A DNA stretch of 34,441 nucleotides. Source: Nitrospirota bacterium (GTDB taxonomy: Bacteria > Nitrospirota > Nitrospiria > JACQBW01). Location of the stretch: contig JACOTA010000018.1 of NCBI GenBank assembly GCA_016178585.1, positions 1 through 34,441 of the forward strand, given 5' to 3'. Position numbers and translations under genes: made by a program. Shown here piece by piece: positions 1 to 34,441 of the stretch; the first letter of the stretch is position 1, and each line of letters begins with the position of its first letter. The notes under the pieces are model-generated. The model saw only the letters and a list, made by a program, of their open reading frames with translations, searched no databases and was not told the origin of the DNA.

Positions 1-1
1 G

Positions 2-109
2 ACCGCCACAGTGGAATCTATCGTTGAAAAACTCTCACGCTGCCGCCAAACCCTGGAACAGATTCAGCCAGGCTGCACGCTCCCGCGCAGGAGAAAAACA
101 AAAAAGTAG
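2..109 (+). CDS. C-terminal end of an unidentified protein (cut by window edge)
   Basis: An open frame runs from the window edge to a TAG at 107-109 and gives 35 residues ending in a very basic tail (PRRRKTKK). It contains a helix-like stretch with VESIVEKLSRCRQ. I do not recognise the family. The basic C-terminus and the TGTCC/GGACA inverted repeat just after the stop would suit the end of a transposase gene, but this is only a guess. The upstream part is outside the window, so even its being a real gene is uncertain. Confidence 0.25.
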   Translation, partial: TATVESIVEKLSRCRQTLEQIQPGCTLPRRRKTKK

Positions 110-110
110 T

Positions 111-131
111 TGTCCAGTTATTTAGCGGACA
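111..131. repeat. Short inverted repeat TGTCC...GGACA, possible IS end
   Basis: TGTCC and GGACA flank an AT-rich 11-base centre immediately after the stop of the partial frame. This arrangement resembles an insertion-sequence terminus, but there is no second copy in the window to compare. Low certainty. Confidence 0.2.
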
Positions 132-180
132 CTACACTAGTAATATTCCTTATTTAGGTATTCTTCGGGTTAATTTAACC

Positions 181-237
181 TTGTAGGGGCAGGCCTCTGT
201 GCCTGTCCTGGGCAACCACGGGGGGTTGCCCCTACAA
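181..237. repeat. Family A palindromic repeat, copy 1
   Basis: A 57-base element begins TTGTAGGGGCA and ends TGCCCCTACAA, so the ends are inverted repeats and can form a hairpin. The inside holds smaller inverted pieces (GGCAACC / GGTTGCC). Related copies lie at 4058-4114 and 8275-8331. No gene is seen in 132-326 apart from this element; the rest is AT-rich. Confidence 0.8.
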
Positions 238-326
238 GAAACATATCACAATTATTTTTACGTTTGTATTAGTATGAAAATTGCATGATTATCTGTTAAT
301 AATTTTTCGTAAATTTATAAAAGAAG

Positions 327-354
327 TGGACAAAATCATACACTTTGTTAAAAT
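327..354 (+). promoter_or_regulatory. Sigma-70-type promoter for moaC
   Basis: TGGACA (327-332) and TAAAAT (349-354) each match five of six consensus bases and are 16 bases apart. The predicted start of transcription is near 361, giving a leader of about 35 bases before the moaC ATG at 395. The surrounding sequence is AT-rich as expected for a promoter. Confidence 0.6.
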
Positions 355-394
355 AGATCCTTTAATCAGGGTAACTTAAAGGAAAGGGTGAAAC

Positions 395-898
395 ATGTCA
401 AATCTTGAACTTACGCATTTTAACACCGAAGGCCGGGCAAAAATGGTCGATGTGAGTGAAAAAAAAGAAACGGAACGGACGGCTCTCGCAAAAGGAACGG
501 TTTATATGCAGCCCGAGACCTTTAAGCGGATAAAAGATGGAAAAATTGCCAAAGGAGATGTCCTGGCTGTCGCCCAGGTTGCCGGTGTGATGGGAGCCAA
601 AAGGACACCTGATTTGATTCCGATGTGCCATCCTTTGTTGCTGACCAGTGTGGACATCGATTTTAAAGAAAATGGAGAGCCCGATAAAAAAGGGAAATGC
701 TCGATTGAGATCTCTGCCACGGTAAAATTAAAAGGCCAGACCGGGGTTGAAATGGAGGCCCTGACCGCTGTGTCAATTGCCGCTTTAACGATTTACGACA
801 TGTGCAAGGCGATCGATAAGGAGATGAGCTTCGGAAACGTCGGCCTGGTTCGAAAAACAGGTGGAAAATCAGGAACTTTCGTCCGTAAAGAAGATTAA
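395..898 (+). CDS. moaC: Cyclic pyranopterin monophosphate synthase MoaC
   Basis: This 167-residue cytoplasmic enzyme acts with MoaA in the first stage of molybdenum cofactor synthesis, forming cyclic pyranopterin monophosphate from the MoaA product. The sequence is a full-length family member (usual length about 160). It carries the hallmark stretch around [19 protein letters not shown] with the conserved His, the segment [12 protein letters not shown], the catalytic Asp and Lys in [11 protein letters not shown], and the C-terminal [10 protein letters not shown]. The ATG at 395 has an upstream purine-rich site (AAAGGAAAGGG). A sigma-70-like promoter lies at 327-354. Its partner moaA is about 26 kb away at 26950 and under a different promoter type, so the two are not in one operon. 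Confidence 0.97.
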
Positions 899-900
899 AG

Positions 901-995
901 CGAGGATCAGGCTATGCCTGTCCGAGCCTCCGAGCTTGCTTTGGGAGCGATTCCGCAGCGGACATATGGTTTTAATTGTTTCTCCGCACGGGCCC
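901..995. repeat. GC-rich repeat fragment related to family E
   Basis: The spacer after moaC holds a GC-rich stretch containing GGCTATGCCTG and ending GCACGGGCCC. Those pieces resemble parts of the two family E copies at 4626-4828, so this is probably a diverged copy. The similarity is partial. Confidence 0.35.
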
Positions 996-1036
996 AAATA
1001 TAAGTAAACTTAATGATGACGGTCTCGTAAAAAATC

Positions 1037-1114
1037 GTCATTCCCGCGAAAGCGGAAATCCAGAGGGAGCGTAACGATCTAAAAAGACTAGATTCCCGTT
1101 TACACGGGAATGAC
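1037..1114. repeat. Family F palindromic repeat (GTCATTCCCG...CGGGAATGAC)
   Basis: The ends GTCATTCCCG and CGGGAATGAC are inverted copies of each other, with smaller hairpins inside (CCCGCGAAAGCGG and CCCGTTTACACGGG). The last bases include an ATG at 1110 that opens the longest frame of the following ABC gene. That ATG is part of the repeat and is probably not the real start. Confidence 0.75.
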
Positions 1115-1151
1115 AGATATGAGTTTTTTCAGACTTCTTACTGCTGCATTA

Positions 1152-2402
1152 ATGATCAAACTGAATCAATTGGCAAAAACATATGCGTCCGGCGTTCAGG
1201 CCCTTAAGGGCTTGACTCTGGAAGTTTCAGAGGGAGAAGTTTTTGGTTTTTTAGGGTCAAATGGCGCGGGGAAAAGCACGGCCATTAAAATTCTGACGAC
1301 CCTGACCAAATCTACGGGAGGGACTTTTTCAATCGCGGGAATCAACCCGATTCAAAACCCGACCCGGATAAGGGAAACCATTGGCTATGTCGCCCAGGAA
1401 GCGGGGGTTGACTATTTTCTTACGGGAAGGGAGAACCTCGTCCTCCAGGGCCGTCTTTACCGTCTTTCCACGGCATTGATTTATCAGCGGGTCGAAGAGT
1501 TGTTAAATTTGTTTGAGCTAAACGAGGTAGCCGATTCGATGGTTTCCACTTATTCGGGTGGAATGCAGCGTAAACTCGATATTGCCACAGCTCTCGTCCA
1601 TCGCCCACGGGTTTTATTTCTCGATGAGCCGACTCTGGGGCTCGACCCAAGAAGCCGAATGACCCTGTGGGATTATATCCGCAGGCTCAATAAAGAATTT
1701 GGCATGACCATTTTTCTAACAACCCATTACCTGGAAGAAGCTGAAAAACTGGCCCCGCGCATCGGTATTCTTGATGAGGGCGAACTGAAGATCGTCGGAT
1801 CCCCTGAAAAACTTAAGGCTGATATGGGGGGCGATTCGATTAATTTCATCTGTGAATCCGCCGAAAAAAGAGAAACTCAAGCTGAAAAATGGAATCTGTT
1901 TAAATTTAAACCGTATATTGACCATCTGGTTTACGACCGGAACGAAGTCAGGATGTATGTCAGAAACGGCAAAGACGCCCTCTTAAAAGTGATGGCGGAA
2001 GCCGACGCTTTAAAACTTGAGGTGGAAACCCTTTCATTTTCCCATGCCAGCCTTGACGATGTTTTTCTAAAATACACCGGTAAAAGTCTTGAAAACAAAA
2101 AAGAAACCGCCGAAGCCGAGCCCTGGTGGAAAAAATGGCAAAAAACCGGCGGCGGAAGTGATGATTGGAAAAAATGGCAAAAAACCGAAGAGGGAGAAAA
2201 AGGCGCCAACTCGGAGGGAGAGAGCGACGCGAGCCCCTCTGATCAAACCAGCGAGCAAGGCGAGGGAGAGGGGGAGGCTCCATCTGGCTCTGCCAGTGGA
2301 GGGGGCGACGCGAGCCCCTCTGGATGGAACGGGAAGTCGGGTAAATGGACTGAAGCGGAGATGAAAGAATGGTGGACCAAACAGTCCAAGACAGAATCCT
2401 GA
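1152..2402 (+). CDS. ABC transporter ATP-binding protein (DrrA/CcmA type) with long disordered tail
   Basis: This is the cytoplasmic ATPase of an ABC-2 exporter, paired with the permease at 2526. From ATG 1152 it has 416 residues. Walker A (GSNGAGKST, about residue 35), signature YSGGMQRK (about 134), Walker B VLFLDEP (about 154) and the H-loop in TTHYLEEAE (about 191) are all intact. I chose 1152 because the next residues MIKLNQLAKTY start as the family does; ATGs at 1110 and 1119 are in frame, but 1110 lies in repeat F and none has a strong ribosome site. After about residue 306 comes an unusual tail of roughly 110 residues: tryptophan-rich pieces (EPWWKKWQKT, DDWKKWQKT, KEWWTKQSK) and a Ser/Gly/Glu-rich stretch encoded by the 72-bp repeat at 2248-2319. 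Family members normally stop near residue 310-330. The exported substrate cannot be told. Confidence 0.93.
   Translation: MIKLNQLAKTYASGVQALKGLTLEVSEGEVFGFLGSNGAGKSTAIKILTTLTKSTGGTFSIAGINPIQNPTRIRETIGYVAQEAGVDYFLTGRENLVLQGRLYRLSTALIYQRVEELLNLFELNEVADSMVSTYSGGMQRKLDIATALVHRPRVLFLDEPTLGLDPRSRMTLWDYIRRLNKEFGMTIFLTTHYLEEAEKLAPRIGILDEGELKIVGSPEKLKADMGGDSINFICESAEKRETQAEKWNLFKFKPYIDHLVYDRNEVRMYVRNGKDALLKVMAEADALKLEVETLSFSHASLDDVFLKYTGKSLENKKETAEAEPWWKKWQKTGGGSDDWKKWQKTEEGEKGANSEGESDASPSDQTSEQGEGEGEAPSGSASGGGDASPSGWNGKSGKWTEAEMKEWWTKQSKTES
2248..2319 (+). repeat. Family H in-frame coding repeat, copy 1 (in ABC ATPase tail)
   Basis: This 72-base element starts CCAGCGAGCAAGGCGAG and ends GACGCGAGCCCCT. 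It matches the elements at 9882-9953 and 11649-11720 at roughly nine positions in ten. Here it is read in a frame different from the other two copies, giving a Ser/Gly/Glu-rich peptide. A partial extra copy of its right end (GCGACGCGAGCCCCTCT) lies just upstream at 2225-2241. Confidence 0.85.
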
Positions 2403-2427
2403 ACTGTTATTAACGCTCTAAAAAAAT

Positions 2428-2500
2428 TGTCATTGCGAGCGTAGCGAAGCAATCTATAACATGAGATTGCTTCGTCGGCTAAGGCCTCCTCGCAAAGACA
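2428..2500. repeat. Family D palindromic repeat, copy 1
   Basis: Ends GTCATTGCGAG and CTCGCAAAGAC form an imperfect inverted repeat, and an inner pair GAAGCAATCT / AGATTGCTTC forms a second hairpin. It fills the gap between the ABC ATPase and its permease. It is very similar to copy 2 at 3318-3391. Confidence 0.85.
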
Positions 2501-2525
2501 AAATGAGAAAGAAATTTTCTTACAT

Positions 2526-3293
2526 ATGTCTTTGATATTCGACACATGGTTTCAATTTGCGAAATACATGAAAATCACGCTTCGGATGCCGTTGTGGACT
2601 TTATTCGGGCTAATTCAACCCTTGATCTGGCTTGTGATTTTTGGCGAACTGTTTAGAAACATGACCCAGTTAGGCGGGTTCCCGGCCACTTCTTATATTG
2701 AGTTTCTCACTCCCGGAATTTTAGTGATGACCGTTTTATTCGGGTCTTCCTGGTCGGGGGTCAGTCTCCTCAGAGAAATTAATTTCGGCACGGTGAATAA
2801 GGTTCTTGTGACGCCTGTCAAACGGACGTCGATTGTTTTAAGCCGGGTTCTGCATTCAGCCGTGACGGTGATCATTCAGATCATCATTATCTTTACCCTG
2901 GCCTGGTTTTTAGGCGCGAAAGTGCATGGAGGATTGGCGGCCTTTACGACCGTAACCCTTTTGATCCTGCTCCTGGCTGTTGGTTTTGCCGCCCTTTCAA
3001 ATGGATTTGCGATGAAACTGAAACGAGAAGAGCCGCTGGTCGTCATTGGGAACATGTTGACCCTTCCCCTCATGTTTTTTTCGTCGGCATTTATTCCTCA
3101 GTCCTTTATGCCCGATTGGATTAAAAACCTGGCTGTGCTTAACCCGGTGAGTTATGCGGTCGATGCGGTTCGTCTTTCTTTAAACGGAGAATTCACGGTT
3201 CCTTTTTTATTCAGTTTTTTTGCGGTCTTCTTCTTTGCGGTTTTAACAATGGTGTGGGCGACGCGGATGTTTATTCGCCAACAAGAGGATTAA
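2526..3293 (+). CDS. ABC-2 type transporter permease (DrrB-like)
   Basis: This 255-residue inner-membrane protein is the channel subunit for the ATPase at 1152. About six hydrophobic segments are visible, including LWTLFGLIQPLIWLVIFGELF near residue 22, a central VIIQIIIIFTLAWFLG, LILLLAVGFAALSNGFAM, and FLFSFFAVFFFAVLTMVW at the end. The stretch IEFLTPGILVMTVLF followed by LLREINFGTVNKVLVTPVKR is typical of the ABC-2 family, including the cytoplasmic coupling helix. Its length is normal for DrrB/NodJ-like permeases. It lies 123 bases after the ATPase, with only repeat D1 between, so the two are probably co-transcribed. Substrates of such exporters include drugs, lipids and polysaccharides; nothing here decides which. 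Confidence 0.93.
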   Translation: MSLIFDTWFQFAKYMKITLRMPLWTLFGLIQPLIWLVIFGELFRNMTQLGGFPATSYIEFLTPGILVMTVLFGSSWSGVSLLREINFGTVNKVLVTPVKRTSIVLSRVLHSAVTVIIQIIIIFTLAWFLGAKVHGGLAAFTTVTLLILLLAVGFAALSNGFAMKLKREEPLVVIGNMLTLPLMFFSSAFIPQSFMPDWIKNLAVLNPVSYAVDAVRLSLNGEFTVPFLFSFFAVFFFAVLTMVWATRMFIRQQED

Positions 3294-3317
3294 AGGGCGA
3301 ACATGTCCACAGTTATT

Positions 3318-3391
3318 TGTCATTGCGAGCGATAGCGAAGCAATCTAAAACATGAGATTGCTTCGTCGGCTAAAGCCTTCTCGCAAAGACA
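3318..3391. repeat. Family D palindromic repeat, copy 2
   Basis: Nearly the same as copy 1 at 2428-2500 (GTCATTGCGAGCG..., inner GAAGCAATCT / AGATTGCTTC, end TCGCAAAGACA). It contains an ATG at 3352 that opens a longer frame into the phosphatase gene, adding about 13 repeat-coded residues that are probably not translated. Confidence 0.85.
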
Positions 3392-3405
3392 AAGATATAA
3401 GGGTT

Positions 3406-4047
3406 ATGTCAGAAAAAATCCGGGAAAAAGCAGAGGCAACCACGTTGGTTTTTTTCAGGCATGGGAAGACCGGTTTCCCGGAAGAGCGGTTTTACAGCCG
3501 GGTGGATGACCCTCCGTTAAATGTGGAAGGAAAGAGCCAGGCCGAAAGGCTGGGCCGTTGGGTCAAGGGGTCCTCTTTTTCGGCGTTATATTCGTCTCCC
3601 TTAAAAAGGACCATCGAGACAGCGGGTTATCTTTCGAAAGGATTAAACTTGAAAATTTTTCCCAAAACGGGTTTGGAAGAACGGACAATGGGAGAGTGGG
3701 ATGGTTTGACCCCTGCCGAAGCGAGGGAGCGGTTTCCGCGAGAATTTTTGAAATGGAAGGGCGACCTTCTCCAATATTCTCCCCCCGGGGGAGAATCCTG
3801 GGTCGCGTTCGCAGAACGGGTCATGAAAACCGTGCAAGAAATCAAAGAGTTCCATCCCAATCAGCGGGTGGCGGTGGTCACCCATGTGGGACCGATTCGC
3901 GTCCTTGTCAGCAGGGCAATGGAAATAAAGGATGAAAATCATAAAAGGATTGTGTTAGGATACGGTTCCGCCACCCGGATTGATTATACGAAAAACTGGG
4001 GGAATCTTTATTATTTGGGAGTCATTCCCTTTGAACAGGTTCCATAA
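3406..4047 (+). CDS. Histidine phosphatase superfamily protein (phosphoglycerate-mutase-like)
   Basis: This 213-residue cytoplasmic protein belongs to the histidine phosphatases, which transfer phosphate through a catalytic His. The RHG motif is in VFFRHGKTG near residue 20, the second conserved Arg in YSSPLKRTIETA, the acidic residue in LEERTMGEWDG, and the second catalytic His in VVTHVGPIRVL. Such proteins include broad-specificity phosphatases, CobC/alpha-ribazole phosphatases and phosphoglycerate mutases; the RHG-K-T variant does not settle the substrate. I use ATG 3406 (AAGGG upstream) because the longer frame from 3352 is made of repeat D2 codons. It follows the ABC permease by 112 bases in the same direction. 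Confidence 0.88.
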   Translation: MSEKIREKAEATTLVFFRHGKTGFPEERFYSRVDDPPLNVEGKSQAERLGRWVKGSSFSALYSSPLKRTIETAGYLSKGLNLKIFPKTGLEERTMGEWDGLTPAEARERFPREFLKWKGDLLQYSPPGGESWVAFAERVMKTVQEIKEFHPNQRVAVVTHVGPIRVLVSRAMEIKDENHKRIVLGYGSATRIDYTKNWGNLYYLGVIPFEQVP

Positions 4048-4057
4048 GACATCTTTT

Positions 4058-4114
4058 TTGTAGGGGCGACCCCCTGTGGTCGCCCAGGGCAGGCACAGGG
4101 GCCTGCCCCTACAA
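4058..4114. repeat. Family A palindromic repeat, copy 2
   Basis: Begins TTGTAGGGGCG and ends CTGCCCCTACAA, with inner inverted pieces GGCGACC / GGTCGCC and GGCAGGC / GCCTGCC. It lies between the phosphatase stop and the His-rich gene. Its last base is the A of an in-frame ATG at 4114, which I reject as the start of the His-rich gene. Confidence 0.85.
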
Positions 4115-4162
4115 TGAAATGCAATAACATTAACGGTGTTATTAATCAGGCAATTAACAACG

Positions 4163-4169
4163 AAGGAGG
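4163..4169 (+). promoter_or_regulatory. Shine-Dalgarno AAGGAGG that decides the start at 4177
   Basis: A perfect AAGGAGG ends seven bases before ATG 4177. It makes this the start of the His-rich protein rather than the upstream ATG at 4114, which lies at the end of a repeat. Confidence 0.85.
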
Positions 4170-4176
4170 AATAACA

Positions 4177-4548
4177 ATGTGTAATACCCATTCTAACGGT
4201 CATGCGCACGGTGTCAGGTCCGATCAGGAAAAAGTTTGTGCTGATTTACGCGACGATCTCGTCGAAAAGTTAAAAAGCATCACCAAGCTTGAAGCCCAGG
4301 TTCCGGTCATTGAATCGGAAGATTTTCCATTGGTGAACGAAGTGACTGCCGTCCTGTCTCAGATTATTCGAGAAGAGAAAAGGCACGCGGCCGCGTTAAT
4401 GAAACTCATTAATAAAATGGATGAGGTTCAGTCCGAAATGTTTTTAAGCGGGCTAAAGTTTGATGATCATGACCATGACCACGATGAACACGATCATGAC
4501 CATGAACATGCCGAACATGAACATACCGAGCATGGCCATTCCCATTAA
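4177..4548 (+). CDS. Small protein with histidine-rich metal-binding tail
   Basis: A 123-residue protein with no signal peptide. The N-terminus is also His-containing (MCNTHSNGHAHG). The middle (about residues 15-90) looks like two or three amphipathic helices, with an acid-rich helix IIREEKRHAAALMKLINKMD that contains an E-x-x-x-H spacing like ferritin-like helices. The last 30 or so residues are almost all His, Asp and Glu in DHDHDH and EHEH patterns, as in nickel, cobalt or zinc storage proteins and metallochaperone tails. I do not recognise a named family. It may buffer or deliver a transition metal; the metal cannot be told. The strong ribosome site suggests good expression. Confidence 0.85.
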   Translation: MCNTHSNGHAHGVRSDQEKVCADLRDDLVEKLKSITKLEAQVPVIESEDFPLVNEVTAVLSQIIREEKRHAAALMKLINKMDEVQSEMFLSGLKFDDHDHDHDEHDHDHEHAEHEHTEHGHSH

Positions 4549-4625
4549 ACCTAAAAACAGAACGCAGGAGTGTGAAGGCATGCTCCTGCAAAAAGAGTCA
4601 ACCTTGTGATCGTTGTGAAGGCCTG

Positions 4626-4828
4626 GCGAAGCATCCGGCTATGCGGGTGCGCAGCACGGGGTTCGGGGGCATAAAAACATAGCTTCGCTGCGGAAGCGCT
4701 TGCGAGCAAGCTTTGTGGCACGGGCCCCTGAAAAGTAGAATAAGCGAAGCATCCGGCTATGCGGGTGCGCAGCGCGGGGTTCGGGGGCATCGGAGGAGTT
4801 CACGAAGTGAACCCGCACGGGCCCCTGA
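4626..4828. repeat. Family E GC-rich repeats, two tandem copies
   Basis: The 311-base gap between 4549 and 4859 is mostly two direct copies. Each starts GCGAAGCATCCGGCTATGCG, continues GGGTGCGCAGC and GGGGTTCGGGGGCAT, and ends GCACGGGCCCCTGA. Copy one spans about 4626-4733 and copy two 4744-4828. They differ in the segment before the end, and each variable segment is itself a small hairpin (GTTCACGAAGTGAAC in copy two). No small gene is seen here. Confidence 0.8.
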
Positions 4829-4859
4829 TATAGATGGAAAGTCAGGGTGGAGAAAAATA

Positions 4860-5894
4860 ATGACGACAAAAAAAGGTAAGAAACCGACCAAAGGGCCAAA
4901 GAAATCTGTATTAGATCCGATGACGGTTGCTCGAATGAGTTCTGCCTACTGGACGTCCAAAGTGATCCAAACAGCCGTCAGGCTGGATGTTTTCAATCAT
5001 TTAGGATCGCAGTCGCGAACCGCGGATGACCTTGCCGAAGAATGTCAGGTTGACATGCGGGGTCTCGACATTCTGTTGATTGCGTGTGTCGCGCTGGGTC
5101 TTTTGGATCGAAGTTCAACAGGTAAATATAAAAATACGCCGCTCTCTAAAACGTTTCTTGTGAAAACAAGTCCGCAATATCAGGGCGGGATCCCGTTGAT
5201 GTTTGAGGAGTGGTACCCGACATGGGGCAGACTCTATGACGCCGTGCTGACGGGAAAACCCGTTGTTGAGAAACCGCATGAACAGGGGGATGAATCCACA
5301 CGGGCCTATATTATGGGAATGCATTACCGGGGTCTGGCTCAGGCCCAGTTGCTGGCGAAAACAATTTCTCTGAAGGGGAAAAAACAGTTTTTCGATGTTG
5401 CCGGCGGTCCGGGTATTTTCACCATCATGATGTGCAAGGCCAATAAGAATTTAAAAGGAATTGTCTTTGACACGCCTCAAACATTAAAAATTACGCGGGA
5501 GATCATTGAAAGTTATAAAATATCCGATCGGGTGGCAACCCGTGAAGGCGATTATTTTAGAGATGAATTCGGCGAAGGGAACGATGTGGTCCTTTTATCT
5601 TCGATGCTCAATCAGGAATCACCTGAAATGGTGAAAACCATCATGAGAAAAGCCTATTATTCCATGGAAAAGGGAGGATTGTTGATTGCCCAGGACCAGA
5701 TGCTGAACCCCAATAAAACAGGCCCTGTTTTGTCAGCGCTGATCGGCGTCAACCAGCTTCTCCATACGCCGGGCGGAGCGGCTCATTCTGAGAAAGAAGT
5801 GGCTCAATGGATGAAAGAAGTCGGCTTCACCAGGGTTGCCCGCGTTGATTTGCGGGAGCCGAGTCCTTTTACGGTTTTGACGGGCATTAAATAA
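4860..5894 (+). CDS. SAM-dependent O-methyltransferase (acetylserotonin/hydroxyneurosporene type)
   Basis: A 344-residue cytoplasmic methyltransferase. The N-terminal half has the winged-helix dimerisation domain of family-2 O-methyltransferases (AYWTSKVIQTAVRLDVFNHL near residue 30, then DDLAEECQVDMRGLDILL). The SAM site is seen as motif I FFDVAGGPGIFTIMM near residue 180, with later GDYFRDEFGEGNDVVLLSS, GGLLIAQDQML and the C-terminal EVAQWMKEVGFTRV. The expected substrate is a small hydroxylated molecule such as a quinone, carotenoid or aromatic compound. ATG 4860 has GGTGGAG upstream; the open frame continues back to 4713 only through family E repeats. It precedes the envelope genes by about 160 bases, so a role in modifying a lipid or quinone handled by them is possible but unproven. 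Confidence 0.9.
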   Translation: MTTKKGKKPTKGPKKSVLDPMTVARMSSAYWTSKVIQTAVRLDVFNHLGSQSRTADDLAEECQVDMRGLDILLIACVALGLLDRSSTGKYKNTPLSKTFLVKTSPQYQGGIPLMFEEWYPTWGRLYDAVLTGKPVVEKPHEQGDESTRAYIMGMHYRGLAQAQLLAKTISLKGKKQFFDVAGGPGIFTIMMCKANKNLKGIVFDTPQTLKITREIIESYKISDRVATREGDYFRDEFGEGNDVVLLSSMLNQESPEMVKTIMRKAYYSMEKGGLLIAQDQMLNPNKTGPVLSALIGVNQLLHTPGGAAHSEKEVAQWMKEVGFTRVARVDLREPSPFTVLTGIK

Positions 5895-5932
5895 ACCCAT
5901 GAAAAAACGATGGCAAACGTAATCAATGAAGT

Positions 5933-6003
5933 GTCATTGCGAGGAGGTTTTTTCGACGAAGCAATCTCATGTTATAGATTGCTTCGCTGGCGCTCGCAAT
6001 GAC
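5933..6003. repeat. Family D palindromic repeat, copy 3
   Basis: GTCATTGCGAGGAGG at the left and GCTCGCAATGAC at the right are inverted ends, and GAAGCAATCT / AGATTGCTTC form the inner hairpin. It occupies most of the gap between the methyltransferase and the LolA-like gene. Confidence 0.85.
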
Positions 6004-6058
6004 AGGCAACGCGACTAAATATGTTTGTTTTAATCTTTTGAGATAGACAGGAGTCTGA

Positions 6059-6865
6059 ATGAAATTATTTTTTTGGTCTGCAGCAACACTCATGCTTTTG
6101 GTAAATTTTGTTCTGGCGGAAGCGGTGACGCCAGCCCCTATAATGGACGGCCTTGAAGTCATGAAGAAAAAAAACGAGGCCTACCTCGCGAATGACCAGA
6201 TCAACACCGTCACGCTTCGTCTTTTCACCAAAGAGGGAGACGAAAAGAAGATTGTCACCAAAAGATATTGGAAAAATTTCGCGGGAAAAGAAGGAATGGC
6301 GACCAAGACCCTCTTTTTTACCGACTGGCCTCCTGACGCGAAAGGGACCGGGTTTTTAATCTGGAACTATTCAACGGCGGGAAAAACCGACGACCTGTGG
6401 CTTTATCTCCCATCGCTTCGGCAGACTCGCCATGTCTCCTCGCGCGGCCAGGATGACGCCTTTATGGGATCGGATCTGACCTTCGGCGACATGGGGCAAC
6501 GGAGGCTGGAGGAAGATGATCACAAATTACTAAGAGAAGAGGCCTGCGGCGATGAGACCTGTTATGTCGTCGAATCGGTCTCTAAAGAAAAAGAAGGGGT
6601 TTACAGCAAGAAGGTCCATTGGATTACCCAGAAGGATTTCAGAACCATGAAGACCGAATATTATGACCGTAAAGGGGATCTCCTGAAAACGCAGACGATA
6701 GAATGGCAGGAAATTTCAAAACATAAAGCCTGGAAACTCTCAACGGTGATTAATGTTCAAACCGGGCATAAGACCATTTTTGAGATTTCGGACTTAAAGA
6801 TCAACCCGGGCCTTTCCAATGATATTTTCACAGAAAGAACTTTAAAAACCGGGATCAGACAATAA
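6059..6865 (+). CDS. Outer-membrane lipoprotein-sorting (LolA-like) protein
   Basis: A 268-residue exported protein with a clear signal peptide (MKLFFWSAATLMLLVNFVLA). The mature part resembles the LolA-like periplasmic proteins that accompany MMPL/RND transporters: YLANDQINTVTLRLFTKEG, then FLIWNYSTAGKTDDLWLYLP, LRQTRHVSSRGQDDAFMGSD, and VHWITQKDFRTMKTEYYDR. Such proteins are thought to carry lipids or lipoproteins across the periplasm inside an open beta half-barrel. ATG 6059 has CAGGAG upstream. The following barrel gene starts at once after the stop, in the same frame, and an RND transporter follows further on; the three are often found together. The cargo is unknown. Confidence 0.88.
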   Translation: MKLFFWSAATLMLLVNFVLAEAVTPAPIMDGLEVMKKKNEAYLANDQINTVTLRLFTKEGDEKKIVTKRYWKNFAGKEGMATKTLFFTDWPPDAKGTGFLIWNYSTAGKTDDLWLYLPSLRQTRHVSSRGQDDAFMGSDLTFGDMGQRRLEEDDHKLLREEACGDETCYVVESVSKEKEGVYSKKVHWITQKDFRTMKTEYYDRKGDLLKTQTIEWQEISKHKAWKLSTVINVQTGHKTIFEISDLKINPGLSNDIFTERTLKTGIRQ

Positions 6866-6994
6866 GAGACGAAAGGACTACCCATCTCCTTCCTCTTTTT
6901 AATTTCTTTCGTTTTTAGCTTAATATTCCAGCTTTCAGGTGGAGCGCAAAAGGCTTTTGGCGAAACCTTTCCTCATTATCCGGGCGCCGAGGTC

Positions 6995-8254
6995 ATGGGA
7001 TATTATAAAGCTGAGGTGGCCTATCGTTATCCCCAAAATGCGGCATTTTCAAAATTTCTTAATTTGTTTCAACTCGAATTACACGCTTTTATTTCCGAGA
7101 AGGCCCGTCTTATTTCCATCGGAAGAGTCACCTATAATTCCATCTATGATTTTGAAAGTTTTTATGACGTTAACCCGCTTCGGCCCGAATTCAAGCGGAC
7201 TCCGGCGGAAATCGCCGGTTTTGGTCCCGGGAGAACCGATGCGGAGCTTCGGGAACTTTATCTTGACTCGAACAGCGAATTCGTCGATTTAAGAATCGGA
7301 AAGCAGATCGTCCGATGGGGTTTGATTGAAGGGTTCCGGATTACGGATGAAATCAATCCTCTGGATTTTGGGGAATTCATTTTAAGGGACGTCGGAGACC
7401 GGTACATTCCGCTCTGGATGGTAAAAGGGAATTTCTATATCCGCGACATGAATCTTGAAACCCTGTTCATTCCGGATTTAACGTTTCATAAGCCTGCCCG
7501 GCCGGGCACGGAATGGGAGGAATTTCAGATTCCCCCGGGAACTGAAACGCCGACCAATAGCCCGATGAACTGGGAATGGGGGGTGCGGCTCTCCGACAAC
7601 ATTACGGGATGGGACTCCAGTGTCAGCTATTTTTATGCGTGGGACGACTTCCCGGCCGCTTTCCGCGGCGCGTTTGGAAACGAAGCGACGTTAACCTTTA
7701 AGCCCCGGTATACCCGGCTGCATACGCTGGGATTCTCAACCACCAAAAACATTTCCGGGGCCGTTGCGGGGGTTGAAGCGGCTTACGTCCATGGAAAATA
7801 CTTTGAAACCGGAGTCGATACGAACGGAAACGGGGTTCTCGATTCTGCGGACACGTTCGGCGAAATCGGCCAGGATTATTTTAAATACGGCCTCAGCATG
7901 GATATCAACTGGCTGGATTCGGACATCACGTTTCAATATTCTCAAACCCTGATTCCGCATTATGATCCGACCATGCTGACCGACCAGGTCGAAAGCGGAG
8001 GAAGCTTCTTTATCCGTAAAGAGATGCTCAACAGCCGTGTGATCGCGCAATTTTCCGTCCTTTACTTTTTTAATCACAATGAGGCTCTGATCCGGCCCAG
8101 GATCGATTATAAATGGACCGATTTGATTAAGTTTTCTTTCGGAGGGGATTTTTTTTCGGGGGAAAGACGAACCGATTTGAACTCTGAATTTCGTTTTATT
8201 GGTTTTTTTAAAGATCATGATAGACTATATGCGGAAGTGAAGTATAGCTTTTAG
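6995..8254 (+). CDS. Outer-membrane beta-barrel protein, DUF1302-like
   Basis: From the first ATG this gives 419 residues rich in alternating beta strands and ending EVKYSF, with a C-terminal Phe as in outer-membrane barrels. The segment IGKQIVRWGLIEGFRITDEINPLDF followed by RYIPLWMVKGNFYI matches the pattern of DUF1302-like proteins found with RND transporters (here quoted in parts: IGKQIVRWG, DEINPLDF, IPLWMVKGN). The frame is open back to 6866, directly after the LolA-like stop, and that part encodes a good signal peptide (ISFLFLISFVFSLIF, then GAQKAFGE). No ATG, GTG or TTG exists there. An AAAGGA ribosome site at 6872-6877 stands six bases before an ATC at 6884, so a non-standard start, or a sequence error, is likely. 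ATG 6995 alone would leave the barrel without export. Confidence 0.85.
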   Translation: MGYYKAEVAYRYPQNAAFSKFLNLFQLELHAFISEKARLISIGRVTYNSIYDFESFYDVNPLRPEFKRTPAEIAGFGPGRTDAELRELYLDSNSEFVDLRIGKQIVRWGLIEGFRITDEINPLDFGEFILRDVGDRYIPLWMVKGNFYIRDMNLETLFIPDLTFHKPARPGTEWEEFQIPPGTETPTNSPMNWEWGVRLSDNITGWDSSVSYFYAWDDFPAAFRGAFGNEATLTFKPRYTRLHTLGFSTTKNISGAVAGVEAAYVHGKYFETGVDTNGNGVLDSADTFGEIGQDYFKYGLSMDINWLDSDITFQYSQTLIPHYDPTMLTDQVESGGSFFIRKEMLNSRVIAQFSVLYFFNHNEALIRPRIDYKWTDLIKFSFGGDFFSGERRTDLNSEFRFIGFFKDHDRLYAEVKYSF

Positions 8255-8274
8255 AGAATGGTGTGACATATTTC

Positions 8275-8331
8275 TTGTAGGGGCAACCCCCCGTGGTTGC
8301 CCTGGGCAGGGGCACAGGGGCCTGCCCCTAC
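8275..8331. repeat. Family A palindromic repeat, copy 3
   Basis: Begins TTGTAGGGGCA and ends CTGCCCCTAC, directly joined to the family B element that follows at 8332. The join has removed the last bases of A and the left end of B. Confidence 0.8.
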
Positions 8332-8447
8332 TGTCATTGCGAACAAAGTGAAGCAATCTCAAGACTTTACGATAAGATTGCCACGCACCCTTCGGTGTTC
8401 GCAATGACATGATTAATAAGTGGGTGCGAAGTCTATCGCTGGTCTTG
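8332..8447 (+). mobile_element. Family B MITE-like element, copy 1 (left end missing)
   Basis: Contains the core from GTCATTGCGAACAAAGTG through TCGCAATGAC and the right arm GTGGGTGCGAAGTCTATCGC ending CTGGTCTTG. The left arm (CCAAGAACAGAGTTAGAAAG) present in other copies is replaced by repeat A3. Other copies are at 8977, 13615, 20628, 26431 and 34309. Confidence 0.85.
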
Positions 8448-8481
8448 GGTTTAATGCGTTTGTATTAGTAAAAGAGGTATT

Positions 8482-8913
8482 ATGGTGATCGCGGTGATCG
8501 ATGGACAGGGGGGAGGGATCGGGAGTGAAGTGATTAAGAAACTCCGCGACTACCTCCCTGAAGAGACCGAAATTATAGCTCTGGGAACCAATGCCATCGC
8601 GACTGCGTCCATGATGAGGGCCGGGGCCAATAAGGGAGCCTCCGGAGAAAACGCCATTATTCATTCCATAGGAAACGTCCATCTCATTATCGGAACGCTT
8701 TCTATTGTTCTGGGCAACTCGATGATGGGCGAGTTGACGTTTAATATGGCTAACGCGATTTCCAGCAGTAAGGTCAAAAAGGTCCTTCTTCCCCTCGGGT
8801 TTGAAAATACCGATCTGATTGGTGTGGAGAAAGAACCGATTCCTCACATGATTCTCAAACTGGTTGATCGCGTCAAAATACTTATGGGAAACGAAAAAAA
8901 ACGTGAGGGATGA
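8482..8913 (+). CDS. DUF3842 family protein
   Basis: A 143-residue cytoplasmic protein of a widespread uncharacterised family. It begins MVIAVIDGQGGGIGSEVIKK, a glycine-rich turn like that of a nucleotide-binding Rossmann fold, followed by LGTNAIATASMMRAGANKGA, ENAIIHSI and a C-terminal VLLPLGFENTDLIGVEKEPI. The length fits the family. The ATG at 8482 has AGAGG upstream. It lies between the barrel and RND genes, separated from each by repeats, so co-transcription is uncertain. Its function is unknown; a role in sensing or binding a small nucleotide is only suggested by the glycine-rich start. Confidence 0.85.
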   Translation: MVIAVIDGQGGGIGSEVIKKLRDYLPEETEIIALGTNAIATASMMRAGANKGASGENAIIHSIGNVHLIIGTLSIVLGNSMMGELTFNMANAISSSKVKKVLLPLGFENTDLIGVEKEPIPHMILKLVDRVKILMGNEKKREG

Positions 8914-8960
8914 GCTTACGCCCTATGTGTTAAGCATGATGTTGAAAAACTCTTTTTGTT

Positions 8961-9167
8961 GTCATTGCGTCTTTTCCCAAGAACAGAGTTAGAAAGCTGT
9001 CATTGCGAACAAAGTGAAGCAATCTCAAGACTTTACGATAAGATTGCCACGCACCCTTCGGTGCTCGCAATGACATGATTAATAAGTGGGTGCGAAGTCT
9101 ATCGCTGGTCTTGGAAACAATCTCATGTTTAGATTGCTTTGTCGCTAAAATCGCTTCTCGCAATGAC
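8961..9167. repeat. Family D repeat split by an inserted family B element
   Basis: The left end GTCATTGCGTCTTTT (8961-8975) and the right part AACAATCTCATGTTTAGATT ... TCTCGCAATGAC (up to 9167) are two halves of one family D element. A whole family B element (8977-9114) sits between them. This shows that B arrived after D. The 302-base gap before the RND gene contains nothing else. Confidence 0.75.
8977..9114 (+). mobile_element. Family B MITE-like element, copy 2 (inserted in a D repeat)
   Basis: Full-length, about 138 bases. Left end CCAAGAACAGAGTTAGAAAG and right end, read on the other strand, CCAAGACCAGCGATAGACTT are terminal inverted repeats. No coding capacity. It is nearly identical to copies 3 to 6. 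Confidence 0.88.
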
Positions 9168-9215
9168 ATTGCCGGGGTTTTTTAACAGCCTATTTAGGAG
9201 GTTTTTAAAAATTAA

Positions 9216-11957
9216 ATGATTAAAAAATATGTGAACTGGTTAGTCGATCACCCTTATCGGGTCATCTTTATCGTGACGTTGATTACCCTTTTCTTTGCCT
9301 TCCAGCTTCACAACCTTTTTATGATTCTCGACCCCAAGAGGATCCTTCCCCAGGATCACCCTTTTGTTCAGCTCAATAATCAGATCGAGAAGACCTTTGG
9401 CGGAAGCCGTGTGGTGGTTATCGGCGTTTCGGTGAAAGAGGGGGATATTTTTAATCCCGTCACGCTCGCCAAAATCAAGCGGATTACCGAGGCGGTTAAA
9501 AAGGTTCCCGGAATTTTAGAGGAAAACGTTGTTTCGATCGCCGACCGCAAAATAAAATTTATCAACGCCTCTGCGGGAGGGATGGATATCCGCCCGATGA
9601 TGAGCGAGGTCCCGGCGACCAAAGAAGGTTTGGAAGAGCTTAAGAAAAACCTTTATTCCAACGACCTTTATGTTAAAAGCCTGGTTTCGGAAGATGGGAA
9701 ATCGGCGGCGATTATTACCGATTTCCGGTCGGGGGTTTTATCTCCAACAGGCTCCGGTTCGAAGCCGGGTTCGACGGCCGGAGGAAACCCCTGGTGGAAC
9801 CCCGACGGGACCCCGGATAAAAAAAACCTCCAGCCGGTTTCGCCTGGGGGCGAGCCGGGGTCCGGGGGCATCGAAGGAGATCCAGCGAGCAAAGCGAGCG
9901 AGAGGGGGGGGCTCCAGCCGGCTTCGCCGGTGGGGGGGGCGACGCAAGCCCCTAATAAATGGTGGAACGGCGACAAAAAAGGGGCATCTTCCCCGACGGC
10001 CAAGGGCGGTACGACTTACGACGTTTTATTCGGCATGGTGAACAGACTGATCTATGGAAGCAGTCCCTGGCCCATTGGAGGAGATAACCCCTACTGGACC
10101 AGCGATTCGACCATTTACAAGAAACTGCATTCGATTATCGATCTGGAAAAAGACGGCAACACAGAGGTTTACCTTGGAGGCCTTCCGGTGGCGCTCTCCT
10201 TTCTTGAAGCCGATACCAACGTCATGAATGGCATTGTTTTTCCAATTGCTTTTGTCATCATCATGGGGGTTCTTTTCCTCTCCTTTAAAAGCCTCCAGGG
10301 GATGGTTATTCCGATCCTGACAGCCTTATTAAGCGTTGTTTGGGCGCTTGGCCTTGTCGGCCTTCTGGGGATTCCCCTCGACCCCTTTACGAAAACCCTA
10401 ACCCCGCTTCTGATTGTCGCGATTGCCGCGGGCCATTCGATCCAGATCTTAAAACGGTACTATGAGGAATATGCCGTTTCTCAAAACCACCGGGAGGCGG
10501 TAAGAGAATCGACTTTAAAAATGGCCCCCATCATGCTGACTGCCGGCCTGGTCGCCTCGGCCAGTTTTGCCTCTCTGGTGACCTTTCATTTAAAAACCTT
10601 TCAGGCCTTTGGGCTGTTAACCGCCTTTGGCATTTTATCGGCCGTGGTTTTGGAGCTGAGTTTTATTCCGGCTTTTAGGATCATGATTAAACCAGGAGTC
10701 AAAGCCGCGCGTGAAACTCCCTCGTCCCTGGACCGGGTTTTGGCGTCATGGGGTGCCGCGATACCCAGGCAAAAATTCAAGATTCTTCTGGCCGGGGTCT
10801 TATTTTTAGTCATCAGCTTGGTGGGGGCCTCCCAGGTCAGGGTCAACAACAGCCTCAAAAATCAGTTTTTTGAAAAAACAGAACTCCGTCAAAGCGACCG
10901 GGCCATCAACCAGGCGTTTGGCGGCACCTCTACCTTTTATATTTTGATCGACGGCAAAAAAGCCGACCGGTTAAAAGACCCCGGCATTATGGCGGGCATC
11001 GAGGGGCTTCAGCGCCTTCTTGAATCGATTCCGGGGGTTGGAAAAACCCAATCTTACGTCGATTATTTAAAAAAGATGAACCGGTCGATTCATGGGGGAG
11101 ACCCGGTCTGGGAGAAAATACCGGAATCCCGCCAAGCCGCGGCGGAATACCTTTTTCTCTATTCGATCTCCGGAAACCCGGCGGACTTTAACCGTTTGGT
11201 CAATTACGATTACCAGCAGGCGGTCATCTGGACTTTTTTAAAAACAGACAGCACCGATCTGGCGGAGCGGCTCATTAAAGAGGTCGAAGCGTATAAACCA
11301 GGTCATTTTGACTCCGATATTTCGGTCGGGGTGGCGGGAAGCTCTCCCGTGACCGTCGCGCTCAACGAAACCATGGTGAAGGGAAAAGTTCAAAATATCC
11401 TTCAGGTCAGCGGTTTAACCTTTGTCATCGCCTCTCTGGTTTTTCGTTCATTGTTAGGGGGGCTCCTGGTCCTCATCCCGGTGCTGTTAGCGGTATTTAT
11501 TAACTTTGGCATTATGGGTTTCTCAGGCCTCACCCTTGGAATTGGAACGGCGACCATTTCAGCCATGTCGGTGGGTTTGGGGGCGGACTATGCGATTTAT
11601 TTCATTTTCCGCCTTAAAGAAGAGTTTAAGAAGTTTTCAGATATAGATCCAGCGAGCAAAGCGAGCGAGAGGGGGGGGCTCCATCCGGCTTTGCCGGTGG
11701 GGGGGGCGACGCAAGCCCCTTTGGAATCGGCAATCTCAAAAACCATGAGTACTGCCGGAAAATCGATCCTGTACGTCGCCTTTGCCATTTCAGCCGGGTG
11801 TGCCACCTTGATATTTCCCGGCTATTATTTGCATGCCGAAGGGATTTTAGTTCCGCTGGCGATGTTAACAAGTTCCTTAGGCGCCATTTCGCTGATTCCC
11901 GCTCTGATGGCCTGGCTTCGCCCTAAATTCATTTTCGGCCCCGCAAAAATGATGTAG
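9216..11957 (+). CDS. RND/MMPL family transporter with repeat-derived insertions
   Basis: A 913-residue inner-membrane transporter with two halves, each one helix, a large periplasmic loop and five more helices. TM1 is YRVIFIVTLITLFFAF (about 15-30); the first TM block starts near 335 (GIVFPIAFVIIMGVLFLSF) and has GHSIQILKRYYEE; the second half starts near 521 (FKILLAGVLFLVISLVG) and has MSVGLGADYAIYFIFRLKEE near 790. It resembles HpnN-like and MMPL proteins that move lipids to the outer membrane, usually about 770-880 residues. The extra length comes from a low-complexity stretch at about residues 180-270 in periplasmic loop 1 (NPWWNPDG, NKWWNGDK and repeat H copy 2) and from repeat H copy 3 in a cytoplasmic loop near 812. 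The upstream AGGAGG is unusually far (14 bases) from the ATG. LolA-like, barrel and RND genes probably form one transport route. Confidence 0.92.
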   Translation: MIKKYVNWLVDHPYRVIFIVTLITLFFAFQLHNLFMILDPKRILPQDHPFVQLNNQIEKTFGGSRVVVIGVSVKEGDIFNPVTLAKIKRITEAVKKVPGILEENVVSIADRKIKFINASAGGMDIRPMMSEVPATKEGLEELKKNLYSNDLYVKSLVSEDGKSAAIITDFRSGVLSPTGSGSKPGSTAGGNPWWNPDGTPDKKNLQPVSPGGEPGSGGIEGDPASKASERGGLQPASPVGGATQAPNKWWNGDKKGASSPTAKGGTTYDVLFGMVNRLIYGSSPWPIGGDNPYWTSDSTIYKKLHSIIDLEKDGNTEVYLGGLPVALSFLEADTNVMNGIVFPIAFVIIMGVLFLSFKSLQGMVIPILTALLSVVWALGLVGLLGIPLDPFTKTLTPLLIVAIAAGHSIQILKRYYEEYAVSQNHREAVRESTLKMAPIMLTAGLVASASFASLVTFHLKTFQAFGLLTAFGILSAVVLELSFIPAFRIMIKPGVKAARETPSSLDRVLASWGAAIPRQKFKILLAGVLFLVISLVGASQVRVNNSLKNQFFEKTELRQSDRAINQAFGGTSTFYILIDGKKADRLKDPGIMAGIEGLQRLLESIPGVGKTQSYVDYLKKMNRSIHGGDPVWEKIPESRQAAAEYLFLYSISGNPADFNRLVNYDYQQAVIWTFLKTDSTDLAERLIKEVEAYKPGHFDSDISVGVAGSSPVTVALNETMVKGKVQNILQVSGLTFVIASLVFRSLLGGLLVLIPVLLAVFINFGIMGFSGLTLGIGTATISAMSVGLGADYAIYFIFRLKEEFKKFSDIDPASKASERGGLHPALPVGGATQAPLESAISKTMSTAGKSILYVAFAISAGCATLIFPGYYLHAEGILVPLAMLTSSLGAISLIPALMAWLRPKFIFGPAKMM
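9882..9953 (+). repeat. Family H in-frame coding repeat, copy 2 (RND periplasmic loop)
   Basis: A 72-base element, 24 codons, read as PASKASERGGLQPASP then VGGATQAP at about residues 223-246 of the RND protein. It differs from copy 3 at only two bases. A partial copy of its middle (CTCCAGCCGGTTTCGCC) lies just before, near 9828-9855. Confidence 0.9.
11649..11720 (+). repeat. Family H in-frame coding repeat, copy 3 (RND cytoplasmic loop)
   Basis: A 72-base element read in the same frame as copy 2, giving PASKASERGGLHPALP then VGGATQAP. It sits between KEEFKKFSD and LESAISKTMSTAGKSI, a place where related transporters have a short loop between a helix and the next amphipathic helix. Confidence 0.9.
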
Positions 11958-12012
11958 GCGTAACGGGATTCATGCGTTTGTTCTTTCAGATTAAAGATCA
12001 TGTAGGGTCTTT

Positions 12013-13239
12013 GTGAATTTTTTTTTCTTCATATTTTGGAGTTTCATTGTACTAACGTTTTCCAATCAGCCCGTTTTAGGACAATTTGCTCCCTCTGTTC
12101 CTGAGACGCCAGCCTTTTCTACAACTTTTGAAAACTCTTCCACCTCTCCTCCTTTTGCCGCTACACCCGGCTTTTTCTCTGCTCCGGGCTCAGAAGGATC
12201 GACTCCTGCTTTTTCTTCGACCCCTGCGGAAAAAGGAACCGCGGGCCCCTCTTTTTCCACAACACCCGCTTTTTCTCCTACTTCATTGGGTTACGCGACG
12301 ACCTCTCCGGCGCAGGCGACCCTCCCTCCGCTGGAAGATTTCCCCTTAAAACCGCTGGAGTGGAGCAAATGGAGCGTCGGCCTTCTGGTGGGCCTTTATC
12401 ACCCGTCGCTGGAAACGTTAAATCACATACTCTCCGATAACCGTATTGGGATTCTTCAAGATCCCAATTTCCTTCTTCCCGGGAACCCGGATTTTCCAAG
12501 TACCAGAAGAAATATTGTCGCTCCAGATATTTTCGGTCTGGCAGAAGTCGGAATCGAGGTTAACCTGGAGATCAATCCAAAATATTCGTTTTCCATTGCC
12601 GGTTCCCAATGGGCGGGGGAATCCCGCGCGGAAGATTCAGCGACCATCTTCACCCGGTCTAACCAGCCTCCCAGCATCGTCCCGCGGGATGCCCGTTACC
12701 ATGTCACCATTAAACAGCTCTGGTGGGGATTAAGGTATCATTTATTCAATGAGCCGGGGGTTAAAAAGGTTTATTTTAACATCGGAATTATCGGGATTTC
12801 ACATGCTGACTTTACGATGGATGCCCTTGAAAGGGTGATCACCAACAACAACCTCAGCTTTGATTCCGTCAGCGTGACGGAGGCTTCGGGGTATGGGTTT
12901 ACCACCCGCTTCGGGGCGGGGGGGGAATACTATTTTCAAAAATGGCTCTCCGTCGGGGCTAATGTCAATTACGTCGTCGGCAAAATCTCGACACTCAAGG
13001 TCACCCGGTTTTTTGCCAGCGGCTTTGCGGAGCCGCCCCCCGCCCCTCCTGATTCCCTCCCTCCCGATCCCACCATCCACATTCCGGAGCCGGCCAAAAC
13101 TCCTGTCCCGGGAGATTCCATTACCTATGTTCCGGTGACCACCATAGGGGCCGCCGATGTTCTGCAGGGGACCCCTCAGGACCTCGCCCTTGACCTGGAT
13201 GGCTTTGACGTCACGTTTTATATCCAGTTTCATTTCTAG
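12013..13239 (+). CDS. Outer-membrane beta-barrel protein with Pro/Ser/Thr-rich N-terminus
   Basis: A 408-residue exported protein starting at GTG 12013, with a signal peptide (MNFFFFIFWSFIVLTF, cleavage likely after VLG). Residues about 25-100 are a degenerate repeat of PAFSTTP / PAFSPTS units, probably disordered. The rest has amphipathic strands (WSVGLLVGLYHP, LWWGLRYHLF, KVYFNIGIIGISHADF, FGAGGEYYFQKWLSVGANVNYV) and ends FYIQFHF, the aromatic C-terminus of outer-membrane barrels. A Pro-rich loop PPPAPPDSLPPDP lies near residue 345. It starts 55 bases after the RND stop and is likely in the same transcript. It could be the outer-membrane partner of the RND system; the exact family is not recognised. 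Confidence 0.85.
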   Translation: MNFFFFIFWSFIVLTFSNQPVLGQFAPSVPETPAFSTTFENSSTSPPFAATPGFFSAPGSEGSTPAFSSTPAEKGTAGPSFSTTPAFSPTSLGYATTSPAQATLPPLEDFPLKPLEWSKWSVGLLVGLYHPSLETLNHILSDNRIGILQDPNFLLPGNPDFPSTRRNIVAPDIFGLAEVGIEVNLEINPKYSFSIAGSQWAGESRAEDSATIFTRSNQPPSIVPRDARYHVTIKQLWWGLRYHLFNEPGVKKVYFNIGIIGISHADFTMDALERVITNNNLSFDSVSVTEASGYGFTTRFGAGGEYYFQKWLSVGANVNYVVGKISTLKVTRFFASGFAEPPPAPPDSLPPDPTIHIPEPAKTPVPGDSITYVPVTTIGAADVLQGTPQDLALDLDGFDVTFYIQFHF

Positions 13240-13270
13240 AAAACAGAGTTTTTCTTTTTGTAACCCTTCC

Positions 13271-13447
13271 GTAACCCTTCAGTGAAACGGGGCGATACAC
13301 ACGAAAGGGCCTGGTGTGACCTGAAAGGAGACTTCGGCGAAGTTTGTTGATCCCGCCATAATGTAAAGTCCAGAAATGAGGATAACTTCGTCGGCGTCGG
13401 AGAGACGGTCATTCCAGGCCCTTGAGAACCCTTGACTGAAGAGTTAC
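13271..13447 (-). mobile_element. Family G MITE-like element, copy 1
   Basis: Left end GTAACCCTTCAGTGAAACGG and right end, on the other strand, GTAACTCTTCAGTCAAGGGT are inverted repeats over about 16 bases. The inside shares GCGAAAGGGCCTGGTGTGAC-like and CGGAGAGACGGTCATTCC segments with copy 2 at 24607-24730, but has about 55 extra bases. The 13240-13865 gap holds only this, C3 and B3, plus the leader of the next gene. Confidence 0.8.
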
Positions 13448-13458
13448 TTCTTTTCTTA

Positions 13459-13597
13459 CCCAGGAACATAGATATAGGATTTGCAACTCCTTGTTTTGCC
13501 TGTCATCGCGAGCACCCGTAGGGTGCGTGGCGATCTCGGTTCACGATGGCGAGATTGCTTCGCTTCGCTCGCAATGACAACTTTCTATCTTTTAGGG
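13459..13597 (+). mobile_element. Family C MITE-like element, copy 3 (diverged ends)
   Basis: Starts CCCAGGAACATAGATA, continues TTTGCAACTCCTTGTTTTGC, and contains the core GTCATCGCGAG ... CTCGCAATGAC and CAACTTTCTATC. The right end is altered (TTTTAGGGTC). The core is nearly identical to C1 (26112-26252) and C2. Confidence 0.82.
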
Positions 13598-13614
13598 TCT
13601 TACTTTTTTCTTGA

Positions 13615-13752
13615 CCCAAGAACAGAGTTAGAAAGCTGTCATTGCGAACAAAGTGAAGCAATCTCAAGACTTTACGATAAGATTGCCACGCACCCTTCGG
13701 TGCTCGCAATGACATGATTAATAAGTGGGTGCGAAGTCTATCGCTGGTCTTC
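13615..13752 (+). mobile_element. Family B MITE-like element, copy 3
   Basis: Full-length copy beginning CCCAAGAACAGAGTTAG and ending TCTATCGCTGGTCTT, placed 18 bases after element C3. The 110 bases after it are AT-rich and lead to the start of the large heme protein. Confidence 0.88.
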
Positions 13753-13865
13753 AGTTATAAAAGATGTGCTATCGGTTATGCAAAAAAGTAATTAGGGAGA
13801 TCTGGAAATTGTAAAAGATTGGATACCATTATTTTATAGAGATTTTAGAAAATGGAGATCTGAAA

Positions 13866-16800
13866 ATGGCGAGGCAATCGGTGGTCGCGTGGAAAAAAAC
13901 AGTGGTCCTGGGTTTCTTACTCTTCGTCGGGATGGCGGCGTTCACCGCTCTGGCCCCCTCAACGGCCAAAGCCGCTTCGTGCGATACTGCCGGGGCGACC
14001 GTCCCTTGTTCCGAAGACAAAACCCTGGACGGCTGCACCCAATGCCACAGTATGCAGATCGCTGGAGGAAACCGCAGCGGAGGCGTCGCGACGACAGATC
14101 GCTATATTAACCTCAGCGCAAGCGCTCAACGGCATATCCTCGATCCCCGGGTCACGGATTGGACGTTTATCATTGATCAAATGATTCTCAAGGGCGCCGT
14201 CGCCGATTCGGCCAAGCTTTCGGCCTATTTAAATACGAATTATTGTCCCTCCTGTCTGGGACCGATCATCAGCAGTCCGACCGTTTCGGGAATCGCCGGC
14301 GACAGCGCCACCATTAATTGGACGACCGAAGTCCCCGCCACCACTTGCGTTGCCTACGGGACCAGCGCGACTTCATTAACGGGGGATACCTGCACGGCCT
14401 CCGATCCAAACTACGACGCCACGAATGCCACACTCGTCACGAGCCATGCGGTTGTATTAAAGGGCCTGACCGCCGGCCTTACCAAATATTATTTCGTCCA
14501 CCGGTCGGCCGAAAGCGGGGGGGCGACGGCAACCTACTCCGCGGCCCAAAGCTTTCTAACTTCGCCCGGCGGGGGCGGTGGAGGAGGCGGTACCGTCGGA
14601 ACCATCATTTCATTGGCGGTTGGTAATTACAGCGCCGACACCAATCTGGATCTCGCGGTGAGCGTAAGCGGAAAGAATCAGGTCATCGCTTATTTAGGGA
14701 ACGGAGCAAACGGGTTTACTCCGGGACCGCCCCTCGCCAACGTGGGAACCTCGCCGCTCTCCATCACCTCCGGGGGGGTCAAAGGGGATTTCAACGGGGA
14801 TGGAAGAGATGATCTTGCCGTCGCCAATTTCGGCGCGACGGGAACCGGACAGAATGTCGCCATCTTTTTAGGGACCGGAACGGCAACTTCCGCTAACCCG
14901 GCTTTCCAGTCGACGCCGGTGACAACGATCCCCCTGGTCGATCCGCCGACCTCGGTTGTGACCGGAGATTTTGATAATGACGGCAAACTCGACCTCGCGG
15001 TTGCCACCGTCGGGACAGCCGGGCATGTGTTAATTTTTAAGGGGGACGGAACCGGCGGTTTTGCCACCCCCCCGGTCACTACCCTGTCGCTCAGCGTTTC
15101 CACCGGTCCTGTTCCGACCATTACCTCCGCGGCAGTGACCGGCCTTCCCTCCATACAGTGTCAGGCTCTACCGCTCGATCTAACGATTATCGGCACGAAT
15201 CTCTTTGACGGTCTGACCTACTTCCATTTGGAGGATGGGACGACGCTGTCGGTGAAGTCGACTTCCGCCGACTCCACCACGGTGATCGCGACCCTCCCTT
15301 CGGGCGTGACCGCTGGAGTCCACACGGTGGTGGCGACCCTGGGGTTGGAAACTGGCGTAAGCCCTCCCATAACCATCTCCCCCCGCATTCTTAAGCTGAA
15401 TTACACCACGAGCAGTCCGGTGGCCTATGGAAGCGCCGGAACGATTTATATCGTTGGAGGCGTCCCTAACTCTTATGGCGGAACCGCTACTGCCTTTGCC
15501 GCGGGAGCGACCGTCACAATCGGTCCGACCCCTCTGGGAAGTCTCACGGGAACAGTGGTTGCCGGATCAGCGCCGTCCGCCGCGACCCCGTTTGTTTTGA
15601 TTAACGGGAACACCATAGGATTCTACTGGTCCGGGACCGAATTGCCCGCGGGAACCTACGATGTCAGCGTGGCCGATCATGACGCCTGCGCGGGAGGCGC
15701 GACGGTTCATAACGCCCTCACTGTTTATGGGACACCTCCCCAGCCGACGATCACGAGTGTCAGTCCCGCAACCCTATCGTATGGAACCGCCGTGAGCCAG
15801 GCGATCGTCATCAACGGGACAAATTTCGTCGCCGGATCGACGATCACGGTCGGAACCCTCACCGGAACGACTGTGACGTCGCCAATAGCCAGCGCCAACG
15901 TACCCTACAGTTACTCCAGCGGTGGAAAGCTCTACTTCTGGTGGCCCAATACGGCGCTCCCCGTTGGTTCGTATACGGTGACCGTTGCCAACCCCTCGGT
16001 GACGGGTGGATTGTCGGCAAGTCTGACCGGCGGGTTTACCGTAGCGGCCCCACAGCCGGCGATCACGAGTGTCAGTCCCGCGACCGTCGCATATGGGAGC
16101 ACCGCCAACCAGGCCATTGCTATCAACGGCGCGAATTTCGTTTCCGGGGCCACGATCACCGTCGGCACTCTCACCGGGACAACTTTTACGTCGACGATCG
16201 CCACCGCCGCCTTTCCTTACAGTTACAACAGCAGTGGGAAGCTCTATTTCTGGTGGCCCAACACCTCGCTTCCCGCCGGGACGTACAATGTGACGGTGAC
16301 CAATCCGGCTTCCTATGGAGGTTTGTCGGTCACCCTGACCGGCGGGTTTACCGTTGAGACGCCTCAGCCGGCGATTACAAGCCTCACGCCCGCGACCGTT
16401 TCGTATGGGACTACCGCCAGTCAGGCCATCCTCATTAACGGGACGAATTTCGTATCCGGTGCGACGATTACGGTCGGGACCCTCACCGGGACGACGATTA
16501 CCTCGTCGGGAACAGCTAACAGCACAAATCCATATACTTATTACAATAGCGGGGGGCTTTACTTCTGGTGGCCCAATACGTCCCTTCCCGTCGGGACGTA
16601 CAACGTGACGGTGACCAATCCGGCGTCCGTGGGAGGCCTGTCGGTCACCTTGACCGGAGGCTTCACAGTCTCTTCGTCAATACCTCCCCAGCCGACCATT
16701 ACGAGTGTGAGTCCGGCGACCGTTATTAGTGGAATCACCGCCAGCCAGGCGATTGCGATTAACGGCACAAATTTTGTTTCCGGGGCGACCATTACCGTCG

Positions 16801-17942
16801 GCACCCTCACCGGGACGACTGTGACGTCGACGATCGCCACGGCCAGCTCTCCTTACAGTTACAATAGTAATGGAAAGCTCTACTTCTGGTGGCCCAATAC
16901 CTCGCTGGCCGCCGGAACATACGACGTGACGGTGACCAATCCGGCTTCCGTGGGAGGATTGTCAGCCACCCTGACCGGCGGGTTCTCAGTCCAGATTCCC
17001 CAGCCGACGATCACAAATCTTACTCCCGCCACCGTCTTGTCTGGCGGGGTTACGGCCAGCCAGGCGATCGCCATCAACGGCTCGAATTTCGTCACCGGTG
17101 CGACGATTACGGTGGGTACCCTTACCGGTACGACGATCACGTCGACGGTAAAAGCCAACAGCAGCAACCCGTACACTTACTACAGCAGTGGTCTTCTTTA
17201 CTTCTGGTGGCCCAATACATCGCTTCCGATCGGGACTTACAACGTAACGGTGACCAACCCGGCCTCGGCGGGAGGCTTGTCGGTTACCCTGACCAACGGC
17301 TTCACCGTTGCGGGCCCCCAGCCGACGATTACAAGCTTGAACCCCGCGACCGTTTCGTATGGGGTGACCGCCAGCCGGGCCATTGCCATCAACGGCACGA
17401 ATTTCGTGTCGGGGGCAACGATCACGGTCGGAACCCTCAGCGGGACAACCGTTACGTCGGCAACAGCGACCGCGAGCGTGCCCTACAGCTACAACAGCAG
17501 TAGTATTCTTTACTTCTGGTGGCCCAATACCTCGCTTCCGATCGGGACTTATAACGTAACGGTAACCAACCCGGCCTCGCAGGGAGGTTTGTCGGTTACC
17601 CTGACCAACGGGTTTACCGTCGCGGCCCCCCAGCCGACGATTACAAGCTTGAACCCCGCGACCGTTTCGTATGGGGTCACGACCAGCCGGGCTATCCTCA
17701 TTAACGGCACAAATTTCGTCACCGGAGCAACGATTACGGTCGGTTCCCTTACCGGGTCGACCGTGACGTCGTCGGGAACGGCTAACGCCACCCTGCGCTA
17801 TACCTATTACAATAGCGGAGCGCTCTACTTCTGGTGGCCCAATATGTCGCTTCCCGTCGGGACATACAACGTGACGGTAACCAACCCGGCGTCTGTGGGA
17901 GGTCTGTCGGTCACCTTGACCGGCGGGTTTGTCGTGCAATAG
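13866..17942 (+). CDS. Large secreted monoheme protein with FN3-like, FG-GAP and seven IPT/TIG repeats
   Basis: A 1358-residue exported protein. Order: signal peptide (to about 36, ending APSTAKA); mini-cytochrome with CTQCH at 57-61 and a Met at about 106 in DWTFIIDQM; FN3 or phosphatase-N-like domain (about 132-233, TINWTTEVPATTCVAYG); an eight-glycine linker (about 235-242); FG-GAP/VCBS calcium-type repeats (about 245-410, GDFNGDGRDDLAVANFG and GDFDNDGKLDLAVATVG); two diverged IPT domains; then seven near-identical IPT/TIG repeats of about 104 residues from 626 to the end. There is no anchor or sorting signal I recognise. ATG 13866 has GGAG upstream. It is followed at once by two propeller-cytochrome genes, and its cytochrome module matches theirs, so they likely act together at the cell surface. 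Function is unknown; a surface fibre holding a heme head is a reasonable guess. Confidence 0.92.
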   Translation: MARQSVVAWKKTVVLGFLLFVGMAAFTALAPSTAKAASCDTAGATVPCSEDKTLDGCTQCHSMQIAGGNRSGGVATTDRYINLSASAQRHILDPRVTDWTFIIDQMILKGAVADSAKLSAYLNTNYCPSCLGPIISSPTVSGIAGDSATINWTTEVPATTCVAYGTSATSLTGDTCTASDPNYDATNATLVTSHAVVLKGLTAGLTKYYFVHRSAESGGATATYSAAQSFLTSPGGGGGGGGTVGTIISLAVGNYSADTNLDLAVSVSGKNQVIAYLGNGANGFTPGPPLANVGTSPLSITSGGVKGDFNGDGRDDLAVANFGATGTGQNVAIFLGTGTATSANPAFQSTPVTTIPLVDPPTSVVTGDFDNDGKLDLAVATVGTAGHVLIFKGDGTGGFATPPVTTLSLSVSTGPVPTITSAAVTGLPSIQCQALPLDLTIIGTNLFDGLTYFHLEDGTTLSVKSTSADSTTVIATLPSGVTAGVHTVVATLGLETGVSPPITISPRILKLNYTTSSPVAYGSAGTIYIVGGVPNSYGGTATAFAAGATVTIGPTPLGSLTGTVVAGSAPSAATPFVLINGNTIGFYWSGTELPAGTYDVSVADHDACAGGATVHNALTVYGTPPQPTITSVSPATLSYGTAVSQAIVINGTNFVAGSTITVGTLTGTTVTSPIASANVPYSYSSGGKLYFWWPNTALPVGSYTVTVANPSVTGGLSASLTGGFTVAAPQPAITSVSPATVAYGSTANQAIAINGANFVSGATITVGTLTGTTFTSTIATAAFPYSYNSSGKLYFWWPNTSLPAGTYNVTVTNPASYGGLSVTLTGGFTVETPQPAITSLTPATVSYGTTASQAILINGTNFVSGATITVGTLTGTTITSSGTANSTNPYTYYNSGGLYFWWPNTSLPVGTYNVTVTNPASVGGLSVTLTGGFTVSSSIPPQPTITSVSPATVISGITASQAIAINGTNFVSGATITVGTLTGTTVTSTIATASSPYSYNSNGKLYFWWPNTSLAAGTYDVTVTNPASVGGLSATLTGGFSVQIPQPTITNLTPATVLSGGVTASQAIAINGSNFVTGATITVGTLTGTTITSTVKANSSNPYTYYSSGLLYFWWPNTSLPIGTYNVTVTNPASAGGLSVTLTNGFTVAGPQPTITSLNPATVSYGVTASRAIAINGTNFVSGATITVGTLSGTTVTSATATASVPYSYNSSSILYFWWPNTSLPIGTYNVTVTNPASQGGLSVTLTNGFTVAAPQPTITSLNPATVSYGVTTSRAILINGTNFVTGATITVGSLTGSTVTSSGTANATLRYTYYNSGALYFWWPNMSLPVGTYNVTVTNPASVGGLSVTLTGGFVVQ
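15741..17939 (+). repeat. Seven tandem 312-324-bp repeats coding IPT/TIG domains
   Basis: Repeats begin at 15741, 16053, 16365, 16689, 17001, 17319 and 17631, each with CAGCCG(A/G)CGAT-like starts and the shared block TACTTCTGGTGGCCCAA (YFWWPN). Two subtypes occur: PYSYNS type (1, 2, 4, 6) and PYTYYNS type (3, 5, 7). The order A-A-B-A-B-A-B shows that two-repeat units were duplicated. Confidence 0.93.
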
Positions 17943-17943
17943 A

Positions 17944-19296
17944 GTGACCTGTACGCGGATCAACGTGAGGGCCTGCCTGATCTGGCTTGCCCTCGTCATT
18001 TCTTTAGCGCCGCTCTCCTCTCACGCCGCCGGGCGGAATAACCTCTTCGTCACCCAGATTGTCATTCATCCGCTCGATCCCAGGATCGTCTACGCCGTCA
18101 CCACCTACAGTATCGGCCTTCTCAAAAGCACGGACAGCGGTCAGCATTGGTCCCTGATCAATAATGGGATCAAGAGCTACTCCCTCTATCACTTTGCGGT
18201 CCATCCCAGGGATCTCAACACGATTTATCTCGGCGCGGGAGGCGGAGGCCTCTATAAGAGCGTCGACGGGGGAAATCATTGGGTCGAGAGGAATGATGGA
18301 TTCCAGGACACCGATATCGGCCAGATGTTTCTCCACCCCAACGATCCCGATAAAATTTATGTCGTTTCCGCCACCGGGGTTTACAAAAGCCCGGACGGCG
18401 GAAAAAGCTGGGAGGCATGGAACCAGGGGGACACCTTTACCACCAGCCAGGAATTTCAGAATATTCTGATCATCCCGGGAAAGCCTGGCCCGGGCGGGGC
18501 CAAAGCGCCCGATAAATTTTTCCTCGCCTCCAAACATGGCCTCTACACCCGGGCTGAGGACGATCCCTTATGGAGATTGGCCTCGAAAGAGCTGGAAGAA
18601 AAGATGGTCAGCGCCCTGGCGGTTGATCCAGGCGGAAAACGGATCTACGCCGCCATCTTTCGAAACAGTCAGACCTTAAAAGGGGGGGGGCTCTTTGCCA
18701 GCGACGACTTCGGCGTCCATTGGAAAGAGGTGGGAAAGGGGATTGAGCGCGATTGGATCCGCGTGATCCGGTTCGATCCAGGCAATCCGAAGCGGCTCTA
18801 TCTTGCCACCTCATTTCGCGGGGTTTTGGTCAGTCTGGACGGGGGCCAAACCTGGAAGGAGTCGAATAAAGGGTTGGACGCGACCGACCTGAGGGCGTTG
18901 GTTCTCGATCCCTCCAACCCCAATATCCTCTACGCCGGCGCGCATGGAGAAGGCATTTTTAAGTCGACGGACGGCGCCGCGACATGGACCCATCTTGACA
19001 ATATTCCGATGCTGGAGGGAAAAGCGATCATCGCGCAATTAACCACCCCGGATCCGAATCGAAAGAAACCCGATCTTTCTCCCCCCGCCGCGTTCGCCAA
19101 ATGCAACAAGTGTCACGGTTGGACCGATCCCTTTCTCAACACCGTAAACGGCTTCTGGCTGGTAACTCCGAACAGGCGGGATTGGAGCTTGACCGTGAAG
19201 CGGATGAGAAGAGGCGCCGGGCTGACCGACAACGAAGAAGAGATCATCACCAACTTTCTCAACGCCTATAGCGGCGCCTATGGCAATGCGCCATGA
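17944..19296 (+). CDS. Beta-propeller (Asp-box) protein with C-terminal monoheme cytochrome, P1
   Basis: An exported protein of about 450 residues. The signal peptide is INVRACLIWLALVISLAPLSSHA. The body has at least six Asp-box repeats of the Ycf48/sortilin type (KSTDSGQHW, KSVDGGNHW, KSPDGGKSW, ASDDFGVHW, VSLDGGQTW, KSTDGAATW), each after a VxxxDPxxPxxIYA-like strand, as in a seven-bladed propeller. Near the end KCNKCHGWTD (CxxCH at 19102-19116) is followed by PNRRDW, TVKRM and FLNAYS, the heme module shared by the cluster; the Met of TVKRM is the likely second heme ligand. GTG 17944 starts one base after the upstream stop, so translation is probably coupled; TTG 17929 and GTG 17965 are alternatives. 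Location: periplasm or cell surface. Substrate unknown. Confidence 0.9.
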   Translation: MTCTRINVRACLIWLALVISLAPLSSHAAGRNNLFVTQIVIHPLDPRIVYAVTTYSIGLLKSTDSGQHWSLINNGIKSYSLYHFAVHPRDLNTIYLGAGGGGLYKSVDGGNHWVERNDGFQDTDIGQMFLHPNDPDKIYVVSATGVYKSPDGGKSWEAWNQGDTFTTSQEFQNILIIPGKPGPGGAKAPDKFFLASKHGLYTRAEDDPLWRLASKELEEKMVSALAVDPGGKRIYAAIFRNSQTLKGGGLFASDDFGVHWKEVGKGIERDWIRVIRFDPGNPKRLYLATSFRGVLVSLDGGQTWKESNKGLDATDLRALVLDPSNPNILYAGAHGEGIFKSTDGAATWTHLDNIPMLEGKAIIAQLTTPDPNRKKPDLSPPAAFAKCNKCHGWTDPFLNTVNGFWLVTPNRRDWSLTVKRMRRGAGLTDNEEEIITNFLNAYSGAYGNAP

Positions 19297-20626
19297 ACTT
19301 TCTACACCGGGAATCCCTGACCGGACTTCTCATCTATTCCGCTGGCCCATACCGGTCGTCCTGATCCCCCTGATTCTTCTCTCGATTTACTCTCCTTCTG
19401 CCTTCCCCGGCGAGCGGCCCTTTCATTTTATCCGTGCCATCGCTATTGACCCGGCGGCCTCTGAAACCCTTTATGCCGCCACCGATAATCAAGGGCTGAT
19501 TAAAAGCGTCGATGGAGGAGGCCATTGGCGTTTCATCAACACCGGAATCATGGATGATCTCGTGTATGATGTCAAAATCTCCCTGATCACGCCCCGTCGA
19601 ATTTACGCAGCGGCCTGGGGTTCCGGTTTTTATCAAAGCGAGGATGGAGGGGAATCATGGCGGGAAGTCAATGCCGGGCTGGGGAACACGGCGATTGGCG
19701 TCATTCTGCTGCAGGCCGATTCAAAAGGGCGGTCGGAGACGATCACCATCGGAACATCGACCGACCTCTACGAACGCCGGGCCGAGGAGACCGTGTGGCG
19801 GTCCATGACCGGGGGACTGGCGTTCTGGAACGGTCCGCAGTTTCAAAGCCTGATCATTGGAGGGTCTGATCCGGGCTCTCTGTGGATGGGATCGGAATCG
19901 GGTCTTTTTCAGAAAACCATCGGCATTTCCGGCTGGAGAGCGGTGAAACCGCTCCGGGGAATAAAAATCACGGTCCTGACGGCTCGATCAAAACCTGATT
20001 TGCTTTACGCGGGGACGCTCGGCGGCGGATTATTCGTCAGCGATGATCAGGGAAAAAGCTGGGTTCGAACCGGAATAGGCCTGGAAAAGGCGTGGATACG
20101 GGCCATCGCGATCCATCCCTCTGACGCCGGGGTAATCTACGCGGCTGCCAGCGTATCGGGAATTTTTAAAAGCCGGGACGGGGGAAAGTCATGGAGGGTC
20201 GTCAATCGCGGACTTACCGATCAAGATGTCCGGGCGCTGGCGATCGACCCGAGACGCCCGGAGATTCTCTTCGCCGGAACACACGGGGCGGGGATTTTCA
20301 AGTCGATCAACGGTGGAACGTCGTGGCGACACCAAAGCGGTCTTCCCTTTCTTGATTTAAGCCGTCAGTTGGAGTTTCTCAACGCCCAGGCGAACAGGGA
20401 AAAACCGGACATCGCGGCGCCGGCTTCGTTCCGAAAGTGCAATCATTGCCACGGCTGGACCGATCTCAATCTGAATCAAAAGGCAACCCCGTGGCGCGTA
20501 GCGGCGAACCGAAGGGACTGGAAACAAACCGTCGCGCGCATGACCGGCGGGACCGATATCCGTCCGGAAGAAGAGGAAGAGATCACGAGATTTCTTGAAC
20601 GCTTTACGGAAACCCGTGTCCCGTAA
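19280..20626 (+). CDS. Beta-propeller (Asp-box) protein with C-terminal monoheme cytochrome, P2
   Basis: A 448-residue paralogue of P1, overlapping its end by 17 bases, so the two are co-translated. After a hydrophobic export segment (WPIPVVLIPLILLSIYSPSAF) come Asp-boxes KSVDGGGHW, QSEDGGESW, VSDDQGKSW, KSRDGGKSW and KSINGGTSW. The C-terminal module has KCNHCHGWTD (CxxCH at 20438-20452), NRRDWKQTVARM and a last helix EEEEEITRFLERF. Unlike P1 the residue pattern after the Met is TGGTDIRPEE rather than RGAGLT. ATG 19286 is a possible internal start. It ends just before a family B element that separates it from the convergent gene P3. Likely periplasmic or surface-bound electron-transfer or assembly factor, by family analogy only. 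Confidence 0.9.
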   Translation: MAMRHELSTPGIPDRTSHLFRWPIPVVLIPLILLSIYSPSAFPGERPFHFIRAIAIDPAASETLYAATDNQGLIKSVDGGGHWRFINTGIMDDLVYDVKISLITPRRIYAAAWGSGFYQSEDGGESWREVNAGLGNTAIGVILLQADSKGRSETITIGTSTDLYERRAEETVWRSMTGGLAFWNGPQFQSLIIGGSDPGSLWMGSESGLFQKTIGISGWRAVKPLRGIKITVLTARSKPDLLYAGTLGGGLFVSDDQGKSWVRTGIGLEKAWIRAIAIHPSDAGVIYAAASVSGIFKSRDGGKSWRVVNRGLTDQDVRALAIDPRRPEILFAGTHGAGIFKSINGGTSWRHQSGLPFLDLSRQLEFLNAQANREKPDIAAPASFRKCNHCHGWTDLNLNQKATPWRVAANRRDWKQTVARMTGGTDIRPEEEEEITRFLERFTETRVP

Positions 20627-20627
20627 T

Positions 20628-20764
20628 CCCAAGACCAGCGATAGACTTCGCACCCACTTATTAATCATGTCATTGCGAGCACCGAAGGGTGCGTGGCAAT
20701 CTTATCGTAAAGTCTTGAGATTGCTTCACTTTGTTCGCAATGACAGCTTTCTAACTCTGTTCTA
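20628..20764 (-). mobile_element. Family B MITE-like element, copy 4 (reverse orientation)
   Basis: Starts CCAAGACCAGCGATAGACTT and ends with AGCTTTCTAACTCTGTTCTA, the reverse complement of the other copies. It fills almost the whole 171-base gap between the convergent genes P2 and P3 and starts one base after the P2 stop. Its strong hairpin could end transcription from both sides. Confidence 0.88.
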
Positions 20765-20797
20765 GGGGTAATGGTTTTTCCAACGGTGGGACTGTTT

Positions 20798-22087
20798 TTA
20801 AGGCGGTTTCCTCTGGCTGTAAGTGTTTAAAAAAGAGATAATCTCTTCTGTTTCCGCCGGGGTCAGCCCGGCCCCCCGGCTCATCCTTTTGACCGTTGGC
20901 CGCCAATCCCTGCGATTGGGAGGCACCCGCCAGAACGTTTTCTTCCGGGTTAAAAAAAGATCGGTCCAGCCGTGGCACTTTGTGCACTTGACGAAGGGGG
21001 CGGGAATGACCGGCGCTCTGTCCGGAGTCGGCGCCTCATCCGGCACCAGCGAGTTGATGATCGATGAAACCGGTTCCCGCGTAATCTCCGGAGCGATCCA
21101 GGTCGTTCCTCCGTCCCGTGAAATAAAGATTCCTTTATTGTGGGTTCCGGCGTAAAGCCGGTCGGGATCCTCCGGATCAATCGCAACGCTCATGATATCG
21201 TCGTCTAAAGGCAGGCCGCCCGACATTCTTATCCAGGTCGCTCCCTGATCGAGGCTCTTAAAAAATCCTTTTCCAAAGGCGCTGACGTATATCTCGCGGG
21301 GTTTCTTCCGGCTGACCGCGATGGTGTTGACCCACGCTCTGTTGAAAGGTCCCTCGACAGGAATCCAGCTTCTCCCCCGGTCGCGCGAGAGGAAGGGACC
21401 GGCATGAAGGGTTCCGGCGTAGAGAATCTGATGCTCGCGGTCGAACGCCAGCGTCGTGATCACCTCTTTCTTCAGCCCTTCTCCCAGAGGCGCCCACGGA
21501 CCGGCCGCGCCGCGCGCGTAAAGGAGTTCCTGGCCGAGGAAGAGACGAGACGGCGGCGCCGTCTCGAAGAGGAGGGTCGCGATTACCTCGCCTTCAAGGG
21601 AAGGAAGCCCCTCCCCATAGGCCGACCAATGGATTCCGCCATCCAGGCTTTGGAAGAGATCGCCGGTTGAGGTCCCGACGACCACTCGTTTTGGATTATT
21701 TGGATCGACGGCCAGGGCGTGGATATTGGTGTTGCCCAATCCATCGTTGATTTCAACCCAATGTTCTCCTCCGTCGGCGCTTTTGAAGACTCCCCCGCCG
21801 AACGTCCCCAGATACAAGGTTTTAGCGTTTGCCGGATCAAGAGCCAGGTGATAGGCGCTGGTGTTTTTGAGGCCGTTCCGCGCCGGCGACCAGCTCTTTC
21901 CGCGATCGGCGCTCTTGAGCACCCCTTGAGGCCGGGCCGCGGCGTAGAGGATCGCGGGCTCATTCGGATCGATGAGGATCTGATTGATCATCAGCGGCTC
22001 CCCGGCGAACGACGCCGTAGAAAGGAGAAAGAGCGCGGACATGGCGAGGCAAAGCGGTTGTTGCTGGTGAGCGGAGACGAGGGTCAT
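20798..22087 (-). CDS. Beta-propeller (Asp-box) protein with C-terminal monoheme cytochrome, P3
   Basis: A 429-residue exported paralogue of P1 and P2 on the minus strand. The signal peptide is around LCLAMSALFLLSTASFAG. Asp-boxes KSADRGKSW, KSADGGEHW, QSLDGGIHW, LSRDRGRSW, KSLDQGATW and ISRDGGTTW mark the blades. The C-terminal module is KCTKCHGWTD (heme motif on 20972-20986), PPNRRDW, TVKRMSRGAGLT and FLNTYS, nearly the same as in P1. Its ATG overlaps the TGA of the upstream gene P4 by four bases (ATGA), so the two are translationally coupled. It is the last gene of the minus-strand operon P6-P5-P4-P3. The function is not known. Confidence 0.9.
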   Translation of the reverse strand: MTLVSAHQQQPLCLAMSALFLLSTASFAGEPLMINQILIDPNEPAILYAAARPQGVLKSADRGKSWSPARNGLKNTSAYHLALDPANAKTLYLGTFGGGVFKSADGGEHWVEINDGLGNTNIHALAVDPNNPKRVVVGTSTGDLFQSLDGGIHWSAYGEGLPSLEGEVIATLLFETAPPSRLFLGQELLYARGAAGPWAPLGEGLKKEVITTLAFDREHQILYAGTLHAGPFLSRDRGRSWIPVEGPFNRAWVNTIAVSRKKPREIYVSAFGKGFFKSLDQGATWIRMSGGLPLDDDIMSVAIDPEDPDRLYAGTHNKGIFISRDGGTTWIAPEITREPVSSIINSLVPDEAPTPDRAPVIPAPFVKCTKCHGWTDLFLTRKKTFWRVPPNRRDWRPTVKRMSRGAGLTPAETEEIISFLNTYSQRKPP

Positions 22088-23328
22088 GGAGGAAATTCAA
22101 TCCATCGACCCAGGCTGGCGGCGAGTCCGGACCGGTAATCCTTCCAGACGAGAAGAAAGCGCCGCCCATCCGTGGAGACTTTCGCGAAATGGTTTCCGAA
22201 CGACCGGGAGACAAAGGTCGTTCGGGGGTATAGAGGCTCAGCCGCCCGGCTGGAAAATGCCTTTTCAGAATCTTTCAGACGAATGCCGTTGATGTCGCGG
22301 ACGACATCCTGGATTCCGGTCATTTTCTCTTTAGACCCGTTCTCCTCTTCCCAGATTACCAGGCACTCTTTGTTCCGGCAGGCGATGTCCGGAAACATAT
22401 GGAAACGAGGGGTTGTGGAGAGCGGCGCCCCGTTTGGCTCCAGCGCCTTCCCTTTCGAATCGATCCGGGCGCCGTAGAGGGTATATTGCGCGCCGTCCCT
22501 CCGATCGACCCAGACAACAATCACATGCTTCCCGTTCCAGGCGACTGCCGGAAATCCCTGTTCCCCGGGGAGCGACGCCACGCTGATACCGGCCGGGTCA
22601 AGGAGGTTTCCCTTCCGATCGACTCGCGCGCCATAAATATCCTTTGATTGATCAAGGCGCCCATCCATCCAGACCACAACGAAATCCCTTCCGTTCCAGA
22701 CCACCGCGGGAGAGGTTTGGTCTCCTTTTTCACGGCTGATCGAGATCCCTTTCGGATCGAGAACTTTTCCGCCCGGAGTCACCCGCGCGCCGACGATATC
22801 CCATCCCGTTCCGGCGCTCTCCTCCGTCCAGACGACCAAAAAGTTTTCCCCATTCCATGCCGTGACCGGATGTTTCCGGTTCGCGGCGCCGACCCCGATC
22901 GGAATGTCGCCTGAATCGAGAGGCCGTCCTCCCGCATCGATGAGCCTTCCGAAAATTTCAAGATTTTTACGGCGTCGAAGATCTTGCCAGACGACCAGAT
23001 AATGTTTCTCTCCCCACGCGAGCATTGGAAAAAGTTGTTGAGAGGCGGAGGAGGAAACCGGAAAACCTTCTTTCTGAATCCTTTCCCCGGCGGGGGTCAG
23101 TTGAGCGCCGTAGACGCGCCGCAGACCGTTCCGGGTCGACTGCCAGACAATCAACGCGTGATGTCCATCCCAGGCGGCCACCGGGTCTTCTTCTTCTTCG
23201 CCGGCCCGGACGGAGATGGGAAATTCTTTTCCGATCATGGGAACGGTTTGTTCGAACGCCCTTCCAATCTCAATCGGGAAGAGGAGGATCGGAACGATCC
23301 AGAGAAGAACCCGCAAAATCATAATCAT
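22084..23328 (-). CDS. Secreted repeat beta-propeller without heme, P4
   Basis: A 414-residue exported protein (signal MIMILRVLLWIVPILLFPIE). It is made of about six to seven repeats of roughly 55-60 residues with the pattern P-x-x-A-W-N-G-x-x-x-x-V-V-W-x-D-x-R, then D-I-Y-G-A-R-V and G-x-x-L-D-P-x-G-I-x-I-S (for example PAVVWNGRDFVVVWMDGR and KDIYGARVDRKGNLLDPAG). Each looks like one propeller blade. Unlike its neighbours it has no CxxCH and no Asp-box, so it is not a direct paralogue. The repeat type is seen in uncharacterised secreted proteins. It lies 25 bases after P5 and overlaps P3 by four bases. It may be a structural partner of the heme propellers. Confidence 0.85.
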   Translation of the reverse strand: MIMILRVLLWIVPILLFPIEIGRAFEQTVPMIGKEFPISVRAGEEEEDPVAAWDGHHALIVWQSTRNGLRRVYGAQLTPAGERIQKEGFPVSSSASQQLFPMLAWGEKHYLVVWQDLRRRKNLEIFGRLIDAGGRPLDSGDIPIGVGAANRKHPVTAWNGENFLVVWTEESAGTGWDIVGARVTPGGKVLDPKGISISREKGDQTSPAVVWNGRDFVVVWMDGRLDQSKDIYGARVDRKGNLLDPAGISVASLPGEQGFPAVAWNGKHVIVVWVDRRDGAQYTLYGARIDSKGKALEPNGAPLSTTPRFHMFPDIACRNKECLVIWEEENGSKEKMTGIQDVVRDINGIRLKDSEKAFSSRAAEPLYPRTTFVSRSFGNHFAKVSTDGRRFLLVWKDYRSGLAASLGRWIEFPP

Positions 23329-23353
23329 TCAGCGACGACCCCCGTTTTTTGAA

Positions 23354-24694
23354 TCATTTTTTTGACCCTCCCGCGGGCAAATCAAAATCGGTTTTAGAGT
23401 CATTTCCCGTCGTTCTGTAAATCCAGGCGTTTGGCGGAAGGGTTGTCCCGGCGTAAAGGTGTTTGTCGAACACCGTCATCGCCTCAATGGTGAAAGGGCC
23501 CAGTTGTCCGACTTCTTTCCATCGATCCCCATCCCCTGTCCGAAAAATTACGCCGCCGACAGCGGCATAGAGAAACTTGTTCAGGACCGCCATCGATCCG
23601 ATGTAACCCCGTGTTGTTTTAGGGTCGGCTGAAAAGACGCGGGTCGGCGCCCCTCCCGCCAGTTCGAATTTAAAAATCTCTCCTCCGCCGGTTGTTCCGA
23701 CGTAGAGCGCCCTATTGAAAAAGGCGGCGCCGCGCACGCCCTGAAAATATTTTTCTTGCGGGCGGTCTCCGCCGGATGGCCAGAGCCGTTTCCAGGTCAT
23801 CCCGTCCTCTGATCGATAAAGCCCCCCCTTCTCGATTCCGGCATAGAGGGCCCCGTCAAAAGGGAGGATGAATCGCACCCAATGGGTGAAGTCCGCCCCG
23901 GCGTTCGGGATCAAGTCGCTCACCCTCGTCCAGCTTGTTCCGTTCGATGACCGGTAAAGGGAGGCCCGCGTGGTTCCGGCGTAGAGGACCCCCTTGTAAA
24001 CGCCGAGGCTGGTTGCTCCTTTTTCCTCCGGCAAACGCGCGCTCAAATGCCACCTCTTCCCGTCCGCACTGCTCCATATCTCTGCCGCGGGGTCATTGGT
24101 CACGCCATATAATCTGTTTTGAAAAGGGATCAACCCGTAGACCGTATAATTGGAAGTCGTCAAAGCGGGTTTCCAGGTCGAATCTTCACCGAACTCGAAG
24201 ATGCTTCCGTTTCCCTCGATTCCCGCGAATAGCCGGTGACGAAAGGCGCCCAGAGCGACCACATTCCACCCTCCGGGCACATTCCCGGTCCGCTCCCACC
24301 GGATGGAATAGCTTATACCGTAATGGAGCATAAGATGTTCTGTCAGTTTTTTTTGCTCGGTATCGGTCATCTCGCATCCCATTGCGCGCATCCACGGAAT
24401 CACCAGATCCCAGGGCCGTCGCGTGATGGGATGCGAACGTCCTCCTTCGCATTCTCCGGAGAGGCATTGGCCTTCCAGGGTGATGCCATGGCACTTTCCG
24501 CAACGCGTGACGATCAGGCTCCGACCATCGATTTCGCCGAAGGCGGGAACAATCCGAATATCCAGAAAAAAGAGCAAGAGCAAAGGGAAAAAGACGATGC
24601 CCCGCCGTAACCCTTTGGTAAAACGGGGTGATCCACGCGAAAGGGCCTGGTGTGACCTGAACGGAGACATCGCCGGCGTCGGAGAGACGGTCAT
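23354..24694 (-). CDS. Propeller protein with N-terminal monoheme cytochrome, P5
   Basis: A 446-residue exported protein in which the heme module is first and the propeller second, the reverse of P1, P2, P3 and P6. After a hydrophobic export segment (IVFFPLLLLFFLD) come CGKCHG (heme motif on 24488-24502), then RRPWDLVIPWMRAMGCEMTD and LTEHLMLHYG. The Met of PWM is the likely second ligand. Extra cysteines (GQCLSGEC) lie just after the heme. The propeller has weaker Asp-boxes: WSSADGKRW, YRSSNGTSW, YRSEDGMTW and FRTGDGDRW. The first 29 or so codons, with the start ATG, lie in the family G element at 24607-24730, so the gene seems to have gained its start from it. No better start is seen. It is 67 bases after P6 and 25 before P4. 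Confidence 0.87.
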   Translation of the reverse strand: MTVSPTPAMSPFRSHQALSRGSPRFTKGLRRGIVFFPLLLLFFLDIRIVPAFGEIDGRSLIVTRCGKCHGITLEGQCLSGECEGGRSHPITRRPWDLVIPWMRAMGCEMTDTEQKKLTEHLMLHYGISYSIRWERTGNVPGGWNVVALGAFRHRLFAGIEGNGSIFEFGEDSTWKPALTTSNYTVYGLIPFQNRLYGVTNDPAAEIWSSADGKRWHLSARLPEEKGATSLGVYKGVLYAGTTRASLYRSSNGTSWTRVSDLIPNAGADFTHWVRFILPFDGALYAGIEKGGLYRSEDGMTWKRLWPSGGDRPQEKYFQGVRGAAFFNRALYVGTTGGGEIFKFELAGGAPTRVFSADPKTTRGYIGSMAVLNKFLYAAVGGVIFRTGDGDRWKEVGQLGPFTIEAMTVFDKHLYAGTTLPPNAWIYRTTGNDSKTDFDLPAGGSKK

Positions 24695-24730
24695 TCCGGG
24701 CCCTTGAGAACCGTCGACCGAATAGTAACG
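24607..24730 (-). mobile_element. Family G MITE-like element, copy 2 (gives P5 its start)
   Basis: Left end GTAACCCTTTGGTAAAACGG and right end, on the other strand, CGTTACTATTCGGTCGACGG are imperfect inverted repeats. The middle shares CGAAAGGGCCTGGTGTGACC and CGGAGAGACGGTCATTCC with copy 1 at 13271-13447. On the minus strand it contains ATG 24694 and ATG 24670, both in frame with P5. Confidence 0.82.
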
Positions 24731-24760
24731 GTCATCTTTGAAAAGGTTTTCATCATAATA

Positions 24761-26035
24761 TTACGGAGTCCGTTGAGCATGCGGGGGCTGATGGCTATAA
24801 GCGGTCAAGAAGTTGACCACCACCGATTCCTCCTGTTTCGTCAACCGGGCCCGCTTTGCCATCCTGCCGACGGTATATTTCCAATCCCGTTGATTGGGCG
24901 GAACCCGCCAATAGGTTTGTTTCCGACTCAGCGCCGAATCGGTCCATCCATGACAGGCATTGCATTTTAGAAAGGCCTCCGGCACTGCAGGAGGCTTCTG
25001 AGTCGACGGGGAAGAATTCGACAACAGCGAGAGGATTTCGGTTATCGTGAAGGAAGGCATCGGTTTGACCGGGTACCATTGCGCGCCGCCGTCCACCGAA
25101 CGGAAAATCCCGTTGCTGGTTGTTCCGGCGAAGAGGAGAAATCGGTTGAGCGGGTGGATCGCCAGGCTGCGAATGTCTTGATCGTTCAATCCGTTATTCG
25201 ACGGCTTCCATGATTTTCCGCCGTCGGTCGATTTCAAGATGCCTCTCCCGCGTGTCGACAGATATAAAACGCGGGAATCGGACGGGTCCAGGACAATCTG
25301 GTTGATCCACAATCCCTTCTCGATTTTCATTTCATTCCATTCTTTTTTTTTGTCCTCTCGCGTAAAGAGGCCTTTTGCCAATGTCCCGACCCACAGCACC
25401 CGTTTATTTTCATCGTAGGCCAGGGCACTCACACGCGTGTCTCGAAACTTTTCCTCGGCGCTCCACCGGGGAGCATGAATGGCGCGCTGAAAGAGTCCCT
25501 GAGAGTTCCCGTACCAGAGGGTCTTGGGCGGGCCGGGTGAAATAACCAGACTCTTAAATTTGATCTCATCGGGAAAAGGGGGGAGCCCTTCTCCAAAAGA
25601 AACCCATCCCTTTCCCGAATCGGCGGTCCGATAAAACTGAGTCGAGGCGGCGATGTAAAGCCGATCGGGCGATCCGGGATCGACTGCGATGGCGTCAATC
25701 GCGGTATTACCCAGCCGGTCATTCATTTCAACCCAGGTTTCGGCGTCGTCCCCGCTTTTGGAGATTCCCCCTCCCCAGCCCCCCGCATAGAGCTTCGTGA
25801 ACGTCACCGCGAGGGCGTGATGGGTGAAACTCCTCAGGCCATGGTTCGCCGTCTTCCAGGTTAAACCCGCGTCTTCGCTCTTTAAAACACCGTAATTGCT
25901 GGTGATGGCGAAGACCTCTTCTTTATGGGTCGGATGGCCGACGATTTGATGAATAACAAACGGAGTCTCTTTTCCGCTTTCCAGAGCCGACAGGTCGGAA
26001 TCCAGACAAAAACAGAGGATGAGGATCGCCCTCAT
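24761..26035 (-). CDS. Beta-propeller (Asp-box) protein with C-terminal monoheme cytochrome, P6
   Basis: First gene of the minus-strand operon, about 424 residues from ATG 26035, chosen because AAGG lies nine bases upstream; the longest frame starts at 26077. The signal is MRAILILCFCLDSDLSAL. Asp-boxes are KSEDAGLTW, KSGDDAETW, RTADSGKGW, KSTDGGKSW and RSVDGGAQW. The C-terminal module has KCNACHGWTD (heme motif on 24950-24964), PPNQRDW, TVGRMAKRARLT and FLTAYS. It lacks the Gly after the Met helix seen in P1 and P3 (KRARLT for RGAGLT). A large inverted pair of family C elements stands directly upstream. By analogy with Ycf48-like propellers it could help assemble or hold a redox complex; this is inference. 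Confidence 0.9.
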   Translation of the reverse strand: MRAILILCFCLDSDLSALESGKETPFVIHQIVGHPTHKEEVFAITSNYGVLKSEDAGLTWKTANHGLRSFTHHALAVTFTKLYAGGWGGGISKSGDDAETWVEMNDRLGNTAIDAIAVDPGSPDRLYIAASTQFYRTADSGKGWVSFGEGLPPFPDEIKFKSLVISPGPPKTLWYGNSQGLFQRAIHAPRWSAEEKFRDTRVSALAYDENKRVLWVGTLAKGLFTREDKKKEWNEMKIEKGLWINQIVLDPSDSRVLYLSTRGRGILKSTDGGKSWKPSNNGLNDQDIRSLAIHPLNRFLLFAGTTSNGIFRSVDGGAQWYPVKPMPSFTITEILSLLSNSSPSTQKPPAVPEAFLKCNACHGWTDSALSRKQTYWRVPPNQRDWKYTVGRMAKRARLTKQEESVVVNFLTAYSHQPPHAQRTP

Positions 26036-26111
26036 CACGGGGACCTTCACTCCCCCGAAAATCGTCACCATTCTCATAAGTCGTTTGCATCATTTTCAAA
26101 TTAACAGGTTA

Positions 26112-26252
26112 CCCAAGAACAGCGATAGGATTTGTAACTCCTTGTTTTTCCTGTCATCGCGAGCGCCCGCAGGGTGCGTGGCGATCTCGGTTCACGATGG
26201 CGAGATTGCTTCGCTTCGCTCGCAATGACAACTTTCTATCGCTGTTCTTGGG
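26112..26252 (+). mobile_element. Family C MITE-like element, copy 1
   Basis: 141 bases with perfect 17-base terminal inverted repeats: CCCAAGAACAGCGATAG at the left and its reverse complement at the right. The core GTCATCGCGAG ... CTCGCAATGAC is a second inverted repeat. It has no real gene. The region 26078-26949 (872 bases) contains C1, C2, B5, an AT-rich stretch and the moaA promoter. Confidence 0.9.
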
Positions 26253-26297
26253 TCTATTTATAAGACTTTTTATCCGGCATGTAAAGAGTTTTCGAAC

Positions 26298-26431
26298 ACC
26301 CAAGAGAGATAGAAAGTTGTCATTGCGAGCGAAGCGAAGCAATCTCGCCATCGTGAACCGAGATCGCCACGCACCCTGCGGGCGCTCGCGATGACAGGCA
26401 AAACAAGGAGTTGCAAATCTCTGTTCCTGGG
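26298..26431 (-). mobile_element. Family C MITE-like element, copy 2 (inverted to copy 1)
   Basis: ACCCAAGAGAGATAGAAAG at the left and AATCTCTGTTCCTGGGG at the right. The inside is the reverse complement of C1 with only a few changes. The 45 bases between C1 and C2 (26253-26297) are the loop of a very long possible hairpin. Confidence 0.88.
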
Positions 26432-26575
26432 GAACAGAGTTAGAAAGCTGTCATTGCGAACAAAGTGAAGCAATCTCAAGACTTTACGATAAGATTGCCA
26501 CGCACCCTTCGGTGCTCGCAATGACATGATTAATAAGTGGGTGCGAAGTCTATCGCTGGTCTTGGGGGGTCACCA
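26431..26575 (+). mobile_element. Family B MITE-like element, copy 5
   Basis: Joined directly to C2 at the left (GGAACAGAGTTAGAAAGCTG). Core and right arm (GCGAAGTCTATCGCTGGTCT) match the other copies. Three elements thus stand side by side from 26112 to 26575. Confidence 0.88.
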
Positions 26576-26781
26576 GCCAATATAAAATTCAACAAAATTG
26601 GCATAAAAGAGGAAATTAATACCTCCTTTTTTGGGTAAAAATTTTCCTTTGATTCCCATTTATGTTCCATATGTAAGGTTTTTTCTAAAAAAATAAAAAA
26701 TTATTAAGAAAAATAATAAAAAAAATATAGTATATTCAACACCTTATAATTAAAAGCCCTGTAGTTCAGATTTGCAACAGA

Positions 26782-26798
26782 TTGGTATCTAACTTGCA
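26782..26798 (+). promoter_or_regulatory. Sigma-54-type promoter for moaA
   Basis: The sequence TTGGTATCTAACTTGCA has GG at 26784-26785 and GC at 26796-26797, exactly ten bases apart, as the -24/-12 elements need. TGG and TTGCA match the consensus; two inner bases (C to T) do not. Transcription would start near 26809, leaving a leader of about 140 bases. The AT-rich stretch upstream (26640-26760) could hold binding sites for an activator, though no palindrome stands out. Confidence 0.55.
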
Positions 26799-26824
26799 CA
26801 ATATTTTAGGCGAAGTAAGTAAAA

Positions 26825-26848
26825 GCCCCGAAGGGCGAATTGTTTTTT
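26825..26848 (+). promoter_or_regulatory. Leader hairpin before moaA (possible attenuator)
   Basis: GCCC and GGGC pair around a CGAA tetraloop, followed by GAATTGTTTTTT. This short hairpin with a T-run lies in the predicted moaA leader and could act as a weak terminator. The stem is only four base pairs, and I do not recognise a known molybdenum-cofactor riboswitch here. Confidence 0.3.
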
Positions 26849-26934
26849 AGAACTTTTTATTAAGAAGAAAATTGAAATTTAAATATCCGGTCCTCCTATC
26901 CGAACGCCGGAACTTAACAACAGATACCCCCATG

Positions 26935-26941
26935 AAGGAGG
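26935..26941 (+). promoter_or_regulatory. Shine-Dalgarno AAGGAGG that decides the moaA start
   Basis: A perfect AAGGAGG stands eight bases before ATG 26950. Two earlier in-frame codons (26872 and 26932) lack such a site, and their extra residues have no family likeness. Confidence 0.85.
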
Positions 26942-26949
26942 TTTCCCCG

Positions 26950-27969
26950 ATGTCCCAGCCTTTACCTTTAGTCGATAGCTTCAATAGAACAGTCAATTAT
27001 ATGCGGGTCTCCGTGACCGATCGATGTAATCTTCGCTGTACCTATTGTATGCCGGCGTATGGCGTCAACTGGATGCAGCAGGATAATATCCTGTCCTTCG
27101 ATGAGTTTTACCGGCTGATCGAAAGGGCCGTCGTTCGGGGGCTGAAAAAGATCAGAATTACCGGTGGAGAACCTCTGGTCAGGAGCGGAGTCGTTGATTT
27201 TATCGCCAAGGTTGCCGCTTTAAGGGAACGGGGATTAAAAGACCTTGCCATGACCACCAACGCGGTTTTACTCAAAACCATGGCCGGACCTCTTTATAAA
27301 GCCGGCTTGAGGAGAATGAATATCAGCCTGGACTCGCTTAATCCCAAACGGTTTGAAGAAGTGACCCGGGGCAACTGCTTCCGCAAAGTCTGGGAAGGGA
27401 TCGAAGAGGCAGAGCGGGTTGGTTTTAGTCCTCTTAAAATAAACATGGTCCTCCAAAAAGGGTGTAACGACGACGAAGTCATCGATTTTGTGAAAATGAC
27501 TTTAAACCGGAATATTCATGTCCGGTTTATTGAATATATGCCCTGCGGCGACTTCGATGACTGGAAGTCCAAATATATGCCGATGGACGAGGTGATGACC
27601 AGGATCGAAGCCGAGTTCGGCAAACTTGAAATGAATATGGAAGACAAGGGTGGAAATGAGGGGACCTCCGGCCCCGCCTATAACTTCAAGCTCCCGGGCG
27701 GCAAAGGGGTCGTTGGATTCATTCATGCCATCAGCGACCATTTCTGCGATACCTGTAACCGGGTACGGTTAACGGCAGATGGTTCGCTCCGTCCTTGCCT
27801 CTTTTCGGATATCGAAGTGAATTTCAGAGAAGCCTTAAGAAGAAACTGTTCCGATGAGGAGCTCGATGATTTATATGATCAGGCGCTTCAGATTAAACCC
27901 GAAGGCCATATGCTGGAGCAGTTTGCTGAAGAAAAAATGTTAAAATCAATGATCAGTATCGGTGGGTAA
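26950..27969 (+). CDS. moaA: GTP 3',8-cyclase MoaA
   Basis: A 339-residue cytoplasmic radical-SAM enzyme that, with MoaC, turns GTP into cyclic pyranopterin monophosphate for molybdenum cofactor. The SAM cluster motif CNLRCTYC is at residues 26-33, TGGEPLVRSG follows, and the second iron-sulfur cluster that binds GTP is shown by FCDTCNRVRLTADGSLRPC. The C-terminus ends in the conserved Gly-Gly (SIGG) needed for activity. Length is normal. The strong ribosome site at 26935 fixes the start. A sigma-54-like promoter upstream suggests control by an enhancer-binding protein, perhaps linked to nitrogen or electron-acceptor supply. moaC is at 395, far away. It stands divergent from the heme-propeller operon. 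Confidence 0.97.
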   Translation: MSQPLPLVDSFNRTVNYMRVSVTDRCNLRCTYCMPAYGVNWMQQDNILSFDEFYRLIERAVVRGLKKIRITGGEPLVRSGVVDFIAKVAALRERGLKDLAMTTNAVLLKTMAGPLYKAGLRRMNISLDSLNPKRFEEVTRGNCFRKVWEGIEEAERVGFSPLKINMVLQKGCNDDEVIDFVKMTLNRNIHVRFIEYMPCGDFDDWKSKYMPMDEVMTRIEAEFGKLEMNMEDKGGNEGTSGPAYNFKLPGGKGVVGFIHAISDHFCDTCNRVRLTADGSLRPCLFSDIEVNFREALRRNCSDEELDDLYDQALQIKPEGHMLEQFAEEKMLKSMISIGG

Positions 27970-27989
27970 GTTATTCAACGTAGAATAAC
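27970..27989 (+). terminator. Hairpin directly after moaA
   Basis: GTTATTC and GAATAAC are perfect seven-base arms with a six-base loop, starting at the base after the moaA stop. There is no T-run, so it may end transcription weakly or protect the 3' end of the message. Confidence 0.35.
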
Positions 27990-27993
27990 CTGG

Positions 27994-28110
27994 CCGTTGA
28001 GAAGTGCCCAGCTGCAAGGCCGCAGCCTTGAGGACGACTGAAGCGTACAGAGTAGGTACGTTGAAGGAGACCGAAAGGCGAGAACGCCGCAGATGGGTTC
28101 TTATCAACGG
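27994..28110. repeat. Long imperfect inverted-repeat element
   Basis: The left end CCGTTGAGAAGTGCCCAGCT and the right end, on the other strand, CCGTTGATAAGAACCCATCT match at about four of five positions. The inside has GCCGCAGCC-type pieces and GTACAGAGTAGGTAC. It looks like a small mobile or REP-like element, with one copy here. Confidence 0.65.
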
Positions 28111-28119
28111 ATCAGGATG

Positions 28120-28152
28120 GCAGGGGGGAACCCGGTGGGGGTCCCCCCCTGC
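28120..28152. repeat. G/C-run hairpin
   Basis: GCAGGGGGG and CCCCCCTGC are perfect nine-base arms around a GC-rich loop that has its own CCC/GGG pairs. It is followed by a copied AACAGTTCAACA-ATC motif (28167-28200). No T-run follows, so it is not a typical terminator. Confidence 0.55.
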
Positions 28153-28226
28153 TTTACAGGAAAAAAATGAACAGTTCAACAAATCAACAGTTCAACAGAT
28201 CAACCCATTGCAGTGACAAACGGGGT

Positions 28227-28433
28227 GTTATTGCGAAAAGCATTAGCGGCGAAGCAACCTTAGATTGCTTCGCTTTGCTCGCAATGACAGGCGGAGTGTC
28301 ATTGCGAGGAGGGTTTTTCGACGAAGCAATCTTTTTTTTCAAGCCGAGCAGAGAGAGATTGCTTCGCTTTGCTCGCAATGACAGGCGGAGTGTCATTGCG
28401 AGAAGGGTTTTTCGACGAAGCAATCTTTTTTTC
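28227..28433. repeat. Family D palindromic repeats, two copies plus a truncated third
   Basis: D units start at about 28227, 28298 and 28392. A block of about 77 bases beginning GATTGCTTCGCTTTGCTCGC at 28263 recurs at 28357 with very few changes, so they arose by tandem duplication. The third unit breaks off after GACGAAGCAATCTTTTTTTC and runs straight into the next gene. Confidence 0.85.
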
Positions 28434-28445
28434 GCGTTATTGTCG

Positions 28446-29063
28446 ATGTTGATCTCTTTCCCGGTTTACGCGACCGATACGGCCACCGTTGCCGGGACCA
28501 GTCGGGTCAATTTTACTCCGTGGCGGGCTCCGATTTTACCGGGCCGTAAAGAAACTGATCCGCATCCCGATACCTCTTTCCCTCAAACGGTCAGCGGAAC
28601 TCAGGCGGACACGCAGTTTGGAAGAAACCTTCCCCAGGGTTTTAGCCAGGTGGGGCTTTTGGATGTGACCGTTTCTTCCGGAGTGGGGGATTTTCAGAAT
28701 GTGATCAACCGGATCAATTCCACTCCTTCTGGAACCAGCCGGGTGAATCAACTGCAAACCGAAATTAATCAAAATCAATCCCAGGCCGGGTATATCTTTA
28801 ACAATAAATTCAGTATTACGTCGATGACCGATTCCTCGGGAAACCTGATAGGACAGGCGAATGGAAATTTTATCCAGACCCGCCAGGACCTCGTGGCAGG
28901 CGCGGTTCAAACGACCACCTGTGTGGGAACGTTTACGACAGAGCCGGTTCTTGACCTTGTAACAGGAAAACAGATGTTTGATTCCGCGGGAAGAGCGCTG
29001 ATGAATTATACCAACACCTCCGGCACAAATACGGGTCAGGGGCCGGGGTGTACCACAAAATAG
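28446..29063 (+). CDS. Unrecognised secreted protein, N-terminus made by a repeat
   Basis: At least 205 residues from ATG 28446. The mature part begins near TDTATVAGTSRVNFTPW, is rich in Asn, Gln, Ser and Thr, and has the segment DFQNVINRINSTPSG and two late cysteines (TTTCVGTF and GPGCTTK). I do not recognise a family. From 28446 only a short hydrophobic piece (MLISFPVYA) is present. The same frame upstream reads ARRVFRRSNLFFALLSM, a very good signal-peptide start, but these codons belong to the truncated family D repeat and have no ATG, GTG or TTG of their own nearby (an ATT is the best site). The frame is open back to ATG 28167 through the repeats. The original start was probably lost to the repeat. 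Real start is uncertain. Confidence 0.6.
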   Translation: MLISFPVYATDTATVAGTSRVNFTPWRAPILPGRKETDPHPDTSFPQTVSGTQADTQFGRNLPQGFSQVGLLDVTVSSGVGDFQNVINRINSTPSGTSRVNQLQTEINQNQSQAGYIFNNKFSITSMTDSSGNLIGQANGNFIQTRQDLVAGAVQTTTCVGTFTTEPVLDLVTGKQMFDSAGRALMNYTNTSGTNTGQGPGCTTK

Positions 29064-29080
29064 CTTTTGAGAGAGAAGGT

Positions 29081-29171
29081 GTCATTGCGAGGAACGGTTT
29101 GAGTGACGAAGCAATCTATCACATCTTGATGTGTATTACGTATGAGATTGCTTCGCTTTGCTCGCAATGAC
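29081..29171. repeat. Family D palindromic repeat, last copy
   Basis: GTCATTGCGAGGAACGG and TTTGCTCGCAATGAC are the ends; GAAGCAATCT / AGATTGCTTC the inner arms; a third hairpin (CACATC ... GATGTG) is at the centre. It lies in the 269-base gap between two secreted-protein genes. Confidence 0.85.
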
Positions 29172-29332
29172 AACAACAGTTTCTTTTGGTTGGCGATAGG
29201 CCGAAGAAAACAGCAAGAAGCGGCTTTGTCGCTCTTGGTGTAGAACAACAAAAATCTAAGCATGGAAAAGGGGGTGAAAACAATATGCGAAAATTATTAA
29301 TGAACACAACTCAACTTAACAAGGAGAAACAT

Positions 29333-30457
29333 ATGAAACTAAAATCTATTTTTATGATGGCGATGGCCGCTATTATGGTCTTTGCCGGTGGCGCTTTCGC
29401 GGCCACAACGATCACCACTAACACGGCAACTCTCGATACGCCGGAATATGCTCATGGTTGCGGAACAAACTGTGCCTCCCCCCTTGCTGCGGCATTCGCG
29501 GCGGATACAATTGCGGGTGTGGGAACATCAGGAACAGGGTTTGGCACTGTAGCTATGCCTTCCCAGGTGGCTTTTGATACCGTTAATGGTGTCTATATCG
29601 CTGATCCGGCGACGGGTTTATTAGGGGTAGGGCCTACGTCAGGATATAATATGGTTTCAACCGCGGCTGGTAACGCGCTGTTTGGAATGTGCGGTAACAA
29701 TCCGAGTGCTAACGGTCTTATCGTGGGTGCGGTGACCTGTCCGAAATGGGTTCCGACTCCGGCCGCCGTCCTCGTGGATGCGAGAGAGGCTACAGGTGGT
29801 ATAGAAGGGGGTGCCTTTAATACCGAGCCTCTGGGAACTGCCGATTTTAACCAGGGAACGTTCGTAACCGGTCTGGTTTCAGGTTTTGCCCAGGCCGCGG
29901 GTAGAGTCGCGGATGTGACCTTAACGGTTGAAAACGCGATGACCAATCGTCTGAGCCTGAGAACGATTCATCATGCGCTCACTGCAATTCCTGGTTCCGA
30001 TGGCGACTATATCGACCAGAGATTGTCACAAAACACCTCCACGGAAGCAACGCCAGGTGTCGGCGGTGTCGACAACGTTGGAGTGGGTAATGTGGTGTTA
30101 GGTCAGCAAGTTATTGCTGGCGCTGGTTCCGATTGGGCTGGTTTTGTGCCGGATGGTGCCACAGCAGTTGGTTATTTAGGAAATGCCGATCCCGCAAATA
30201 ATCTTCCCGCGGATTGCGCACTCGCGGGTGGGGCCTTATATCTGGGCACCTGCTACACCGCGGATAGCGGTGTGGTGAGACAGTCAGTAGGGGACAGCGC
30301 TTCAGGTGCGTTTGGTTCCTATGGACAGGATTTCCGCAATGCCAACACTCCGGGTACCGGAGTTGCGGTGCCCACTCCTACGGGAGCGATCACCGTCTAC
30401 AATGCTCCGCTCTTAATCGGCGCAGCCCCTGTGGGTACAGGAGCAGGACTTCCATAA
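29333..30457 (+). CDS. Unrecognised secreted Gly/Ala/Thr-rich protein
   Basis: A 374-residue exported protein. ATG 29333 has a perfect AAGGAG six bases upstream (29321-29326) and is followed by a classic signal peptide, MKLKSIFMMAMAAIMVF then GGAFAA. Two longer starts (29285, 29186) lack this. The mature protein is rich in Gly, Ala, Thr and Val, with small polar turns and a few cysteines in pairs (HGCGTNCAS; GMCGNN and VTCPKW; DCALAGGALYLGTCYT) that could form disulfides. There is no CxxCH, anchor or barrel-type C-terminus. Strong ribosome site and a strong terminator behind it suggest an abundant product, such as a surface or matrix protein, but no family is recognised. Confidence 0.85.
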   Translation: MKLKSIFMMAMAAIMVFAGGAFAATTITTNTATLDTPEYAHGCGTNCASPLAAAFAADTIAGVGTSGTGFGTVAMPSQVAFDTVNGVYIADPATGLLGVGPTSGYNMVSTAAGNALFGMCGNNPSANGLIVGAVTCPKWVPTPAAVLVDAREATGGIEGGAFNTEPLGTADFNQGTFVTGLVSGFAQAAGRVADVTLTVENAMTNRLSLRTIHHALTAIPGSDGDYIDQRLSQNTSTEATPGVGGVDNVGVGNVVLGQQVIAGAGSDWAGFVPDGATAVGYLGNADPANNLPADCALAGGALYLGTCYTADSGVVRQSVGDSASGAFGSYGQDFRNANTPGTGVAVPTPTGAITVYNAPLLIGAAPVGTGAGLP

Positions 30458-30494
30458 ATTCAGTGGTTTAGAATTAATGGAGTCTTGATTTTTT

Positions 30495-30547
30495 AAAGGG
30501 GGGAATCGGAAATAAGATCGCAAAATCCGATTCTCCCCTTTTTTTTG
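30495..30547 (+). terminator. Strong rho-independent terminator
   Basis: Arms AAGGGGGGAATCGGA (30496-30510) and TCCGATTCTCCCCTT (30526-30540) pair over 15 bases with one G-U, around a 15-base loop, and are followed by eight Ts in all. It ends the transcript of the secreted protein at 29333. The A-rich side upstream may also let it work on the other strand. Confidence 0.9.
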
Positions 30548-30573
30548 TCTGAAATTATGGTATTATGGTTTAA

Positions 30574-33500
30574 GTGAGCACTCGATCTTTTTCTCATTTT
30601 CTTCTGGTTTGTTTTTTTTTCTTTTTTACCCTTTTCTTTTTATTTCGTTTCCCTTCTTATTCTCAAAATCTCGAGCCTGGTTCAAAACAAAACGCGGAAG
30701 GGCATTTGCATAAAGCGACCCAATTTTTGTTTTCCGGAGATATCGACACGGCGGAAAAAGAATTTTTATTTACCCTCTCCCTTAATTCCAGATTGCACCG
30801 GGCCCATTTTGGTTTAGGGCTGGTCTATCTTCAAAAAAACAAGATTGAATCCGCGGAAAAATCGTTTCGGGCGGCCCTTGAAATTGAGCCTGATTACGCG
30901 CCTGCCTTTAGGGGGCTGGGGCAGGTTTTTGAACTGAAAAAAGATTTTTCCGGCGCCGTCTTGAATTATCAGAAAGCGATCTCTCTGGAAAGCAAAAACA
31001 AGGCGTTTGCGACCGATGTGGCTATTTCCCGGTTTCGTCTTTCCCAGATAGGCGAAACCCCTGAAATCGCTCTTTCCGTGGCGGACTTGCTCCGAAAAGG
31101 GGCGGCTTTTCTAAAAGATAAAAAAAAGGAAGAGGCTTTAAAAGAATATCAAAGGGCGCTGGAACAGGTTCCAGCGAATCTGGAAGCCCTTGAAAACGCG
31201 GCGGTTCTTTTGTTCGAAACGGGAAGGGCAGATCGATCTCTGGAACTTTTTAAAAAAATTGTTTCAATCGATCCTAACATTCTTCTGGCTCACCTCTTTA
31301 TCGGAAACATTGACGAGGGGTTGGGGAGAATCGGAGAGGCATGGGAAGAGTTCCAATTGATTATGCAGATCGGAGGTAAAACACCCGGACTCGAAGAGGT
31401 GTCCAAAGCCAGGGAAAGGCTTGACCAGATGGGGCCTTCAAGAGAGGCGGCGGTCGAAGTCGATAAACGGATGAAAAACGGGATTCAACTTTATGAGAAA
31501 GAAGATCTGGAAGGATCTCAAAAAGAGTATGAAACCGTTCTTCAGATCGTCCCGAAAAATGTAAAAGCCAAATTCGGGCTCGGCTCGATATTATATAAAA
31601 AGGAGGAGTTCTCCAGGGCCAAAAAACTATTTATAGAGACGGTCGAAATCGATCCCGATCTCTTAAGAGCTTATTTTCTCCTCGGGAAAATTTACCTGCA
31701 GGAAAAAGAAATTAAATTGGCGTTTGAAGCGTTTACCAAAGTCAAAGAGTTAGAAAAAAAATCGATCAACGCGATCTCCTTTAAAAAAGAGATTGAAGAG
31801 GCTGAAAAAGAGCTTGCCGCGATGGGTAACGATCTGACCACCGGGTTAAAAATCGGCAAATTGATCTCCGAAGGAAACGACCTTAAAACAAAAGAGGAGT
31901 ACGAGGGGGCAAGAAAAAAGTTTCGCGAGGCGTTAGCCCTGTCGCCCGATAATATGACGATTTTGGAAAACCTCGGATTGATCGACCTTCGTGAGACCTC
32001 CCTCGATCTTGAGGAAGCGCGCCAGGTTTTCGAGAAAATGACCGCCCTTCAGCCCGACCTTCCCGCGCCCCGGCTCGAGCTGGGGATCATAGAAACCAGC
32101 CGGGAAAATTATGAAAAGGCCATTTTTCAGTTTCAAGAGGCGATACGCCTCGGTCAATTGGATAAAAAAGGGTCTGAAATTGTGGAGAAAGCGAAAAAGC
32201 TTCTCGGTCAATTGGGTGAGACCAAAGAGAAAGCTGAACAGGTCGCGGTTTATTTAAAGAGCGGGAACAAGCATTTTCAAGAAGAAAAATGGGGAGAAGC
32301 TGAAAAAGATTACCGGAAGGCGCTTGAGATCATTCCCGGCCAGACCCGTGCCCTTTATTCCTTGTCGCTCATCCAATTGGCGCAAAAGCAGGGGCAGGAG
32401 GCCGAAAAGACCCTGAGAACGCTTTTGACCTACGATCCTGATCATCTGGAAGCCCATTTACAGCTCGGTTTAATGTTGGGGGCCCGGGGAGAATATCAAA
32501 AAGGGGCGAAAGAGCTCGAAACGGTTTTAACCCTGGGAAAAGAAGGAAAACCGGTTCAGACGGCCAAAAAAGAGCTGGACGCTTTAAAACAAAAAGCCGA
32601 AGGGGAAGAGCATTTCAACGCGGGGATCGGGACGATAAAGAATCTGGATGAATTGGAAAAAAATAAAAAAAACCTTTCCGCGGAGAACTTCGTGAATGAA
32701 AAAACGAGCCTGGTCGAAAAGATGGTCCGGGAGTTAGAGTCCGCGATTAAATTGAACCGGGATAACCCCTATTACTACTATAACCTCGGATTTGCCTATG
32801 TTCAGAAGTTCGATCTGGTTTCCGCGGAATATGTCTTTAAAAAAGCCATCGAAATAAAACCCGATCTCCTGATCGCCCATTTCCGCCTGGCGGTCCTCTA
32901 TGATCTGGCGGGAGCGCCCGACTCCTCTCTCAAGGAGTATGAACGGGTGATCGAGCTGGGGAAACCGGAAGATGAAGAGGTGAAGGAAGCGAAGTTAAAA
33001 GAGGCCGAGTTGAAAACGAAAATCGCCGTCAATGAAGAAGCCAAAGGGTATGCAGTAATCGGTTCTTTTCTCTTTAGCGTCGGAAAATTCAAGGAGGCGG
33101 GGCCCCTTCTGACCAAAGCGACCGAACTCGCTCTGGGAAACGCCGACTTCTGGTATAACCTCGGAACCTATGACGAGGCGATTAAACGGGATGATCTGGC
33201 TGAAAAGGATTATGCGGAGGCGATCCGGACAGGCCCCAACTTGCCGAAGCCCTATTTTTATCTTGGAATCATCCAGGAGAAAAAAGGAAAAATTAAAGAG
33301 GCCTACGAGAATTTTAAAAACGCCAACCGCTACGAAGTGAATAAAACCTCTCCGGAAGCCTCTTTAACCCGGCAGAGGATTGATTTTTATGAAAAGAGAC
33401 TGTCGGGATCTCTCTCTTTAACCCTCCTGAACCTCGACAGCAACGCCAACGGCTCTGATTCAGACCCGGTGGGAGATGGATCGACCGCCTACGGCCTCAG

Positions 33501-34299
33501 CTTGAAATATTTTCATTATAAGTCGCTGAAGCTTTTGCTTTCGACCAATTTCAGCTCGTTTAATTCCGTTTATTACTATTCCCAGATTCTCACGAATAGT
33601 GAACGGGTTTCTTTTGAAAGCAAATGGGTTGATCTGAAAGGGTTTGATCTCTCTCTGGCCCCGTCTCTGTCGGTTAATTTTGGAAGCGGCGGAATTTCAG
33701 GCTGGAACAGTCAACTTTCATTGGATTTACAGGAAAACAAAAGCTCGGGCCGCTGGTTTGATTTTGTCATAACCCACGTTGACTATACCTACTCGGTTTC
33801 CGCCGGCAATTCATTTTTAAATTCTATCCAGTCGGGAATCAGCTGGACTCTCCAGAAGGACCGGTTTTTTTCGGGAGCTTTAACAACCGTGATCGGGCTT
33901 GAAAACAGAGATGTGGCAGCCAGAGACGATAGCAACGTATCCTGGAATGGTTCCGTGACCTACCGCCAGCCCCTTTTTGTTTCTTTAATCAATTATTTGA
34001 GCGGATCATTGACCGTTGGATACGGGCAAACTTATTTTAAAAATCCCGACTCTTCAACCTTGCAGGATGGCCGGGGAGAGGTCTTTAGAAAAAATCAGTC
34101 CCTGGATCTTTCCGGCGCTCTTTCCTATTTTCTTTTTAAAAACATTTCGCTTTCCGGGTCCGCGGGCTATCATATGATTTCTTCCAGTTTGCCCGTCAAA
34201 ATTGATCGGGACATCAATGATATCCGTAACGGTCTGACCTCGTCTAACGGGGGTTACCGAAAGGTTACGATTGGATTGAGCCTCTTTTACTCATTTTAA
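30574..34299 (+). CDS. TPR-repeat protein with C-terminal outer-membrane beta-barrel
   Basis: A 1241-residue protein starting at GTG 30574 with a signal segment (FSHFLLVCFFFFFTLFFLF). About residues 40-940 are tetratricopeptide repeats with linker helices (for example AHFGLGLVYLQKNKIESAEK, AKFGLGSILYKKEEFSRAKK, PYYYYNLGFAYVQKFDLVSA). The last 300 residues (from about LSGSLSLTLLNLDSN, 33400) alternate polar and non-polar residues in strands and end IGLSLFYSF, the typical barrel end. The same order, periplasmic TPR then barrel, is found in polysaccharide exporters such as BcsC and PgaA, but here the TPR part is long and no sugar-synthesis gene is near. It could instead be an export port for surface proteins. 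It has no good ribosome site and lies 27 bases after a terminator, so its promoter must be close. Confidence 0.88.
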   Translation: MSTRSFSHFLLVCFFFFFTLFFLFRFPSYSQNLEPGSKQNAEGHLHKATQFLFSGDIDTAEKEFLFTLSLNSRLHRAHFGLGLVYLQKNKIESAEKSFRAALEIEPDYAPAFRGLGQVFELKKDFSGAVLNYQKAISLESKNKAFATDVAISRFRLSQIGETPEIALSVADLLRKGAAFLKDKKKEEALKEYQRALEQVPANLEALENAAVLLFETGRADRSLELFKKIVSIDPNILLAHLFIGNIDEGLGRIGEAWEEFQLIMQIGGKTPGLEEVSKARERLDQMGPSREAAVEVDKRMKNGIQLYEKEDLEGSQKEYETVLQIVPKNVKAKFGLGSILYKKEEFSRAKKLFIETVEIDPDLLRAYFLLGKIYLQEKEIKLAFEAFTKVKELEKKSINAISFKKEIEEAEKELAAMGNDLTTGLKIGKLISEGNDLKTKEEYEGARKKFREALALSPDNMTILENLGLIDLRETSLDLEEARQVFEKMTALQPDLPAPRLELGIIETSRENYEKAIFQFQEAIRLGQLDKKGSEIVEKAKKLLGQLGETKEKAEQVAVYLKSGNKHFQEEKWGEAEKDYRKALEIIPGQTRALYSLSLIQLAQKQGQEAEKTLRTLLTYDPDHLEAHLQLGLMLGARGEYQKGAKELETVLTLGKEGKPVQTAKKELDALKQKAEGEEHFNAGIGTIKNLDELEKNKKNLSAENFVNEKTSLVEKMVRELESAIKLNRDNPYYYYNLGFAYVQKFDLVSAEYVFKKAIEIKPDLLIAHFRLAVLYDLAGAPDSSLKEYERVIELGKPEDEEVKEAKLKEAELKTKIAVNEEAKGYAVIGSFLFSVGKFKEAGPLLTKATELALGNADFWYNLGTYDEAIKRDDLAEKDYAEAIRTGPNLPKPYFYLGIIQEKKGKIKEAYENFKNANRYEVNKTSPEASLTRQRIDFYEKRLSGSLSLTLLNLDSNANGSDSDPVGDGSTAYGLSLKYFHYKSLKLLLSTNFSSFNSVYYYSQILTNSERVSFESKWVDLKGFDLSLAPSLSVNFGSGGISGWNSQLSLDLQENKSSGRWFDFVITHVDYTYSVSAGNSFLNSIQSGISWTLQKDRFFSGALTTVIGLENRDVAARDDSNVSWNGSVTYRQPLFVSLINYLSGSLTVGYGQTYFKNPDSSTLQDGRGEVFRKNQSLDLSGALSYFLFKNISLSGSAGYHMISSSLPVKIDRDINDIRNGLTSSNGGYRKVTIGLSLFYSF

Positions 34300-34308
34300 C
34301 GACTGAGG

Positions 34309-34441
34309 CCCAAGAACAGAGTTAGAAAGCTGTCATTGCGAACAAAGTGAAGCAATCTCAAGACTTTACGATAAGATTGCCACGCACCCTTCGGTGCTCG
34401 CAATGACATGATTAATAAGTGGGTGCGAAGTCTATCGCTGG
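34309..34441 (+). mobile_element. Family B MITE-like element, copy 6 (cut by window edge)
   Basis: Starts CCCAAGAACAGAGTTAG nine bases after the TPR gene stop and runs to the window end at TCTATCGCTGG. Sequence is nearly the same as copies 2 to 5. Confidence 0.88.

Follow-up and report, generated by a model that had tools for sequence, protein, structure and literature searches.

Known routes for electrons outside the inner membrane run mostly through multiheme cytochromes or cytochrome-porin arrangements. Fusion of one class-I heme domain to a beta-propeller is found in PQQ quinohemoprotein alcohol dehydrogenases, cytochrome cd1 NirS and c-type NosZ; their propellers belong to families other than the Asp-box type and hold the catalytic cofactor, and to our knowledge these enzymes do not occur as paralogous sets of four. 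Small CxxCH domains with a later W...M motif also transfer electrons inside multisubunit complexes in the alpha subunit of QHNDH (PF09098; 1jju, 1jmx) and in SorB (2blf), and the locus described here carries domains of this kind. The propeller fold of four of its proteins (P1, P2, P3 and P6) is that of Ycf48/HCF136 and of GH74 and sortilin proteins, none of which has a heme domain. Single-heme domains joined to binding modules are known from Cbp2D of Cellvibrio japonicus, which contains CBM2, FN3 and two single-heme domains and for which a role as redox partner has been proposed (PMC8981238). In the Cyc2 and Mtr/Mto conduits, electrons pass beyond the inner membrane by way of heme proteins; Cyc2 too has a single heme (PMC10734462).

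The locus lies in a window of 34,441 nucleotides (the whole stretch of DNA that was analysed) from a Nitrospirota genome, G000. In the ORF list of this window, seven ORFs spanning 13866-26077 form two convergent gene groups, A-P1-P2 on the forward strand and P6-P5-P4-P3 on the reverse strand (Table 1).

Table 1. Genes of the locus and copies of the dispersed repeat in the window.
Feature	Position	Strand	Length	Description
A	13866..17942	+	1358 aa	Signal peptide; N-terminal monoheme domain (CTQCH 14034-14048); FnIII-like domain (aa ~141-229); FG-GAP repeats (aa ~308-386); ~8 IPT-like 'choice-of-anchor Z' repeats
P1	17929..19296	+	455 aa	Signal peptide; Asp-box propeller; C-terminal monoheme domain (CNKCH 19102-19116)
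P2	19280..20626	+	448 aa	Architecture as P1 (CNHCH 20438-20452)
P3	20798..22087	-	429 aa	Architecture as P1 (CTKCH 20972-20986)
P4	22084..23328	-	414 aa	Exported, without heme; propeller-like 'VVW.D.R' repeats
P5	23354..24694	-	446 aa	N-terminal monoheme domain (CGKCH 24488-24502), then DUF6242-like propeller
P6	24761..26077	-	438 aa	7-bladed Asp-box propeller; C-terminal monoheme domain (CNACH 24950-24964)
Dispersed 137-bp repeat, copy 1	13615..13751	+		Left edge of locus
Dispersed repeat, inverted copy	20628..20767	-		Between the two convergent gene groups
Dispersed repeat, copy 3	26432..26566	+		Right edge of locus
Dispersed repeat, further copies	8970-9112; 34309-34441			

P1 and P2 overlap by 17 nt, P3 and P4 by 4 nt (ATGA), and A and P1 by 14 nt if P1 starts at the TTG at 17929, with GTG codons at 17944 or 17965 as alternatives. 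Exactly one CxxCH was present in each of A, P1, P2, P3, P5 and P6, and none in P4. Composition-preserving shuffles gave a probability of 0.0001-0.0013 (0.01-0.13%) for a chance CxxCH in a single protein, and the flanking genes of the locus contained no such motif. All seven N-termini, read by eye, showed a hydrophobic export segment; a simple lipobox was seen in none. The motif count and the N-termini confirmed the claim of an earlier note on this DNA that six of the seven genes carry a single CxxCH and an export signal; the two convergent groups with ATGA and 17-base overlaps were likewise present as it had described them. The true start of P5 is uncertain, because its first ~31 codons lie on a repeat that recurs at 13264-13447. 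We considered this second copy as a truncated P5 gene and rejected it, since it matches only the first codons of P5 and the DNA upstream of them, and is a repeat.

Pfam (Sortilin-Vps10/BNR) identified P1, P2, P3 and P6 as Asp-box propellers, and these four proteins are paralogs, with 38-39% identity to P6 over their full length. The propeller of P5 is of a distinct type, DUF6242. P4 gave no match above cut-off in Pfam or NCBIfam (only weak matches to DUF3659 and beta_prop_Msarc), and from its repeats it looks like a propeller. IPT-like repeats were found in A alone, where they were matched by NCBIfam NF058597 and not by Pfam TIG; a weak T2SSB match in A sits in the repeat region and was discounted. 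The scaffolds had been described beforehand as either Asp-box propellers or IPT/TIG repeats, which held for the four paralogs and for the IPT-like repeats of A, but not for P5 or P4, nor for TIG in the Pfam sense. The AlphaFold model of P6 (pLDDT 88.5, pTM 0.85) showed a propeller of 7 blades and, C-terminal to it, a helical cytochrome domain (helices 367-374, 399-409 and 414-428). A Foldseek search with this model matched GH74 and Ycf48 propellers, and its best matches were to the propeller part. No curated whole-protein family in Pfam or NCBIfam covers the fused propeller-heme architecture. Heme-less Asp-box propellers of ~360 aa, related to P1, P2, P3 and P6, were common in other families of the class (G303, G375, G399, G382, G224 and others).

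We aligned 42 heme domains of three types, comprising the C-terminal domains of the P1/2/3/6 type and the N-terminal domains of A and P5. The only invariant columns were C, C, H, W and M, a pattern that makes His/Met ligation likely. With a CxxCH in an exported protein and a conserved distal Met in a helical fold, the heme domain is likely a small class-I cytochrome c with a His/Met-ligated heme, as judged from the sequences. The best PDB relatives of the heme-domain profile were QHNDH alpha (E = 1.6e-4) and SorB (5.9e-4), and Pfam Dehyd-heme_bind was the commonest weak match (25/42). The P6 heme domain scored 19.0 bits against PF09098, below the cut-off of 25.2. P5 has three extra Cys residues (C77, C82 and C107) that are invariant in ten P5 sequences, and the fused P5 copy of G004 is without the third of them. 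Genes for cytochrome c maturation and heme attachment were found in the genome.

Full-length heme propellers occurred in ten genomes, all of one class (G000, G001, G004, G006, G007, G008, G011, G012, G016 and G025), which belong to five families. Among 396 genomes drawn from the phylum, full-length P-type proteins occurred in 7, P5 in 7 and both in 6 (hypergeometric 9e-12, not corrected for phylogeny). When 84,980 species were scanned by pattern, at a sensitivity limited to close relatives, relatives were confirmed in the Nitrospirae only. The order P6-P5-P4-P3 was kept in G000, G025, G001 and G008, while G007 and G012 showed P6-P5-P1'-X-P4-P3, where X is a further propeller. The order in G011 was P1-P4-P3-P6-P5, and both G011 and G006 retained P4-P3-P6. 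Orthologs of A were present in G001, G008, G007 and G012, with the N-terminus only in G025 and G002. In these A-type proteins the N-terminal heme domain and FnIII are constant and the C-terminal repeats are swapped (IPT-like, CARDB or a YNCE-type propeller). In G007, a RoxA/MauG-like di-heme protein (L051:12503-13999) is encoded ~1.8 kb downstream from A-P1; a fructose-bisphosphatase gene separates the two. A second, more divergent cluster type occurs in G004 and G016 and adds a ~630-aa protein with two CxxCH motifs (L056:6572-8467 and L057:9760-11631; 66% identical) that matched nothing in Pfam, NCBIfam or the PDB. The earlier note had named a scatter of the genes in related genomes as evidence against its reading; the opposite was seen, as the gene set is syntenic in relatives. 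The set is a real, coherent unit, and P6-P5-P4-P3 is conserved across several GTDB families.

Two natural fusions were found within this set. P6 and P5 form one 856-aa ORF in G001, with CxxCH motifs at 395 and 471 (76 aa apart), and P4, P6 and P5 form one 1267-aa in-frame ORF in G004, with CxxCH motifs at 806 and 900 (94 aa apart). Neither ORF contains an internal signal peptide, so both are true gene fusions, as distinct from ORFs joined by the loss of a stop codon. The fusions set two heme domains back to back, and they are the best evidence that P4, P5 and P6 work together. The domain arrangement in the model of the P6-P5 fusion is uncertain (pTM 0.52), and no heme distances were taken from it.

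The GC content of the locus was 57.3-57.5%, against 47.6-48.4% in its flanks. By rpoB, G000 is near G001 and G002 (90-91%) and far from G025 (74%); a G012 rpoB fragment (25% identity, poor alignment) was left out of this comparison. However, P1 of G000 was 76% identical to its G025 ortholog (blastp) and 68% to that of G001, and trees paired G000 with G025 with support of 0.98 for P1, 0.99 for P2 and a weak 0.55 for P6; the P3 tree left the placement of G000 unresolved. The cluster genes of G025 were also unlike those of G011 and G006 in its own family. Since P1 and P2 are closest to those of a genome from another family despite the rpoB relationship, the cluster has moved between families, and the locus is accessory and horizontally transferred.

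The ~137-bp dispersed repeat occurs in at least 40 copies in the genome, 99-100% identical and some at contig ends, with five in or at the edge of the window. We had considered 132-bp direct repeats as a transposon-like boundary, but with at least 40 near-identical copies of the repeat in the genome they do not prove an insertion, and the idea was dropped. A is divergent to P6 and adjoins it in G025, G001 and G008. Each arm of the G000 locus is flanked by inverted copies of the 137-bp repeat, so that two inversions through these repeats would convert one layout into the other. A peptide resembling 'DPASKASERGGLxPAxPVGGATQAP' occurs twice in the MMPL-family protein at 9216-11957 and looks like an in-frame repeat insertion. 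The annotated start of the ORF at 28167-29063 is probably too early, because its first part translates repeat-like DNA ('DCFALLAMT...LLRFARNDRRSVIARR').

The chromosomal site of the locus is old. The same flanks, from LolA to OMP and then from moaA to TPR, occur in G002, which belongs to a different genus within the family and carries between them a two-gene version made of P5-like and A-like monoheme proteins. In G001 the site is occupied by an unrelated 1722-aa BNR/IPT protein that has no heme, and the cluster of G001 lies elsewhere. The interval between OMP and moaA (L141:10089-15257 in G001; L140:6618-11973 in G002) holds different large exported proteins in three genera of the family and is a variable surface-protein locus.

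We propose, with a probability of about 0.45, that the products of the locus are subunits of a single heteromeric assembly, secreted or periplasmic, that transfers electrons outside the cytoplasm. Each of them would combine a docking or recognition scaffold (a propeller, or FnIII with IPT-like repeats in A) with one class-I-type heme domain. The identity among the G000 paralogs was 48-67% in the heme domain and 35-37% in the propeller; the four Asp-box paralogs thus keep the heme domain and diversify the propeller, which is best understood as different positions in a complex or as different docking specificities that feed a common relay. P6 and P5 would adjoin with neighbouring heme domains, and P4 would be their heme-less partner. 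We infer that the proteins form a complex in which electrons would hop from heme to heme via protein contacts and not along a multiheme wire. Export would be by Sec, heme would be supplied by the cytochrome c maturation machinery, and type II secretion may carry the proteins to the surface. Since P1', X and the full A are missing from some genomes, any such complex would vary in composition. No signalling domain, no known cofactor site beyond heme c and no glycosidase architecture was found in the cluster proteins, and on these grounds we read the locus as an extracytoplasmic electron-transfer assembly with docking propellers.

The earlier suggestion of a surface redox machine fared in two ways. 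It is compatible with the GspC-D-E-F-G type II secretion operon found in the genome and with a neighbour of the cluster in G025 and G011, two relatives from one family, that is GspC-like but scores below curated cut-offs. On the other hand, the MtrB/PioB porin was found in none of the ten carrier genomes (0/10). The cluster contains no gene for an outer-membrane conduit or a quinone-linked enzyme either, which leaves a gap in the electron route into or out of the cell. That these Nitrospirota, which are uncultured, possess an electron conduit of a new class, extracellular or in the envelope, in which several single-heme propeller subunits replace a multiheme cytochrome wire by passing electrons over their contacts, and which spreads between families by gene transfer, is a doubtful proposal, if a possible one.

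The same domains could instead belong to a periplasmic multi-subunit oxidoreductase, in which the propeller would bind a substrate or an organic or metal cofactor and the heme domain would take the electrons away, with quinohemoprotein dehydrogenases, cytochrome cd1 and hydrazine synthase as parallels. The nearest solved relatives of the heme domain and its weak Dehyd-heme_bind matches speak for such an enzyme, as does the two-CxxCH protein of the second cluster type. However, the propellers resemble Asp-box, GH74 and Ycf48 propellers and not those of PQQ, d1 or QHNDH-beta type. The propeller residues shared by every one of the four paralog groups serve mostly the fold (Asp-box S, D, G and W), no His/Cys/Asp cofactor set outside the heme domain is shared across these groups, and the cluster is without a cofactor-synthesis gene. 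We regard this reading as unlikely. An attack on polysaccharides, with carbohydrate-binding propellers and Ig repeats and a cytochrome that reduces an oxidase such as an LPMO, seems quite improbable to us. The propeller fold is nearest to GH74 xyloglucanases, A links a monoheme domain to repeats that resemble FnIII and IPT, and an isolated heme domain of Cbp2D reduces LPMOs (PMC8981238); but GH74 enzymes consist of two propellers with the active site between them, the P6 model shows one 7-bladed propeller, and a Pfam search of the clusters found no LPMO, CBM family or glycosidase.

Two further roles had been raised in advance, heme-bearing assembly factors of Ycf48 type and a sensor array, and both are disfavoured. 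For a chaperone or assembly role of this kind, the resemblance is one of fold: the propeller is 7-bladed and of Asp-box type, Ycf48 matched the P6 model with a TM-score of about 0.7 on the target, and PSII_BNR matches occurred in Pfam. The NCBIfam model NF010237 scored only ~27 bits against a cut-off of 326, though, Ycf48 itself is without heme, and GH74 and sortilin match equally well or better, which makes such a role very remote. A heme-based sensor, or a mixture of surface adhesins in which the cytochromes play a minor or structural part, is highly unlikely. The adhesin-like repeats of A fit it, as do the different large surface-type proteins (one of them without heme) at the OMP-moaA site in three genera; against it, none of the cluster proteins has a signalling domain, the heme ligands and the Trp are invariant in all 42 domains, and the heme domain is better conserved than the propellers.

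Compared with described systems, the electron-transfer assembly proposed here has known parts in an unfamiliar set. The similarity to QHNDH and SorB is weak (E 1.6e-4 to 0.009) and below the Pfam cut-off, and here one heme per protein sits on an Asp-box propeller; by Pfam, the seven proteins include no di-heme QHNDH alpha, QHNDH-type propeller beta or CTQ gamma subunit. Like the locus proteins, Cbp2D is exported and modular, with single-heme domains joined to FN3 and binding modules, but it has no propeller, carries CBM2 and a quinone-binding YceI-like domain, and is not a multi-gene paralog set (PMC8981238). In contrast to Cyc2 and the Mtr/Mto conduits (PMC10734462), the locus is without a porin. 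We also weighed NXR-T of the anammox tubules as a possible parallel and set it aside, as it is described as a four-helix bundle and a propeller goes unmentioned (PMC8387239). No described system with the same make-up was found in the open-access literature searched, and the statement that no named system has it stands for that literature and for the curated families. The locus is a defined and testable gene set whose natural fusions point to the parts that touch, and no cultured member of these lineages is known to carry it. It suggests electron transfer by cytochromes outside the cytoplasm, and there is a fair chance that the class is a distinct one. A conserved and transferable gene set for single-heme propellers would give groundwater Nitrospirota either a further architecture for the task that the multiheme and porin systems perform, or an unrecognised multisubunit enzyme.
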